DNA of 64,000 bases from Polystyrenella longa (lineage in GTDB: Bacteria; Planctomycetota; Planctomycetia; Planctomycetales; Planctomycetaceae), in NCBI RefSeq assembly GCF_007750395.1, contig NZ_CP036281.1:3185001-3249000 (forward strand). The letters are read 5' to 3'. The notes under the pieces are model-generated. The model saw only the letters and a list, made by a program, of their open reading frames with translations, was not told where the DNA came from and ran no database searches. Position numbers and translations under genes: made by a program. This document shows positions 1 to 64,000 of the stretch, in pieces. Numbering within the stretch: the stretch's first letter is position 1; every line of letters starts with the position of its first letter.

Positions 1-53
1 TAACAAAATGCCGTAAAGACAACTATTACTGGACTGGCTTTCTGGATCGGTAG

Positions 54-383
54 TCAATTCAAGTCGTCTTGGGTGAGATCTTTTCGAGCCGCATGGCGAA
101 CACGCAAGATGAAAACTTTTCCATCTCTAATCGTGAACACAATGCGATGCGTCAAACGACGCCCTAAACCAAACATGAGTTGACGCAGACCATAGGGGGA
201 AAGATCACTTTCAGGGGCAAGCGGCAGGCGTTCAGGATCACTTGAGAGTGTCTTGTTGATTTTGATTTCGATCTCAGCCAGCCATTTGCTGGCCTCAGCA
301 GGAGACCGATGATCCCGCCACCATCTAACCGCTTCTTCGATGTCGTTTTTGGCGGGTTCCGTATATTCGATGGGATATTTCAT
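54..383 (-). CDS. ParE/RelE-type toxin of a type II toxin-antitoxin pair
   Basis: A 109-residue basic protein with the layout of the ParE/RelE fold. The N-terminus reads YPIEYTEPAKNDIEEAVRWW, the strand-helix start typical of these toxins, and the C-terminus has the beta hairpin VFILRVRHAARKD. Members of this family inhibit gyrase (ParE) or cleave mRNA on the ribosome (RelE); which one applies cannot be told from sequence. The start codon overlaps the stop of the upstream antitoxin by 4 nt (380-383), so the two genes are translationally coupled. Toxin-antitoxin pairs commonly stabilise plasmids and integrated elements, which fits the mobile module to the right. Confidence 0.85.
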   Translation of the reverse strand: MKYPIEYTEPAKNDIEEAVRWWRDHRSPAEASKWLAEIEIKINKTLSSDPERLPLAPESDLSPYGLRQLMFGLGRRLTHRIVFTIRDGKVFILRVRHAARKDLTQDDLN

Positions 384-601
384 TGAGCCGTCGGGGGCAG
401 CTCTAACCTCTTCCGAATATCAGGGTAAACTTCCTCTGAAGAAATGACACGTCCTTCGTTGAGTGCATCAATTCCTTGCTGAATGGCAACACGTTCCGCA
501 TCACGATCCAGAAGATTGTAAATGTATTGTTCCAGTGACCCAAAACCGGCGGCAATCGCCTGGTTTTGAAGACTTTCATTCGCTGCGATCTTGATTTCCA
601 T
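380..601 (-). CDS. Antitoxin partner of the ParE/RelE-type toxin
   Basis: A 73-residue acidic protein directly upstream of and overlapping the toxin gene. It has an N-terminal segment (MEIKIAANESLQNQAIAAGFGSLEQYI), a central helix and a C-terminal tail with RKRLELPPTAQ, the usual layout of a small antitoxin in which the tail wraps the toxin. I do not recognise the DNA-binding class with certainty. A purine-rich stretch (AGAGGATA) lies about 10 nt before the ATG. The antitoxin-first order with a 4-nt overlap is the main evidence. Confidence 0.75.
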   Translation of the reverse strand: MEIKIAANESLQNQAIAAGFGSLEQYIYNLLDRDAERVAIQQGIDALNEGRVISSEEVYPDIRKRLELPPTAQ

Positions 602-830
602 AGACTATATCCTCTCTCTTGGATCATATCATTTTGTCTAAGCACACGTCAAAGACAATTTGCAAATGTTCCGAAGTGTCGAATAATACCCAGAAGGAAG
701 CATCAACACTTAACCGTAGTGTGTTCTGGCGGCGTAGCCTCCTGTTTTTAAGGGCTTTTCGGGACCGTGAGCCGCCACACCTATCCTGGACAGGATCTAG
801 TGATGGAGGATTGACAAAAACCTCCCCGTT

Positions 831-1232
831 TTACCGCAGGTATCTTAAGGGTAGTAATCCATGGTCCCGGTATCGCTGAAGCTCATCGACGGGGATTTTC
901 CAGCTTTTGGCGTCCCCTCGTCCCGATTCACATTTCTCGGCATGGATACGGGCCAGCCGACACCATTCACGGACGGTGTATTCACCCCGTTCGACCTCTG
1001 TGGCAAACTCCGAAACGGAATAATATTCTCGCGCACAAGAGACCTCCGGAACCGCATTGGTAGCTAATACCTTTTGTTCCATGGTGGTCAGGACAGTTTC
1101 CAGGGTAGAAAAACGGTTGAGCAGTTTCTCAAACCGGCTATCAAACCAGGAGTAGTCGACAAGGTCGGTAGGACCCTGCGGCGGACTTGATTCTTGATGA
1201 GGTTGGGGGCGATAGGGGGAATGATTAAACAT
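831..1232 (-). CDS. Excisionase-like small DNA-binding protein
   Basis: A 133-residue protein. The N-terminal half is proline-rich and probably disordered, followed by a short helix (residues about 28-55). The C-terminal half (about 68-130) reads YYSVSEFATEVERGEYTVREW, then a basic helix and WKIPVDELQRYRDHG. This matches the winged-helix layout of MerR/excisionase-type proteins, where a tilted HTH is followed by a wing ending in a sequence such as IPxxELxRY. It lies at the distal end of the minus-strand transfer operon, so a role in excision or in regulating the element is plausible but inferred. AGAGG precedes the ATG at about 9 nt. Confidence 0.55.
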   Translation of the reverse strand: MFNHSPYRPQPHQESSPPQGPTDLVDYSWFDSRFEKLLNRFSTLETVLTTMEQKVLATNAVPEVSCAREYYSVSEFATEVERGEYTVREWCRLARIHAEKCESGRGDAKSWKIPVDELQRYRDHGLLPLRYLR

Positions 1233-1330
1233 GAGTCTCAGCCTCTCTTGGGAATGAAGGTCTCTGATAAAAATGCTGCATGAGAATAAAGCAGTAAGTA
1301 ATAAAACAGATCGGAAGTCATGAATCGAAT

Positions 1331-1729
1331 TTAGTAAGCAGGACCGCTCAGCGTTTCGATAGTGACTTTGTCAATGGACGGGCTTTGCTCCGCTCTCTCG
1401 AAAGTACGGGGGCCCATCTCCATCAATGATTTCATTTTGCCTGCTCCGATTAACTCGGCCAATTCGATCATGTTTCGGCCTTCGATAGTCACGTGGTATT
1501 TCTCCATCCCGAAGAGACAGAGTTGCAAATGGCCCGCGTCTCGCAAGCGGACTTCTCGTAGATCGCTATAAGCGTAGCTTGTCACCCGACCATCAAAGAA
1601 ATGAACCTGGAACATCATCAACGGAGGATCATTGGGATGAGACCGTTTCCACGGGAGTTCGGTGGCCGATTTCAGTCGATGGCCGCTCTGAAGCGAGTTC
1701 TCATTCGAAGGAAAGGGTAAGTTGCTCAT
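1331..1729 (-). CDS. Hypothetical protein downstream of the relaxase gene
   Basis: A 132-residue protein that I do not recognise. The central part (residues about 39-75) is rich in beta-forming residues (MMFQVHFFDGRVTSYAYSDL) and may be a small beta domain. It has no signal peptide or membrane segment. Its ribosome-binding site AGGAG overlaps the last codons of the relaxase gene, which ends at 1735, so the two are almost certainly translated from one mRNA. A role as a transfer accessory factor is inferred from position only. Confidence 0.6.
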   Translation of the reverse strand: MSNLPFPSNENSLQSGHRLKSATELPWKRSHPNDPPLMMFQVHFFDGRVTSYAYSDLREVRLRDAGHLQLCLFGMEKYHVTIEGRNMIELAELIGAGKMKSLMEMGPRTFERAEQSPSIDKVTIETLSGPAY

Positions 1730-1734
1730 GCTGA

Positions 1735-4575
1735 TTAACTCCTGCTAAGTTCGGGAGAGGATTGAAAAGGAATGTTGTTTGATTGAGTCTGAGAACGTTC
1801 TCGGTTCGGAAAGCGGGCTCGCCACCATTGGTGAACCCGGTCGAGCAAGAATCGCTGTCGCTGATGCTGTTGCCGGGCCGCTTTCATTATTGGTGAAGGT
1901 GTACCCTGCATCATCTCCGTGGCAGTCAACTGTTCTCCGGCATTCTGAATCGCCCGTCTTACCGCCGCTTTATCGTCCACGTAGATCGTGACTTCTTCAC
2001 GACCGCGTGACACGGTCACATAGAACTGCTTGGCATTCACAGCGGGAAGTGACTGGGAGCCGATAGCGGCTATCGCCACGTCTCGGTCCTTACCCTGGGA
2101 AGCATGGCTTGTCACGACATAACCCAGGTCCCAATGTCCATAGTGGCGTGAAACGGTCATTCCACTTTTAAGCTTGAGATCGCCATGCCGATCAAAGCCG
2201 GTAATTTCATCCAGACGGCCATTGCTAATACGCCGTTTGTGGTCGGTTGCTTTGCCTCCCAGGGTAAACCGGATTTTGTCGCCGACCGAGAAGCGGGTTT
2301 GAACTTCCTCATAAACCTCAAACCGACTGGCAACCTCGCGCGGAATTGGCTTAAGCGGTCCCCCTTGCAGCGGGGTCAAAGCCGCCTTCCCTTCCGTATC
2401 GCGACAAACGCGATAGCGTTCCCCCCGTTTATAACCCCCTTTAACATTTTGGTGGAATTGCACCACCAGTCCGGCTTGGTCGTAACTACTAGCCTCCGAC
2501 TTCTCCGCTTCCGACCAGTTCAGCGACTGCAAGCGACTAAATTCGACACTCTCTAACCCTATCGCCCCCTTTTTTCTTAGCCGCTCGCGAATATGTTCGG
2601 TCACCGCCCGGCCTTCCGCATGGGTAGGAGCCACAATCAGCGTGCTCTGCTTCTTTTTGAGGGACTTGAGATATTGCTTTGCCAGAACGTCATACCGTTG
2701 GTCCGCACCAATCTCTTTAACTTTGCCCATTCTGTCCAACAGGTCAAAGCCTGCCACCATGCCCGAGAGCCCTCTTTGGGGGTCCACTATAGTATGCCCC
2801 TGGCTAATCAACTCGACCGCTTTCTTATAGCGGTCCTTTTGCCGTTGAATGGTTTCCACCCGAGCAATATCTAAACCGGCTTTCGCTTCCAGCAACCGCA
2901 TCGCTTCTCCCCGACGGGGTGAAGCGTGTTGCCGCGTATCGCCGGACAGCACCACGCGTGCGTTTTGCTGCTTTGCAATCGCAAAGATGCCGTTCATCGC
3001 TCGCACGTCCAATAATCCCGCTTCATCGATCCAGAGGACTTGATCCTTCAATTCCGAGTGGAGCTTTTCGTTCCGTAGCAAATGCTCGACCGTCTGAGCA
3101 TTCTCAAACCCTTTTTCTTCCAGAACTTCACGGGCTCCGGTACTGGGAGCAAACACAAAGACCTCTTTACCATTACTACGGATCGCTTCCGCCGCTTCTT
3201 CCATTAACGAGGATTTTCCCGTACCAGCTCCCCCCGTGACGGCCATCACGGTATCGCGTGAATTCAATACGTGTCGGACTGCATTCTTTTGGGCTGAGTT
3301 TAACCAGTCCCGTTTGAACTGGTGTTCTTTCCGAGCCATCGTCATTCGCGTTCCCCGGCCCTCTCTGGCAAAGCCGATCATACGCGTCTCGGCATCAAGG
3401 ACTTCGCGTGTCGTAATGAAATCCCGCTTGGCTCCGCGTATCTCTTGCGAACCATGCAGGATCGTTTCTGTTTGCAAAGCGGCTTCAAGCTCTTCGGGCA
3501 ATAGGGTTAATCCATGTTCTAAAGCCGTTCCGATAACGGTCTGTTTTTCCACGGTCGATTGACGATAGAGGTGATGTTCCAGGGCGTAACGCAGGGAAGC
3601 TTCTACCGTGGCTGCTTTGTCCTGGTTTTCTGCTTTGTTCCGATCACGAAGTGATTGGAACGTTTCCTGTTCTTGCAGGGTTAAACGGGAGACCCACTCC
3701 TCTCGCAGTTGTTCCACCGTCGAACCCCGTTCTTTCTTTTCGCGGGTTCTCACTCCCAGCTTTCCTTTAGCGGCAGGTTCTGCAATGCCGTGCTCTTCCG
3801 CAAAGCTTTCAATTTGCTGAGTGCGGCTACTGAACTTCTCGATGGTCGCCCGGTCGATCCTCTTGATCTCCCAGCCCGCTTTCATGCGTCCGCTTTGCAG
3901 GAAGCGGACTTTTTCAACTTCATAACCCAGCTTGTGGTGGAGGATGCGCGCGAAGCGAGCTTCAAATTTGGCTTGCAGGCTCAACCGTTGCCGAAAGATT
4001 TCTTCTAACTCGGCGGCGTAGTGTTTTCCTGCATGGCTGGTTTGATTCATCACAAAAGCGTGGATGTGGAGGTGTGCGTCGACTTGTCCATTGACCGGTC
4101 TCGACGTTTTATGCAGGAAGTCGGCATAGATCAGGTTGCCGGTCTGGACCCGTTCTTTGGAAGCCGCTTTGTCACCGGCACGAACCCGGCGACACATGAG
4201 CGGTTCCACGTCCCGAGTCATCGTCTCTTTCACCGCTTCCCGTAACGCGTCCAGGATGGTTTCATCCCGGTTGATGGCCCACACTAAAGAAACACTCTTC
4301 GGAATGGAAAACGTAAGATCGACCCCAGGCCTGCGGTCTTTACGCAGACGTTGAACCAGTTTCTTTCCTGTAACGGGATGATTGCCAGAAAGCAGGGCTT
4401 TGAATTCCTGCTTGGTGACTACGCTGCCGCTGCTTAAGCCCAGGATCGCGGCTCCTTTCCCATTCCAGGTTCCGTTGACCTCGGCATCGGAACAGAAATA
4501 GTCACCCTGCGTCAGAACCGTGTCGAAATATTTTTCGGTTCCGGTGATGCTTTTCGCTTGGGTCATGGTGAGCAT
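1735..4575 (-). CDS. MobF-family conjugative relaxase-helicase (TrwC/TraI type)
   Basis: A 946-residue protein with the two-part layout of MobF relaxases. The N-terminal TrwC relaxase domain (about 1-300) has candidate catalytic tyrosines Y17 and Y26, the segment DLTFSIPKSVSL at about 86-97, and the metal-binding histidine triad in AHLHIHAF (H168, H170, H172). A superfamily 1 helicase follows, with Walker A GGAGTGKSS near residue 450, a Walker B-like LWIDEAGLL, and a C-terminal motif region (VTSHASQGKD, VTVSRGREEV). Known members nick oriT, stay bound to the 5' end and unwind the plasmid strand for transfer. It is shorter than F TraI (about 1756) and close to R388 TrwC (about 966). MTQAKS at 4566 is an alternative start. 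Confidence 0.93.
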   Translation of the reverse strand: MLTMTQAKSITGTEKYFDTVLTQGDYFCSDAEVNGTWNGKGAAILGLSSGSVVTKQEFKALLSGNHPVTGKKLVQRLRKDRRPGVDLTFSIPKSVSLVWAINRDETILDALREAVKETMTRDVEPLMCRRVRAGDKAASKERVQTGNLIYADFLHKTSRPVNGQVDAHLHIHAFVMNQTSHAGKHYAAELEEIFRQRLSLQAKFEARFARILHHKLGYEVEKVRFLQSGRMKAGWEIKRIDRATIEKFSSRTQQIESFAEEHGIAEPAAKGKLGVRTREKKERGSTVEQLREEWVSRLTLQEQETFQSLRDRNKAENQDKAATVEASLRYALEHHLYRQSTVEKQTVIGTALEHGLTLLPEELEAALQTETILHGSQEIRGAKRDFITTREVLDAETRMIGFAREGRGTRMTMARKEHQFKRDWLNSAQKNAVRHVLNSRDTVMAVTGGAGTGKSSLMEEAAEAIRSNGKEVFVFAPSTGAREVLEEKGFENAQTVEHLLRNEKLHSELKDQVLWIDEAGLLDVRAMNGIFAIAKQQNARVVLSGDTRQHASPRRGEAMRLLEAKAGLDIARVETIQRQKDRYKKAVELISQGHTIVDPQRGLSGMVAGFDLLDRMGKVKEIGADQRYDVLAKQYLKSLKKKQSTLIVAPTHAEGRAVTEHIRERLRKKGAIGLESVEFSRLQSLNWSEAEKSEASSYDQAGLVVQFHQNVKGGYKRGERYRVCRDTEGKAALTPLQGGPLKPIPREVASRFEVYEEVQTRFSVGDKIRFTLGGKATDHKRRISNGRLDEITGFDRHGDLKLKSGMTVSRHYGHWDLGYVVTSHASQGKDRDVAIAAIGSQSLPAVNAKQFYVTVSRGREEVTIYVDDKAAVRRAIQNAGEQLTATEMMQGTPSPIMKAARQQHQRQRFLLDRVHQWWRARFPNRERSQTQSNNIPFQSSPELSRS

Positions 4576-4702
4576 GAGAAGACTCTTCGCGTGGGAGGAA
4601 CAGGAAAGTTACGAAGTCAGTAAAGTCTAAAATAGTAGTAATAGGCTTATCTCCTAAGCGTGGCTTAGGTAGTTTTAGCCTGCTCGATTTCGAGCTCACG
4701 AA

Positions 4703-5209
4703 TCAATCCGTTTTCTCTCGTCTAGGCAGACGATCCACAGGAAATTCAGTAACAGATTTCGGAGTGAACACGGACGTATTCAGAGTGTCGGTCCGCTTTG
4801 CCACCGCTATCGAGACCACATCACCAGGACTGACCGTAAACTCATTGGAAGAGAGGCACTCGCTTAAGCGGAGGCGGACGCCGCTTAAGCTGAATCCGAG
4901 TTCCCCCGAGAGTTTCTCTTTGGCCGACTCTTCCAGTACGGTCAGGGTAATGCCGGGGTTTTCTTCGACCAGAGTTCTACAGACGGTTAGTACATCCGCT
5001 TTGCGGGCACACGGTTTGTTTGCTTTGCGGCCCGCTTTGGGTTTCCCTTTCTTATTCGGCGTGAGCGCTTTCAATGCCGCTTCCAGGGGAGCTTTAGCTT
5101 GATCGATTTCGTGAAGTCGCTCTTGGAGCTCGGTTGCTTCTCGTTCGAGAGGCTGGAGCAAAGCCAGAATGGCGGCACTCGCATCTTGGATGGTATTCAT
5201 TGGTTTCAT
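4703..5209 (-). CDS. Coiled-coil/winged-helix-like accessory protein upstream of the relaxase
   Basis: A 168-residue protein. Residues about 10-48 form a likely coiled coil (REATELQERLHEIDQAKA), followed by a strongly basic linker (NKKGKPKAGRKANKPCARK). Residues about 72-135 look like a compact helical or winged-helix module (ADVLTVCRTLVEENPGITL). It sits just upstream of the relaxase on the same strand. A basic, dimerising protein in this position would suit a relaxosome or oriT-binding role, but that is inference. I cannot assign a named family. Confidence 0.6.
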   Translation of the reverse strand: MKPMNTIQDASAAILALLQPLEREATELQERLHEIDQAKAPLEAALKALTPNKKGKPKAGRKANKPCARKADVLTVCRTLVEENPGITLTVLEESAKEKLSGELGFSLSGVRLRLSECLSSNEFTVSPGDVVSIAVAKRTDTLNTSVFTPKSVTEFPVDRLPRREKTD

Positions 5210-5340
5210 TTCTAATAAAAAGAAGAGGTTCTCGTACGTTCGAAGATTGGATAGAGGCTATTTCTAAACCTGGTTGTGGTTGTTCTTGTCACTACACATA
5301 GAAAGGCAAGGTTCCTTCTCAGAGGGTTTTGAAACTGCTT

Positions 5341-5616
5341 TTAGGTCCAGCGGTTAGCCAGATGAGCCACCACACCACGGAAAGCACGATCAAAAGTGAC
5401 GTCTTGCAACGTCATTTCTTCCAGTGCGTAAGTCGCCAGCTCCGCAGTGGTCACTCCTTCCACGATTTGGAGGAACTCCAATTTTTCCCACAAAAGAGGC
5501 GTCATGCGGACGGATCGCTTAGAGCCATCTGCTAAATCGATTTCTCGCGTGTTATCGTCACGGTATTGATTTAAGGTATTTTGAGGCACAATATTCATCC
5601 TTTGATGTTGGCACAT
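5341..5616 (-). CDS. Small ribbon-helix-helix-like DNA-binding protein
   Basis: About 91 residues. The core reads KRSVRMTPLLWEKLEFLQIV and then GVTTAELATYALEEM. This fits a ribbon-helix-helix domain: a short basic strand followed by two helices, as in RHH_4-type regulators. Such proteins near relaxase genes often bind oriT or repress the transfer promoter, which is the inferred role. The start is uncertain: a TTG at 5634, an ATG at 5616 and an ATG at 5598 are all in frame, and none has a well-spaced Shine-Dalgarno sequence. Confidence 0.6.
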   Translation of the reverse strand: MCQHQRMNIVPQNTLNQYRDDNTREIDLADGSKRSVRMTPLLWEKLEFLQIVEGVTTAELATYALEEMTLQDVTFDRAFRGVVAHLANRWT

Positions 5617-5725
5617 TATTGTTAAAGAAAGCAAACTTTAAGAGTTTGCCCAAGCTAAGTCTCATGGCGATAGGAAGCAGTGAATGCTTGAAAGCGAGGT
5701 GTTACGCGACGCTATCGCCGACTGG

Positions 5726-6163
5726 TTACATTCCTCTATCGTTCGCAGCTTGGTTGAACGAGGTTTTGAGCTGGCTTTTCTTGTCGGCTAAAGCAAACTG
5801 GTCTTTGAGTCCTTTCTTTTTCCCTAACTGTTCGGTCAGAGCGTTAATCGTCTGCATGATCTTGCGATCAGCTTCGGGATCACGGGCACCATTGATGTTA
5901 CCAAGAGGACTCATTTCCAATGTCGGTTTGGGTTGTGACATTTCCTTTCGCAAAGCTTCTATCTGTTTCTTTGTAACAGGCTGAACGAGGTTGCTAGACT
6001 CCGTCGACTGCTTTGAAGATGCGTTGAAAGTTTGGGTGAGCGTGGGTTTAGATGCAGGAGGTTCTGAGCTCGTGAGGCTGGGACCTTTGGGTGGCAGACC
6101 GTTAAAGCCACTGGACGCAGCCAGTTGTTGCCAGGCAGCTTGGTTTGAGTTTTGCTTTTTCAT
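5726..6163 (-). CDS. Hypothetical low-complexity protein of the transfer operon
   Basis: A 145-residue hydrophilic protein rich in Ser, Pro, Gln and Lys, with no membrane segment. The first 70 residues look disordered (PPKGPSLTSSEPPASKPTL). The C-terminal half (about 75-140) is probably helical (DRKIMQTINALTEQLGKKKG). AAGGA precedes the ATG by about 9 nt and the gene is collinear with its neighbours, so it is likely real. No function can be assigned. Confidence 0.55.
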   Translation of the reverse strand: MKKQNSNQAAWQQLAASSGFNGLPPKGPSLTSSEPPASKPTLTQTFNASSKQSTESSNLVQPVTKKQIEALRKEMSQPKPTLEMSPLGNINGARDPEADRKIMQTINALTEQLGKKKGLKDQFALADKKSQLKTSFNQAANDRGM

Positions 6164-6217
6164 GGAACAAATCCTTAAGAATAGAGGAATAGAAACACCT
6201 TGCTTTGAAGGTTGCTT

Positions 6218-6544
6218 TCAATCGAGGCAATCCCAAAGCGGGATAAACAAAATCGGAGGACAACCTTGATTTCCGTACTGCCCGCTTTCGACATGTTGCC
6301 AGCCGGTAAGACTGAAGTACCAGGCGTCTAATTTCTGCTCAGTAGTCGGAGCAGAGCCTTTCGGCTTAGGTCCGGAATAGGTATAGGTTGTCTGAATGTG
6401 GGGTAAACCAACCACAATGGAAGCGATGAGCAGCAACAAAGCCACGACTCCCAGCACACACATCTTTTGGAAGTAGCGACGGAAAGTACCGACGACCAAA
6501 TCCAAGTCATTGTCTTGCTTTTGATGAGACATATTTTTATCCAT
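6218..6544 (-). CDS. Small single-pass membrane protein coupled to the T4CP gene
   Basis: A 108-residue protein with one strong transmembrane helix at about 31-47 (VLGVVALLLLIASIVVGL), a short basic cytoplasmic N-terminus and a C-terminal domain of about 60 residues ending in a Cys-containing tail (NQGCPPILF, WDCLD). Its ATG overlaps the stop region of the coupling-protein gene by 8 nt, so it is translationally coupled to it. It may assist the coupling protein at the inner membrane. The family is not recognised. Confidence 0.65.
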   Translation of the reverse strand: MDKNMSHQKQDNDLDLVVGTFRRYFQKMCVLGVVALLLLIASIVVGLPHIQTTYTYSGPKPKGSAPTTEQKLDAWYFSLTGWQHVESGQYGNQGCPPILFIPLWDCLD

Positions 6545-8213
6545 GGTAATAGGGTGAATGGCCCGCCCGTTCTTTCAAATGAGGCCGTTTCCAGTAAGGA
6601 ACTTTTTGAAGCTGTAGGGGAGGCAAGTTGCCGCCGACAATCAGCATTTCTTCGCCACTCATCATGCGAATCTCGTCAGCTCTTAACAAAGGCAGACTGC
6701 GATGATTCAAACTGACCGTCAATTCAGGCAGGGGTTCGGCTTTCGCCGCCCGATCTGATAGAGACGGATCGACCACTGCCTGGGTTCCACACAGCTTGCT
6801 AAACATTTCAAGTGTTTCCGGTTCCTGCAAACCCATGGCGATTTTGAGTTTGCTGGCAGACATGATTTGACGCAGGCCCACTTTGCCATAGTTTTTCTCG
6901 GCTTGACCGGCGAGGTCCTGCCAGATGAGTAAACAACGCAGGTTGGCTTTGCGGTAGAACAGGAGGGAAGTAGCGAGCCGAGGCATCACTAGGCTTCCGC
7001 ACTCATCAATAATGGCGGTACAGCGACCTGCTTGCTTGTCGGCGGCAAGCGTGCCGAACAAGTAAGTCAGCGTCATCGCCGTGACCGGAGCCACGGTTTC
7101 CATCATCTCCAGCGTCGAAATCAGAAACAGTGCTGTCTTCTGGTGAGGATCTTTGAGTACACGGGGATCGAACTTCGATTCCGCTGTATGTTTTCCTAAC
7201 GAGGAGAAATGGTCGAAAACATCCAAAGCTTGCTCTGCGATCCCATAGCCCCCCGCAAATTGTTGCGGAGCCGCAACCAATAATCCTCCTAAAGATTTGG
7301 CGAGTTCTTCATAGACCCCACCGAAAGCGGTGGAGCCTTCCGCTTGCTCAAATAACTCCCGAATATAGGCGAGCCCTTCCATCAAGTGCCGCCGAATGGC
7401 GGGTAGAGTTGGTTTGCGACCTTCAGCCAGTTCTTTGAGAGCCAGAAAACCTCCCAGCATGCGGGCATACTTAAAAAAGTATTCACTCTTTTCATCCATG
7501 TCCGGACGTCCGGGCATTACCCAAGTCATAATGGCGAGTAGTCTTGGTCGGATGCTGGTCAGGTTCATATCGGCATCGAACCCAGAAAACAGATCGAGAC
7601 CCACGTCGATCACTTCTTCTCCGAGACGCTGACTCACTTCTTCCGGAAAAGGGGTCATCACCACGACGTGGTAGTTCTGTTGTTCAAGAGCCGCTTTGCA
7701 TAACGCATAGATTTCTCCTGAAGGGTCATTTATGATTAAGTTTTGCTCCGGATTAGCGAGACAGGTTGGCACGACCAGACTCATTGTTTTTCCTTCACCT
7801 GGAGGCGCGATCAGACTGAGGCTTTGGGGGCCATCAAAGAAAACATCGATGGAAGAATTCTTTCCTGTCCGTAGTGTTCCCAGGAAAATGCCTTGACGGT
7901 CAGAAAAGAGTTCGGAATCGGTAATATCCTGGGCATTGGCAAAACGTCCCTGCCCGTGTGCTTTGGCTCCCGTTTTGAACCGTTGTTGCTTAAGCCGCAG
8001 AGCGGATCGCTTGAATCGGTCGTTCATACTTTTTATCACCTGTCCTATTGCCATAAACCCGGTGAGGAGACAGCCAAAGGTGGACCACTCCTCGCCTTGC
8101 TGGCCCCAGAGATAGAGTTGATAAGAAATCAGACTCCAGAAACCACTAAACAGCAGACTGATGAAGGGGGGACGATATTTATCTTGGTTCGTTGCTGATG
8201 GTTTAGTGCTCAT
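6537..8213 (-). CDS. Type IV coupling protein, VirD4/TraG/TraD family
   Basis: A 558-residue protein with two N-terminal membrane segments (about 17-35 and 44-60) followed by a RecA-like ATPase. Walker A is APPGEGKTMS near residues 134-143, preceded by QSLSLI and followed by NLIINDPSGEIY, a hallmark of VirD4/TraG proteins. Walker B is AIIDECGSL near residue 400, followed by LLIWQDLAGQ. Coupling proteins dock the relaxosome to the type IV secretion channel and energise DNA export. AAGGGAG lies 8 nt before the ATG. No VirB4-like ATPase or channel genes are visible in the window; they may lie to the left or be supplied in trans. Confidence 0.9.
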   Translation of the reverse strand: MSTKPSATNQDKYRPPFISLLFSGFWSLISYQLYLWGQQGEEWSTFGCLLTGFMAIGQVIKSMNDRFKRSALRLKQQRFKTGAKAHGQGRFANAQDITDSELFSDRQGIFLGTLRTGKNSSIDVFFDGPQSLSLIAPPGEGKTMSLVVPTCLANPEQNLIINDPSGEIYALCKAALEQQNYHVVVMTPFPEEVSQRLGEEVIDVGLDLFSGFDADMNLTSIRPRLLAIMTWVMPGRPDMDEKSEYFFKYARMLGGFLALKELAEGRKPTLPAIRRHLMEGLAYIRELFEQAEGSTAFGGVYEELAKSLGGLLVAAPQQFAGGYGIAEQALDVFDHFSSLGKHTAESKFDPRVLKDPHQKTALFLISTLEMMETVAPVTAMTLTYLFGTLAADKQAGRCTAIIDECGSLVMPRLATSLLFYRKANLRCLLIWQDLAGQAEKNYGKVGLRQIMSASKLKIAMGLQEPETLEMFSKLCGTQAVVDPSLSDRAAKAEPLPELTVSLNHRSLPLLRADEIRMMSGEEMLIVGGNLPPLQLQKVPYWKRPHLKERAGHSPYYHG

Positions 8214-8271
8214 TGCCGAACTCCCTTAAAAAAGTCATGGCGATGCTTGATGTTGAAACGAGGTACTTGTC

Positions 8272-9711
8272 TTACTCCAAAGCGAAGTATTCCCCAGAGG
8301 TACTCTGAGCCAGTCGTGTCAAGAACTCCCCTCCGCTCCAGTCAAAGTCCTCGTTGTGAACCGAAAGGCCTCCCACACCGACGCAGTGAACTTTGATCTT
8401 CTGTACTGTTAACGTTTGGCCGAGCTTCAAAACGGCTCCCTGGCCACCTTCGCCTAAAGTCGGGATTCCATCCGAATAGAGCAAACAAGTCATCGGCCCG
8501 TTCAAGCTCACCGCTTCCTGCAGCGCGGCGAGAGTGGGAGTCCCTCCTCCCGCTTTTAACTCTTTCACGAATTCGATGGCTTGATCTCGGTTCTCGCGTG
8601 TCGCTTGGGCCCAGTGCAGATTGGAAATGATGGATGAGGGGTACTTCGAAAGACGAGGGGAAAGGTCTTCTTGTCCTCCGAAGCCACAGATTGCAAATTC
8701 TTCAAACGGCATCTGGTCTATTTTTTGGCAAACATCAGCTTTGATTTTCTCAAAGACTTCTGGTTGGCTATTCCCTTGGGCGTCAAAGGCAACTGAAGCA
8801 GAGGTGTCGGGCAAAAACAGGACTCGGCCCGAACTCTCTTCTAGGAACTCCAGTTCAGGTTGGCGAACTTTGATCGTTAGATCAGGTTTGATTTCCACGA
8901 TTTCAGTTTCACCATCCTCATCGAAGAGAACTGTTTTTGCCTGATCTTGATCCACCTTTTTCAGCCCCGTGCATTCATCGAGTGGAGTCACACTATCGTC
9001 CCACTGGGATTGCGGGTTGTTGAACACAGCCTCCGCATCAGAAGAAATCCGCAGGAACTGAGCTTGCTTCTCTTGAATGAGATACCGCAGAAAGTGTTCG
9101 ACCTGGGCTCGATGATTGGGACCGTTCCCGTAATCGGCACGGGTCGTGAGCCAACTGATCGTTGTGTCTTCCGGGAACGTTTCCATTTTCCCGTAACTCG
9201 TTTCAGGATTAGTGACACTGCCTTCACACGGCATTTGTGTTGCTGACAGGGAGAGTCCTTGTTCTCGATCCTTAATTAATGGAGACCCAATTAGGATCAC
9301 TCGCGGTTTAAGTTTGGATTTTCGAAATTTGCGAATGGTGGCAGGGATGGAAATCAGATCGATCTCTTTTGAGCCTCCCGATAATTCTGGGTCGAGCCGT
9401 TCAAAGACTTTAGTGAGTTGCTCCTTAATCAGTCGTTTGCGGTAGGCTGGGGACCCGGCAGGAATCGTGATAGAGCCCAAAGACTCTTGGTTTTCTGTCA
9501 GGAAGAACGTCATCGGCGTTCCCACAGGAGCCGATTCCATCGTGCTGAGCAGGTTAGTTCGAATGGAGTGCCCCAGTTCTATTGGCACCCCCATCGGTAA
9601 TCCCAGAAAGATTTCCTCGGTAGGGTTTGGTGCGATGGATTCCGTCGCACATCCCGTTAAAAGTAGAAGCGTCGAGACGATGGATCGTGAAAGAATGCGT
9701 CGAAGTAGCAT
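8272..9711 (-). CDS. Lipoprotein with C-terminal von Willebrand A domain
   Basis: A 479-residue exported protein. The signal peptide ends in a lipobox (LLLLTGC, Cys about 21), so it is probably membrane-anchored. The N-terminal half (about 30-260) is unrecognised. From about residue 295 there is a vWA domain with the MIDAS motif DTSAS (DxSxS), a conserved threonine region GGGTPTLAAL, and a strand ending YSDGIPT. vWA domains bind ligands through a metal ion. GAGGA lies about 8 nt before the ATG, and the gene is in line with the coupling-protein gene. A vWA lipoprotein inside a transfer operon suggests a role in mating contact or envelope assembly, which is inference. Confidence 0.75.
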   Translation of the reverse strand: MLLRRILSRSIVSTLLLLTGCATESIAPNPTEEIFLGLPMGVPIELGHSIRTNLLSTMESAPVGTPMTFFLTENQESLGSITIPAGSPAYRKRLIKEQLTKVFERLDPELSGGSKEIDLISIPATIRKFRKSKLKPRVILIGSPLIKDREQGLSLSATQMPCEGSVTNPETSYGKMETFPEDTTISWLTTRADYGNGPNHRAQVEHFLRYLIQEKQAQFLRISSDAEAVFNNPQSQWDDSVTPLDECTGLKKVDQDQAKTVLFDEDGETEIVEIKPDLTIKVRQPELEFLEESSGRVLFLPDTSASVAFDAQGNSQPEVFEKIKADVCQKIDQMPFEEFAICGFGGQEDLSPRLSKYPSSIISNLHWAQATRENRDQAIEFVKELKAGGGTPTLAALQEAVSLNGPMTCLLYSDGIPTLGEGGQGAVLKLGQTLTVQKIKVHCVGVGGLSVHNEDFDWSGGEFLTRLAQSTSGEYFALE

Positions 9712-9780
9712 AATTCTGTCCTCAAGTAAAAAAGGGGGTTCGGTGAGTTGCTGGTCGTCGTTTAGCGAATTACGAAGCTG

Positions 9781-10977
9781 TTATTCAGGCTGTTTCAGTT
9801 CCTCAAAAGCTTGTTGGGCCAGGGTGGCCTCTACGTCAGCGAGGGCTTTGCTGCGAGCAGCGTCTCGTGATTGCGACTGGACTTTCTCGTACTTCTTAAG
9901 TGATCGCCAATGAGCGAGAACGCGGCTCTCATACTCCTGGGTTACAGTCTCTGTCCGTTTAGAAAGCTCCAGTGCGTTCGACTGCTGCAGAATGAATTTG
10001 CCCAACGGTTTGTCAATAACATTCAGCTCTGCGGCCATAAGTTCCAAAGCGGGGTTCTTTTTCTTCCGCATCGGGAACGCCAGCTTGCCTATCCAGACGG
10101 CTAGCTCTTTCGCTCCCATCGCTGCACAGATGAGCGTCCCCGCCGAGATTGGTACGATCAACATTGGCCAGCCGAACCGAGCTCCTTCCTCGACATGAGT
10201 GCTTCCCAAGGCGAATCCAATCACGGTTACTCCAATCACCGAGAGTTTGGCTCCGGTGCGACTGACGAGGCGTACGGCCCAGTGGACATCGAATTTTTCT
10301 GCATACATCCAGAAGCTGAGGGCAAAGAAGGAACCGAAGCTAATTGCAAACACCAGGCCCCGAGCCCCCCACTCCGATTGTGCGAAGCCCCAGTCAGACT
10401 GGAGGGCTACCTCTTTTTCGAAAATAAATTCGAACCCGAGCAGAATGCTGGCGACCGAAAGGGCAGCCAGAACGCCGACTAAGATGAAGGAGCGATTTCT
10501 GGTAAACAGGACCGGTCCCCCTAAATTGAACTCATCGAGTTTGACCGGAACCGTGATCTCATCGGGCTCGTTCTCCAGTTTGCTGTTCAGTCGAGATCGC
10601 CGTGTTTGCAGTCGCTGCTTTTGCAGGGAGATTTCTTCGATAGCTCCTTTAGCCAGAGATCGCCAACGTGAGAGCTTCGGGTCACTCATGGCAGAAGAAG
10701 TCGCCCAATTGGAGACTTCTTGTTCGTTGGCGAAGCCAGAGAGGCTCTCGGCGGTAGGGGTTGGAAAATGAGGAGGATCTTCGGATAAAGCAGACGTTAG
10801 TTTGTCGAAATCAATCGACTCGATTTCTGGGGATGGTCCAGTGGGGCTTAACGGAGCGGCTGGTGACCCTTCTTTGATCAAACGGTTTTCTTGATCAGAT
10901 TTCTTTTGACGCATGGCCGGTTCGTCAGGGGCCGAACTTGCCCAAGGATTTGAATTCAGAAAGTGGTTTTCAGACAC
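9781..10977 (-). CDS. Four-TM membrane protein of the transfer operon
   Basis: A 398-residue protein if started at the GTG at 10977, which has AGGA 8 nt upstream; the ATG at 11079 would add 34 unlikely residues. The cytoplasmic N-terminal region is followed by a helical segment rich in Lys/Arg/Gln. Four membrane helices follow (starting at SFILVGVLAALSV, GLVFAISFGSFFAL, LSVIGVTVIGFAL and MLIVPISAGTLI), then a C-terminal coiled coil of about 90 residues (LELSKRTETVTQEYESRVLA). No family is recognised. It may be a structural part of the mating apparatus, judged only from its place in the operon. Confidence 0.65.
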   Translation of the reverse strand: MSENHFLNSNPWASSAPDEPAMRQKKSDQENRLIKEGSPAAPLSPTGPSPEIESIDFDKLTSALSEDPPHFPTPTAESLSGFANEQEVSNWATSSAMSDPKLSRWRSLAKGAIEEISLQKQRLQTRRSRLNSKLENEPDEITVPVKLDEFNLGGPVLFTRNRSFILVGVLAALSVASILLGFEFIFEKEVALQSDWGFAQSEWGARGLVFAISFGSFFALSFWMYAEKFDVHWAVRLVSRTGAKLSVIGVTVIGFALGSTHVEEGARFGWPMLIVPISAGTLICAAMGAKELAVWIGKLAFPMRKKKNPALELMAAELNVIDKPLGKFILQQSNALELSKRTETVTQEYESRVLAHWRSLKKYEKVQSQSRDAARSKALADVEATLAQQAFEELKQPE

Positions 10978-11135
10978 GTTAATAATCCTGATAAGTGGAG
11001 ACAGGGTTAGAACAGAGAATCTCGAATAGGAAGTATCGAGTCCCCCACAAAAAGCTGTTTTCTTAGCACGTATTGACATAGCCTCTCCGTGATACTGAAA
11101 AGGCTTTGACGGATCTGCGAGTTGAAATTGGTCGT

Positions 11136-11330
11136 TTATTCAAGATCTTCTGGCGATGAAGTCATTTCTCGTTCATACCAAAACCCAATAACCCGAATGA
11201 GAGAATCGATGTGTTTACCGTCACTCACCATCGAGCTCTTTTCATCGGAAGACGATGTTGCTTCAACATTTATGATAAATTTTCTGGACTCCATACCCTG
11301 AAAGCAGTCGTGGTTATCTGGGTTTGACAT
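11136..11330 (-). CDS. Small hypothetical protein at the head of the transfer operon
   Basis: A 64-residue acidic protein (MSNPDNHDCFQGMESRKFII start, many Ser/Asp/Glu). The ATG at 11330 has an excellent ribosome-binding site (GAGGGG about 6 nt upstream), so I prefer it to an in-frame upstream start at 11348. The gene lies just downstream of a 14-bp inverted repeat at 11408-11439 and could be the first gene of the minus-strand operon. No function can be assigned. Confidence 0.5.
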   Translation of the reverse strand: MSNPDNHDCFQGMESRKFIINVEATSSSDEKSSMVSDGKHIDSLIRVIGFWYEREMTSSPEDLE

Positions 11331-11829
11331 GAATTCCCCTCTATCCAAGACTGATGAGTATTTCCGGGATCAATAAATAGGTTTTAGACCAGACTCCCCC
11401 ATTCTAAAAGTATTTACTTGTACTCACAAGTAAATACTTGTTTTGGTTTAAAAAAAACTGGACTTATTTGAGATTGGACATCTAAAGCATGACTTAGCTC
11501 AATACCATCAAGTCTTTCAGCTTCTTAAAAACAGTGACACTTACGATCGCTCTGTGAAGGGAGACGTTCCCTAAAGCTTCTCTGGCCTCCAATCAAAATG
11601 CAGGAATACAACGGCGAAGTATGGCGGCGACTGCAATGCCTTTGCAGATAGATAAAAGCAGAGTGAGTGTAGGTCGGAAGTTAGAAGGCTCTGATACAGG
11701 AGGAAGCAATGAGTAAGTGATATGGTGACGATTAAAGACGTCACCTACTTGTTGATACCTCCGGCAAAATACTCAAGTACATCCAGACTCTGTCATCAGA
11801 AGTTACCAAACATGAATGAGCAAACTGAT
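11331..11829. promoter_or_regulatory. Gene-free AT-rich stretch with a strong inverted repeat
   Basis: About 500 bases without a convincing gene. It separates the transfer operon from the CHAT operon. The conspicuous element is the inverted repeat at 11408-11439, described separately. Nothing else I can name is visible. It probably carries the promoter of the minus-strand transfer operon. Confidence 0.5.
11408..11439. repeat. 14-bp perfect inverted repeat, candidate operator or oriT element
   Basis: Left arm AAGTATTTACTTGT (11408-11421), four-base spacer ACTC, right arm ACAAGTAAATACTT (11426-11439); the arms are exact reverse complements. Each arm also contains its own small palindrome (AAGTA-TT-TACTT and AAGTA-AA-TACTT), giving four AAGTA/TACTT half-sites in 32 bases. 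There is no T-run on either side, so it does not look like an intrinsic terminator. It lies 78 bases upstream of the first gene of the transfer operon. A binding site for the RHH-like protein at 5.3-5.6 kb is one possible explanation. Confidence 0.7.
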
Positions 11830-13152
11830 TCACTCAAACCTCAGTTCTGGTAGTCGATTACTTGATTTGAATTGCCCCCCCGAGGAACGATACACCCGAA
11901 AGCTGAGACCACTAGTCGTAGACGGATTTGTTCTGAATGCCTGTAAGCTACAGGCCACTTCCTCTTTATTATCCTTGCAAATCAGCTTCACTTTCAAGTA
12001 TTTTTTGATGGTCTTAACCGCATCGGCAAGGATGACTTTTTGGGAGTCGTCAAACTCATTCCCTCTGTGGTCTAGCAACCACCGATTAATTTCTTCTTTC
12101 TTAATCTGATCTTCCTTCAGACCGAAGACTTTTGCAGCCCTAATCAGTCGTGATCTCGCCGCAACGTCTTCGATTTCATCGATATATTCAGCTACTTCCT
12201 CAGCCCTTTTGGCAACGGCGTTCAAAAGTTCTTTTATGCTCACGTCCGCTAGGACTGATTTCTTTTCTGACAATCCTTGACGTCTTAACCTCTCAGGTAA
12301 AATTACATCATCTTTATCAGCATGCCTGAAATCGGTGAACGTGTCAATTTTCTCACTCCATAAATCGATTCCATAGCAGCGATGGAGGTACTTGAAGACA
12401 CCGACAATCTCTTTCTTTTGATCGTCCGTCAATTTCTGGCTTTTAAGACCATTAAGATAGGCATTGATCGCCTCGTTGGAGAATATGGCATTGGGTGAAC
12501 CAAACACGACAGCATGGTAACTTCGATCACGGATGATCTTAACGGCTGCACGTAAATCAGCTTCTGACATCCGCGTCAATACGGTCATCCGCTCCTCGTC
12601 ACTCAGACGGCAAAGCTGCTCAACGAGTACCTCAAGAGCCCTGTTTCGACCTACGCGATCCCACTGTGCATTCGGCGGAGCAGTCACCGCAATCACGAAA
12701 TGAGTAACCTGACGAACAGCCTCTCTCTCAGCCCTCAACAATTTGATCGGCTTGGCAGGGTCACTCTTATCAACAGCAATACTCCCCCTTCTCGTCTTAT
12801 TTAACCTGGGGTTAACTGAGTGACTTATTTCTTTCGGTGCATGCTTCAGAACGGCAGCGTAGAATGCTTTGATCCGGGTAGACAGTTCCTGCTCACCATC
12901 TTCTGTGGCCACATCGACGGCTTCCACGGCGTGAGCAGCTTCGATAATTGAATCAATAGGACGTTGGCCTACTTCCCCCTCCCACAACTCATCGCAGGTT
13001 TTAGGCGACCATCCGGGCTGCTCGCCCGTGCCATCGACCCCTGAAAGCCACTTTTCAACAATGCTTAGACCCACTTCATCGGTATTAAACAACCTGTCAG
13101 ACAGTTTATTCGCTTCATCAGCGGAAGGGCGTTTGGATTCAAAATCACTCAT
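11830..13152 (-). CDS. Unrecognised 440-residue partner of the TPR-CHAT protease
   Basis: A 440-residue soluble protein with no signal peptide, membrane segment or nucleotide-binding motif that I can see. It is mostly helical and charged, with several Lys/Glu-rich helices (SIKELLNAVAKRAEEVAEYI, SRLIRAAKVFGLKEDQIKK). The last 50 residues turn beta-like and basic (GLSFRVYRSSGGQFKSSN). It starts 44 nt after the stop of the CHAT gene on the same strand, with AGG about 8 nt before its ATG, so the two form an operon. In other CHAT systems a partner protein is cut by or regulates the protease; here that is only inference from linkage. Confidence 0.75.
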   Translation of the reverse strand: MSDFESKRPSADEANKLSDRLFNTDEVGLSIVEKWLSGVDGTGEQPGWSPKTCDELWEGEVGQRPIDSIIEAAHAVEAVDVATEDGEQELSTRIKAFYAAVLKHAPKEISHSVNPRLNKTRRGSIAVDKSDPAKPIKLLRAEREAVRQVTHFVIAVTAPPNAQWDRVGRNRALEVLVEQLCRLSDEERMTVLTRMSEADLRAAVKIIRDRSYHAVVFGSPNAIFSNEAINAYLNGLKSQKLTDDQKKEIVGVFKYLHRCYGIDLWSEKIDTFTDFRHADKDDVILPERLRRQGLSEKKSVLADVSIKELLNAVAKRAEEVAEYIDEIEDVAARSRLIRAAKVFGLKEDQIKKEEINRWLLDHRGNEFDDSQKVILADAVKTIKKYLKVKLICKDNKEEVACSLQAFRTNPSTTSGLSFRVYRSSGGQFKSSNRLPELRFE

Positions 13153-13196
13153 AACATGTACCTAGTCAACTGCTCAGATAAAATCTGACTCTTAGT

Positions 13197-16100
13197 TCAT
13201 TGTGAAACACCGGATGTGAAGAATGCTGCCCAGAATACAGGCGATTGGAAAGGGGGAGTTTCAGAATCTCGCCAATGCTTCAAGACGCTCTCGCAGTCCG
13301 CTCGAAGACTGTGGTCGGATATTCCAGTAAACATTCCCATCTTTTCAACATAGTCCGCAGTTGCGGGGCCATCTTCAAGGCACTCCGCCAGATCATCTGG
13401 GACACCACGCATCCATCTTTGAGTCTGATCCAAAGCACGAGCAGGACTCAAACCACTGAGTAAGCGTTCATAGAATCGAGTAACTAAAATTGCGGTGGCT
13501 AAATCATCCACCTGCCACATGGCAAACACTCCGACTTTCATTCCGGCAACTAAGAAGGCAGTGGGAAATCCAAAGTGTTCATCAACTTCATCTGGCTGAA
13601 CAATACCACCTTCACAGCACGCCAACACGACCAATGTCGCATTTCGGAATTTGATGGTCTCCAGAACATCCTGAACGGAGAAAGTGACCTTTACGTTACC
13701 ATTTTCCCAAAAGACTAAGCTGGAGTTTAAAGGATCGTCTTGATCATAATAACCATGTCCCGAATGGTGGAAAATATCTATCTCAGCGGATGCCGCTCTA
13801 AGCTGGTGTACGACTTCGGGGGTAGAATCAAGATATTTTGCATTTGTACCAAAAGCAACGGTCAGCATCTTCTCCTCAATTTCAAGGAATTCAAGATCAG
13901 CCGTTCTTCGCACGGAGAGCATCCGTTCCATAGGTCCACGTGATCGTTTAAGGCACTGGCTTAGCACCGAGAAGCTAGGGACATAGTGGATCGAAAACTC
14001 ATCGCAGAGAAACTTGTACGGCTGTCGCCCCGGACAGATGTGGAAGGGAAATGAGTGCAATTCTCGATGAGGGACGATGATCAACGATTGGATGGAGTTC
14101 GGTAGCTTAGGGTAAACCGAGTCAAACAGCAGGTTGCCGAGACGGTCCAGAAGAGGCCGCATTAGTCGACCCCAGCGCATTGAGTTAAGCTTTCCACCTG
14201 AATCACATGAGTTTTGGTAGGCCGCCGCCCACTCACGGAGAATTGATTGCGTTTCTTCACGAGTTGTTTGAGGATATTCGATCAGTTCGACCGTTGCGTG
14301 GGTCACCACCACACAAACCGCTACTCGATCAGCCATATGAAAATAGAGGAAAGCCGTTTGTTCATCGGGTAGCATCTCTCGGATTTCACTCAATTCGAGC
14401 GGAGTAAATACATTCAATACTTCAAAAGCAGGAATTTGCTCTTCGATTCTTTTTTGAATTGCTTTCAGATCGTTTTCATATTGATGTCGCTGTTGATGTA
14501 GTTCTGGTTTTTCAAGAATCAAGAAGTCAGCGGTCACCTTGGACATCTCCTCGATTTTTAAGTCAGTACTTTCCAGGAAGTGATCCGTATAGAAAAGTCG
14601 ATTATTCATTGCCGAGATATTGGCTTGGGTATCCCGAAGTTGAGCCAAAAGCTTGCCGTCAACTACTCCTTCCAGTTGGCAATAATCGTTTGCAAGGACA
14701 CTTGATAACGAACGCATACGGCTCATTTCGGAAAATTTCAATACTTCGTTTGCGATGTCCTCCTTTGATCGACCACGGTCCAAACGTATAAGCAGGACTT
14801 GAATGAGACCATCGAACACATCCGACAGGCTGTATTCTAAACCCTGTAAACCAGAAGGACTCTTAGTACCTACCCGAATCTCCTCTGATACCTCAATGGC
14901 CATGCGCAGGGCCGCTTCTGCAATATCCAGTTGTTCTGCCGTGCTTGCTGCAGACAATGTGGGAATCAGCCGTCGAGCAAAGATTTCACTCGCTTTCATT
15001 CGCAGTGAAGGTGAGTGGCTTATCCCTTGTCTAAACATATCTCTGCAGATTATCCATGCCGTTTCGGCATGCTGTCTGGCAGCTTCAGAATCATCTAGTT
15101 TAGCGAGAGTTTCCGAATAATTGAGATACAATGATGCAAGTAAATGGTGTTTCTTATGACTTTCAGTCCGATCATCATCCTGAATTGTTGCGATGGCACT
15201 CTCGAAAACATCTTTTGATTCTGTCATGCGATGGCAGTGATTTAATGCAGATGCATATAACTCCATCGCCAATACAAGTTTTTCACTTCCTTTCTTTAAG
15301 CGGGTTTCAAACTCTTTCTCTCGAATTCTGACTGCACTGGCAGACGAAGACAGGGCTTCCCCGGGGAGGTCGATTTGAATCAACGCCATAGCATGATTAT
15401 TATAAAGCCCGGCGAGAAGATCGCAGTAATTTATGGGATCGCGAGCATAAAGCGGTTTAACAATTTCAATTGCCTCCTCGGCAGTATGAATCGCCAATCT
15501 TGGCTGGCCCATATCAAAGAGAAATCCTGTGTAATTGCGAAGTGAGCTCGCGTACTCCACTTGGTACCCTCCTTTGGTATCTTCAACAAGCTGTCGTAGC
15601 ATTCGAACGGCAAACACATGATAAGCGTCTGCTTTTTCTGCATCACCATTTTTCGAGAGAAGAATTGCGTAGGCTTGCATAGTTCGTGATCGCTGTAAAA
15701 CATCCTCTGGTAAATCCTTGTCTACAAAGGTCTTCCACCCTAAATTTGCGAGCAATAGCAGCTGACGAGCTTCCTCATAATTATTATTTCTTTCGTATTC
15801 AATCGACGCCTTATCGGTTAATTCAGATAAAAACGGCCGAGCAATTCCCGCTAACACTTCCAATGTGCCCGCGTTAATAACGGGTGTGTGGGGCGAACTT
15901 TTTAACAAATCCTCATGAAGTTCGATGAGCCTAGCCACTGCACTCGGAAGGTCGCCATGAACACCACAATGAGTCACCTCAACCAATGAAGCAAATGTGG
16001 ACAAGTGCTTATCGCCCAGGCGTTCTGCCGCAATAATTACAAACCTAGCAGCCTTGAGAACTCGATCTTGATGAGATTTCGCTGAACGCCTAACGAAGTC

Positions 16101-16433
16101 AATATTAAGACTTCGTTCTATTATACTGGCGTTTGGAAGGACTTTGAGCGTGTCAAGTTGCTCTGAAGTCCAACGCTTTTCAAACAGTAGCCATGTCGGG
16201 GTCGAAACCACACTGTGATAACTGATGTACAAGCACAACCAAATTCGTTGCCAAATCGAAATAACTGAAGCACTTCGGAATACTTCCTGAAGTCCTTCCT
16301 CGGCCTGGTTCTCAAGAGGGTGCGGGATAATTGAAAGCCGAAGCAGTGCGGGCCAATCCTGAGCTTTGATGAAGTTACTGATTTCCTCGGCCTGAGGTTC
16401 ATTTTCGTCTTTCGAATTGGCCTGTTTTGCCAT
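13197..16433 (-). CDS. TPR-CHAT caspase-like protease (defence candidate)
   Basis: A 1078-residue protein when started at the ATG at 16433, which has AAGGTGG about 6 nt upstream; a TTG at 16595 would add 54 atypical residues. Residues about 150-600 are helical repeats consistent with TPRs (for example NNYEEARQLLLLANLGWKTF, LAIHTAEEAIEIV). The C-terminal 300 residues form a CHAT domain with catalytic His893 in HSGHGYY and Cys939 or Cys940 in LACCEGG. It also has the CHAT-typical SLIIVPHRELHSFPFH and a final ALDQTQRWMRG helix. CHAT proteases are clan CD cysteine peptidases related to caspases and act in several bacterial immune and cell-death systems. It is co-transcribed with the 440-residue gene. 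Confidence 0.9.
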   Translation of the reverse strand: MAKQANSKDENEPQAEEISNFIKAQDWPALLRLSIIPHPLENQAEEGLQEVFRSASVISIWQRIWLCLYISYHSVVSTPTWLLFEKRWTSEQLDTLKVLPNASIIERSLNIDFVRRSAKSHQDRVLKAARFVIIAAERLGDKHLSTFASLVEVTHCGVHGDLPSAVARLIELHEDLLKSSPHTPVINAGTLEVLAGIARPFLSELTDKASIEYERNNNYEEARQLLLLANLGWKTFVDKDLPEDVLQRSRTMQAYAILLSKNGDAEKADAYHVFAVRMLRQLVEDTKGGYQVEYASSLRNYTGFLFDMGQPRLAIHTAEEAIEIVKPLYARDPINYCDLLAGLYNNHAMALIQIDLPGEALSSSASAVRIREKEFETRLKKGSEKLVLAMELYASALNHCHRMTESKDVFESAIATIQDDDRTESHKKHHLLASLYLNYSETLAKLDDSEAARQHAETAWIICRDMFRQGISHSPSLRMKASEIFARRLIPTLSAASTAEQLDIAEAALRMAIEVSEEIRVGTKSPSGLQGLEYSLSDVFDGLIQVLLIRLDRGRSKEDIANEVLKFSEMSRMRSLSSVLANDYCQLEGVVDGKLLAQLRDTQANISAMNNRLFYTDHFLESTDLKIEEMSKVTADFLILEKPELHQQRHQYENDLKAIQKRIEEQIPAFEVLNVFTPLELSEIREMLPDEQTAFLYFHMADRVAVCVVVTHATVELIEYPQTTREETQSILREWAAAYQNSCDSGGKLNSMRWGRLMRPLLDRLGNLLFDSVYPKLPNSIQSLIIVPHRELHSFPFHICPGRQPYKFLCDEFSIHYVPSFSVLSQCLKRSRGPMERMLSVRRTADLEFLEIEEKMLTVAFGTNAKYLDSTPEVVHQLRAASAEIDIFHHSGHGYYDQDDPLNSSLVFWENGNVKVTFSVQDVLETIKFRNATLVVLACCEGGIVQPDEVDEHFGFPTAFLVAGMKVGVFAMWQVDDLATAILVTRFYERLLSGLSPARALDQTQRWMRGVPDDLAECLEDGPATADYVEKMGMFTGISDHSLRADCESVLKHWRDSETPPFQSPVFWAAFFTSGVSQ

Positions 16434-16664
16434 TGGTGTCCACCTTGCAAAATACAAGTGTTTAATGCGATTGAAGGTCACGTATGCCCCAAAAGAGGTT
16501 GGGCTAGAACGGAATGAACCGTTTGTAAAGCCTTCAGCTGTATACGCAGGATTTTGACTCATCGCGAATGTCTGATGACGGCAAAATATGAACAAGAAAG
16601 TATAGTGTAAATGCTCACTGATTTGGTCATTCCACTCAGAAAATGCTGATTGACTTTATTCACG

Positions 16665-16706
16665 GGCTGTGTCCCTACTGTTGTTGTAAACAAACAAGGG
16701 ACAGCC
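16665..16706. repeat. Inverted repeat in the CHAT/ardC divergent promoter region
   Basis: GGCTGTGTCCCT (16665-16676) faces AGGGACAGCC (16697-16706); the arms match apart from a two-base insertion in the left arm. The 20-base loop is rich in GTTGTTGT and AAACAAACA. It lies between the start of the minus-strand TPR-CHAT gene (16433) and the plus-strand ardC-like gene (16752), so it could be a shared operator. It lacks a T-run and is unlikely to be a terminator. Confidence 0.45.
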
Positions 16707-16751
16707 GATGCATAAAAGAAAAGTGACCAATCGCCTGAAGTTTGGGTGATC

Positions 16752-17729
16752 ATGGTTAAGCAGAAATCAGCCAAGCCTGCCCGACGGGATATCTATCAGG
16801 AGATCACTGATCAAATCCTTGCCCTACTGGACCGAGGCACGGTTCCCTGGCAGAATCCCATTCGGCGGGGAACGGGGAATGGATGGCCCAAGAATCTAAC
16901 CAATAACAAACAGTACCGAGGCATCAACGTATTTTTGCTGGCAATGCAGGCTTGGGACCAAGGGTTTGGTTCAGACTACTGGCTCACCTTCCGACAAGCT
17001 AAAGCCAAAGGGGGCTCGGTTCGTAAAGGAGAGCAGTCTTCTCTGGTTACGTTTTGGAAACTGGTTCAGAGTAAAGAGAAAGAAACCAACGAGAAAATTA
17101 CCTTGCCCGTGCTACGTCATTACAATGTTTTCAACGTTGAACAGTGTGAGGGAATTAAACCACCGGATGAGCCAGAGAGTTCTGCAGAAGCAAACATTTT
17201 TACACCGATTGAACAAGCGGAACAGCTTGTCTCGGGTTATGCTGATGGACCTGAAATCTCCACAGGCAGTTCCAAAGCCTGCTATCACCCCGCTTCGGAC
17301 AGAGTGAGCATCCCTTCGCCCGAACGGTTCACGGAAGCGGAAGAGTATTATTCCACCCTCTTCCATGAATTGGTCCATTCAACAGGCCATTTCAAGCGAC
17401 TGGCACGCGGGTTTAATCAAGGCCAGTCAGTCTCGTTTGGCTCTCCCGACTATTCCAAGGAAGAGTTGGTAGCCGAGATGGGAGCCGCTTTCCTCAACGC
17501 GACTGCAGGAATCTCCGTGCCAACGATTGAACAATCTGCGGCTTATATCGACAACTGGAAAAAGAACATTAAGGGAGACAAACGCTTGGTTGTCTCTGCA
17601 GCCGGTGCGGCTCAGAGAGGAGTGGACTGGATACTGGGCGAGCGGCCCACTACCGCTTCGGAACAGGCAATCGTACCTGCTGCTGACATCCCTCCTCCCT
17701 ATAGCCCCAACGACGGACCGGTGGTTTGA
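16752..17729 (+). CDS. ardC: ArdC-type antirestriction protein (ssDNA-binding + zinc metallopeptidase)
   Basis: A 325-residue protein from the ATG at 16752. The N-terminal domain (about 10-130) has the ArdC/DUF1738 signature: RRDIYQEITDQILALLDRG, VPWQNPI, then YRGINVFLLAM and a conserved WLTFRQAKAKGGSVRKGE. The C-terminal domain carries the zinc-protease motif HELVHSTGH (about 204-212) with a downstream Glu-rich segment (YSKEELVAEMGAAFL). ArdC from conjugative plasmids protects incoming single-stranded DNA from host restriction. It diverges from the CHAT operon and converges on the primase-like gene, overlapping its 3' end by 31 nt. Confidence 0.88.
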   Translation: MVKQKSAKPARRDIYQEITDQILALLDRGTVPWQNPIRRGTGNGWPKNLTNNKQYRGINVFLLAMQAWDQGFGSDYWLTFRQAKAKGGSVRKGEQSSLVTFWKLVQSKEKETNEKITLPVLRHYNVFNVEQCEGIKPPDEPESSAEANIFTPIEQAEQLVSGYADGPEISTGSSKACYHPASDRVSIPSPERFTEAEEYYSTLFHELVHSTGHFKRLARGFNQGQSVSFGSPDYSKEELVAEMGAAFLNATAGISVPTIEQSAAYIDNWKKNIKGDKRLVVSAAGAAQRGVDWILGERPTTASEQAIVPAADIPPPYSPNDGPVV

Positions 17730-18715
17730 ATTCGCCCAGCTTTCAAGGCGTCTTGAACGAGTACCTGATTCCAATCGGAGCCTCGTGCTGGAGGACGAAC
17801 GTCTTTGAATTCTAAATCACGACGTCCCGTCTTAGAAACAATTACCTGCAGTCGCTCCGTGAGCTCATCCCCTCCTGGATCATTATCAAAGGCGGCGATT
17901 ATGTGGGAGTTCTCTGTCATCCGTTCTATGGCCATTCGGAGTAGTTTCGGTTGTTCTGGATTCATTTTCCCACTAATCGAAGCGACTCGGGTTCCTTCTG
18001 TTCCCTGCAGGGCTAAATAGGAAAGAGCGTCTAGCCCACTTTCGGCCACCGCCAGGGTATGATCACCTTTAAGTGCCGTCGACATCCAGAGGGCCTTACG
18101 GCCCCCTTTACTAAACATGTTCACATTGGGTCCCTTGATTTCATACCCGACTAAACAGCGTTCACTCTTCTCTTTTCCCGCTTCGTAGCCCCAATGGGGA
18201 AAAGCAATCGATCCTCCTTTAGGGGAATGGCGTATCTGGTCCCGCAGTCGTGGGCTTTGGAGCAACTCAAAAGGAATTCCTCGCTCATGACACAAATAGG
18301 AGTGTGGTTGGGCGATAGGATCAAACTTGGAGTACCGGGCGGCCACTGCAATCAAATCGGTTTCACTGGGACGAATCTCTGCCGCGTACTTACCAGTATA
18401 AGATTGCTGGATCGTAGTGAGGTAGCTTTGGTTCAGGAAAGGACGGAGCAATTGCCGCACACGGCCCAGAGAACAACCTGGCTCAATCACGGTCTGAATG
18501 AAGTCAATCGCCGTTCCGCTTCCCAGATTATGCACGCTACAGAAGATATAGTGATCTCCATTCTGGGAAATGATGATTTTGTCCGCACCGTTTGCCATCA
18601 GCACCGAATGTCGTGTGGACTTCTTACGGTTGATTTCATACCCGTAAGAACTGGCGATGATGCTTAAGTTCACGCGTTTGAACTCCTCCAGTTCCGAGCG
18701 GCGATCATAGTTCAT
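17699..18715 (-). CDS. Toprim primase-like protein (DUF3991/Toprim_2 type)
   Basis: A 338-residue protein from the ATG at 18715, which has GGAGG 8 nt upstream. The N-terminal region contains a degenerate CHC2-like zinc segment (YIFCSVHNLGSGTAIDFIQ). A DUF3991-like middle section follows (YLCHERGIPFELLQSP, IAFPHWGYEAGK). The Toprim fold has its catalytic Glu in AESGLDAL near residue 225 and the DxD-type metal site in AAFDNDPGG near 278. Such proteins are common on plasmids and integrative elements and are thought to prime DNA synthesis during replication or after transfer. The 3' end overlaps the ardC-like gene tail to tail. Confidence 0.8.
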   Translation of the reverse strand: MNYDRRSELEEFKRVNLSIIASSYGYEINRKKSTRHSVLMANGADKIIISQNGDHYIFCSVHNLGSGTAIDFIQTVIEPGCSLGRVRQLLRPFLNQSYLTTIQQSYTGKYAAEIRPSETDLIAVAARYSKFDPIAQPHSYLCHERGIPFELLQSPRLRDQIRHSPKGGSIAFPHWGYEAGKEKSERCLVGYEIKGPNVNMFSKGGRKALWMSTALKGDHTLAVAESGLDALSYLALQGTEGTRVASISGKMNPEQPKLLRMAIERMTENSHIIAAFDNDPGGDELTERLQVIVSKTGRRDLEFKDVRPPARGSDWNQVLVQDALKAGRIQTTGPSLGL

Positions 18716-18756
18716 GTTTGGTCCCTCCTCCGGGTTCTGCTGATGGCCTCGGGAAT

Positions 18757-19299
18757 TTAGCCAAAGAGCCGCTTCCATACCGACTTTTGTCGCTCATTGT
18801 GCAACGCCCGTTTGAGTTGATTGAGTTCTTTGTTGTGGTGAGTCTGTATTTCCTCGATTTGAGCTTGGGTCTGCTTTGCGATTTTCTGGCTCATGGTTTC
18901 GAGTGACGTTTGCCAGTCGGACGTCTCTCCCGTGCGTTGTTCGAGCAGTAGGGTCACTCGGTTTTGTCCCTCCTGGGCTTTGTCGAGTGCTTGCTGCAGA
19001 TGTTCGATCTGCGAAACATACTGCCGGGTCAGTTGTTCTTGCATTTTCTTGATCGTGGCCAGGCTATCGTCGGTGACGTCGTTTGGTTTCGGAGTGGCGG
19101 GAGCCCCTTTCCGCTCTTCGCGGTCGAAATTACACGCATCGCCATAAGCACGGATTAACTCGGAGGCTTCAATAACCTTGTTTCCATCATGATCAAGTGC
19201 AAAAGACAGTTTGCCAGCCGACATGTGCCGGGAGACGGTGGCTCGACTCTTGCCAATAATGCGACTGGCGGCAGAGATGGAATATTTGGTGTTTGTCAC
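18757..19299 (-). CDS. HTH plus coiled-coil plasmid protein (KfrA-like)
   Basis: A 180-residue protein. An N-terminal helix-turn-helix (about 5-50: ISAASRIIGKSRATVSRHMS, then a wing and VIEASELIRAYGD) is followed by a long coiled coil (about 78-170, LTRQYVSQIEHLQQALDKAQ). This layout is that of KfrA-type plasmid regulators and related DNA-binding proteins, which bind operators near replication or partition regions. It lies 41 nt upstream of the primase-like gene, in one operon, and next to the palindrome-rich region at 19.4-19.8 kb, which may contain its binding sites (inference). Confidence 0.65.
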   Translation of the reverse strand: MTNTKYSISAASRIIGKSRATVSRHMSAGKLSFALDHDGNKVIEASELIRAYGDACNFDREERKGAPATPKPNDVTDDSLATIKKMQEQLTRQYVSQIEHLQQALDKAQEGQNRVTLLLEQRTGETSDWQTSLETMSQKIAKQTQAQIEEIQTHHNKELNQLKRALHNERQKSVWKRLFG

Positions 19300-19586
19300 G
19301 TCGACCGTTCATGTTCAGTTAAACCAGAGTCCACCCTACTACGAAAACATTGTTCATCGCAAACACTTTGTGAGCGACGTCTCTGTGTAGTTGCTGTTTC
19401 TTTCGGACAGGGTTGGGCATGCCCATGTGTGTTCCCTGTCAGTCCTATGGGAACTCCCTACTCCCGGTCATGGGACACGTTCACTGTCCATGTCGCACCA
19501 AGTGCACCTCGGTGTGAATGGCTGTCTTCCCTACTCCCGCTTGATTTGCAGAAGATGATACAGGCCGTGCACAGCCCACTGTCCGC

Positions 19587-19608
19587 TGTCCATGTTGCAA
19601 CATGGACA
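19587..19608. repeat. 22-bp perfect palindrome, candidate partition or operator site
   Basis: A perfect 22-base palindrome built as TGTCCATG-TTGCAA-CATGGACA with no spacer. The same GTCCATGT half-site recurs at 19486-19493, and its complement appears near 19702. RepB/ParB-type centromere sites in repABC plasmids are palindromes of comparable length, and KfrA-like operators are also palindromic; either could apply. No RepA/RepB pair is present in the window. Confidence 0.65.
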
Positions 19609-19768
19609 CCACCCAGGGTGAACTTGTTCAGCGCTACGGGCACGGCTATCTCAGGGGACAGGGTGAACATGTCCGCGTTCGCCGTGCAACGTACAGGGTC
19701 GACATGGACGTGTCACTGAGAGTTAAGCAGGGAAGAGGGTGGTTTTGTCTGAGAGCGTGCAGGAGGGC

Positions 19769-19785
19769 CAGTGAACTGTTCACTG
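19769..19785. repeat. 17-base palindrome CAGTGAAC-T-GTTCACTG
   Basis: Arms of 8 bases are exact reverse complements around a single central T. The GTTCACTG half also occurs alone at about 19479-19486, next to the GTCCATGT word. Together with the 22-bp palindrome it suggests an array of operators. It has no terminator-like T-run. Confidence 0.55.
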
Positions 19786-19957
19786 CACGATGTCGCAGCA
19801 TGCACACCCATTATTTTATCGAAAGATGTGCAAAAGTCGTGTACAGTGATTTCACCGTGGGCCGAATCGTGGCCTGCTAATCTTATCAAGCAGACGATTC
19901 CAGGCTTGCTCAATTCAACACTAAACTTAAGGAGGAGCTGCCCGAAAGAAGCTGACA

Positions 19958-20022
19958 AGAAAAAAGCCGCCTTGGTAATAAGGCGGCTTTGTGTAGATTT
20001 GAGCCAGGCTCGGTGATTGTGC
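19958..20022 (-). ncRNA. Candidate antisense RNA controlling repC
   Basis: On the minus strand a -35-like TTGCAA (20052-20057) and -10-like TAGAGT (20029-20034) are separated by exactly 17 bases, placing a start near 20022. About 30 bases later a strong hairpin (19963-19990) followed by six Ts (19965-19960) forms an intrinsic terminator. The predicted transcript is about 65 nt and antisense to the repC leader. In repABC plasmids a short antisense RNA of this size, encoded just upstream of repC on the opposite strand, represses repC; position, size and orientation here match. Each promoter box matches consensus at only 4 of 6 positions, so the call is a prediction. Confidence 0.55.
19963..19990 (-). 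terminator. Intrinsic terminator of the antisense RNA
   Basis: Arms AAGCCGCCTT (19964-19973) and AAGGCGGCTT (19980-19989) are exact reverse complements with a six-base loop, extended by one A-T pair. Read on the minus strand the hairpin is followed by six Ts. On the plus strand it is followed only by TTTGTGT, so it is best read as a minus-strand terminator, though it may also attenuate plus-strand repC transcription. Confidence 0.75.
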
Positions 20023-20150
20023 AATTTCACTCTAGCGCTGTTCAAACCGAATTGCAAACATTAATGAGTTTGCAACAGGTTTCTGCACACTTTTTTTCGC
20101 CGCACGTTCCGTGCAGCCAGAGGTTATGGAAGGGTCGCCAGTTCAATGTT

Positions 20151-21437
20151 ATGCAACATATTTCTACACAAACGATTCCATTTACTTTAAGTCAAGGAGG
20201 AGGACGCATTGCTTCGGACCGCTATCGGCACTCACTCGCACAGTGCGACCACTTCAGAGGATTAGCAGAGGGAACCAGTCGTTACGATCTCTTGCTGCTG
20301 GTTAAGAAAGTCGGCAAGCTTGCCGGTTTCTCGCCACGCATGATCCAGCTACTCGATTATTACATGGCCTACACCCGTGAAATCGACTGGGAGGAGGGGA
20401 GTCGTCCGATTGTTTATCAATCCTTATCCCGTACCGCGCTCGACATGGGTGTATCGGAACGCCAGATTCAGAAACTGGAGCAGCAATTATTTACGGTGGG
20501 AGCCATCACCTGGAATGACAGTGGCAATCATCGACGATTTGGGCAACGTGATCGGACCACAGGCCGGATCGTTTACGCCTATGGGATCGATTTGACTCCT
20601 CTCGCCTTCCTTCGTGAAGAACTGGAACAGAAGCTCCACGAAAAACAATTGCGTGACCAAGCCTGGCTTGAAACAAAACGTCAAATCTCGGCGTGCCGTC
20701 GACAGATTCGGAGTTTGTTAGCGGAATGGAGTTTGGAGGAGGGGGCTTCCGAGCATGAACTTCACGCCTTCAATGCACGCTACGAGACCATTGCCGTTCA
20801 ACTTCGCACGTATTTGGATTTGGAAACGCTGCGGTCGCTGTTATTGCGGCATCAATCATTGCACGAAGAGATCATGACTGCGATGGGAGTAGGGGCTGAA
20901 GATACAAACCCTGCTCAGGAGACGTCAGCGGAGAAAATAGCGTCTAAAGGTTCATCCCAGAACGTCAGTAAGTTCGCTCACTACAATTACTCCACTCAGT
21001 TAATAAATAACTGTAGTCCTGAAGACCTTGGCTTTCAGAAAAGCGAGGGGGAACCCTCGTCACCTCAAGATATCATTTCAGCGACAGGTTTGCAGCATAT
21101 CAGTTTGAGCCAGGTGCTCGGGACTGCGAGTGATCGGTTCAAGGCCTACTTACCGTTGAAAGCAGGGGCGATGGATTGGCAGGATGTGACGGAAGCCGCT
21201 TATCGAGTTCGCGAAGACCTCTCGATTAGCCAGCAGAGTTGGGGAGAGGCGTGTGAACTACTGGGCCGGACGGGAGCTGCTCTCTGCGTTTTGCTAACGG
21301 ATCAAGCGAATAAGCGAAGTGTGAATCCGGTTACCAAACCAGCAGGGTATTTTAGAAGTCTGATCAACAAAGGCCGAGCCGGGGAGTTGCGACTGCACAA
21401 TTCCATCTTTGGACTGCTGGAGCAGCATGAGCGATAG
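20151..21437 (+). CDS. repC: RepC-type plasmid replication initiator (repABC class)
   Basis: A 428-residue protein from the ATG at 20151, chosen because family members begin shortly before the conserved block. Residues about 35-170 carry the RepC N-terminal (RP-C) signature: EGTSRYDLLLLVKKVGKLAG, FSPRMIQLLDYYMAYTREID, IVYQSLSRTALDMGVSERQI, then ITWNDSGNHRRFGQRD. A charged helical linker and a C-terminal RP-C_C-like domain (VTEAAYRVREDLSISQQSW, PAGYFRSLINKGRAGEL) follow. RepC initiates replication of repABC plasmids, best known from Alphaproteobacteria, and the origin usually lies inside repC. An AT-rich stretch at about 20985-21015 would fit that. RepA and RepB are absent from the window. An upstream in-frame start at 19989 is less likely. 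Confidence 0.88.
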   Translation: MQHISTQTIPFTLSQGGGRIASDRYRHSLAQCDHFRGLAEGTSRYDLLLLVKKVGKLAGFSPRMIQLLDYYMAYTREIDWEEGSRPIVYQSLSRTALDMGVSERQIQKLEQQLFTVGAITWNDSGNHRRFGQRDRTTGRIVYAYGIDLTPLAFLREELEQKLHEKQLRDQAWLETKRQISACRRQIRSLLAEWSLEEGASEHELHAFNARYETIAVQLRTYLDLETLRSLLLRHQSLHEEIMTAMGVGAEDTNPAQETSAEKIASKGSSQNVSKFAHYNYSTQLINNCSPEDLGFQKSEGEPSSPQDIISATGLQHISLSQVLGTASDRFKAYLPLKAGAMDWQDVTEAAYRVREDLSISQQSWGEACELLGRTGAALCVLLTDQANKRSVNPVTKPAGYFRSLINKGRAGELRLHNSIFGLLEQHER

Positions 21438-21566
21438 GAATCAAGATATCTAATGATAAATCATTTCGACTCAATCAGAGAGAGTATTTTCCTGCTTTAC
21501 GCTCACTTTCGTTGTTTTCAATATGGTTGCACAGTTCGTGGTAATCTGCTGCACTTGAAGTACTTT

Positions 21567-22150
21567 ATGAAACACAATCGCCAACCGAGTGGGGACAAGC
21601 AGAAGGGAAAGGAGTTCAAGAAGATCGCTCAGGACTTGCAGACATTGGTGGAAGGACGCCCGCTCGAAATTCCATCAAAGCGGCACCAGAATTCATTGAG
21701 GAAGACGACTCCGCTCTTTTCAACATCCCCTCAAGGATTCCGAGAATGAACACACCCGGGCACTTGTAAAGCTCGATGACCAGTTCATCACCGGCGTGGC
21801 CGAGATGTCGCAGGCAGCGGCGAAACATGTCCGTCCGCGACCGTCTATGACCCAGGAAGCCATGATTAACTACCGTTGCTGAGATTTACCCACTAGTGCT
21901 AAGGGATTGCCACGGGGGCATTTAGTGTAAGGCTATCCTGATGCGGATGGCAAAATCCTCACCTGGTTCGGACGTAACTTCCATTACGAAGAGCAGTACA
22001 AAAAAGGTATCGGTTTGGTGACAGCAAACGAGGACTTCAGAAATCCAAATTCGTGAAAGACTTTCATCGGGGACAAAAACTGTATGGCTTGCCGCAGTTT
22101 CAGAAGCTGGCGACTCCGAAATTGCTACTTAGCAGTCGACAGCCTGAATC
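21567..22150 (+). pseudogene. Decayed primase-like (CHC2/Toprim-type) gene remnants
   Basis: No intact gene, but coding-like pieces in several frames. First comes MKHNRQPSGDKQKGKEFKKI (from about 21567); after a frame change, TRALVKLDDQFITGVAEMSQ and VRPRPSMTQEAMINYR. Then YPDADGKILTWFGRNFHYEE (about 21936-21995), and in another frame FVKDFHRGQKLYGLPQFQKL (about 22050-22110). The last two pieces resemble a region of zinc-finger/Toprim proteins with a TWFGR...FHRG pattern seen in planctomycete mobile elements; this comes from memory and is only moderately certain. It follows repC directly and suggests loss of a second replication gene. Confidence 0.45.
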
Positions 22151-22482
22151 AATAATCACCTAATATAAGTGAGATTGAAACATGGGCAGTACTCTTTAGC
22201 GAAATAAAATAAATGGTTTTAGATAAATAAGTCTGTATAAAATGCTGTGTAATTTATATATTTAAGTGTAATATTCTGTCGCACAACAAAACCACTTCTG
22301 ATCTTGTTTCAAAAACGTCTTTTACGGTTCATGCGTTGTTGCGATTTTCATTTTTTCACATCTGTGCGATATTGCTCTAAGTAAAGAACTGCTTCGAAAT
22401 ACAATTTTGGCTGGCAATCCACGCGTCGTATCGTGTACTGATTCTGTGGGTGACATGATGTCCTTCGAAAATCAAACGAGAG
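22151..22482. other. AT-rich gene-free stretch
   Basis: About 330 bases with unusually high AT content (for example around 22200-22290) and no coding-like reading frame on either strand. It separates the decayed primase remnants from the accessory gene block. I see no repeat or RNA gene in it. Confidence 0.5.
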
Positions 22483-22514
22483 CAAGTCTGTGCAAGATAA
22501 TAACAAGTTATGTC
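22483..22514 (+). repeat. Leader repeat copy 1 (upstream of the DUF1883 gene)
   Basis: Begins CAAGTCTGTGCAAG and ends AAGTTATGTC, 32 bases. It ends 14 bases before the DUF1883 start codon. A near-identical copy lies at 27692-27722, upstream of the DUF4365 gene. The outer blocks CAAGTC.GTGCAAG and TATGTC are conserved, with a one-base length difference in the middle. It could be a promoter/leader or a recombination boundary. Confidence 0.6.
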
Positions 22515-22527
22515 TATAAGTCTGTAA

Positions 22528-22800
22528 ATGAATTTCCTCCATTACGAAGTAGATCTATCCACGGGTGACGTTGTCGAGGTGACCCTCGACAAGCAGGCGA
22601 ATGTACGTGTACTGGACGAGGGAAACTACAGCCGATACCAGCGTGGCGAACAGCATACTTACTACGGTGGTTTGGCAAAAGAGTCTCCAGTTCGGATTGC
22701 GTCTCCACATGCTGGACACTGGCATGTTGTCATTGACCTCGGCGGCTACGCTGGCACCGTCCAGGCTTCAGTTCGCGTCGTAAGGGGGAGCAATGTTTGA
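22528..22800 (+). CDS. DUF1883 domain protein
   Basis: A 90-residue protein that is essentially one DUF1883 domain: MNFLHYEVDLSTGDVVEVTL at the start, then YSRYQRGEQHTYYGGLAKES and the very typical HAGHWHVVIDLGGYAGTVQA. As I recall, DUF1883 domains are found alone or fused to TIR domains in bacterial conflict proteins, so a sensor role is suspected but unproven. There is no Shine-Dalgarno sequence before the ATG. The stop overlaps the start of the next gene by 8 nt, so the two are a coupled pair. Confidence 0.85.
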   Translation: MNFLHYEVDLSTGDVVEVTLDKQANVRVLDEGNYSRYQRGEQHTYYGGLAKESPVRIASPHAGHWHVVIDLGGYAGTVQASVRVVRGSNV

Positions 22801-23185
22801 CCCAGCTCCGAACGAAGACTCCGCGCCACTTGGCCCAGCAATTCATCGTGCGCGCCTCGACAAGCTGTCGATTTTTGAGGTTTCCGAATCTGAATTGGAG
22901 ACGTTGGAGCGTGGTTCGCCCGATTCATTGTTTCTAAATCTTGCCATATTCGTTCTTTCGGTCGCCATTTCCTTCTCGATCGCGCTCGGCACAACAACAA
23001 TTACGTCGGACCGTGTTTTCATTATTTTTGTGATCGTCACCGTTATTGGGTATCTTGCAGGGGCGACGTTTGGTTTTTTGTGGTGGCGTTCGTACAGGTC
23101 GGTCAAATCTGTCGCAAAACAAATACGAAACAGGTTATCGCCTGAAGGGGTGCGTGCAACGTCCGAAACTAAAAACGAGACATAA
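22793..23185 (+). CDS. Two-TM membrane protein coupled to DUF1883
   Basis: A 130-residue protein with a soluble N-terminus (about 1-45) and two adjacent membrane helices (LAIFVLSVAISFSIALG and IIFVIVTVIGYLAGATFGF). A short basic tail follows (RSYRSVKSVAKQIRNRL). GGGGGAG lies just before the ATG, within the end of the DUF1883 gene. A soluble small-domain protein coupled to a two-TM protein is a layout seen in defence systems that disrupt the membrane, so it is a candidate effector; this is inference. The TAA stop lies inside an attC-like sequence. Confidence 0.75.
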   Translation: MFDPAPNEDSAPLGPAIHRARLDKLSIFEVSESELETLERGSPDSLFLNLAIFVLSVAISFSIALGTTTITSDRVFIIFVIVTVIGYLAGATFGFLWWRSYRSVKSVAKQIRNRLSPEGVRATSETKNET

Positions 23186-23210
23186 TAATAAATGCACCAG
23201 AGCCGCGAAT
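23179..23210 (+). repeat. Partial attC-like cassette end (copy 1)
   Basis: The stop of the two-TM gene is embedded in GACATAA, followed five bases later by AATGCACCAGAGCCGCG. The same arrangement (GACATAA, 6 bases, AATGCACTGGAG) follows the DUF4365 gene at 28981. Only the left half is present here; the right half with GTTRRRY is missing and the sequence runs straight into the next gene, suggesting a recombined or truncated site. Confidence 0.45.
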
Positions 23211-23224
23211 CCTAACGATTCAAA

Positions 23225-24079
23225 ATGGGCAATCGCTCGTCGCGGATCGTTGATTGCAAAGGTGAGCCCACAATTAAGACGCTTTGTTTGTTTTGCCAAT
23301 CCGATAAACCATTCACAGCCGAGCACGTGATTCCGGAATCACTCGGTAATGACGATCTTGTGCTCACAGGCAACGTCTGCACGGACTGCAATAACCACTT
23401 CAGCAAACTCGAAGCTCTTGTCCTCCAGAAGACGTCACTTGCCTTTTGGCGAGCATACCTTGGCATCAAAACGAAGCGAGGAAAGTTGCCCTCTGTCAAT
23501 CTCTCGCAACCGAATCGTGAAAAGGGAGTGTTTCCATCAACACACCCCGCGCACGACGACAAAATAGGATTCACTGCGCATGAGGATGGATCGAGTTCAG
23601 TTGAGATCGACGATCTAAGAATCGTTAACGAGATACTCGATGATCGACGCACTAACTTTAGATTCGTGATGACTCCAAAATTGCTGTTCGTCTTCGGTCG
23701 CTTCCTATGCAAGGTTGGCATCGAATTGCTTTGCATCAGCGACCAAGACGTTGCCCGTAGTGATCAATTCCAACGGGCTCGTCGGTTTGCACGCTACGGC
23801 GACCTTGGCAGTCTATGGCCAATCTTTCACTTCACCAAAGGACAGCCCGGCGATTTTCGTAAGGTACGAGTTGACGCGGACGGTTTGATCAAGGACGTGG
23901 ATTACTACGGGTACAGCCTGTTGGAAGTTGCCCAGCGATACACTCTTGCTCATCTTCGAGTTGGCACGGACAACTGGGTTGTCTGTCTCAATGATCCGTT
24001 CCCAACTCCAGAAATCAGAACTGCATTCCCAGAATACGATCTTCAGTGTATTTGGTACTCGCCCGAAGAAGTGGGCTAA
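23225..24079 (+). CDS. HNH endonuclease-like protein (HNH_5 type)
   Basis: A 284-residue protein. The N-terminal 60 residues carry an HNH zinc-finger nuclease motif: CLFCQSDKPFTAEHVIPESL with two Cys, the metal-binding or catalytic EHV, then NVCTDCNNHFSKLE with the second Cys pair and the Asn. This is the HNH_5 arrangement. The rest (about 70-284) is not recognised and may bind DNA or a partner. Such proteins occur as stand-alone accessory nucleases in variable regions. The stop codon lies in GGCTAAC, the exact complement of the GTTAGCC attC core at 29065. Confidence 0.8.
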   Translation: MGNRSSRIVDCKGEPTIKTLCLFCQSDKPFTAEHVIPESLGNDDLVLTGNVCTDCNNHFSKLEALVLQKTSLAFWRAYLGIKTKRGKLPSVNLSQPNREKGVFPSTHPAHDDKIGFTAHEDGSSSVEIDDLRIVNEILDDRRTNFRFVMTPKLLFVFGRFLCKVGIELLCISDQDVARSDQFQRARRFARYGDLGSLWPIFHFTKGQPGDFRKVRVDADGLIKDVDYYGYSLLEVAQRYTLAHLRVGTDNWVVCLNDPFPTPEIRTAFPEYDLQCIWYSPEEVG

Positions 24080-24116
24080 CAACTCATATCTACTCTGACC
24101 TTTTTGAATTCTGGAT

Positions 24117-24848
24117 GGGCGCACGCACCTGGGTTACAAGGCCGAACACGTCGTCGATCTCGAGCATGAGATCATTCTCTCGGCGACAGTACAGGAAGGG
24201 ACGGCCAGCGACGCGGGATCGTTGCTGGGCAGCCTGATCGCGGCACAAGGCAACCTGATTCTGGCGGGAAGTGAAGAGAGCATTGAGGAGGTGACGGCGG
24301 ACAAGGGATACCATTCGAACGCAGCGATCAGCGATTGCAGTGGGTTCGGTGTGCGAACTTATATCCCGGAACTGGAGTTAAAGTACGAACGGGTCTGGGC
24401 CGACAAACCAGAGGAATACGAACGGTCCATGACCAATAACCGGCAACGTATGAGACGCAGCAAAGGCAAGCGATTGCAGCGGCAACGCAGCGAAAAGGTG
24501 GAACGGAGTTTCGCCCACACGTGCGAGACGGGCGGAGCCAGGCGAACCTGGTTACGCGGCATGGAGAAGATCAATAAACGCTATCTACTGCAGGCAGCGA
24601 GTCGAAACCTGGGGACCTTGATGCGGTCGCTGTTCGGAACGGGCAGCCCACTGGGTCTGCAGGGGGCGGTTTGGGGGTTGTTTGGACTTTATATAGCCGT
24701 TATTGAGTGGCTTTGCGGTTTGCCCGGAGCTTCATCGCGGCTCAGATCGGTCCGGACCAACAATCGGCTGATAAAAACCGCCCATGAAAACCACCGTCAC
24801 TATTTACCGACATCCCAGCGGATAGCGATGTTTTCAACGGGCTGCTAA
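24117..24848 (+). pseudogene. 5'-truncated DDE transposase (IS1182/IS5-like)
   Basis: An open frame beginning without a start at GRTHLGYKAEHVVDLEHEII, then VTADKGYHSNAAISDC (DKGY, a DDE transposase hallmark), IPELELKYERVWADKP, and SERFAH-type SEKVERSFAHTCETGG with the final catalytic Glu. These match the C-terminal half of IS1182-like/DDE_Tnp_1 transposases; the N-terminal half and left inverted repeat are gone. It begins about 40 bases after the HNH gene stop, so it probably interrupts the end of that cassette. An internal ATG at 24222 is unlikely to make an active protein. Confidence 0.8.
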
Positions 24849-25157
24849 GGGCGTACCTGGAATTCTGCAAGTAGATGTAGTAGACGTTGCATACTTCGGT
24901 CCTACACTTGGATAGTCCAAGATGGGTGGACTCATACTGATGACGTCTGACGCCGGAATTTCCGAAGAGTCGTCGCGAACCCCTCTCGTACTCTGGAGTC
25001 TTCAAATACATCATGAGGGATTGTTGAAGTACCCTACGATCGCCTACATTGGGAAATAGAATTCTGTTTTTGATATAATCACTTGCTTGGTTATAGTGAA
25101 TGTCCTTGCTGTTGTTGAAACCATCCCGTGTTACGATAGGCTTATTAGGAGCATCTG
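24849..25157. other. Gene-free stretch before the second CHAT gene
   Basis: About 310 bases with no coding-like frame and no clear right-hand transposon end. It must carry the promoter for the CHAT gene at 25158; I see no convincing -35/-10 pair. Confidence 0.4.
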
Positions 25158-27347
25158 ATGGGCCCCGCATTCGATCAGTGGCTACAGTCATTCAGTTCAT
25201 TTCAAAGCCGTCGATGGGCTGGTGCAGTAGCTAACCCTTGGCAAGAACTCAAAGACCTCGAATCGCTTACTCATGGACTGGTTTCGGAAGGACTGGACTC
25301 TCGTGCCGCAGCTGCTTGTCTTATCTCTGTTGAGGAGGCAGGTTTACTCTATGAAGAACGGAAGTACGACGAAAGTCTCGCGCTTGCAAAACTCTGCAAG
25401 CCGACGGGGCTGGTATTAGGACCAGCAGCGGAATTGATTAATTCCAATCGCGAACTTGTGATAGGAAATATTTTTCTTGTTCGAGATGAAGATACAGTAA
25501 CCGCTGCTGAGTATTTTAAGCGTGCAATCGACGCATCTGGACCCAGTACCCCGTTGATTCGAGGAAATGCCGCCTTTAATCTTGGAATTTGTCAGAATCT
25601 CGATAGCCAAGAGGAAGATGCGATACATAGCTTTAAGCTAGCTGCCTACAGCTATGAACTTGCTGGTCGAGACGACAAAATCAGTGACGTCCTTCACGCC
25701 ACTGGAAACACGTATCGCAAGCTCGATCGGACCGAGGAAGGTGTCTCCAGTTTGATGCAGGCTCTGATTCTTTATAGCACCTCCCTAGATGATATGGGAA
25801 CTTGGCGCGTGGCTGACGATCTCTCACGCGCATTTTTGACATTCGGGTTAGAACGGCCTGAAGAAAACGACCAATGGCTCGAAAAGGCAGGGGAAATGTC
25901 AGACATTGCAATGGCAGCAGGTACTCAGGTCTGGCAGACATTGTGCAACGAGGAAGACCGACTCGCTGACCTCTCTGAGCAAATGATCAATCTTGCGACC
26001 ACTCGATGTGAAATTGCGATGCTGGAAGAGAGTCCGAATGAGATGCTGGCCACTTTGGCCGTAATGAAGGGACGGATTCGTCTTGTCCAAAACTCTGTAC
26101 CGCATGCTGTACTTGCCGGACGCGACGATGAATTCAAGGAAGGGATTTCCGAAGGTGTTCCATATCCACATCTCGAGCTCGTAATTGAAGCAGTGGAACA
26201 GTTGTCCGAAGGACGAACGATAGCGTTGTTAGACCAGTTTTCTATTCACGACAACGAACTAGTAATGGCATACGTCATACCTCAGAAAAAATATTTCGGG
26301 GGATACCATACCTGTCTCGGCGACCCGCCAGATGGGTCAATGTCTCCCAGGCTCCGTGGAAAAGAGCGTGGCGACAGAATCGTCAGTACTTGCCAGAGCC
26401 TTCTTGAGAACATAGTTTCGCATGGGCAACGCTGTAGCATGGTTCTTCCTGATGATCCAATGAAGGCCGATACGAATACTCGCAAACAACTGGAGCAATG
26501 GAACGACGAGTTCGCAGACGAATTCAGACAATTGGGCGAAGTCTTTTTTCCTGATGAAATATTGGACGAATTTCGTAGTCTGGGAGTGGAACATGTTATT
26601 CTCAGCGTTGATCCTCTATTTGCACGGACACCCTATTCATCTCTTATCGGTAAACATGGACCGATCATTGATGAGCCTTGGGATCTTTCACTCGTGACTT
26701 CCTCAATGGAGATTGTCAGAATTGCAGAACGGCAGAGCCGCCAACGTGAAGACTCAAAGAAAATTTACTGGTTTGCTCCCGATGAGGAAGTGAATGCAAG
26801 TCGAGGTGGAAACGAAGAGATTACAGCTATAACAAATATGATGTCAGCCACGCAAATTCGAGAAAAAGAAGCCACTGTTCAGGAAATGGTTGATTCGTTA
26901 GATGTTGGGCGATTTTGTCATTTTCGGGGCCACGGTCGTTGGACAGGAGACGTGAAATCATCTGGCCCAGTTTTCACCAATGACGAAGTCCTCTCATCGG
27001 ACAAATACTCGAAGTCAGGTAAATTTCCTGGTTTTCTCTTTACTGCTGCATGTCTGACAGGATTCGGAGATGCAGTCGGAACGGAAATGCAGGGATCGCT
27101 GGTGGATTATGATCGTGCTGGTTTATACGGTACCATATTGACCAACTGGCCGATTCATGGTCTCGCCGCAACAGTATTCACGGAATTGTTTTACGAAAAG
27201 TTGCACAATAGCGGAAATGCTGCCAGCGCAATCCGGGAAGCTAGTATCCATTGTCGAGCACTGATGCCCCACACTTATTTATGGGCACCATTTGTTTTGA
27301 TTGGCGGATGGAACTTATCCAATTTTGTCCAAATAAATGGTGATTAA
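25158..27347 (+). CDS. Second TPR-CHAT caspase-like protease
   Basis: A 729-residue protein. TPR-like helices occupy about 50-260 (PLIRGNAAFNLGICQNLDSQ, HATGNTYRKLDRTEEGV). The CHAT domain (about 420-729) has catalytic His592 in HFRGHGRW and Cys632 in FTAACLTGF, and ends with AASAIREASIHCRA and WAPFVLIGGW, typical of CHAT C-termini. AGGAG lies 7 nt before the ATG. It stands alone, with no co-directional partner within 390 bases downstream, and shares little sequence with the CHAT protein at 13.2-16.4 kb apart from the catalytic motifs. Role in defence is inferred from family and context. Confidence 0.88.
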   Translation: MGPAFDQWLQSFSSFQSRRWAGAVANPWQELKDLESLTHGLVSEGLDSRAAAACLISVEEAGLLYEERKYDESLALAKLCKPTGLVLGPAAELINSNRELVIGNIFLVRDEDTVTAAEYFKRAIDASGPSTPLIRGNAAFNLGICQNLDSQEEDAIHSFKLAAYSYELAGRDDKISDVLHATGNTYRKLDRTEEGVSSLMQALILYSTSLDDMGTWRVADDLSRAFLTFGLERPEENDQWLEKAGEMSDIAMAAGTQVWQTLCNEEDRLADLSEQMINLATTRCEIAMLEESPNEMLATLAVMKGRIRLVQNSVPHAVLAGRDDEFKEGISEGVPYPHLELVIEAVEQLSEGRTIALLDQFSIHDNELVMAYVIPQKKYFGGYHTCLGDPPDGSMSPRLRGKERGDRIVSTCQSLLENIVSHGQRCSMVLPDDPMKADTNTRKQLEQWNDEFADEFRQLGEVFFPDEILDEFRSLGVEHVILSVDPLFARTPYSSLIGKHGPIIDEPWDLSLVTSSMEIVRIAERQSRQREDSKKIYWFAPDEEVNASRGGNEEITAITNMMSATQIREKEATVQEMVDSLDVGRFCHFRGHGRWTGDVKSSGPVFTNDEVLSSDKYSKSGKFPGFLFTAACLTGFGDAVGTEMQGSLVDYDRAGLYGTILTNWPIHGLAATVFTELFYEKLHNSGNAASAIREASIHCRALMPHTYLWAPFVLIGGWNLSNFVQINGD

Positions 27348-27691
27348 AGATCGATTTTCGCATAAGTGTGTTCATTTTAAGTAGGGGTATGCGACAATAG
27401 TTGATGCGAACATTACAGGTCCCAATATTTCATCCAAATGTCGGAATAAACAATTCATTTGTCTTCCAAATTCTTACTGATTAAAGAATTGAGGGAGGGA
27501 GAACTATGAACTGGGCTAAGATGTGGATAATGTTCCGAATACTCAATGAGTTTCATCCTGTTTGTTATATCTGCGTAGAATTACTGTAACTGCGCTACTA
27601 CAGATAGGGTACGCATTGAAAAGTTACTCATGCTATGTATCACATACAGTATCTATGTGTGATATACTATCCCTTAAGCAATATTTCAGAA
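27348..27691. promoter_or_regulatory. Gene-free AT-rich stretch with imperfect operator-like repeat
   Basis: About 340 bases without a gene. Near 27635-27668 there is an imperfect inverted repeat, TATCACATA facing TATGTGTGATA, which may be a regulatory site for the DUF4365 gene. The rest shows nothing I can name. Confidence 0.35.
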
Positions 27692-27722
27692 CAAGTCCGT
27701 GCAAGTTAAAATAAGCTATGTC
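27692..27722 (+). repeat. Leader repeat copy 2 (upstream of the DUF4365 gene)
   Basis: Begins CAAGTCCGTGCAAG and ends AAGCTATGTC, 31 bases. It ends 17 bases before the DUF4365 start and matches 22483-22514 closely. The shared placement ahead of two unrelated genes, each with an attC-like 3' end in its transcription unit, suggests a common cassette 5' end or promoter. Confidence 0.6.
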
Positions 27723-27739
27723 GCAAGGTGAGCTGAATC

Positions 27740-28975
27740 ATGAAGGCCCAAGACAGTGACCGCACTGAACGAATTGGCACAGGCATTGCAATGGCCGTGT
27801 TTGAGTCGCTTGGATTTGCATTCCGCGAGCAGTCTGAGAGTGACTATGGGATCGATGCTCACGCCGAGCTGATCGTAACGGAAAAGCCGACCGGTCAACT
27901 CTTGGGTCTCCAACTAAAGTCTGGCCCAAGCTACCTCTCGGAAACATGTAATGATGGTTATGTCTTTCGGACGGACAAGAAGCACGTCGACTATTGGCTC
28001 AAACACGCACTACCGGTTCTGATCTGTCTTGGTGACGTCGATACCAAAACGATCTACTGGCAGGTTGTAAACTCCGACACCGCCGTTTCAACTGGCAAGG
28101 GCTTCAAGTTCACAGTCCCGACCACACAGACAATTGGTCCCGCGTCAAAGACAGCACTTGCTAGCCTTCTCACACCGGTGGTTGCAACTGATCGGTACAC
28201 AATCTTCAAAACCGATGACACGAGCCATGGTGCGGCGAAACGCTATTCATTTGAGGTTGTGCTCAACGGCAGCGTGAGCAAGGCGGAAGTTGCTGCGATC
28301 GTTCGCCAAGTTACCGACGAGGGCCAGAAACGAAGATACCATCGAAACCACATGGTTGAAGGACAATGGGGTGACACGGACGCGTATGTGGTCTGGACGT
28401 ATATCTATCCAAGTGCCGAGGACCACAGTCGACGCAATCACGTTTGCCGCAGCATTTGGATCCATGACAGCTTGGCGCCTGAATTCCGCCCAATGGGATT
28501 TGATGGCGAAAATGTCGGCGACAACATCATTGTTGATTGGAGTGACAAGTACGATTTCCTTACGGAACACGTATCGACACACACACTTTCTAAGGAAGCT
28601 TATTTTTCCGAAGTGTTGCCCCGAATTTATGAGCTTAAATCGGCACTAACAACTATTGAGGCCAACTTGCTAGCACTCGCCAACAGTGACTCTCAGGAAA
28701 CTGACTTTCTCGCCGCAACGGAGGCCGAGCGATCGCGAATCAACGAAATCTATTTCGAGATCACAGATTTACCTTATGCGCCCTTTGAGTGCCGTGATAT
28801 GGATACCAAGCTCGAAAGCTTTGTTGCTTTCCTGCACAATATTTGGTTGTTCTACTCGGATGAAGGTCGCACGAGTTGGGACGAACAAAGCAGGCTTGAA
28901 CAATCATTGCAGCAGCGGTCGTATGCTTGCGAGACCCTGCGACACTTGGAGTACGAACTTTCCAAGGCACGTTGA
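27740..28975 (+). CDS. DUF4365 domain protein (PD-(D/E)XK-like nuclease fold)
   Basis: A 411-residue protein. The first 150 residues match DUF4365: ERIGTGIAMAVFESLGFAFR, then SESDYGIDAHAEL with the acidic metal ligand, QLLGLQLKSG with the QxK, and HVDYWLKHALPVLICLGD. DUF4365 is regarded as a restriction-endonuclease-like fold and is frequent in defence islands. The C-terminal 250 residues are unrecognised; the last part (about 300-411) is helical. AAGGTGAG sits 8 nt before the ATG. The gene is flanked by the leader repeat and an attC-like element, consistent with a mobile gene cassette. Confidence 0.82.
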   Translation: MKAQDSDRTERIGTGIAMAVFESLGFAFREQSESDYGIDAHAELIVTEKPTGQLLGLQLKSGPSYLSETCNDGYVFRTDKKHVDYWLKHALPVLICLGDVDTKTIYWQVVNSDTAVSTGKGFKFTVPTTQTIGPASKTALASLLTPVVATDRYTIFKTDDTSHGAAKRYSFEVVLNGSVSKAEVAAIVRQVTDEGQKRRYHRNHMVEGQWGDTDAYVVWTYIYPSAEDHSRRNHVCRSIWIHDSLAPEFRPMGFDGENVGDNIIVDWSDKYDFLTEHVSTHTLSKEAYFSEVLPRIYELKSALTTIEANLLALANSDSQETDFLAATEAERSRINEIYFEITDLPYAPFECRDMDTKLESFVAFLHNIWLFYSDEGRTSWDEQSRLEQSLQQRSYACETLRHLEYELSKAR

Positions 28976-28980
28976 GCAGC

Positions 28981-29071
28981 GACATAACGAAACAATGCAC
29001 TGGAGTTGTCGACCGGGCGGAATTTGAAATCAACGTCACTGGCGGTAAAGTGGTGATTTCAAACGTTAGCC
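28981..29071 (+). repeat. attC-like (59-base element) site after the DUF4365 gene
   Basis: Starts GACATAACGAAACAATGCAC just after the DUF4365 stop and ends with GTTAGCC (29065-29071), close to the integron core GTTRRRY. Between them TTTGAAATCA (29023-29032) and TGATTTCAAA (29054-29063) are exact reverse complements, with an inner CACT/AGTG pair, so a single strand would fold into an imperfect hairpin. Position after a gene, length of about 91 and folding suit an attC site. No integron integrase is present in the window. Confidence 0.5.
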
Positions 29072-29304
29072 AGTAACCGATGAGGCAAATCTGAAATGAG
29101 AATAAAGGAGTTGCTCAAGGTACTCTCTGAAAATCGTGAGCAGGTACCGCAAGTGAATCACGCAACTTTGACTGCACGTTGAATGAAGCGTTAATGCAGA
29201 AGCAACCAGAGGTTCCCTACTTATTAAGGACTCCCGGGCGAATTCCCAAATCCACAATAGCGATAGGACAGAATACTGCCCGTCTAGTATTCTTTATTTT
29301 TTGA

Positions 29305-32300
29305 ATGGAAATGAAGAAAACTGAATTCAGATTTGACGTTGCTCTATCATTTGCTGGGCAAGATCGACCTTATGTAGAAGCTGTGGCGAGAGCCATGCAG
29401 TCGCTTGGGCTTCAGGTATTCTACGACCAGGACCACCACGCGCACCTTTGGGGTAAAAATCGAACTGAGTACGAGAAGATCTACGGACCAGACTCAGCAT
29501 ATGTAGTGCCTATGATTTCAAAGCACTACACAGAGCGAGAATGGACTCAATGGGAATTTGAAACAGCCAAAAGAGAGGCAAAAAAACGTGAGGATGACTT
29601 CATCCTTCCGATTCGAATAGACGACACGCGTCAAATCGGCCTAACTGATGACCACAACTACCTCGGAGCAGACGACTTTACTCCTAAGGAGATTGCGCAG
29701 GCTCTGAAGACGAAACTCGATACAAGATTTATCAGGAAGAGGAAAATCGATCGATCTCAAAAGGTCGGTATGACCGTATTGACCGCCGCAGCGAGAGAAG
29801 CACTCGGTATAATCATTGCGGCTCCGATTCCAATGACAGCTAGTCACCTAAAAGGCCTTTTCCCAGACATTGACTGGCCCAAACATATTCGGCGTCTCAA
29901 ACAGCTCAAATTGATCAATGCAGATGGTCTCGTCGATTCTCCAAAGCACGTTGTAGCAAGTTTTACAGATGAGCTTGCCAAACTGGAGTCACGTTGGGTC
30001 ATTCGACTTGAAGAACTTCAGGACCATGTTGACTGCGCTCTGTTCTTATCGCTTCTCTACATCAAACAAGAGCGTATTGACGACGCAGTTTTGTTGGTCG
30101 CAGATGCCACATTGGCGACTGAATCAGATCGCTGGATGCCATTTTGCATCAGCATTTTGAATGCGCTGAATAATAATTTACTTAGAAAAATGCAGCCCGA
30201 AACGCGAATGAAGTTCTTTCATGCGTTCGGGCATTGCCTATCTGCATCATGTCAGTTTGGAGAAGCTCGTGCCCAATTTGAAAAACTACGAAGAATAGCA
30301 GTAAGACGTAAAGATCCGGAGTCCGTTGGTCTTGCACTACTGAATATCGGCACGAACTACCACAAACAAGGTGATATTGAGTCGGCGATAAGGTTCTATG
30401 AGCGTACGCGAGATCACGCGAAGAGACACGAATTGACGATGCTTGCATCCCACGTCGCCGGGAACATGGGACAAATCGAAGTTGAGATCGAGCCCGAAAG
30501 AGGGATCGAGTTGCTGCGTGAATCCATTAAGCTGAAAAAGAAGTGCAATGACGAAATTGGAATTGCAGGATCGACACAAGTTCTGGCACAAGCATTCGCG
30601 GAGTTAGGCGATTTTGACTCGGCAATTCGGTACTATGATGAAGCTGAAGCGATAACGCAAAATCTTCAGCTCGCACACTTGGAAACGCTGCTACTGAATA
30701 ATAAGGGGAATACGCTTTTCGAAGCTGGCAAGCGAAGCGAAGCACTCCGCGTGTTCAAGAAAGCCAAGAGATTGGCATACAAGGAAGGATTTGACGAGCT
30801 ACTTGTGCGTGCTACTGAAGGTATTTCCCGCGTTCTTTACAGCATGGGCAAACTGGATGAAGCCAAGTTGCGTATGGAAGAATTACTTGAGCTTGCAACG
30901 AAAACAGAATTATTTGAGTTTGTAATGACGGCACATCACGGCTTGTGGGCTGCAAATACACGACTCGGTGACTACGAAGACGGCTCTCGACACTTCCAGG
31001 CGTTGACTCGACTTGCTCGCAAGAGAAAAGCAGAGCATTGGTTGATTCGCGGACTCGTTGACAAAAGTCGTCCCATTCAGGATGGTAACTTTATCGAAGC
31101 GGATCTCAAGACGCTGAAAGAAATGATTACTAAAGAAGCTCGCCGAAAGAACAAAACTGCTACGGCAGCCCTCTGGTTTAAACTTGCCCAGATTTGCGTG
31201 CCAAATGACATTTCTGCAGCGACAGACGCACTTCACAAGTGTATCGTTTGTTGCGAGGATGAAAAAGAGTTGGTGGAAACGCTTCTTGAAGCATACGAAT
31301 TACTCTACACCTTGTATTGGGATTTATCTGGCCAGTTTGAAGATGCCATTGAGATATTGGACTCGATCGTCAGAGTCGCGAAACGACATAGCAGCGTAGA
31401 GATTGAACTTGCCGCAATCAACCAAAAAGGCGTTTGTCTACAAGCCCTAAGTCGAGGTAGAGAAGCCTTACAGCATCACAAACGCGTTTCAGAACTTGCA
31501 CGAAAACAAAAACTACCTTGGTTGGTGGTTAAGTCATTACAAAATCTTGCTGAATGTCACCTTCGACTAGGAGACACTAACGCAGCCCTCCGCGTTTTTA
31601 AAAAAGCCAGAATTGTGGCTGCCGAGTCGGGCGATGAAGCTTCCGTTATCCAGATCGATCACGGGCGGGCGTTGACTCTTGTGAACACACAAGAGTTCGA
31701 TGAGGCCACCGTTCTATTTAAAGAATGTCGTGCTCGTTCACTTCGAATGGAATTGTGGTCCGAGTACGTGCGGGCATGCGAGGCCATTGCAAATCTATCA
31801 TGGACGCGTGGTAGAAAAAAGACAGCAGTTAAGCTGTATGAAAAGGCACTATCGGAATGTGACGCCCGAGACGTGGTCGAATGGAAAGCACAGATCGCTT
31901 TCAATCTTTCGCAATTACTCCGACTACTCGGCGACTTTCGCAAGGCACATAAAGTTCTTTCCCATAATATAGATTTGGTAGACGATGTATTCCTCCTGTC
32001 GGAATTTCACTCAACACTTGCTGAACTTTGCGAGGAAACGAATCAGCTAGACGATGCCCGAGAACATTGGCAGATCGCGGTTCAGTCATCTGAGAATGTT
32101 GGTGATGAGGATGAGATTGTATACTGCCGTTCGGGCTATGCAAAATTCGAAAGAAGACACGGTGACCAAAAGAGAACAATTCGGGAACTGGATGAATTGC
32201 TGAAAGGAAAGCTATCGACGGAGGATCGCGGCATTATACTGAAGCAGTTATTCAAAACATTGCTTGAACGAAAGTCTGAAAAACGAGCTGAGTCGATTTT

Positions 32301-32724
32301 TCTTACCGCTCAAGATCATTTGCAGAAGTACGAGCTGAAGGAACAGTTGATCGACCTTTATATGGCAGCATTTGACCACAATTGGATTGGAAATCGAGAG
32401 TCACGGTTCAATGCACTGCAGGCTTATGTAGCTGCATTTCTTACTGCGGCAGCAGACACTAAGGTTGAGGAACAACTTGGAGACATTATGGGTCGCACAC
32501 TGCTCAAACTCACTCAACTGGAAACGGCACCGTCGCTAACCCAACTTGAGTGGCTTACCAGTCGACTCGAAAACTGGCTAACTGAGCAACTTGGTGAAGC
32601 CGAACTGATTTCAACATTGATGCATCCAGTTCGTTACGCAGAAAAACTGATCCCATTCAACAAGAATCCAGTGAGGTTTCTGGAGGAACACGCGCGACTG
32701 TTCGCTGAATTCACTGGCGAGTAG
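29305..32724 (+). CDS. TIR-domain protein with long TPR array
   Basis: A 1139-residue protein. Residues about 8-140 form a TIR domain: FDVALSFAGQDRPYVEAVAR, VFYDQDHHAHLWG, VPMISKHYTEREW, and WEFE with Glu84 as the likely NADase catalytic residue. A winged-helix-like segment follows (about 150-225). From about 240 to the end runs a very long array of TPR-like helices (ALLNIGTNYHKQGDIESAIR, AQAFAELGDFDSAIRYYDEA). No NB-ARC or STAND ATPase motif is visible, so sensing would rest on the repeats. Bacterial TIR proteins degrade NAD+ or make cyclic ADP-ribose signals upon infection. No Shine-Dalgarno sequence is clear; MKKTEF at 29311 is an alternative start. Confidence 0.88.
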   Translation: MEMKKTEFRFDVALSFAGQDRPYVEAVARAMQSLGLQVFYDQDHHAHLWGKNRTEYEKIYGPDSAYVVPMISKHYTEREWTQWEFETAKREAKKREDDFILPIRIDDTRQIGLTDDHNYLGADDFTPKEIAQALKTKLDTRFIRKRKIDRSQKVGMTVLTAAAREALGIIIAAPIPMTASHLKGLFPDIDWPKHIRRLKQLKLINADGLVDSPKHVVASFTDELAKLESRWVIRLEELQDHVDCALFLSLLYIKQERIDDAVLLVADATLATESDRWMPFCISILNALNNNLLRKMQPETRMKFFHAFGHCLSASCQFGEARAQFEKLRRIAVRRKDPESVGLALLNIGTNYHKQGDIESAIRFYERTRDHAKRHELTMLASHVAGNMGQIEVEIEPERGIELLRESIKLKKKCNDEIGIAGSTQVLAQAFAELGDFDSAIRYYDEAEAITQNLQLAHLETLLLNNKGNTLFEAGKRSEALRVFKKAKRLAYKEGFDELLVRATEGISRVLYSMGKLDEAKLRMEELLELATKTELFEFVMTAHHGLWAANTRLGDYEDGSRHFQALTRLARKRKAEHWLIRGLVDKSRPIQDGNFIEADLKTLKEMITKEARRKNKTATAALWFKLAQICVPNDISAATDALHKCIVCCEDEKELVETLLEAYELLYTLYWDLSGQFEDAIEILDSIVRVAKRHSSVEIELAAINQKGVCLQALSRGREALQHHKRVSELARKQKLPWLVVKSLQNLAECHLRLGDTNAALRVFKKARIVAAESGDEASVIQIDHGRALTLVNTQEFDEATVLFKECRARSLRMELWSEYVRACEAIANLSWTRGRKKTAVKLYEKALSECDARDVVEWKAQIAFNLSQLLRLLGDFRKAHKVLSHNIDLVDDVFLLSEFHSTLAELCEETNQLDDAREHWQIAVQSSENVGDEDEIVYCRSGYAKFERRHGDQKRTIRELDELLKGKLSTEDRGIILKQLFKTLLERKSEKRAESIFLTAQDHLQKYELKEQLIDLYMAAFDHNWIGNRESRFNALQAYVAAFLTAAADTKVEEQLGDIMGRTLLKLTQLETAPSLTQLEWLTSRLENWLTEQLGEAELISTLMHPVRYAEKLIPFNKNPVRFLEEHARLFAEFTGE

Positions 32725-33509
32725 ATCGCTTGCCGGAACTGTGCTCGACTGACACGGTCTAGGTTATAAAGTGCTAAAAGCAAAGTTTTTCGCTGCTTGC
32801 TTCATCGACTGCGAAGCTATTCACCCTAAGTTATCTCAGGCGTTTAACACCATCGACTCACATGACGACCCTGCTCGGTCACATAGTCCGCCGCAATTGT
32901 AAGACTCACCGACGGTTCAGTGCGCTTATACTCTGTTCGAATTTCGTGATATCTGTCAGGGATACTTGTTCTTTCGCTGACAGTCGATACTAACGCCTGC
33001 AAATGCTGACTCTATATGAATGCCGTTACGGTAAAAAAGTTATTGAAAACACTGGATCGTGAAATCCTTCATGAATGGCTTGAAGCGAACGACAGGCTCC
33101 GCCTTGACTGCTCGATCAGAGAAAGCCCTGTTTGTGGAAGCTGGGCTCCGAGTACTGGCCTACGCCTTGCGGCGTTAGCCCACAAAATACGTTCTATGAT
33201 TTTTTTTCAACAAGGCTAAACTGCTTCTAGCATTCCAACTGGCTCAAGTTTGGGGAGTGAGGTCTCAGATCTTAATGAGAATTCAAACTCTGTCTATAGT
33301 TTGGAGAGGAGGGCAAATGAATCACGTCAGTAAATGTGAACCGTAGTTTTTAGTTGATGTAGCCGGAACAAACTCGGAACAATGTTGCCCGTACGAATCC
33401 GATCCTAAATCTTTCTTATTACCCTAAGAAAGCGATTCAAACACCTTACTGGAAGCAACATAACCTCTAACTGTCCTGTAACATTCACATAAATACAACA
33501 TCGAAATTG
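32725..33509. other. Gene-free stretch between the TIR-TPR gene and the tRNA fragment
   Basis: About 785 bases without a convincing gene. A 67-codon frame at 33016 lacks a ribosome-binding site and resembles nothing I know. A hairpin with arms CTTTCTTA (33411-33418) and TAAGAAAG (33425-33432) is present but has no T-run. It probably represents decayed element end sequence. Confidence 0.45.
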
Positions 33510-33565
33510 TGGATTTAGGATCCAGTGTCCTTAGCGACGTGGGGGTTCGAGTCCCCCCTCTCGTA
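33510..33565 (+). tRNA. 3' fragment of tRNA-Leu(UAG), candidate attachment site
   Basis: The sequence begins inside the anticodon arm (TGGA-TTTAGGA-TCCA, anticodon TAG in the loop), followed by a long class II variable arm (GTGTCCTTAGCGACG). The T arm GGGGG-TTCGAGT-CCCCC is perfect, and the acceptor 3' strand CTCTCGT is followed by A at 33565. The 5' acceptor strand, the D arm and the first anticodon-stem base are missing: upstream sequence has no ACGAGAG or GCGAGAG at the right distance. No CCA is encoded. A 3' tRNA fragment starting at the anticodon loop is the usual product of tyrosine-recombinase integration. Confidence 0.8.
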
Positions 33566-33576
33566 CTTATTACTAT

Positions 33577-33899
33577 TCAACGACTTACATCGATTTGCTG
33601 ACTAGCCTTCTTACCTGCGTTTTTGTCCGGGTTACCTGGATCGTCCATTACGTATGCCGAATACACTAAATCGGATAGTGATAGGGCATTCTGACCGAAG
33701 TAGTACTTCAAAGTCGTGTCGATACTCTCGTGACGCATCATGGTCATGAGTTGCTGTGCAGGAAGCTTCAGCGATAACCGAGCGGCGAATGAACACCGTA
33801 GGTCGTGAGCTGAGGCGAACTTCACATTGCCTCCCTCTCCGTGATCATGCCGAACGCTTTCCTGCCGATCTGCGAAATGATTCGACTCTGCTCGTCGTC
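33577..33899 (-). pseudogene. Frameshifted C-terminal fragment of a tyrosine recombinase (integrase)
   Basis: The 3' part (33577-33825) encodes KFASAHDLRCSFAARLSLKL, then MMRHESIDTTLKYYFG, which gives the catalytic HxLR, H and Tyr boxes of a phage-type integrase. Directly upstream but in another frame the DNA encodes DDEQSRIISQIGRKAFGMIT and EREAM, then a stop; this is the segment that normally precedes the HxLR box. The two halves are joined by a frameshift near 33826-33832, and the N-terminal core-binding domain is missing. It ends 11 bases from the tRNA-Leu fragment, the standard position for an integrase. Confidence 0.82.
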
Positions 33900-34111
33900 A
33901 ACCAATCGGACCGACTCTGTCCGACACTAAAAGGGGTGTCTTTTCATCAGTTTTTCACGTCTTCGCTCGAAGTGGCAGTTTTAACTGAGGAGCTTTATCG
34001 AGTAGCCCCTCACTGAACGTCTGATTGTGCGTGGCCTTAATATGGGCGAATGTCTCTTGTTCTTCTGCTTGGAACGCCTCAGCCTCATTAGCCCTGGATG
34101 AGATATGTTGA

Positions 34112-34828
34112 TTAATTCGCGACCAGAATAATCGCATATCCTCCTGCTCCCAAGGCGAACGCCCAGAAGCGGCTTTTCCGTTCTTCGGGTAATTCCTCTT
34201 TAAATGTATTGAGCAGAATTCCGCCCGCCAGGAAGGCCATCACCGACGCGGTCAAGGCTTCATGGAGCTTCGTAGAAACTCCTACGACCCAGCCAACCAG
34301 AATAGCAGCAGAAAGCACCCAGCGGGCGACCTGACTATATCGCTCTTTGTGATGTTGTCTCAAGCCGTGATCGTTAACGAGAAAATGTAATCCGATTCCG
34401 ATGAGGTATAGAACCAAGGATTGTAGCCCTCTATCTTCACGCACAAGCAAGTATCCAAGCAAAGCGTTGTAGATTGCATAAGAAACGATATGCAGCCAGA
34501 ATACTTGGTTGCTAGTTTCTTGCGATTGCCGCTTTGAGCGTATGGCCGCTTTATCCAGACCGTAAAAGACAACCAGCCCAGTCAAGACCAACAACCAGAG
34601 TAGATGTTCTGCGATCAGATTGTAGCCCTTATCCGCAGTCGTTTTCCGAAGAACTTCGTGATGCTTCTGGAGTTCGGGCATAAGATGAACGATGGCATAG
34701 GCCACCGCCACACCACCGGCAATCGACAGCCATTGGCTGCGGCGCATCGCGTCGAGAAAACGTAGTTTGCCAGCACACAAATGAATGGCGGCGAGAACAA
34801 TGGCTCCGATCAGTGATTCAAAAAACAC
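34112..34828 (-). CDS. Multi-pass membrane protein, possibly ZIP-like
   Basis: About 238 residues with seven or eight membrane helices (for example SIAGGVAVAYAIVHLMPELQ, LLWLLVLTGLVVFYGLD, ALTASVMAFLAGGILLNTF). HLMPE and the final GGILLNTFKEELPEE segment recall ZIP metal transporters, but the histidine-rich core is weak and the family is not certain. Two GTG codons are possible starts; the one at 34828 has AGAGGAG about 6 nt upstream and is preferred to 34834. It lies just outside the integrase remnant, so it is probably chromosomal. Confidence 0.6.
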   Translation of the reverse strand: MFFESLIGAIVLAAIHLCAGKLRFLDAMRRSQWLSIAGGVAVAYAIVHLMPELQKHHEVLRKTTADKGYNLIAEHLLWLLVLTGLVVFYGLDKAAIRSKRQSQETSNQVFWLHIVSYAIYNALLGYLLVREDRGLQSLVLYLIGIGLHFLVNDHGLRQHHKERYSQVARWVLSAAILVGWVVGVSTKLHEALTASVMAFLAGGILLNTFKEELPEERKSRFWAFALGAGGYAIILVAN

Positions 34829-34834
34829 GAACAC

Positions 34835-35462
34835 TCCTCTTTAACCTCTTTACGATTGATGACGCCACATAAAGAAACGGATGCCGCTAAGTTCTTCTTC
34901 GACATAAAATACCGATCTTCATACTATAAATAATATTCAAGGATGCACACCGGACAGTTCGTTCGATAATTAAGATGGATGGTCTTTCGCGAACACCTTA
35001 AGTCATACCCATTTTGATTCGGTTGAGAATTTTAACAAAGCAGCTCCATCACTAGACCATGCGATATCATCAGGGGCTTGGCAATCAGTTGCTTGGACTA
35101 ACTGAGGTAATTGAATACATCGCGAAAGAGATCCAATGCCGAAAACGACTTAGCGGACTGTGTAAATAACACCCGAGATGGTGGTATCAACTGCAATCAA
35201 CCTACCGTTTAAGTAGTCGTCTGAATATTGTGCAAGTCACCTAATTGAATCTTTCTTTACGATTTGACATATCATTGCGAGCTGTTAAGTCGAGCAGAAA
35301 CAGTGTGTCTTCCTCACCTACCCAAACCACGCAGGGCCATCCATTACTGTGGTATTCGCCCTTTTGACAGTAAGCGAGTCTTTCGCCACTGCCAGCTGAA
35401 TGGTACGCTTAAAGTGGTTCTAATTTCGTTCTCCCCCTCTCAATTCACTACGAGGACAATCA
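34835..35462. promoter_or_regulatory. Gene-free stretch before the DUF1254 gene
   Basis: About 630 bases between divergent genes. No reading frame with a ribosome-binding site or family resemblance is visible. It must contain promoters for both neighbours; I cannot place them confidently. Confidence 0.4.
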
Positions 35463-37103
<1,641 letters not shown>

Positions 37104-37126
37104 CCCTGCCCCTATCAGTAATCACC

Positions 37127-37171
37127 AAATCAGGCTCCAACCTTGCGAAGTGCGATGTTGGAGCCTGATTT
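37127..37171 (+). terminator. Intrinsic terminator after the DUF1254 gene
   Basis: CAGGCTCCAAC (37131-37141) pairs exactly with GTTGGAGCCTG (37157-37167), with A-T pairs extending the stem and ATTTCATTT following. The flanking A and T tracts could allow some function in both directions. Confidence 0.85.
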
Positions 37172-37810
37172 CATTTACGATTCTCGTTAACCGCCTTAAT
37201 GTCGTTCAGCCAGTTATTGGCTTAATAAGTCCAAAGAAGATAGTTCACTGGGAAATGCATTTGGGATGAAGACCTGCAGTCATCGGGAGGTCTAAACAGG
37301 TTTTCTGGAATTTCCTGCACTCCAGGTTCCGAGTCTCTCTGTACTATCGGTGGATTTTGAGCCTGCATTACCCCTTGTCATTGAAAATGAAGTTTAAAGT
37401 CCATTTTTTATTGATTTAAGTTCAGGTTTGAGGCTAGCATAAAAATAGGTAAACAGCCCTATCTGGGGTAGCCTAGGGGAAATGACGCATTGCGAATAAC
37501 GAACACCGAAAAAAGCCTATTTTACAGCCTGGCCGTGGCGATTCTTGAGCCTGCAATCCAAGGGTTTTTTGTGCCCCATCTTCGAGTTCTCAGGAAGATT
37601 TTTCTTGTCCGTCAGTGATCGTTCTCCCCTTTTGAGCTGCGTGCCAGCCTACTTTGACGTCATTTGATTAAACGAGAAATAGTCCACTCAAACAGCCGTT
37701 TTAATCATCCTTAAAGTCTCGGGCACCCTGTTGCCATTTCTATCTGAGGACTTATTTTCCCCTGACAACTCCACAATTTACAATCCAATTTCTTTTCCAG
37801 GAGTCCTTCC
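37172..37810. other. Gene-free stretch before the NTF2-like gene
   Basis: About 640 bases with no convincing frame on either strand. It presumably holds the promoter for the two secreted-protein genes downstream. Nothing else is recognisable. Confidence 0.4.
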
Positions 37811-38740
37811 GTGAGACGTATTGTTACCGCAGTTCTATTTGTGTCTTTATCGTCTAACAGTATCGGCTGGACGGAGGAAACCCGCTCAGAGCCTGCCTCG
37901 GCAAGTAAGACGACGCAGGCCGTAGAAGAATCCTCTGAACTGAAGGAAATTCGTTCGGGCTCGGATGCGTTCGTGAAGGCCTTTAATGAAGGAAACGCAG
38001 AAGCGGTGGCGAGCCTCTGGATGGAGAATGGCGAGTACGTAGACGAGACAGGGGAACGATTCACGGGTCGCGATGAAATTCAGAAAGTGTACGCCGACTA
38101 CTTTGCTGCCCATCCCCAGAGTCAAATTCAGAATGAGATCGACTCCCTGCATAAGTTGAGTAGTCAACTCGTGATTGAAGAAGGACGAACGACCGTCGAT
38201 CAGAATGCCACAGCAAATGCAGGTTATTGTCATTATACGGCGATCCATTCACTGGAGGATGGAAAATGGAAGCTCGCTCTGGTTCGCGACCAATGGGTCG
38301 ACGCACCGATTTCCGAACAACATATTTCGGATCTCGACTGGCTGACAGGGACATGGACAGCAGAAGAGCGGGGTATCGAGATCGAGTCCGTTTTCGAACC
38401 TGTGGAAAGTGGTAACTTCATGAAGCTTACACACACAGTTACTCAACTCGACGGTTCTCAAACATCAGGTTTTCAAATCTTTGGATGGAATGCACGCAGC
38501 TCCCAGATTCAATCCTGGAATTTCAACTCAGATGGCGGGCACGCAGTAGGTTACTGGGTGCCACAGAGCAACGGATGGCTAGCCGAAATGCACGGCGAAT
38601 CTGGAGATGGAATGGAAACCAAAGCCGTGAACTCACTGATTCGTCTGGATGAAAACGCCTTCGCTTGGAAGTCCGTGAATCGTACATTGGGCGACTTACA
38701 ATTGCCGGATACGGGTGAAGTCATAATGAAGCGGAACTGA
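37811..38740 (+). CDS. Secreted NTF2-like (SgcJ/EcaC-type) protein
   Basis: A 309-residue protein starting at GTG 37811 with AGGAG about 8 nt upstream. It has a signal peptide (about 1-20). Residues about 40-165 form an SnoaL/NTF2-like fold: SGSDAFVKAFNEGNAEAVAS, LWMENGEYVDETGERFTGRD and the closing WKLALVRDQW. A second domain (about 175-309) is beta-rich (LDWLTGTWTAEERGIEIESV, SGFQIFGWNARSSQIQSWNF) and resembles lipocalin-like DUF1579-type folds. As I recall this two-domain form is frequent in planctomycetes; the substrate is unknown. It lies 59 bases upstream of the glycine-rich protein gene on the same strand. Confidence 0.75.
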   Translation: MRRIVTAVLFVSLSSNSIGWTEETRSEPASASKTTQAVEESSELKEIRSGSDAFVKAFNEGNAEAVASLWMENGEYVDETGERFTGRDEIQKVYADYFAAHPQSQIQNEIDSLHKLSSQLVIEEGRTTVDQNATANAGYCHYTAIHSLEDGKWKLALVRDQWVDAPISEQHISDLDWLTGTWTAEERGIEIESVFEPVESGNFMKLTHTVTQLDGSQTSGFQIFGWNARSSQIQSWNFNSDGGHAVGYWVPQSNGWLAEMHGESGDGMETKAVNSLIRLDENAFAWKSVNRTLGDLQLPDTGEVIMKRN

Positions 38741-38798
38741 ACACCCACGTCGCGATAGATTTCTATGCCCAATCATTTTCAATACGAAGGAAGCTTCG

Positions 38799-40169
38799 AT
38801 GTTACGTAAATATTTAATGACGATTGTTATTGCGAGTACAATGTTGGCCTTACCTCTGGATGACTGTTTCGCACGCGGATTTGGCGGCGGTCGAGGCGGA
38901 TTCGGTGGTGGAGGATTCGGCGGCGAAAGAGCAGGCGGCGGTGGGTTTCGTGGTGGCTTAGGGGGCGACCGAGCCGGAGGTGGATTTAATCGTGGCGGGT
39001 TTGGCGGTGACCGAGCAGGTGGCGACCGATTCGGCGGTGGCAACAGACCTGGTAACGCCGGACTGGGCGGTAATGGTTTTGGCGGCAATCGACCGGATGG
39101 AAACAGGCTTGATGGAAATCGACCTGATGGAAATCGACTTGGCGGCAACGGTTCAGGTGAAAGTAGACTTGGTGATGGTGGGCTCGGCAATGGTCGAGGA
39201 GCCGACGGTCAGGCAGGCTCTCGATTTAATTCTCCTGATAAATCAAAACTCGGCAACTTTCTCGGACTACCCTCCGACGGTGGCATGAATCATTTGGCGG
39301 GTGGCAATGGTAATGGCGGTCGTGGGATTGCCGGTCGTGCCGGTAATGGATCGCGAATAGGCCAGGAGAACAACATCGGTTCCGGAAATCATATTGGAGA
39401 ATGGGGTAACAATGTAACCGGAAACAAAGTCAACGTCGCCAATCAAGTGGGCGTCGGAGGTGGGTTCAATCATGTGCCTACATCGACTCGATACTCAGAC
39501 GCTTCAGCGATCCGAACCAATTATAATGATGTCAATATCTACGGGCGTGGCTGGTATGGTGCACATCCAACGGCGTGGCGTGCTGCGGGTTGGGGCGCGG
39601 GCTACGCCTGGCGAGATGCGACCTGGCGTTCACTCGGAACCTGGTTTGCTTATCCAGAATATAATGCCCCTCTCTATTATGACTACGGCGATAATGTCGT
39701 CTACCAGGGAGAAGATGTCTACGTCTCCGGAAAAGATGTCGGAACGAGCGAAGAATATTATAACCAGGCAAGTCAATTAGCTTCGGATGGCTCTAGTGAT
39801 TCGGAGTCGTCTTCGCAAGGAGATTGGCTTCCTCTCGGTGTATTTGCCCTGAGTGATTCGGGAGCCAAAAGTGCTTCCGCAACGATTCAACTTGCAGTTA
39901 ATAAAGAAGGTATCCTGCGAGGAAACTACACAAAGTCCGATTCTAAAGATTCGCAAGTTGTTCATGGATCGGTCGACAAAAAGACGCAACGGGCAGCTTT
40001 TACCGTGGGAGACGACCAGACAGATATTTATGAGTCAGGTCTGTATAACTTTACGAAAGAGCAAGCCCCGTTACTGTTGCACAAAGGTAAAGATAAGACA
40101 CAACAATTGCTGATGGTTCGCCTCAAGAAGCCCGCTGGTGGCGATGATTCTTCGAACGATAATCAGTAA
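38799..40169 (+). CDS. Secreted glycine-rich repeat protein
   Basis: A 456-residue protein. A signal peptide (about 1-26, ending CFARG) is followed by about 150 residues of glycine-rich repeats: first FGGGRGG/GGDRAGG units, then GNRPDGNRLDGNRPDGNRLG-type hexapeptides. A Tyr/Trp-rich region (about 230-320; GRGWYGAHPTAWRAAGWGAG) and a C-terminal domain (about 345-450) follow. Similar Gly-rich exported proteins occur beside NTF2-like genes in planctomycetes. A structural or matrix role is a guess. AAGGAAG precedes the ATG. Confidence 0.75.
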   Translation: MLRKYLMTIVIASTMLALPLDDCFARGFGGGRGGFGGGGFGGERAGGGGFRGGLGGDRAGGGFNRGGFGGDRAGGDRFGGGNRPGNAGLGGNGFGGNRPDGNRLDGNRPDGNRLGGNGSGESRLGDGGLGNGRGADGQAGSRFNSPDKSKLGNFLGLPSDGGMNHLAGGNGNGGRGIAGRAGNGSRIGQENNIGSGNHIGEWGNNVTGNKVNVANQVGVGGGFNHVPTSTRYSDASAIRTNYNDVNIYGRGWYGAHPTAWRAAGWGAGYAWRDATWRSLGTWFAYPEYNAPLYYDYGDNVVYQGEDVYVSGKDVGTSEEYYNQASQLASDGSSDSESSSQGDWLPLGVFALSDSGAKSASATIQLAVNKEGILRGNYTKSDSKDSQVVHGSVDKKTQRAAFTVGDDQTDIYESGLYNFTKEQAPLLLHKGKDKTQQLLMVRLKKPAGGDDSSNDNQ

Positions 40170-40334
40170 AAAGCTTAACCACGGATTCTCTCGCCGACAT
40201 GCTATTCACATGCCGCAGATTTTCACCGTGCCGTTCATCATACTGGTGTTCAACGTGCAGGATTGGCAAGGGCAGGACTGCTTCGTCCCGCCGGTTGGTT
40301 TTCCCAAGTGCGTTGGTCACCTCTAATGAAGTCT

Positions 40335-40378
40335 AATAGCCAGTTTCCGAATCCCGTATTCGGAGACTGGCTATTCTT
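40335..40378 (+). terminator. Strong intrinsic terminator before the sensor kinase gene
   Basis: AATAGCCAGTTTCCGAAT (40335-40352) pairs with ATTCGGAGACTGGCTATT (40358-40375) with a single G-T wobble and a five-base loop, followed by CTTTC. It separates the secreted-protein genes from the kinase operon. The downstream T-run is weak. Confidence 0.7.
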
Positions 40379-40422
40379 TCAATTAGTACCCCTTGCTGTC
40401 CCTCGGCGGTATATTGAGATAC

Positions 40423-43389
40423 ATGAATTCTAAACGCCTTATCATCGTCATCTTCGTGATCACGCAGTGGTTCGCCCACTTTGCCTGCGCTCAAGCTCCC
40501 AATGACGACATTCTGAACTCTCAAGAACGGGAGTGGCTTCGCGATCATCCAGTGATTCGGCTTGCTCCGACTCCCGAATACCGGCCAACGGAATGGTTCA
40601 ATGAAAAGAACGAGTACGTTGGCATCACGGCGGATTTCGTTCATGAGATCGAGCAGGTGCTGGGGATTGAATTCCAGGTAGTGCAGACTGGTTCCTGGAA
40701 TGAAAACCTGCAAATGATGCAGGCGCGTGAAGTCGATGTCTTTCCGATTGCAGCAGAGACGGTGGACCGGCTCGAATACGCAAAATTCACCGAACCGTAC
40801 ATCATCTTCCCAGCGGTCATTCTGGTTCAGGCGGGAGACGAAGATCTCAACATGGAGGCCCTGAAAGGTGAGCGAGTCGCCGTCATCGAGGGCTATGCTG
40901 TTCAGGAATACCTCGAAGAAAAATATCCAGAGCTTGAACTGATACTGGTCAATTCGCCTCGCGAAGGAATGTTCGCCATTTCTTCAGGCAGCGTGAAAGC
41001 GTTTATCAGCGAATATGCAGCGGCCTCGTACGTAATTGAAAATGAAGGCATCGCAAATGTCCGCATCGCAGGAGAGTCCGGATACACCTACCAGATGGGA
41101 TTCAGTGTGCGAAGTGACTGGCCGGAACTGGTCACGATACTCCAAAAAGGGCTCGATTCGATTTCGAGCGAAAAACGCAAGGAGATCATTAACCGCTGGG
41201 TCTCTCCTCTGCCAGAACCGCTTCCCTTTTACATGCAGCGGTGGTTCTGGATCAGTCTTTCTACTGCACTCGCGGTGATTGCGATCATCTTCACCTGGAA
41301 CCGGGCCCTTAAGAGAACCGTCAGGCTGAAAACGGAAGAACTGCGACAGCATCGAGACAATTTGGAGGAACTGGTCGCCCAACGTACCAGTCAACTGGAA
41401 CAGGCCAGTAAGGAAGCGGAAGCTGCCAGCAAAGCCAAAAGCGACTTTCTTGCCAACATGAGTCACGAAATCCGCACCCCGATGAACGCCATCATCGGTA
41501 TGTCGGAATTGGCTTTGGACACCAATCTCGATTCCGAACAAACAGAGTACTTGCGAACCGTGCTCTCCTCTGGCGAAGCGCTCCTCATGTTAATCAACGA
41601 CATCCTCGATTTCTCGAAGATTGAAGCAGGCAAACTCGACCTGGACAATATCAGCTTTAAGCTTCGTGATACGCTCGGCGACGCCAATCACACACTCGCA
41701 CTCCGGGCTCATAAGAAAGGACTCGAGTTGGCTTGTGACGTGTTGCCCGAAATCCCCGATCATTTGATCGGAGACCCCGGCCGAATACGGCAAGTGATTG
41801 TGAACCTGATCGGCAATGCCATCAAGTTCACCACGGAAGGGGAAGTCGTCTTGAGCGTGAAGGTTAAATCTCGATCTGAGGAATCGATACTTCTGCATTT
41901 CTCCGTTTCCGATACGGGGATAGGAATTCCTGTAGAAGCTCAGGAAAAAGTCTTTGGGGCGTTCGACCAGGCCGACACGTCCACTAGCCGTCGCTATGGC
42001 GGGACCGGCCTCGGCTTGGCCATCTCGCGTCAACTAGTCGGAATGATGGGTGGGGAAATCTGGCTGGAGAGCAAGGTTGGCGTCGGGACCACGTTTCACT
42101 TCACATCACAATTTGGCATCCAAGATCCCGCAACGATTCCCGTTGCGGCCGGCCTCGACGAAATGGAGGGCCTGCCCGTTCTTGTGGTAGATGACAACGA
42201 TACGAATTTGCGGATCCTTCAAGAAATCCTGACTCACTGGGGGCTCAATCCGACGACGATTAACAGCCCACAAAAAGCGATCCAGTTGCTGGAACAAACT
42301 ATCGAAAATGGCCCACAGTTCAAATTAGTGCTTTCCGATGTCAATATGCCCGACATGGACGGTTATGACTTCTTACTCTGGGTTCGTGCTCAACCTGAGC
42401 TACAAGACCTGACGTTGATGCTTTTGACGTCCGCGCGAACCAGCGGTGACGCGGCTCGCGCCAGAGAGATTGACGTGGCTGCGCTGCTAACGAAACCAAT
42501 CAAGCAATCAACCTTGTTGGATGCGATTGGGACGGCAATGGGCAAACACAAAAGCAAGGCTGCTCCCGCATCAAGTGACAAAGAAGAAACTGCGGAAGTC
42601 AAACCACTCTCTATCCTTCTCGCCGAAGATCATCCGCCGAACCAGCAGTTGGCCGTCCGGCTCCTCGAACGCCGAGGGCATTCGGTTGTCGTCGCCAACA
42701 ACGGCATCGAGGCACTTGCCGTTCTTGAGAACGAATCATTTGACTTGCTGTTGACCGACATTCAGATGCCGGAAATGGATGGTTTCGCTTTAACGAATGC
42801 GATTCGTGAAAAGGAACGTGAGACCGGAGGACATCTACCGATTGTCGCGATGACTGCCCACGCGATGCAAGGCGACGCCGAAAGGTGTCTGGAAGCTGGC
42901 ATGGACGGATATGTCTCGAAGCCTGTCCGCAGGAAAGCCCTCTATGAAGCAGTCGAAAGCGTAGCCGGGACTGCTACTACTCCAGAAAGTCCGGAGAAAG
43001 TGCCTGTAACGCCCACTGTTACTGAGCCCGTAAATGAAGCTGTAAATGAAGCTGAGATTTTCGATCGTGAGGGACTCCAACAAGAGTATGAGGGAGATGA
43101 GGATCTCCTCGCTGAGATGGTCGCCTCTTATTTTCAGCTGACACCGGAAATGTTACAAAAAATGAACGAAGCCATCGAGAGCGGAGATAGTGAGACTGTT
43201 TCCAGCATCGCTCATACTATTAAAGGAGGAAGCGGCAACTTCTTTGCTAAAAACGCTTTCGAACTGGCTCTCGAACTTGAGGTGATGGGCAAAGAAGGTA
43301 ACCTCAGCAATGCCAGAGAAACCTGTCAACAACTAGACGCAGCATTGCAACAACTGAAATCGGCGCTCGAAAGCTGTATTCCATCATAA
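40423..43389 (+). CDS. BvgS-like hybrid sensor histidine kinase (SBP-HisKA-HATPase-REC-REC-HPt)
   Basis: A 988-residue protein from the ATG at 40423, which gives a clean signal peptide (about 1-24). Order: periplasmic SBP_bac_3 solute-binding domain (about 35-265, [20 protein letters not shown]), one TM helix (about 278-296), coiled coil, then HisKA with the phospho-His in [18 protein letters not shown]. The HATPase follows ([29 protein letters not shown]), two receiver domains ([10 protein letters not shown] with [23 protein letters not shown] with [13 protein letters not shown]) and an HPt domain ([17 protein letters not shown]). It would sense a small periplasmic ligand and relay phosphate. 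The next gene, six bases on, is its likely partner. Confidence 0.92.
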
Positions 43390-43395
43390 ATCGCG

Positions 43396-44583
43396 GTGAG
43401 TAGATCGGACCCGAACGTGAAAATTCTAATTGCAGAAGATGAACTGGCGACACGACTCCGTCTGGAGCGCTACCTGGAGAAAATGGGCTATGAACCGACG
43501 GCAGTAGAAAACGGTGCCCAGGCGTGGGAACTCTTTCAAGAGGGTGGTTATTCGCTCGTCCTGACCGACTGGATGATGCCCGAAATGGATGGGCTGGAGC
43601 TAGTTCGGCGAATACGTTCCATGAATCGTGATGAATACACCTACGTAATCATGCTTACCTCGAAGAGCGAGACCAGCGAAATCGTTGAGGGGATGGAAAC
43701 GGGAGCAGACGATTTCGTCACCAAGCCGTTTGACCGAAATGAGTTGCGAGTTCGCGTGCGCGCTGGTGAACGCATCGTGCAATTGGAACGCAGCCTCGCC
43801 GAGCATAACCTTCGTATGAAATCTGATCTCGATTCGGCCGCTGATTTGCAGAAATCATTGTTACCCGTTTCATCGCCGGATCTTGAAGGTGTCTCATTCG
43901 CCTGGAAGTTTCGGCCTTGTGATGAGCTGGCGGGCGACATTCTCGGAGCCTTCAAGCTTGATGAGGAGCATGTCGGGTTTTATGTTGCCGACGTCAGTGG
44001 TCATGGTGTCGCGGCAGCATTACTCTCAGTCAGTATCAGCCGCATGATGAACTCGACGCCGTCAATTTCGTCGCTACTCGTTCAACCGATCGAGGGAGAA
44101 TCGAAGAATCGCATTGCACCCCCTTCAGAAGTGTTACGGGAGTTGAATCGCCGATTCCCTATGGAAGAATCCGGTGGGAAGTTCTTCACAATGGCTTACG
44201 GTATCCTCAACGTTCGCACACGCGAACTTCAGATCGGTTCTGCAGGTCACAATCCAGCCATTCGCGTTTCTCAAGATCAGCCTCCAACATTGCTGGATGC
44301 TGAAGGAATTTTAGTCGGTGCTGTTGAAGATTATGAGTATGAAGACTGTCACGTGCAGTTAAGTCCGGGCGATCGACTATTCGTCTATTCCGACGGAGTC
44401 GTCGAACAAGCCAATCCAGACGGCGAACAATATGGCGAGGAAAGATTGCAAACACAGCTTGCCGCAGGCCGTTCAAAGTCCATCACTGAAGGTGTTCGGA
44501 ACATCGAACAACAAGTTGTCGATTGGAGCGGTAACGGGCATCTCACCGATGATCTGTCCATCCTGGCTTTAGAAGTCGAATGA
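43396..44583 (+). CDS. Response regulator with PP2C/SpoIIE-type phosphatase output (RsbU-like)
   Basis: A 395-residue protein starting at a GTG six bases after the kinase stop. The REC domain (about 8-125) has KILIAEDE, the phospho-Asp in LVLTDWMMPEMDG, a TSK motif and DDFVTKPF. After a helical linker (RIVQLERSLAEHNLRMKSDL), the PP2C/SpoIIE domain (about 165-390) has GDILGAF, FYVADVSGHGVAAALLSVSI, LQIGSAGHNPAI, FVYSDGVVEQANPDGEQYGE and HLTDDLSILALEVE. Such proteins dephosphorylate anti-sigma-factor antagonists or similar targets. With the hybrid kinase it forms a complete relay. Confidence 0.92.
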   Translation: MSRSDPNVKILIAEDELATRLRLERYLEKMGYEPTAVENGAQAWELFQEGGYSLVLTDWMMPEMDGLELVRRIRSMNRDEYTYVIMLTSKSETSEIVEGMETGADDFVTKPFDRNELRVRVRAGERIVQLERSLAEHNLRMKSDLDSAADLQKSLLPVSSPDLEGVSFAWKFRPCDELAGDILGAFKLDEEHVGFYVADVSGHGVAAALLSVSISRMMNSTPSISSLLVQPIEGESKNRIAPPSEVLRELNRRFPMEESGGKFFTMAYGILNVRTRELQIGSAGHNPAIRVSQDQPPTLLDAEGILVGAVEDYEYEDCHVQLSPGDRLFVYSDGVVEQANPDGEQYGEERLQTQLAAGRSKSITEGVRNIEQQVVDWSGNGHLTDDLSILALEVE

Positions 44584-44772
44584 CAAGTGAGTTATCGATT
44601 CCATCGAGATATTATCGGAGTAGTGTCTTTTCCCCTACGAAGTGCGGTGTCGCCGTGGCTTTCTCGAAGACAACAGTTTGCGACAACAGGTTTACAGTAT
44701 CATCAGAATCAAACAGGCATACGAGCTTGGCATAATGAACTGCACTCTCTAATTCTGACCGCTTTATTGAAG

Positions 44773-45198
44773 TTAAGGATCAAGCCAGAGGGCCTCTCGC
44801 AACGTGTGACACTTGGAAATGAACCACCAGGTTCGTTTCTCTTTGGATGGTCGGGGACTCCCAGAACAAGAGACGTCTCCGGCAGGAACGCACTTGTACC
44901 ATGACGGGTAGGTCGGATAACAAGAACGCGGAAACGGACGAGGAGTATAGTCGTCGCAACAGCAGTTGGCCGGAAAGCAACTCCCCACACAATCGTGATG
45001 ACAGGGGCAGCAATCGTCTGACCCCTCCATCATAGAATCACATGTTCCGGTATCGTATGTCCCTGTATCGCACGTCACTGTATCGCAAGTCAGTTCGCAG
45101 GAACTGGCTGGAAAGAGCTGAGGCTCTTGGGCAACGGTCAAGTTCACAAATCCCCACGCGGTCAGAAAACCGAGGAGACAAACCAATTTTCTCGACAT
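44773..45198 (-). CDS. Small secreted cysteine-rich protein
   Basis: A 141-residue protein with a signal peptide (about 1-23, LVCLLGFLTAWGFVNLTVAQ). The mature part is very rich in cysteine, with repeated TCDT/GTYDT/GTCDS units followed by CCPCHHDCVGSC, NCCCDDY and further Cys. GGAAAGAG precedes the ATG. It lies 12 bases downstream of the outer-membrane factor gene on the same strand, so may belong to that operon. A metal-binding or disulfide-rich envelope role is possible; no family is recognised. The plus-strand frame 44587-44904 overlaps it and looks spurious. Confidence 0.65.
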   Translation of the reverse strand: MSRKLVCLLGFLTAWGFVNLTVAQEPQLFPASSCELTCDTVTCDTGTYDTGTCDSMMEGSDDCCPCHHDCVGSCFPANCCCDDYTPRPFPRSCYPTYPSWYKCVPAGDVSCSGSPRPSKEKRTWWFISKCHTLREALWLDP

Positions 45199-45210
45199 CG
45201 AATCTCTTTC

Positions 45211-46902
45211 CTATTCTGAAATCACAAACTCTGGTTTTTCATTCGCCGGAGGAGCACTTTCCGGTTGAAACAATTGGAAGTCAATTTCCCTGACCTCAGT
45301 CTCAGCCTCAACCATAGGCTCGATGAAAGTTGGGGCGTCCGGAAATGTTTCAAAAGAAGGCGTCGGAATGACCTCGGAATCAGTGTCTACTTCTGGGTCA
45401 GATAGACGCAATTCCCATCCGCCACCAAGTGATCGATACACGGTGATCAAGCCGAGAGCGATATCTCCTTGAGCCTGAGCTAACAAATTCTGTTGCTGTA
45501 CCAGGAACTGCTCCGCTACGAACACAGACGTGAAATCAATGACGCCTGCGTTGTATTGTGCGGAGGCCAAGGTTACGGCACGTTCGGCTGCCGCGACGCT
45601 GGCCGTGAGGTGTCTAGCCGACACTTGAGAGTTCAAATAATTGATGATTCCATTCTCGACTTCACGGGCGGCAACCAGAACTTTTTGCTGATAAACGGCC
45701 ACCAGTTCTTGTGTTTTAAATTCTTGAAGGCGCACATTATTCGCGATGCGTCCGTAGTTTAGAATATCCCAATTGAGTCCCGGTGTGATTTGCCCGATAC
45801 CGCTCCGTGGTCCGAAGAGGAGATCTAGATCCTTTGCCTGGTAGCCAATGTTTCCACTAATAAAGAAGTTGGGATAAAAGTCGGCTTCTGCGACACCGAT
45901 CTGGGCATTTTGAGCAGCAATGAATCTTTCTGCGGAGCGAAGATCCGGTCTGCGGCGAATCAAATCTGCGGGAATACCCACAAGTACTTCGGGGGGAGAT
46001 TCAGGGATTGGGGCCTTGCCAAGCATCTCGGCCAGATCGGTCGGTGGCATGCCCAACAAGACACAGAGTTGGTTTTGTGTCACTCGGACGCCAGACTCGA
46101 CAGTCGGAATGGTCGCCTTCAGTTGTTCCAAAAGTGAAGTTGCCTGGACTGTCCCCAATTCATTGGTCTGCCCCGCCTCCCATCGCTCCGTAGCAATTTT
46201 GAGTGTGGCTTCCTGCAGACTGATGTTCTGCTCCAAATACTGGAGTTGTTGCTGAAGGACTCGATAGGTGACATAGGTGGAAGCGACATCGCCGATTAGC
46301 GAAACCATGACATTATCGTAATCATCAACCGAAGCATCGACAACGTCGTCAGTTGACTCGATGATGCGACGAATCTTACCCCAGAAATCAATTTCCCACG
46401 TGGCGCCAAAAGTGGCGTTCCAGGTACTGAAGCTTCTTATGGGAGATGGGATCGCGACATTCTTGCTCGTTTGTGTGCGGGTGTACGATCCGTCAATCGA
46501 TTGACTTTGCGGAAACAGAGTTCCGACGGCAATCGCTTTTTGAGCGCGGGCCTCGAGTACACGAATACTGGCTACTCGTAAATTCACATTCTGCTCGTAA
46601 GCGGTCACGATCAGATTGTTAAGTACAGGATCGTCGAAGGCCGCCCACCAATCGCTATAATTCGGTGAGGCGTTGCTAACGCCGACTTTGCCCGAGTCGA
46701 TCCATGCATCTGCCAGTGGCGCTGGTGGACGTTGATATTCCGGCCCCACTTTGAAACCGTTATGCACAAACTCTTGGAGCGTTGTCGAGCAACCACTCAA
46801 GAGCGTCAAGCTAAGTACCCATGTCACTAGCAAGTTCTGGCGCAGCGCTCGTCGGTTCAATGACTTCTTGTGTTTTGAATGTAAAGATTTACAAGAAGTC
46901 AT
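45211..46902 (-). CDS. Outer-membrane efflux factor, NodT/TolC-like lipoprotein
   Basis: A 563-residue protein from the ATG at 46902 (GGA about 6 nt upstream); the longer start at 46935 is less likely. The lipobox LTLLSGC is followed by the RND outer-membrane factor opening KVGPEYQRPPAPLADAWIDS, then YSDWWAAFDDPVLNNLIVTA. Two repeats of long alpha-hairpins follow, with VGIPADLIRRRPDLRSAERF and AQIGVAEADFYPNFFISGNI, the standard NodT-family signature. The C-terminal 80 residues beyond the barrel are extra, acidic and probably disordered. It should form the outer-membrane channel of a tripartite pump with the HlyD protein upstream. Confidence 0.92.
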   Translation of the reverse strand: MTSCKSLHSKHKKSLNRRALRQNLLVTWVLSLTLLSGCSTTLQEFVHNGFKVGPEYQRPPAPLADAWIDSGKVGVSNASPNYSDWWAAFDDPVLNNLIVTAYEQNVNLRVASIRVLEARAQKAIAVGTLFPQSQSIDGSYTRTQTSKNVAIPSPIRSFSTWNATFGATWEIDFWGKIRRIIESTDDVVDASVDDYDNVMVSLIGDVASTYVTYRVLQQQLQYLEQNISLQEATLKIATERWEAGQTNELGTVQATSLLEQLKATIPTVESGVRVTQNQLCVLLGMPPTDLAEMLGKAPIPESPPEVLVGIPADLIRRRPDLRSAERFIAAQNAQIGVAEADFYPNFFISGNIGYQAKDLDLLFGPRSGIGQITPGLNWDILNYGRIANNVRLQEFKTQELVAVYQQKVLVAAREVENGIINYLNSQVSARHLTASVAAAERAVTLASAQYNAGVIDFTSVFVAEQFLVQQQNLLAQAQGDIALGLITVYRSLGGGWELRLSDPEVDTDSEVIPTPSFETFPDAPTFIEPMVEAETEVREIDFQLFQPESAPPANEKPEFVISE

Positions 46903-47193
46903 CGCGATTCCATTGCAACCGTGTTCCCAATGCACAAGGTATGCAAACGATCTACAAGTAGAATGGATTTTCTACCTACAGCTCGTGCCAACCTAGAATT
47001 CCCAATACAACAAGAATAGGGATAACGCAACCCATGGGGATTGTATCGGTTAGCACGCTCAGCCCGAATGAGATAAACCTTGCAGAAAGGCTGCAATCAC
47101 TCGATTAAATTAGAAAAGCTTGGAGCTCTGGAATCAGGTCCAAAACGACAGTTCACCCCAATTCTGGAGCAGCACTGCCAAAAAGGGCTTAAA

Positions 47194-48567
47194 CTAACTT
47201 GGAATGATGTACAAAAGCCACTTCTTCATTCGAATTGTAACCTTTGAGATGATGTGAACAGGCTTGCCATAATCGGTATAAATAGCAACCGTGCCGCCAA
47301 CTCCCAGCGGGAATTCGGGCTTCTCCTGATCCTCATCCAAAAGAATTTTCACAGCCAGATACCCTTGGGAACCGACTTGGGAGGCAAGGGGGATTGATTT
47401 GCTTGGGTCGTATTGCCCCTCGCCAGTAGCCGGAATGATCATGTCCACCTTTCCCTTGAAGAGTCGTCCGGGATAGGGATTCAGAACTAACTCGACTTCA
47501 TTGCCGGGCTGGACATTCATTAAAGAATTCTGATGAAATGATGCCGCGATGAAAGTCTCTTCCGTGTTGATGAATGTCCCGGCAGCTGCCAAAGGCATTG
47601 GCACCAGCATGGTGCCCTCCTGGACAGTCCAATTGACGACATAACCATCTGCTGGCGCAAACATTTTGCATTGTTCCAAGTTGAATCGAGCGTTACTGAC
47701 CTGCGACTCGGCGACTTGAATATTACTTGTGGCCATTTTCGTAGCGAACAGTGCCTGACTTTCTGTGGCATGAGCCTGTTGCAAGGCGGCTTGAGCTGCA
47801 CCGAGTCGAGCTTCCGCTTGTTGCTGTGCAGATTGAGACTGAACAAGACTTGCCTCAGCCTGCTGGAGTGTGGCCTGTGCCTCATTGACAGCACTTTCCG
47901 CCGCCTCAAGGGCCGCGTCCGCTGCCTCGCGACTTTGAATGGTCTGAGTAACACGAAGCGAACTGATCGCACCTGCGTCCGTATTCTGAAGTTTAACAGC
48001 AATTTGCTCTTCCGTTTTCGCCAATTCATCCGCAGCCTTGGCTTTGACGACACCTGCCTGGGAACTGGCGACCGCTGCTTTGGCTCTGGTGATGCCTGCC
48101 AAGGCACTGGAAACCACCGCTTTAGATTGGCTGATCGCTGCATTGGCCTGTTGGATTTTAGCCTCGGCACTCGCCACACCGGACTTGGCAACAACGACAC
48201 CAGATTTAGCTTGATTAAGCCCTTCTTCCGAAACGTGAAGTTGAGCAACCGCTTGGTCAAGGGCGTACTGATACGGCGCTGGATTAATCTCAAGAAGCAA
48301 GTCGCCCTTCTTCATCGGTACGTTCGCCTGAGCATGCACCTTAGTGACTTGTCCCTTCACATAGGGCACGAGTTGAACGACGTATTGAGTCGTGACAGCG
48401 CGAGGAGTAACTGGTGCGCACAGAGTCCAGGCAACGGCTGGTCCACCGATAACGAAAAGGCCAGCCACCACCACTATCGCAATCGGATATGGTTTTGGTT
48501 TCAGCAACTTCAACTTGAAGAGCAAAGTCACCACAGCCACATAAATGATCAGCATGAAAGCAATCAC
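47194..48567 (-). CDS. HlyD-family membrane fusion protein (EmrA/YiaV-like)
   Basis: A 457-residue protein starting at GTG 48567 (AGGA about 9 nt upstream). Two hydrophobic N-terminal segments (about 2-17 and 27-46) precede a lipoyl-like half (VPYVKGQVTKVHAQANVPMK, KGDLLLEINPAPYQYALDQA). A very long Ala/Gln-rich coiled-coil hairpin occupies about 90-290. A second lipoyl half (CKMFAPADGYVVNWTVQEGT) and a beta-barrel (GNEVELVLNPYPGRLFKGKV) follow. It would bridge an inner-membrane component to the outer-membrane factor 290 bases downstream. The adjacent DUF3302 protein is its usual partner, as in E. coli YiaV-YiaW. Confidence 0.9.
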   Translation of the reverse strand: MIAFMLIIYVAVVTLLFKLKLLKPKPYPIAIVVVAGLFVIGGPAVAWTLCAPVTPRAVTTQYVVQLVPYVKGQVTKVHAQANVPMKKGDLLLEINPAPYQYALDQAVAQLHVSEEGLNQAKSGVVVAKSGVASAEAKIQQANAAISQSKAVVSSALAGITRAKAAVASSQAGVVKAKAADELAKTEEQIAVKLQNTDAGAISSLRVTQTIQSREAADAALEAAESAVNEAQATLQQAEASLVQSQSAQQQAEARLGAAQAALQQAHATESQALFATKMATSNIQVAESQVSNARFNLEQCKMFAPADGYVVNWTVQEGTMLVPMPLAAAGTFINTEETFIAASFHQNSLMNVQPGNEVELVLNPYPGRLFKGKVDMIIPATGEGQYDPSKSIPLASQVGSQGYLAVKILLDEDQEKPEFPLGVGGTVAIYTDYGKPVHIISKVTIRMKKWLLYIIPS

Positions 48568-48578
48568 AGCTTCATATC

Positions 48579-48890
48579 CTACTTAGTCTGGAGTTTTTTG
48601 ATGGTGGCTTCCAAGGCATCAACTTGAGTCTGCATTTTTTCAAGTTGTCCTTGAGAGTCTTGAGTGGGGACCGAGTGAGGTATCACTTCAGTCGGCGTTC
48701 CGCTTGATGATGCGGGAAATGGTTTTAGAAATGCCCAGATTAAGGAGAACGGCCACAACAGGCCGAACGTAGCAACACCAAGCCAACCCGCGATAATGAT
48801 CGCAGCTGCCTGTGGATGATTTCGTTTTTTTGCGATCTGTCCCGGTAGCTGCCCCAATGTGACCACTATGACCACAACCGTAGTCAGCAA
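48579..48890 (-). CDS. DUF3302 (YiaW-like) inner-membrane protein
   Basis: At least 103 residues with the DUF3302 core GQIAKKRNHPQAAAIIIAGW and LLWPFSLIWAFLKP, plus a C-terminal coiled coil (QLEKMQTQVDALEATIKKLQ). The TTG at 48890 is the first usual start, but it leaves the first membrane helix short. The frame stays open upstream and encodes DVFDIFAFVVIGVLL, which matches the family N-terminus, preceded by an ATC at 48932 with GGGAG about 8 nt upstream. The natural start may therefore be ATC, or an ATG altered by mutation or sequence error. It is immediately upstream of its HlyD partner. Confidence 0.82.
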   Translation of the reverse strand: MLTTVVVIVVTLGQLPGQIAKKRNHPQAAAIIIAGWLGVATFGLLWPFSLIWAFLKPFPASSSGTPTEVIPHSVPTQDSQGQLEKMQTQVDALEATIKKLQTK

Positions 48891-48932
48891 AACTCCGATG
48901 ACGACAAAGGCGAATATATCAAAGACGTCGAT

Positions 48933-49333
48933 TGTACTTCTCCCAGCGATAAATACACTACGCTCGGGTGGTGCTAATGCTTAGACCCTCCCCGGCCTAC
49001 ACAATATAAGTTAGAAACATAGTATTTGCGAGCAATGATTGTTTTGCTTTGTGAATAGTTCATTTTTTGGTTCGCAGAAGATGCATAAATAGATCGTCAC
49101 TCCAGACCCATTTCTGAATCCACTCGTAGAAGGGAACACTTCAGAAGAAAGTCAGGTAAGTGCCATCTAATCACTGAACAGTCTGTGACTGTGATTGTTT
49201 AAGAGACTGTTACACCAGGTCACTTATTCTTCCGGCATGATTTGCTTAGTTTTTTCGCGATGATTTGTCGCTTTATTTGAAATGTAGGTTCTCAATAAGA
49301 GGGGATAGGTGCCAGGAGAACCCAAAGCACAGA
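48933..49333. other. Gene-free stretch between the efflux operon and the pseudogene cluster
   Basis: About 400 bases without a coding-like frame or clear hairpin. It should contain the promoter of the minus-strand efflux operon. Confidence 0.4.
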
Positions 49334-49897
49334 TCATTTGGACAAATCGACCAGTCTTAATCGTAATGCATTCCCGATCACAGAGACGCTGCTGAAGCTC
49401 ATCGCTGCGGCGGCAATCATGGGGCTGAGGAGGATACCGAAGAAGGGGTATAACAATCCCGCTGCGATCGGAATGCCAAGCGTGTTGTAAATGAACGCGA
49501 AGAAGAGGTTCTGGCGAATGTTGCGCATGGTCTTCCGGCTAAGCAATACCGCTGCGGCGACGCCCCGCAAGTTCCCACCTACCAATGTCACACCTGCTGA
49601 GTCGATGGCTACACCAGTGCCTGTTCCCATGGCGATGCCCACATTTGCTTCTGCAAACGCAGGAGCATCGTTGATACCATCGCCCGCCATGGCGACTTTT
49701 TTTCCCGTCTGCCTGTTGCTGCTTCACAAACTGATGTTTCTCTTCTGGTGAAACATTTGCGTGAAATTCGTCGATGCCCAGTTTCTGTGCGACTGCTTTT
49801 GCCGTAGCCTCCGCATCGCCTGTGAGCATCACCACTTTCAAACCCAGGAAATGCAATGCTTCCAGAGCATCGGGAGTACTCACCTTGACCGGAGCTA
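49334..49897 (-). pseudogene. C-terminal remnant of a heavy-metal P-type ATPase
   Basis: Two overlapping frames together encode the C-terminal third of a CopA/ZntA-type ATPase: [40 protein letters not shown], then, after a frameshift, [37 protein letters not shown] and the last two membrane helices. The shift lies in a run of seven T (49697-49703), where six would restore [10 protein letters not shown]. The gene is cut off at about 49897, where homology switches abruptly to a plus-strand DUF1553 gene. The phosphorylation site DKTGT and all metal-binding parts are missing, so it cannot be active. Confidence 0.9.
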
Positions 49898-50614
49898 CTC
49901 GACTGGTTAGCGACGCGATTTATAGAATGCGGCTATTCGGTAAAAACGATACACCGACTGACCCTAAGCTCTGCGGCGTATCGACGATCTTCTGGGTTCA
50001 ATGGTTCCGCATATAAAAAAAGATCCCGAAGCCCGTCTCCTCTGGAGATTTAATCGACGACGTTTAAGCGCCGAGGAAATTCGGGATGCCATGCTGGCGG
50101 TGAGTGGTAATCTGGATTCCAGCATGGGGGGCGAGCACCCATTCCCGAAAGTCGAGACTTGGGGATTCACCCAGCATAATCCTTATTACGGCGTCTATCC
50201 AACGAATCGCCGCAGTGTCTATTAATGCAGCAACGACTGAAACGACATCCGTTTCTAGGCCTGTTTGATGGTTCCAATACGAACGCGAGCACTGCTCACC
50301 GAGAACTGACAACAGTTCCAACTCAGGCTCTCTATCTGATGAACAACAAGTTCGTCCACGAACAGGCTACGGGACTCAGAAAACGCCTGTTTGACATGGC
50401 AATAAATGAGGAGCAGCGAATACCAATCGCATTTGAGCTGGTTCTTTCCAGAAGTCTCTCTCTCGACGAGCAAAACGAGACGAGTCTGTTTCTCAATAAT
50501 TATCGAGACGTAGCCAGAGAAACTGGGACTAACGACGCTGAATTAGAAAATATCGCCTGGGAAGCCTACCTGAGGACATTATTGACTCGTAACGAATTTC
50601 TTTTTGTAGACTGA
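49889..50614 (+). pseudogene. 5'-truncated, frameshifted DUF1553 (PSD1-associated) gene
   Basis: Begins at the junction with [20 protein letters not shown] and [15 protein letters not shown], the classic DUF1553 entry. A frame change occurs in a run of seven A (50015-50021), giving [20 protein letters not shown] and [15 protein letters not shown] second shift lies near 50222, where a missing T would turn VY-stop into [20 protein letters not shown]. It ends NEFLFVD at 50614. The normal cytochrome-like PSD1 and DUF1549 parts are absent. In planctomycetes this gene pairs with a DUF1501 gene, and indeed the decayed DUF1501 gene follows after six bases. Confidence 0.9.
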
Positions 50615-50620
50615 ACATCG

Positions 50621-52023
50621 ATGAACAGTCTGAACGAACGACGTCATTTTCTAAAGCAGGCTAGCGGCCGGTTGGGATCAATTGCGCTTGCCGCCATACT
50701 TGCTGATGAAACACAGGCTGCGACAGGAACACAGTCCACGGATCCTCTGGCAGCCATAGCACCACCTTTGGTTCCGAAGGCGAAGCGTGTAACTTTTTTG
50801 TATATGACTGGTGGCGTTTCGCATGTCGATTCATTCGATCCCAAACCGCAGTTGTTTGAGAATCATGGCAAGAATATCACTGTAGATAACTGGCAGGGTA
50901 AGACTGGAGAATTTTCCGCTACTTGAAATAGCCCAACTGGAAATTTCAACCGGGAGGTGAGAGCGGCATCGAAGTCAGTGATCTTTTTCCCCACATGCAC
51001 AGTGTCGTCGATGACCTCGCCATTATCCGCTCGATGGAAACGGATCCTACCAATCACTACGAAAGCACTCTGGGAATGCATTGCGGCTCTTGGACCTTTG
51101 CTCACCCCAGTATCGGCTCGTGGATCAGCTATGGTCTAGGTACTGTCAATCGAAACCTGTCCTCATTTGTGGTCGTCGCACCTCAGGCTCCCTATGCAGG
51201 CACTCAAACCTGGAGAAGCGATTTCCTGCCAGGTTCACATCAGGGAACACATTTCATTCCTGGGAATAATCCAGTTCCTAATGTTGAACCGCGAATGAAT
51301 TCCAGACTACAGAAATAGGAACTCAACCTACTGAAACATGCAAACGAACGGCACTCGTCCGATCGTCCTGCGGATGCCGCACTTGAAGCTCGGATTCGTT
51401 CGTATGAGACCGCCTTTGGAATGCAAACCGAAGCTCCCGGTGCTCTGAATCTCTCAGAGGAGACGGAATCAACCTTGCAGGCGTATGGCTTAGTGCCGGG
51501 ACAGAAAACTGGCTTTGGTTGGCAATGCCTGGTCGCACGTCGATTGGCAGAACGGGGTGTCCGATTTATCGAACTTATCGACGTCGGATCTTCAAACAAC
51601 TGGGACGCCCATGGTGACATGGCAACCCACGCCCCACTTGCTAAGAATGTTGATCAACCTATTGCCGCGTTGATCTCCGATCTCAAGCAGCGGGGAATGT
51701 TCGAAGACACGCTTGTTGTGTGGACAACTGAATTCGGTCGCACTCCGTAGCATGAAACGGCGAACCACCCCGGAAGAGAACATCATCATCATGTGTTCTC
51801 ATCCTGGATGGCGGGAGGCGGCTCGAAAGCGGGAATCGTCCATGGTTCCAGCGATGAGGTCGGCATGGCTGTCGGTGAGGACCGAGTACACGTTCACGAC
51901 TTTCATGCCACTATCCTGCATCTCCTTGGCCTCAATCACGAGGAACTTACATTCCGCCACGCAGGTCGAGACTACCGCCTGACCGATGTTCACGGACACG
52001 AGGTCGAGAACGTGATCGCTTAA
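50621..52023 (+). pseudogene. DUF1501 (sulfatase-like fold) gene with frameshift and two nonsense codons
   Basis: The start is intact (ERRHFLKQASGRLGSIALAA, a Tat-type leader), then FLYMTGGVSHVDSFDPKPQL. A frameshift near 50926 is followed by NWKFQPGGESGIEVSDLFPH. An in-frame TAG occurs at 51316-51318 (after MNSRLQK), and a second TAG at 51748-51750 replaces the residue after FGRTP. Downstream the frame continues (SSWMAGGGSKAGIVHGSSDE, DFHATILHLLGLNHEEL) to 52023. With the DUF1553 remnant this is a dead copy of the widespread planctomycete DUF1553-DUF1501 pair. Confidence 0.92.
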
Positions 52024-52145
52024 GCAAGAACTTAAGAGCCGAACTGAAGTAACTGTAATCCAAAAGGGTTACATGGGGACTCTCCATGCATTCCTGAGTG
52101 ATCGATCCGACATTGAGCCAGTGGTGCTTGCATCCATAATCCGAA

Positions 52146-52178
52146 CATGATTGCCTACTTGGAAAGATGGCAATCATG
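52146..52178. terminator. Candidate hairpin terminator between the DUF1501 remnant and the sulfatase
   Basis: CATGATTGCC (52146-52155) and GGCAATCATG (52169-52178) are exact reverse complements with a 13-base loop, placed between convergent genes. No T-run follows on either strand, so factor-independent termination is uncertain. Confidence 0.4.
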
Positions 52179-52180
52179 AA

Positions 52181-53722
52181 TCAGTTTTCGATTCGCTCAT
52201 CGGCATCTAATAGGCGAGTTCCTTCAAAAGGCCCCCAAATCATTCGCTTTTGGTATTCTTTCGCCTCTTTGTAAATCGCTTCGTCGAATTTAAGATTCAC
52301 TTTCGGTATTCTTGCTCCGACTTTAGTAAAGTACTGCATCATTGCAGTATGCAGCGATTTGTGCTCAGCAGGATAGTCGGCAGCAATATTTTTCACTTCT
52401 CCCTCATCGACGGATAAATCAAACATCATCGTAATATTCGGCTGTTCGTAGAAATGCAGAATCTTCCGGTTTCCGGCAACGATAGCCGAGTGGGGCATGG
52501 TGGTGCGGTAATGAGGGTAGTGAAAGTAGAGGGGACGATTCAAGAAATCATTGCCCGGTTCTTCTCCACTCATATATGACTTAAGACTGACTCCATCAAT
52601 CTCTTTCAAACTCGTCGGATCGCCGCCGGCCCAGTCGACGAAGGTGGGTAAGAAATCATACCCAACCACATTACCGGCGAAGGAAGTTCCCCCTTTGATT
52701 CCTGGTCCCTTAACAATCATAGGCACGCGAATGCCCCCTTGCCATAACCACCATTTATGTCCGTGCAGAGGTTGGTTGAGCCCTGGATAAAAGCTGTGAC
52801 GATAGCCATTGTCGGAAACGAGGATCACATAGGTATTGTCTTCAATCCCCAGCTCTTTGATGCGATGGAGAACGGCACCAATTCGACCGTCTAAATCTTC
52901 TCCCATCCCCAGCCAGACTGCCGGATCATGTTTATACGGGACCTTCCGACGCTTCTTTTTGAACTCACTATAGAAGTTTTGCACTACCGGATGATTTGCG
53001 TATTTCTTTCGAGTTTCTGGAAGGCATTCTCGGCCTTCGTGCATCGCATAATGCGATATTTGCAGATAAAAAGGTGTCTTCGCTTCAACCTGGTTCTCCA
53101 TAAACTTGATTGCCCGTCGGGTGATGCTGAACATCAATTTGGGATCATTTATGTTCTCTGGATGAATGTGTTTCGCCTGAATGGTGTTACCATCCTTGTT
53201 GTCCGTGTCGCCGTCGTGGACAGTATAACCTTCGTCCGCTGGACTACCCCGCATGTGCCATTTTCCAATGTGAGCACTGGCATAGCCAAAAGGTTCGAGA
53301 GCCTCGGGAATCGTAATCGTCTCCGGGTCAATCGTCTGATCCGACGCACAGGGCACGACAGGAAACTCAGCATACTGGCTGCTCAGGTCGTAGACCTCGT
53401 CTTTCGACGCGTTCATATAAACAGTAAATCCGTTTCGAGCTGACGACTGTCCCGTCTGCAGACAAACCCGAGAAGGAGAACATTGTGGCGCACCCGCATA
53501 GGCATTACGAAAAACCATACCTTCATTTGCCAACTTTTCAACGTTTGGCATTTCCAGAACAGGCATCGAGGAATTTGGAGCAGATTCATCCATGCGAACA
53601 GGCGATCCGTTCCAACCCCAGTCGTCGAGGAACAGCATCACAATATTCGGTGGCTCAGCTTGTGCTTTCGCGATCAGACAAAGCAACGTAAGGACAACTG
53701 TCTTAAAAGAATGGCTCGTCAT
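52181..53722 (-). CDS. Secreted sulfatase (arylsulfatase family)
   Basis: A 513-residue protein from the ATG at 53722, which gives a normal signal peptide ([17 protein letters not shown]); a start at 53764 would add 14 residues before it. N-terminal metal site: [13 protein letters not shown]. The formylglycine motif CSPSR (Cys converted to formylglycine) is followed by [13 protein letters not shown]; further typical blocks are HIGKWHMRG and [16 protein letters not shown]. Sulfatases of this type remove sulfate esters from polysaccharides and other substrates. It is followed upstream by a second sulfatase in the same orientation. Confidence 0.92.
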
Positions 53723-53813
53723 AATCAGAATATCCTGGTAGCCGTTAGAGCGTTTGGTGGACACAGCTTGATCATCAAGAAACAGTGACGGTACGAATTA
53801 AACCGAACAGGCT

Positions 53814-55211
53814 CTAGTCTTCGCGTTTTCCTTCGCCGGTTTTCTCATATCGAGTTGGTAATTCGGCAACCCACTCTTCTAATTGGGCCGTCATTTGCTT
53901 CACCACTTCCGGATGCTGGGCCGCGATATTCCTGCTCTCAGAAGCATCTTCTAAGAGGTTGTATAACTCCACTGGCGTTTTCTTATTTCGTCCAGAGTGG
54001 TGTAACTTCCAGTCTCCATCTCGCATTGCTGAAGATGAACCCACCGCGCTCGTCTTCCAGTAAAGCGGCTTAACGCGTTTACGGTCCTCACCAAACCAAA
54101 CCATCGAGATGTCTTCCCCGTCAAGCTGCTGAGGAAGGTCTTGCACTCCAGCGATGGCTGCGAGTGTGGGCAACCAGTCGATAAAGGATGTTATATTTTC
54201 GGTATCGATCCGGCCCGCTTTAACGTGCCCGGGCCAACGTACAATAAAAGGCACTCGTGTTCCGCCCTCGAACTGGGTATGTTTTCCACCTCGAAATTCA
54301 CCGGCATAACCGAGCATATTCTTGGAATATTTCCGGACCTTCTTTTTATTGTGCAACACCGGTGCTGGACCATGGTCGCTGGAGAAAACGACGATCGTAT
54401 TTTCCCGCAATCCGAGTTCCTCAATTGTCTTGAGAATTCGGTCCACATTGAGATCGATCTGGTAGACATCGCCGAGGTACTGTCGCATAGATTGATTTAA
54501 GTCCATGTTGATCTGAAAGCTTTCATCGAACTTGTGTTGCATCGTCGCCGAAAACTTCTGACGATTGACATTCAGATCGCTGAATTCAGAAGCGAGCCCC
54601 TCAGCCGTATCAACAGGAAAGTGAGTCGCATGCCCCCAGATATTCACATAGAACGGGCTCTCTTTATTGGTCTTGATGAATTCGATCGCGGCTGTGGTTA
54701 AGTCGTCGTCACGACCGGCTGTCTCAGAACGACTCTTCCCGATCACATCAACCATGTCGAGACCGTACGTACCGGCCTCTGATTTGGGGCCGATATGCCA
54801 TTTTCCGAAGTGCCCTGTTGCATAACCTTGAGCCTTCAACATCTCGGTAATGGTGGTTCGCTCTCCGAACCCGAAATCAGCCGTATACTTTGAAAAGCGT
54901 GCTGGGAAAAGGCCTGTCATCAACCCAGTTCGGCTGGGATTGCACGTCACCCCGGTCACGTAGTGCTGCGTAAAGCGAGTACCCTCTCTAGCCAGTTGGT
55001 CAATAGCTGGAGTCCTTGCATGAGGATGACCATAACATCCCAGGTCAGCATATCCTAGATCATCGGCTAAGATGAACACAATGTTTGGCGGCGTGTCTGC
55101 AAACGCGAAAGAGCCAGACCAAAGAAACGGTACTATTGCCGTAAAGAAATGCAGCAGATTCTTGATTTGATGCGGCACGAATCCATCAGATGGGCAGGTG
55201 GTTTTTGTCAT
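53814..55211 (-). CDS. Second secreted sulfatase
   Basis: A 465-residue protein. The signal peptide is slightly long (FFTAIVPFLWSGSFAFA, cleavage near residue 38). Motifs: PNIVFILADDLGYADLGCYG, formylglycine motif CNPSR followed by TGLMTGLFPARF, then ATGHFGKWHIG and TIVVFSSDHGPAPVLHNKKK. AGGAAA lies about 4 nt before the ATG. It is about 90 bases upstream of the first sulfatase start and clearly a different subfamily (CNPSR versus CSPSR), so the two probably cut different sulfate groups. Confidence 0.92.
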   Translation of the reverse strand: MTKTTCPSDGFVPHQIKNLLHFFTAIVPFLWSGSFAFADTPPNIVFILADDLGYADLGCYGHPHARTPAIDQLAREGTRFTQHYVTGVTCNPSRTGLMTGLFPARFSKYTADFGFGERTTITEMLKAQGYATGHFGKWHIGPKSEAGTYGLDMVDVIGKSRSETAGRDDDLTTAAIEFIKTNKESPFYVNIWGHATHFPVDTAEGLASEFSDLNVNRQKFSATMQHKFDESFQINMDLNQSMRQYLGDVYQIDLNVDRILKTIEELGLRENTIVVFSSDHGPAPVLHNKKKVRKYSKNMLGYAGEFRGGKHTQFEGGTRVPFIVRWPGHVKAGRIDTENITSFIDWLPTLAAIAGVQDLPQQLDGEDISMVWFGEDRKRVKPLYWKTSAVGSSSAMRDGDWKLHHSGRNKKTPVELYNLLEDASESRNIAAQHPEVVKQMTAQLEEWVAELPTRYEKTGEGKRED

Positions 55212-55361
55212 GGTTTCCTGGGTCCTGAAGAGTACTCAAAAGAGATCGGTGTATTCTACATACAAAGATCCCTCAAAAACCATCACTCCTCAGACATGCA
55301 ACATGTAGAAATCAGATAGATTTTGTATCGACTGAAATCTTCAGACGACGATCATGTGATC

Positions 55362-57536
55362 CTATTCGTCAATATACCCATGATATCGTCCCATATAATA
55401 GGCGAGTAGATAGTGGAAACCGGGGCGGAGAGTCGCTCCCTTACTGTTTCCTGTCAGTTTCCAGGGATCCCAGTCCCAGTAGATCTCGTGACGCTCATCG
55501 ATGGGGAATAGGTACCCACTATTATCAGTACCAATGGTGGCACTTTCACGGGACTGCCCCTCCAATGGCCTCATGTCGATTCGATGTGCATTTGACATTG
55601 GCCACTCGACTAAATCGAGCGGATATCGCTTCAAACTATCAATCGCATCTGTATAACATTCAACCGGGGGAGAAAGATCGATTTCTCCCCAGTTATCCTT
55701 GCGCGTCTTGCCATCGCAACAGGCAGCATAGATGAAGTTGGTGAATGCGTTTCGTTCATACTTTTCGTAAGTCCAGTGGCGACTGATCGCAAACTGATAC
55801 ATACTGAGCAGTTGGGGGTCCGTTTCATATCTGAGCAGATGGTAATAATTCATAAACATCATATTGTCGCCCGGCTGATGCCCCTGAGAATAAGCACCGC
55901 GATTCCATTTGTACTGACTCATTCCATTCATTCCATACCCATGGTCAATCGCCAGCTTGAGGTATTCAGTACGGTATTTAGGGTCTTCCGTAATATGATG
56001 AGCGGCAGAAAGGTATCCCAGAATACAGTAAGAGTTAATACCTCGTTCTGCCTTCCAGGCAGGATTTTGATTTAAATCTTCGGGAGCAAAATGTCCCCAG
56101 CGGGTAGGCGTGCCATCGTAATCGACCATGGCATAATTGTGTTCGATAACATGATCTATAATATTCCGCACGACTTGACGTACCTGTTCCTTCTGCTGCT
56201 CCGTTTCGCAGACGAGATCGTAATAGACTGAATACCCAAAGAAGTGTCCATCAAGCTCATCAGAACTGGAATCACACTTCCAATACCATTGACCTGTCTT
56301 GTCGATCGGCATCCGAGGCTGCATGACTTTCCAGAGCTTGTCCCGTTCGTTACGACGGAGATCGTATTCCAGATCATATCGAACGACATTTGGATCGGGT
56401 TCGGATATTGGAATGACATTGCGAGCGACAAACCCTTTCGGAGCCGCATGGTCACCCCCTTGAGTCACTTCACTTAGAAAAGACAATGCGCGAAACGCTT
56501 TATGTGCGTACTCTTTGAGTTTGGGGTCCTCCGTAACGGCATAGCCATAACTGACAGCCGCAAGATACAGTCCGGTGTTAAAACCATCGTTGTCTGAGTA
56601 AGTTGGTTTCGCCGTGCTCTTATCGCCCGGGCTAGACAGTCGAGCGGGATTCACGTAACCATATTTCGTGCGACGATTGTATTTTTCTATTTCCTGTTCA
56701 TAAAACGTAGCCTTATCCGTCAAAGTCATCGGTTTAGCAGTGATGCAGGAAACCCCTTCGTCCGTAGCGATCCAGGCCTTGCCTTGGGCATCGATAGCGA
56801 TGTCATGTACATGATTGGCGAGCAACCAGCGACCGCCCTGCCGAAAATGCCAATGTCCCCCGTCATACTGTATCGCTCCATTCGTCGTGCCAAACCACAC
56901 ACCTGATGACCCTGTAGACATGCATGTGAAGTCGTTAAAAGGCAGACCATCGGCCCCCGTGAATAACTGCCACGTGCCATCTTCATGTCGACACCCAACG
57001 CCTTGCGGTGCCGCAAACCAAAGTCGCCCTTCGGGATCGTAAGCCACGGCCCTCACATCCACGGGCGCCCACCGGACATTTCCTTCTTGGGGCAGGACGA
57101 GCGACCAATGAGTCCCGTCTCCAATAATCAAGCCTTCCGCTGCGGCGACAACAATTTCCTTACCATTCTCCGCTACATCTCGAACTGAGTTCTGAGACTC
57201 AACCATCGAAGAGAGTGAGCGATACCATGGAAGTGCCGTGAAAAGAGATTCATCAATAGACGCGTTGGCGATCGACTTCCATTCTTCTCCTTCGAGCTGG
57301 TAGAGCCCTCCGGATTCTGCTCTGGCGTATAGCTGGTCTTTTTTTCCTGTATGGAGTTGCGTAATCGCCTGGTCTGGCAGTCCGTCCGCTTCGTCATAAG
57401 GGATATGATACTGCTGAGTGAATTCTCCCACCTGTACTGGCGTCTTCGCTTCCAGGTGCCAACTTCCACTCGTAAGAAAGCATATGAATACACCGCAATA
57501 GTAGCCCAGCGTCTGAAAGAATCTGTTTGTATTCAC
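55362..57536 (-). CDS. Secreted protein: beta-propeller-like repeats plus alpha-toroid (glycosidase-like) domain
   Basis: A 724-residue protein with a signal peptide (about 1-30). Residues about 35-275 hold repeated short blades of the two-component-propeller type (WKSIANASIDESLF, GRLWFAAPQGVGCRHEDGTW, GVWFGTTNGAIQYDGGHWHF, KAWIATDEGVSCI). Residues about 290-724 are helix-rich with conserved aromatic and Asp residues (DNDGFNTGLYLAAVSYGYAV, GINSYCILGYLSAAHHITED, YEKYERNAFTNFIYAACC), suggesting an (alpha/alpha)6 toroid as in unsaturated-glucuronyl hydrolases and related glycosidases. Next to two sulfatases this fits glycan breakdown. The start is a GTG with weak upstream signals. Confidence 0.72.
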   Translation of the reverse strand: MNTNRFFQTLGYYCGVFICFLTSGSWHLEAKTPVQVGEFTQQYHIPYDEADGLPDQAITQLHTGKKDQLYARAESGGLYQLEGEEWKSIANASIDESLFTALPWYRSLSSMVESQNSVRDVAENGKEIVVAAAEGLIIGDGTHWSLVLPQEGNVRWAPVDVRAVAYDPEGRLWFAAPQGVGCRHEDGTWQLFTGADGLPFNDFTCMSTGSSGVWFGTTNGAIQYDGGHWHFRQGGRWLLANHVHDIAIDAQGKAWIATDEGVSCITAKPMTLTDKATFYEQEIEKYNRRTKYGYVNPARLSSPGDKSTAKPTYSDNDGFNTGLYLAAVSYGYAVTEDPKLKEYAHKAFRALSFLSEVTQGGDHAAPKGFVARNVIPISEPDPNVVRYDLEYDLRRNERDKLWKVMQPRMPIDKTGQWYWKCDSSSDELDGHFFGYSVYYDLVCETEQQKEQVRQVVRNIIDHVIEHNYAMVDYDGTPTRWGHFAPEDLNQNPAWKAERGINSYCILGYLSAAHHITEDPKYRTEYLKLAIDHGYGMNGMSQYKWNRGAYSQGHQPGDNMMFMNYYHLLRYETDPQLLSMYQFAISRHWTYEKYERNAFTNFIYAACCDGKTRKDNWGEIDLSPPVECYTDAIDSLKRYPLDLVEWPMSNAHRIDMRPLEGQSRESATIGTDNSGYLFPIDERHEIYWDWDPWKLTGNSKGATLRPGFHYLLAYYMGRYHGYIDE

Positions 57537-57800
57537 GATTGGAAGAGTCTCTTATCTAAAAAGGTTTTATCAGTGTTCCTCATCCTCTAAAGAATAGAAC
57601 ACTGACAAGACCTGCGTAAACCCGTTCAATAAGAAGAACGGCTCCTACCAGGAATACATTTCCATTAATAATCTTTCGTGAATAAGAATAGCGTCCTTTC
57701 AGCCGAACAAGTTATCCGTACCTTCAGGTTAGAGACGTATCAGGATTAATTCACTCTCAGGCTTACGTTTATACAACCTCTGATGAATAAAACCGGACGC

Positions 57801-59606
57801 TTATTGTTCACGAGGTGGTAAAGCGAAGTTGACGATCCGGAATCCATCTTCCTCGGGGACGACAAAACTTCCGGTCGTCTGAAGATATTTACTCATTGCG
57901 GGGAATGGTGGCAATTCTTCGAAGTCAAAGTTGAACGCCCCCAGAACCCCTGGCATCGGACCTGCCTTAAGCAGTCCCGATCGAAGTTGATTATACAACC
58001 CTTCGAGACGACCATCCTGCCTTTGATAATTGATGACCGACGTCTCCTCAGGAAACTGGGCTGCGATTTGCTGGTACTCCGGCGAGTCGGCGAGAGATCG
58101 CATATTGCTGCGTTCCGGACTGAACGTCGCGGCGAGATAGTCGGCGTTCGGAGAAAACAGGAGAGCGTCCTCCGTTACCGCGATAGCAAAGTCCAAGGGG
58201 GGCATGTTTTCAAAACCTGGCACTGATTGACCAAAGTCCATTCCGAGCCTGACAACTTCCGCTGTTCCTATTTTCTCGATCGTGGTTTCTCTGGAGTGGG
58301 CGATTTCTCTTACCAGCTGTCGAACCAGAGTTGAATCACTCATACCAAACCCAAAGATTGCATTCTGGCGAAGTAATTCGTTTGCTGCTTGAGGGACTTC
58401 GGCAGCAACATGCAGGGGACCATCAATTGCAGCGGCCAGTTCGGCCAGATTGGTTTTTCCATCCAAGATGGGGAGCGAACCGAGTGCTTTATCAAATGCT
58501 CCCTCACCTCGCTGTTGATCAACCGTTTCCCGTAGAGTTTGGAACAGTCGATCGACTCTCCAATTCATCTGAGAATACAGGGAGACGTCTTCCTTAACCC
58601 ACGAGGGAGGTATTTGTTTCGTTGCTGGAAGGGATAATGCTTTCATGGCCCCTTTTAAGGGAGTCTGCATATATCCATAAGTGGTCGAAACCGAATCAAG
58701 ACCAGCCTCGCCGAGATAGATTGTCCCGCCTATTCCTCGAACCTGATTGATACCGATCGCTTCGATCATGGATTTAAGTTCAACAGGTGCCTCGCGTCCG
58801 GGCAGGTTTGCGGAGATCCATGTTGACACCAGAGTTTCAGGGTCAACATACCAACTGAGCCCAGAGCTAGTAGTACCCGGATTGATTCGCGACATCACAT
58901 GCTGGTAGTCCTCATTCGCTGACAGTCGATCATTGCTTTCATTCGATTCTCTGCGATGTGTCTCGGCCAGTGCCTGAAGACTGTCACTGAAGATCACCTT
59001 TTTTCCTGAGGCGAAATAAGCGAGATTGGAAACTGCTTGTGGACTTGAACGTTTCCATGATTTTAATTGAGTCGATTCAACTTCTACGGTGATCTCGGTC
59101 GCCTTCTCTGCAGTCAATCCCTGCTCCAACTGATTGATCCATCTCTCTGCCGCAACATTGTCAGTGAAATCCCCTACGGCAACGACGGACATGTCACCTT
59201 CGCTCGTATACACCAAGCCGATTGATAATTCTCCATCAACCTGTTGAATCAGCTGTAAGACATCGACACCTAGTCCTTTTTTCAGACTGTCGAGTTGACG
59301 AACCACGCCAGCAAAAAATTTGCTGAGGCCTGGATCGTTGATCTGTGCCCCGAAGGAAGAGTTGATCCAGGATTCTCTGAACGCCGAAACGTTTCCAAAC
59401 CTGATGAGCCCGAGCGCGTCGGCAGGAAAATAATGATCGGCTGGGTGAACGGAATCGGTAGCGACTCCCTTTTCTTCAGTGGGGCCCACGGGAGATTGAT
59501 CATTTTCCGCAGCAAAAACAAGGTCAGTCAGGCAGAACATCGCCAATAATAACACTATACCGATTGCGGCATTGCTCGAATGTAAGTGACTCAGTTTGGC
59601 TTTCAT
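57801..59606 (-). CDS. Large secreted or membrane-anchored protein of unknown function
   Basis: A 601-residue protein with a hydrophobic N-terminal segment (about 12-33, AAIGIVLLLAMFCLTDLVFA) acting as a signal peptide or anchor. The mature part is an even mix of strands and helices with repeated patterns of the type GLIRFGNVSAFRESW and DGPLHVAAEVPQAANELLRQ. This resembles the DUF3352-like secreted proteins seen in planctomycetes, but I cannot confirm the family. GGAAATAAT precedes the ATG. It diverges from the 4-TM/MoxR cluster. Confidence 0.65.
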   Translation of the reverse strand: MKAKLSHLHSSNAAIGIVLLLAMFCLTDLVFAAENDQSPVGPTEEKGVATDSVHPADHYFPADALGLIRFGNVSAFRESWINSSFGAQINDPGLSKFFAGVVRQLDSLKKGLGVDVLQLIQQVDGELSIGLVYTSEGDMSVVAVGDFTDNVAAERWINQLEQGLTAEKATEITVEVESTQLKSWKRSSPQAVSNLAYFASGKKVIFSDSLQALAETHRRESNESNDRLSANEDYQHVMSRINPGTTSSGLSWYVDPETLVSTWISANLPGREAPVELKSMIEAIGINQVRGIGGTIYLGEAGLDSVSTTYGYMQTPLKGAMKALSLPATKQIPPSWVKEDVSLYSQMNWRVDRLFQTLRETVDQQRGEGAFDKALGSLPILDGKTNLAELAAAIDGPLHVAAEVPQAANELLRQNAIFGFGMSDSTLVRQLVREIAHSRETTIEKIGTAEVVRLGMDFGQSVPGFENMPPLDFAIAVTEDALLFSPNADYLAATFSPERSNMRSLADSPEYQQIAAQFPEETSVINYQRQDGRLEGLYNQLRSGLLKAGPMPGVLGAFNFDFEELPPFPAMSKYLQTTGSFVVPEEDGFRIVNFALPPREQ

Positions 59607-59935
59607 ATTATTTCCATTCTCTATTACCGTCTTTTAATAGCCGGCGGATTATTCAGCACTTTATGCATTTGCGATTTTCGTCCAGACAGTCTCTGATCGA
59701 TCACGCCAGAAACCTCTTTGGATGAGAACATTTGATTTTCAAATACAGAATCTCATTCAACGGATCGCTGAATTCAGCGTATGATGGTTTCAGCTATTTA
59801 TTTTACGAACCATTTTTCTAACGTGTTGGAGAATCCTGAGGGTGGTTCCATCGCACTTGCCAGATATTTCGTAGAAAACAAATGCGAGTCTGGATTTCCA
59901 TAGCGAGCTTTTAATTTGTAAGAGCACTCATACCT
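59607..59935. promoter_or_regulatory. Divergent promoter region
   Basis: About 330 bases between two divergently transcribed genes, AT-rich near 59740-59800. It must contain promoters in both directions. I cannot place -35/-10 boxes with confidence. Confidence 0.4.
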
Positions 59936-60844
59936 ATGTCAAAACATTTAACTTTCCGGCGAATAATGGGTCACTTAGCAACTTATTCTTTGATCGCGAT
60001 ACTCGGCTTGATGCCTCTAGGACTGGGATTTATTTCCGGTTCTACTGATGGCGTTCTGCTAGCGCAAGAATCGAATTCTGCCAATTCAGAGCCTCGCCCG
60101 ACAGTGAGCCCATTACATAAGTTATTGCGAATCAATCCAGAGACTGGACAGTTCGAAAAAGAAAGTGGCAAACCTCAGAATAGCGTGACCCGGGCCGAGC
60201 GACCTACTGGGTCTGGCGGCAAGTCCTCCAATCTACCCGCAGGAAATGATCCGACAGCCACTGATCCGACATCTCAGGATGCGGTCGAAGAGCTCGTCAA
60301 CAGAATAAACAACCTGAATTCAGGTGAGGGAACATCCATCGAAGAGCTGGCAGGGATGATTAGCAGAGAGTACTCAGGCAAAGAGCTCGTTGCCGGTTAT
60401 CAAACCGCCGGTTGGTTGATGATGGGGTTCTTTCTGATTTATCCCTTAGCAATTATTCTTGCAGAAGTCGTCGCTTTCTACTGGCAGCTCCGAAATGAAG
60501 AGTCTGGCCAATTGGAACGTCGATACTTACGAAAGCGGCTCTGGCGGCGATTCATGCTCGCCCTGGTGATCGCGGCATTTATCGTTGCATGTGCCCTCAG
60601 CATTATCATGGTCCATTGGTGGACCGATCCAATTCGAGTTGTTGCGCTGATGTTGACGACGACCGTTCTGGCTGCACTCTGGGCGATGCTTACGGCAACC
60701 ACTAAGCAGCTGGACCGAAATCACACGCTCAACTTGATTAGAGACGTCCGTCACAATCAACTCGAATTACGTAAACAGGTCATGGAACTTCATGAATCAA
60801 TTCAACTTCTTTCCAAACAAGAGACTGTAGAGAGTTCTTCCTGA
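59936..60844 (+). CDS. Membrane protein upstream of the MoxR gene
   Basis: A 302-residue protein. A signal-like N-terminal helix (about 15-37) is followed by a Ser/Pro/Gly-rich periplasmic linker (about 45-145) and three more membrane helices (about 158-182, 204-226, 230-252), then a short cytoplasmic coiled coil (LIRDVRHNQLELRKQVMELH). It precedes the MoxR ATPase by about 100 bases on the same strand. No family is recognised. Confidence 0.65.
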   Translation: MSKHLTFRRIMGHLATYSLIAILGLMPLGLGFISGSTDGVLLAQESNSANSEPRPTVSPLHKLLRINPETGQFEKESGKPQNSVTRAERPTGSGGKSSNLPAGNDPTATDPTSQDAVEELVNRINNLNSGEGTSIEELAGMISREYSGKELVAGYQTAGWLMMGFFLIYPLAIILAEVVAFYWQLRNEESGQLERRYLRKRLWRRFMLALVIAAFIVACALSIIMVHWWTDPIRVVALMLTTTVLAALWAMLTATTKQLDRNHTLNLIRDVRHNQLELRKQVMELHESIQLLSKQETVESSS

Positions 60845-60949
60845 CCTTGGAATGTCGGGAGGTTATTATTCCTTACACCCATATAACTGCCTCTACTGAA
60901 GGCAGTTCCTCCTTTAGTTCAATGATTTTTAAGTTCAGTGACTATCAAT

Positions 60950-61945
60950 ATGAATGCATCTTCGAATGGGATTGAAAAGATCGACACTGCTCACATCAGG
61001 CAATCACTCGACCTGATTCTAAACCGCATTGGGAATACGGTCGTCGGTCAGCATCGCCTATTGCGAGGCATGTTGATAGGACTGTTATGTCGCGGACATG
61101 TTCTGATTGAAGGTGTCCCTGGACTGGCGAAAACCACGGCTGTTTCCAGCCTTGCAGGGGCTTTGGGGACCGAGTTTCGACGCCTCCAATTTACTCCGGA
61201 TCTATTACCCGCCGACATCATCGGAAGCGAGATTTATCGACCACAGAACCATCAGTTTGAGGTGCAGACAGGCCCTATCTTCGCCAATCTGATTCTCGTG
61301 GATGAAATTAATCGGGCTCCCGCCAAAGTGCAAAGCGCCTTGCTTGAAGCGATGCAGGAACGGCAGGTGACGATCGGAGGAAACACGCTGCAGCTACCAG
61401 ACCCATTTATGGTGCTTGCCACGCAGAACCCTATCGACCAACAGGGAACTTATTCACTTCCCGAAGCACAGATGGACCGGTTTCTGATGAAGCTGGTGGT
61501 GCAGTATCCTTCTCGGGAGGAAGAACAGGAGATTTTGAGTCGTTCATTGGATCTGTCGCAGGATCAGGAAAAGCTGCCCCCAGTGATCTCCAATGAGGAA
61601 ATTCGTCTGGCGAGTATGTCGCTTCAATCGATCCAGGTATCGCAAGCACTTCGAAATTACGTTATCGATTTGGTTACCGCGACTCGTGAGCCAGAACGAT
61701 TTGATTCCGGATTAACCAACCTGATCCGGTATGGAGTGTCTCCCAGGGGAACGATCGCGTTAACGCATGCCGCCCGTGCAGAGGCATTTCTCTCCGGTCG
61801 AGAATACGTGATCCCCGAAGACGTCCGGGCTGTTCTGGAAGATGTCTTTCGACATCGAATCGCCCTCTCGTACGAGGCGCTCGGCGAAGAATTAACGGTT
61901 GATATAGTCCTGGCCAATATTATTGATCGGGTTCCCGTCCCGTAG
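60950..61945 (+). CDS. MoxR-family AAA+ ATPase
   Basis: A 331-residue protein from the ATG at 60950 (a GTG at 60938 would add four residues). It has the family layout: NTVVGQHRLLRGMLIGLLCR, Walker A GVPGLAKTT, FRRLQFTPDLLPADIIGSEI, Walker B LVDEINRAPAKVQSALLEAM with QERQVTIGG, sensor FMVLATQNPIDQQGTYSLPE, and a C-terminal lid (SPRGTIALTHAARAEAFLSG). MoxR ATPases work with vWA-domain proteins such as DUF58 and BatA to insert metals or assemble complexes. It is 11 bases upstream of the DUF58 gene. Confidence 0.93.
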   Translation: MNASSNGIEKIDTAHIRQSLDLILNRIGNTVVGQHRLLRGMLIGLLCRGHVLIEGVPGLAKTTAVSSLAGALGTEFRRLQFTPDLLPADIIGSEIYRPQNHQFEVQTGPIFANLILVDEINRAPAKVQSALLEAMQERQVTIGGNTLQLPDPFMVLATQNPIDQQGTYSLPEAQMDRFLMKLVVQYPSREEEQEILSRSLDLSQDQEKLPPVISNEEIRLASMSLQSIQVSQALRNYVIDLVTATREPERFDSGLTNLIRYGVSPRGTIALTHAARAEAFLSGREYVIPEDVRAVLEDVFRHRIALSYEALGEELTVDIVLANIIDRVPVP

Positions 61946-61956
61946 GAGGAGAAGGA

Positions 61957-62868
61957 ATGATGTCCGCGCAATCATCTCAGCCCGACTCCTCAGCTCACCT
62001 ACATCAGCATCGGTTGCTCCGCGATATTCATCGTTTGAAAATACGCTGCGATTCGCTGATCGATCAAGACTTTGCCGGCATTTATGATTCGGCATTGAAA
62101 GGGAGCGGAATTGAATTTGAAGAGACCAGACCCTATCAGCCAGGTGATGATGTTCGTGCAATGGACTGGCGAGTGACAGCAAGGACGGGAATCCCCCATA
62201 TACGACAGTTCCGTGAAGAACGACATCTTACGATTCACATCGTGGTCGATTGCAGCAAGTCAATGCAACGCACAGGACGATCCTCTTACGTGGTCGCCCA
62301 AGAGTTTTCCGCACTCATAACCATGTTAGCAGTAACGGAAGGAGACCGGGTTGGTCTGACCATGTTCTCCAGTGAGGTAAACAGCACCCTCCCCCCTGAA
62401 GGAGGGCTATCGCATGCGATGCGGATCCTGCATGAACTCATTCATGCCCAGTCTTTGGACGGCGAAACGGACATCGATTCCGCGCTCCAACAGGTTTGTC
62501 GTACTCAACGGCGGCGAAGTGTCCTGTTTTTGATATCCGACTTTTTAGTGACGGACTTGCAGCGATCACTTTCGATTGCTTCCGCACAGCACCAGATTAT
62601 CCCTGTCTACATATCTGACAATGCGGATTACGAGTTACCCCCTTCAGGATTACTCCCTACAAGAGATCGTGAAACGGGTGAAGTCCGTTGGATTGACGCA
62701 TTCAGTAAAGCGCAACGTGCAGCCTATTATGAAAGTGAGCAAATTGCCCAGCGTCGCTGGGACTCTCTGTTCCAACGTTTGAAGTCGCCTCCAATAAAAT
62801 TGAATACCGAATCAGATGTCGCTCGTGAATTGAGAAAATATTTCTCACGAAAGGATCGGGCATCATGA
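61957..62868 (+). CDS. DUF58 (vWA-like) protein of the MoxR cluster
   Basis: A 303-residue protein with the DUF58 core GSGIEFEETRPYQPGDDVRA, MDWRVTARTGIPHIRQFREE, and a vWA MIDAS site in IVVDCSKSMQRTG (DxSxS) plus DGETDIDSALQQV. GGAGGAGAAGGA precedes the ATG. It lies between the MoxR gene and a BatD-like gene, overlapping the latter by 4 nt, so all three are co-translated. These proteins are thought to be MoxR substrates or adaptors. Confidence 0.92.
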   Translation: MMSAQSSQPDSSAHLHQHRLLRDIHRLKIRCDSLIDQDFAGIYDSALKGSGIEFEETRPYQPGDDVRAMDWRVTARTGIPHIRQFREERHLTIHIVVDCSKSMQRTGRSSYVVAQEFSALITMLAVTEGDRVGLTMFSSEVNSTLPPEGGLSHAMRILHELIHAQSLDGETDIDSALQQVCRTQRRRSVLFLISDFLVTDLQRSLSIASAQHQIIPVYISDNADYELPPSGLLPTRDRETGEVRWIDAFSKAQRAAYYESEQIAQRRWDSLFQRLKSPPIKLNTESDVARELRKYFSRKDRAS

Positions 62869-63869
62869 CCTGCTGCAAATTGGCGATTGCAATCATGTAC
62901 TGCCTAATGATTCTCAGTTCAGCAGTGAGCGGATCTGAAGAAAAGTTCATATTCACCGTTACAGCCAGTCAGCACGAGGTGAAAATTGCTGAGCCAGTAC
63001 GACTCGCATTCACCGCCCACATTCCAACGGGTTGGGAACTAGCTCCTCCCTTGCTTCCAGAGGACTTCGGCGATCTTCACCTCATTAACTCAACCGAATC
63101 GACAAGCCACTTGGCAGAACAGACAATCTGGACACAACAACTAATTCTAGAAGGTTATGCTGGCGGAGAGCATCGAGTCCCCGCAATCACTCTCTTGTTG
63201 TATTCCCTTCCACTGAATGGTGAACCTCAACCTGGGCAACCTACCAGTGCTCAGCGAGTTCGCCAGCTAACTTCCAATCCATTATTGATCCAAGTCCGTA
63301 GTTCGCGTTCCTCTTTCCTTGGGGGAAACAAACTACGTCCGATTTACAATCAGGTTTCACTCCCTTGGACATGGCGAAGGACATTGGGAACGATTCTTGT
63401 CCTCATCTGCATCGCCCTGTCGATTTGGCTTGTCCGTAAGTTCGTCGAATCTCTGCAAAAACGAGCGACATCTCATCGTCGACTTCAGAACGACCTTGCA
63501 CAGTTGAACGACGATTGGCTTAGAAACAAAATTACTAATTCCGCCACGTTAGTCGAATTGGTCGTTCTTTTAAAACAATGGCTTTACACTCGCGACCCCG
63601 GACTTCAGGTTGAACGGACGACAACTGAGTGGAAACATCATTTACAAACGCAGCCCGATAACTCGTTGAATATCGAATCTGTAGCGACCACAATATTTGC
63701 TCTCGCGGATCGAATGAATTATGTCGGTATCCCACCTTCAACCAGCGACCTCCACTCATGCTTCCAAGAGACACGAAGACTATTTGCTGAAGCAGGTGAT
63801 GAGATATCTGATGTCTCGACGGTCAAGACATTCACAAGTATTCCTCGTGAATCCGGATCGGGACCATGA
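62865..63869 (+). CDS. BatD/DUF4381-like exported membrane protein
   Basis: A 334-residue protein with a signal peptide (about 1-23). The periplasmic beta-rich domain (about 25-150: EVKIAEPVRLAFTAHIPTGW, QLILEGYAGGEHRVPAITLL) resembles BatD N-terminal domains. A single TM helix (about 171-188) and a cytoplasmic helical tail of about 130 residues follow, like DUF4381 proteins. The start overlaps the DUF58 stop (ATGA) and its stop overlaps the next start in the same way, the tight packing usual for this cluster. Confidence 0.75.
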   Translation: MTCCKLAIAIMYCLMILSSAVSGSEEKFIFTVTASQHEVKIAEPVRLAFTAHIPTGWELAPPLLPEDFGDLHLINSTESTSHLAEQTIWTQQLILEGYAGGEHRVPAITLLLYSLPLNGEPQPGQPTSAQRVRQLTSNPLLIQVRSSRSSFLGGNKLRPIYNQVSLPWTWRRTLGTILVLICIALSIWLVRKFVESLQKRATSHRRLQNDLAQLNDDWLRNKITNSATLVELVVLLKQWLYTRDPGLQVERTTTEWKHHLQTQPDNSLNIESVATTIFALADRMNYVGIPPSTSDLHSCFQETRRLFAEAGDEISDVSTVKTFTSIPRESGSGP

Positions 63870-64000
63870 TATTGAACGTCCAACATATCTGGATATTACT
63901 ACTAATCCCAGTAGTTCTGGGGGTGTTGTGGTTTCGGAGCAAGCATGCGGCCTCGCTGAATATCACCTGGCGCGTCCACCTGTTGCAAAAGACATGGAGA
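63866..64000 (+). CDS. Start of a BatA-like (vWA) membrane protein, cut by the window edge
   Basis: The ATG at 63866 overlaps the stop of the preceding gene by 4 nt. Forty-five residues are visible: MILNVQHIWILLLIPVVLGV begins with one membrane helix, followed by a basic segment. This matches the N-terminus of BatA/aerotolerance proteins, whose vWA domain would follow beyond the window. The assignment rests on position and the N-terminal helix only. Confidence 0.6.
   Translation, partial: MILNVQHIWILLLIPVVLGVLWFRSKHAASLNITWRVHLLQKTWR

Follow-up and report, generated by a model that had tools for sequence, protein, structure and literature searches.

Which protein does the CHAT protease encoded at this locus act on, and is the gene immediately behind it part of the answer? 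In the window (the whole 64,000-nt stretch of DNA analysed here), P0001 (13197..16433, minus strand) encodes a CHAT caspase-like protease of 1078 amino acids (aa) with a weak TPR signal. P0002 (11830..13152, minus strand), which starts 44 nt downstream of P0001 on the same strand, encodes an orphan protein of 440 aa. Our best reading, by analogy with characterized systems, is that the CHAT protease would act, in defence or in a conflict between elements, on a dedicated partner that diverges fast. The initial annotation had described the two open reading frames (ORFs), and their coordinates, lengths, strand and 44-nt spacing were all confirmed. The P0001 frame stays open upstream to a TTG at 16595 (equivalent to 1132 aa); the 1078-aa start is favoured because a Shine-Dalgarno-like sequence, AAGGTGG, sits just 5′ of the ATG at 16433.

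The CHAT domain of P0001 (residues 760–1075; 13209..14156, minus strand) matched PF12770 with E=3.6e-40 and 138.7 bits, against a Pfam cut-off of 24. His889, His893 and Cys940 were invariant in all five CHAT proteins aligned. The predicted catalytic His893 (codon 13755..13757, minus strand) aligned with the His of HGEAN in PDB chain 8d9g (“CHAT domain protein”), and the predicted catalytic Cys940 (codon 13614..13616, minus strand) with the Cys of GACETD in the same chain, which we take to be a type III-E TPR-CHAT protein. P0001 is thus a member of the CHAT family with a predicted His/Cys dyad, and proteolysis is its predicted activity. The CHAT domain and His893 had been named correctly at the outset; the proposed Cys939/940 comes down to Cys940, the second Cys of ACCEGG. 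As for the TPR-like repeats described together with the CHAT domain, the CHAT part stands and the N-terminal TPR signal is weak (TPR_12, E=1.8e-5), falling beneath the cut-off (25.3 versus 30.1 bits). Relatives of P0001 were detected in 110 of 297 genomes, counting its own, mostly over the CHAT part. A plasmid search matched 66 records, none covering 80%; no relative was found in viral contigs, and a search of the genome_contigs collection with a two-row P0001 alignment confirmed none. Of the six CHAT genes in its own genome, two lie inside the window. A second cargo cluster in the window (25158-32724, plus strand) encodes a CHAT protein of 729 aa and a TIR-TPR protein of 1139 aa, together with a DUF4365 protein. 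The DUF4365 protein also matched the PADLOC Aga_REase models (E=2.4e-22), which are presumably Argonaute-associated.

The claim that the partner is unrecognised was borne out by both family and homologue searches. P0002 matched no Pfam model above cut-off and nothing in NCBIfam or PADLOC, and no homologue was found in genome_contigs, plasmids, phages or viral contigs, where single-protein scans of this kind pick up close relatives only. A search of 149 related genomes (its own included) returned P0002 itself only. Against 392 genomes of the phylum, 16 weak stretches were obtained in 15 genomes besides its own (best E=0.0059, with E up to 0.1 for one genome), and the best of these lay inside an ORF antisense to a longer ORF. 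No CHAT gene was detected at E<=1e-3 near the 16 stretches, several of which are on short contigs. One candidate family, phrog_1848, matched at E=0.008 over 66 residues only and was treated as a chance hit; across 59 genomes it gave weak matches only, in nine of them (its own included). By our own estimate, an open frame of 440 codons would be very improbable as a chance event, and the GC content by codon position in P0002 resembles that of the neighbouring genes. The protein is charged, has no membrane-type hydrophobic stretch and contains none of the informative motifs searched. A whole-chain model was mostly helical and of low confidence (pLDDT 43.8), and the C-terminal part (residues 296–440; 11833..12267, minus strand) was modelled by AlphaFold2 from the single sequence, at modest confidence (pLDDT 63.8), as helices followed by strands. 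The check by structure prediction and Foldseek that had been suggested for this protein was run and gave no credible fold match for residues 296–440 (Foldseek best E=0.31; VIA-align best Z=3.4).

The pair sits between a transfer operon and a block of ArdC, Toprim and RepC genes. On the left, all on the minus strand, are a MOBF (TrwC) relaxase gene (1735..4575; PF08751, E=1.5e-67), a T4SS coupling protein (T4CP) gene (6537..8213; PF02534, E=4.4e-39), a VWA-like gene of the transfer block whose product has a lipoprotein-like start by eye (8272..9711; PF13768, 19.9 bits, below the cut-off of 27), and a 432-aa gene (9781..11079) that has no Pfam match and looks by eye like a membrane protein gene. 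The last is the first gene of the transfer block and forms one boundary of the slot that holds the pair. The other boundary is an ArdC-like gene (16746..17729, plus strand; PF08401 and PF18818), beyond which lie a DUF3991/Toprim gene (17699..18778, minus strand), a 180-aa gene (18757..19299, minus strand) next to RepC, and a RepC-type replication gene (19989..21437, plus strand; PF03428). ArdC is divergent from the pair, which reads toward the transfer operon and stops 750 nt short of it. The module had been called conjugative, which is too strong, as no VirB4-type ATPase (PF03135) was found anywhere in the genome. Because a relaxase and a coupling protein are present and no VirB4 was found, the element is likely to be mobilizable rather than self-conjugative. 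One of the plasmids at ranks 2–4 among the relaxase matches is shown as Planctomycetota, and we assume that the other two are as well, which makes a host of this phylum probable.

Related elements place the pair in a variable slot. A search of genomes with the VWA protein matched G294, a genome of another family in the same class, beside the best CHAT relative there. On one strand, G294 carries genes for a 1136-aa CHAT protein (weak TPR), a 369-aa orphan, a 393-aa protein, a VWA-like protein (E=1.1e-11 against that of the window) and a coupling protein (T4SS-DNA_transf, E=4.2e-9). The 393-aa gene corresponds to the 432-aa gene of the window by position and alignment; phmmer does not link the two. 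Beyond the G294 CHAT gene, past other genes, are homologues of ArdC (E=6.8e-104), of the 180-aa protein (E=4.2e-33) and of RepC (E=1.5e-139), with the orientations that they have in the window; no Toprim gene was found at this locus. The CHAT and orphan pair of G294 thus has the same place, order and orientation as P0001 and P0002, which counts in favour of our reading. A G258 stretch has relatives of the 432-aa gene (E=5.4e-07), the VWA gene and the T4CP gene; no CHAT gene was found in it, and the replication block was not seen within that stretch. In G300, contig 77 tracks the window from a 132-aa gene through the relaxase (E=0), T4CP (E=1.2e-192) and VWA genes to the Toprim and 180-aa genes, and contig 126 does so from the T4CP gene, past VWA, as far as Toprim and RepC; neither stretch yielded an ArdC gene. 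The slot of contig 77 (L140:11374-14445) holds genes for a DUF932 protein, an HTH protein and a 182-aa protein without a Pfam match. That of contig 126 (L139:4309-10927) holds an ECF sigma factor gene, a Ser/Thr kinase gene whose product matches the PADLOC PD-T4-6 models, and an N6-methylase-like gene.

A CHAT gene was present in 2 of 19 stretches with a VWA match, the window counted; these were the stronger matches only, several are short, one (G103) ends at the slot, some share the VWA gene alone, and three (L130-L132) were checked for CHAT by phmmer alone. Where the T4CP was also recognised, in seven stretches (the window, G294, G258, G300 twice, G317 and G310), two had a CHAT gene. A second VWA profile search, covering 343 genomes of the phylum, returned only the genome itself, G103 and G108, all already seen. 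Since the related elements keep parts of the flanking blocks yet differ between them, the pair appears to be dispensable for transfer and is most simply read, from gene order, as cargo that occupies a variable slot in a MOBF/RepC element, in agreement with the mobile cargo suggested initially. The GC3 values of P0001 and P0002 are 0.43 and 0.48, and the second CHAT gene and the TIR-TPR gene also fall within 0.43–0.48. Seven backbone genes lie above the pair at 0.52–0.57, which counts for our reading; the DUF4365 cargo gene is backbone-like at 0.55, which counts against it.

Whether the G294 pair is the same module was examined at several levels. In local alignments of P0002 with the 369-aa protein, 191 of 1000 shuffles scored as well, which is not significant; for the C-terminal part the number was 82 of 1000, and the 369-aa protein was outscored against P0002 by 12 or more of 822 other ORF ends. 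End-anchored comparisons were made at five lengths, uncorrected for this number, and three of the five were better than most shuffles: for the C-terminal 95, 110 and 140 residues, 12, 29 and 19 of 2000 shuffles were as good, as were 2 of 212 real ORF ends at each length. For 60 and 80 residues the counts were 182 and 315 of 2000 shuffles. Searched against the 147 genomes around G294, the 369-aa protein found itself only. An 82-aa ORF in the 246-nt gap at G294 was considered as a missing N-terminus and rejected, because similarity was lacking (248 of 1000 shuffles did equally well). A CHAT tree of 53 domains, drawn from 55 proteins after two with short domains were dropped, neither unites nor rejects the window and G294 proteases, since joining them costs 2.4 lnL units (p-AU 0.20). 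The similar sizes of the two pairs count for a common module. We call P0002 and the 369-aa protein positional equivalents; homology between the two is no more than suggested.

The surroundings of other CHAT genes were compared in 39 genome stretches (two sets of 20, minus L035, which nearly duplicates part of L034) and six plasmid stretches, which together gave 55 CHAT proteins, the window's two included. A same-strand ORF of at least 150 aa immediately downstream was present for 34 of the 53 other CHAT genes and absent for 19, where ORFs were called mechanically, some antisense ORFs were included and some loci were cut short. Many CHAT proteins thus seem to need no such partner, as those 19 have none, and this weighs against our reading. 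Other CHAT genes in related genomes and on cyanobacterial plasmids share the protease domain, but no P0002-like ORF lay alongside them in the loci compared; the best other match in the whole set had E=1.1.

Characterized CHAT and caspase systems offer partial parallels. As in Borvo, whose BovA is, we assume, a CHAT defence gene, a CHAT-type protein is found here in what may be a defence setting; unlike Borvo, the locus has two genes, and P0001 covers 72 of 711 positions of the BovA model with 14.9 bits. With respect to gasdermin pairs, no gasdermin was among the PDB sequence matches of P0002. P0002 also lacks HxHxDH, the motif of metallo-beta-lactamase nucleases, and so differs from the partners in the caspase-nuclease (canu) and gated nuclease-protease pairs. 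In these pairs the protease is reported to activate a separately encoded partner in defence (PMC12799240), and P0001 with P0002 would resemble them in this respect. The closest comparison is Csx29 of type III-E (Craspase): P0001 likewise has a putative repeat region and a CHAT domain with His and Cys aligned. Csx29 is reported to cleave its partner protein Csx30, and the H615A/C658A substitution to abolish cleavage (PMC10028731); the Csx30 cleavage site is reported to vary among orthologues and not to be conserved (PMC11106740). Because the site differs between orthologues, a diverging partner would fit, and such pairs can co-diverge. P0001 reached 60.8 bits against a Csx29 model cut-off of 300, over residues 779–987 only; P0002 matched no Csx30 chain among PDB sequence matches to E=10; and no direct repeats of >=24 nt (exact seed 14) were found in the window. 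We saw no description of this CHAT and orphan pair in the literature searched, which is not proof of absence. PMC8195603 has no mention of CHAT as a whole word and PMC10910872 has one, in a legend, with nothing on the pair.

The pairing of P0001 with P0002 is thus suggested by the dyad-bearing CHAT protein, the 44-nt spacing on one strand, the variable slot and the second pair in G294. We tentatively propose, as a real possibility, a two-gene cargo module in which the CHAT protease acts on the 440-aa partner by cleavage, with defence as the outcome. The protease would be inactive at rest, and its putative N-terminal repeat region would sense a cue such as a phage or a competing element. Once activated, P0001 would cleave P0002 and thereby switch it on or release it, and the freed P0002 would carry out or relay the response. 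We infer each of these parts, from sensing and cleavage to P0002 as the substrate and defence as the outcome, and the pair may form a compact immunity or conflict module that changes quickly. The initial suggestion that P0002 is a substrate or regulator would be favoured by the operon layout, by the Csx29 precedent and by the G294 pair. The absence of any detectable P0002 homologue, and with it of evidence for co-occurrence, weakens the proposal. The same layout of two genes would also suit a P0002 that regulates or adapts the protease, as inhibitor, sensor or scaffold, with the true substrate encoded elsewhere. A charged protein with no membrane stretch or informative motif, mostly helical in a low-confidence model, would be in keeping with such a role, and nothing specific opposes it except the precedent that Csx29 cuts a CRISPR-associated partner protein (PMC10028731); we consider it a doubtful but serious alternative.

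It is less probable that the pair serves the element itself, through entry exclusion, control of transfer, or the death of cells in which it is lost or rejected. In two elements the pair adjoins the transfer operon and reads toward it, but the G258 and G300 stretches keep their transfer genes with no CHAT gene found beside them, so transfer does not seem to need one, and the G300 slots carry genes for a kinase, a sigma factor, a methylase, DUF932 and HTH proteins instead. Least probable, in our judgement, is that P0001 and P0002 are chance neighbours in a cargo slot and P0002 an unrelated orphan gene. The lack of any P0002 homologue, the lack of P0002-like ORFs beside other CHAT genes and the unproved homology of the G294 pair would all agree with this, but it sits poorly with the 44-nt spacing on one strand and with a second CHAT and orphan pair in the same place and order.

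To our knowledge, the substrate is known for only a few bacterial CHAT proteases. Here the orphan in tandem, together with a second pair at the same place in G294, offers a direct candidate. If the substrate does diverge rapidly, the protease would face a lock built anew in each case. A wider family of element-borne CHAT protease–substrate pairs, with an orphan substrate in every element and revealed by slot and gene order, is a rather doubtful extension. The slot also marks a site for cargo in planctomycete-type mobile elements, where more modules may be found by position rather than by homology.

Some further features of the region were recorded. Promoter and terminator scans gave signals no better than those of shuffled sequences, which counts against the proposed module. 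Within the 750 nt that separate the pair from the transfer operon lies a perfect inverted repeat of 14 nt with a loop of 4 nt (11408-11439), possibly an operator, a terminator or a transfer site. A ParE-type toxin gene (54-383; PF05016, E=2.2e-10) is located at the left end of the window. Outside the window, approximately 15–18 kb to its left, a tRNA-like ORF lies between two genes that by eye resemble tyrosine recombinase genes (L061:2201-4968), a possible integration site.
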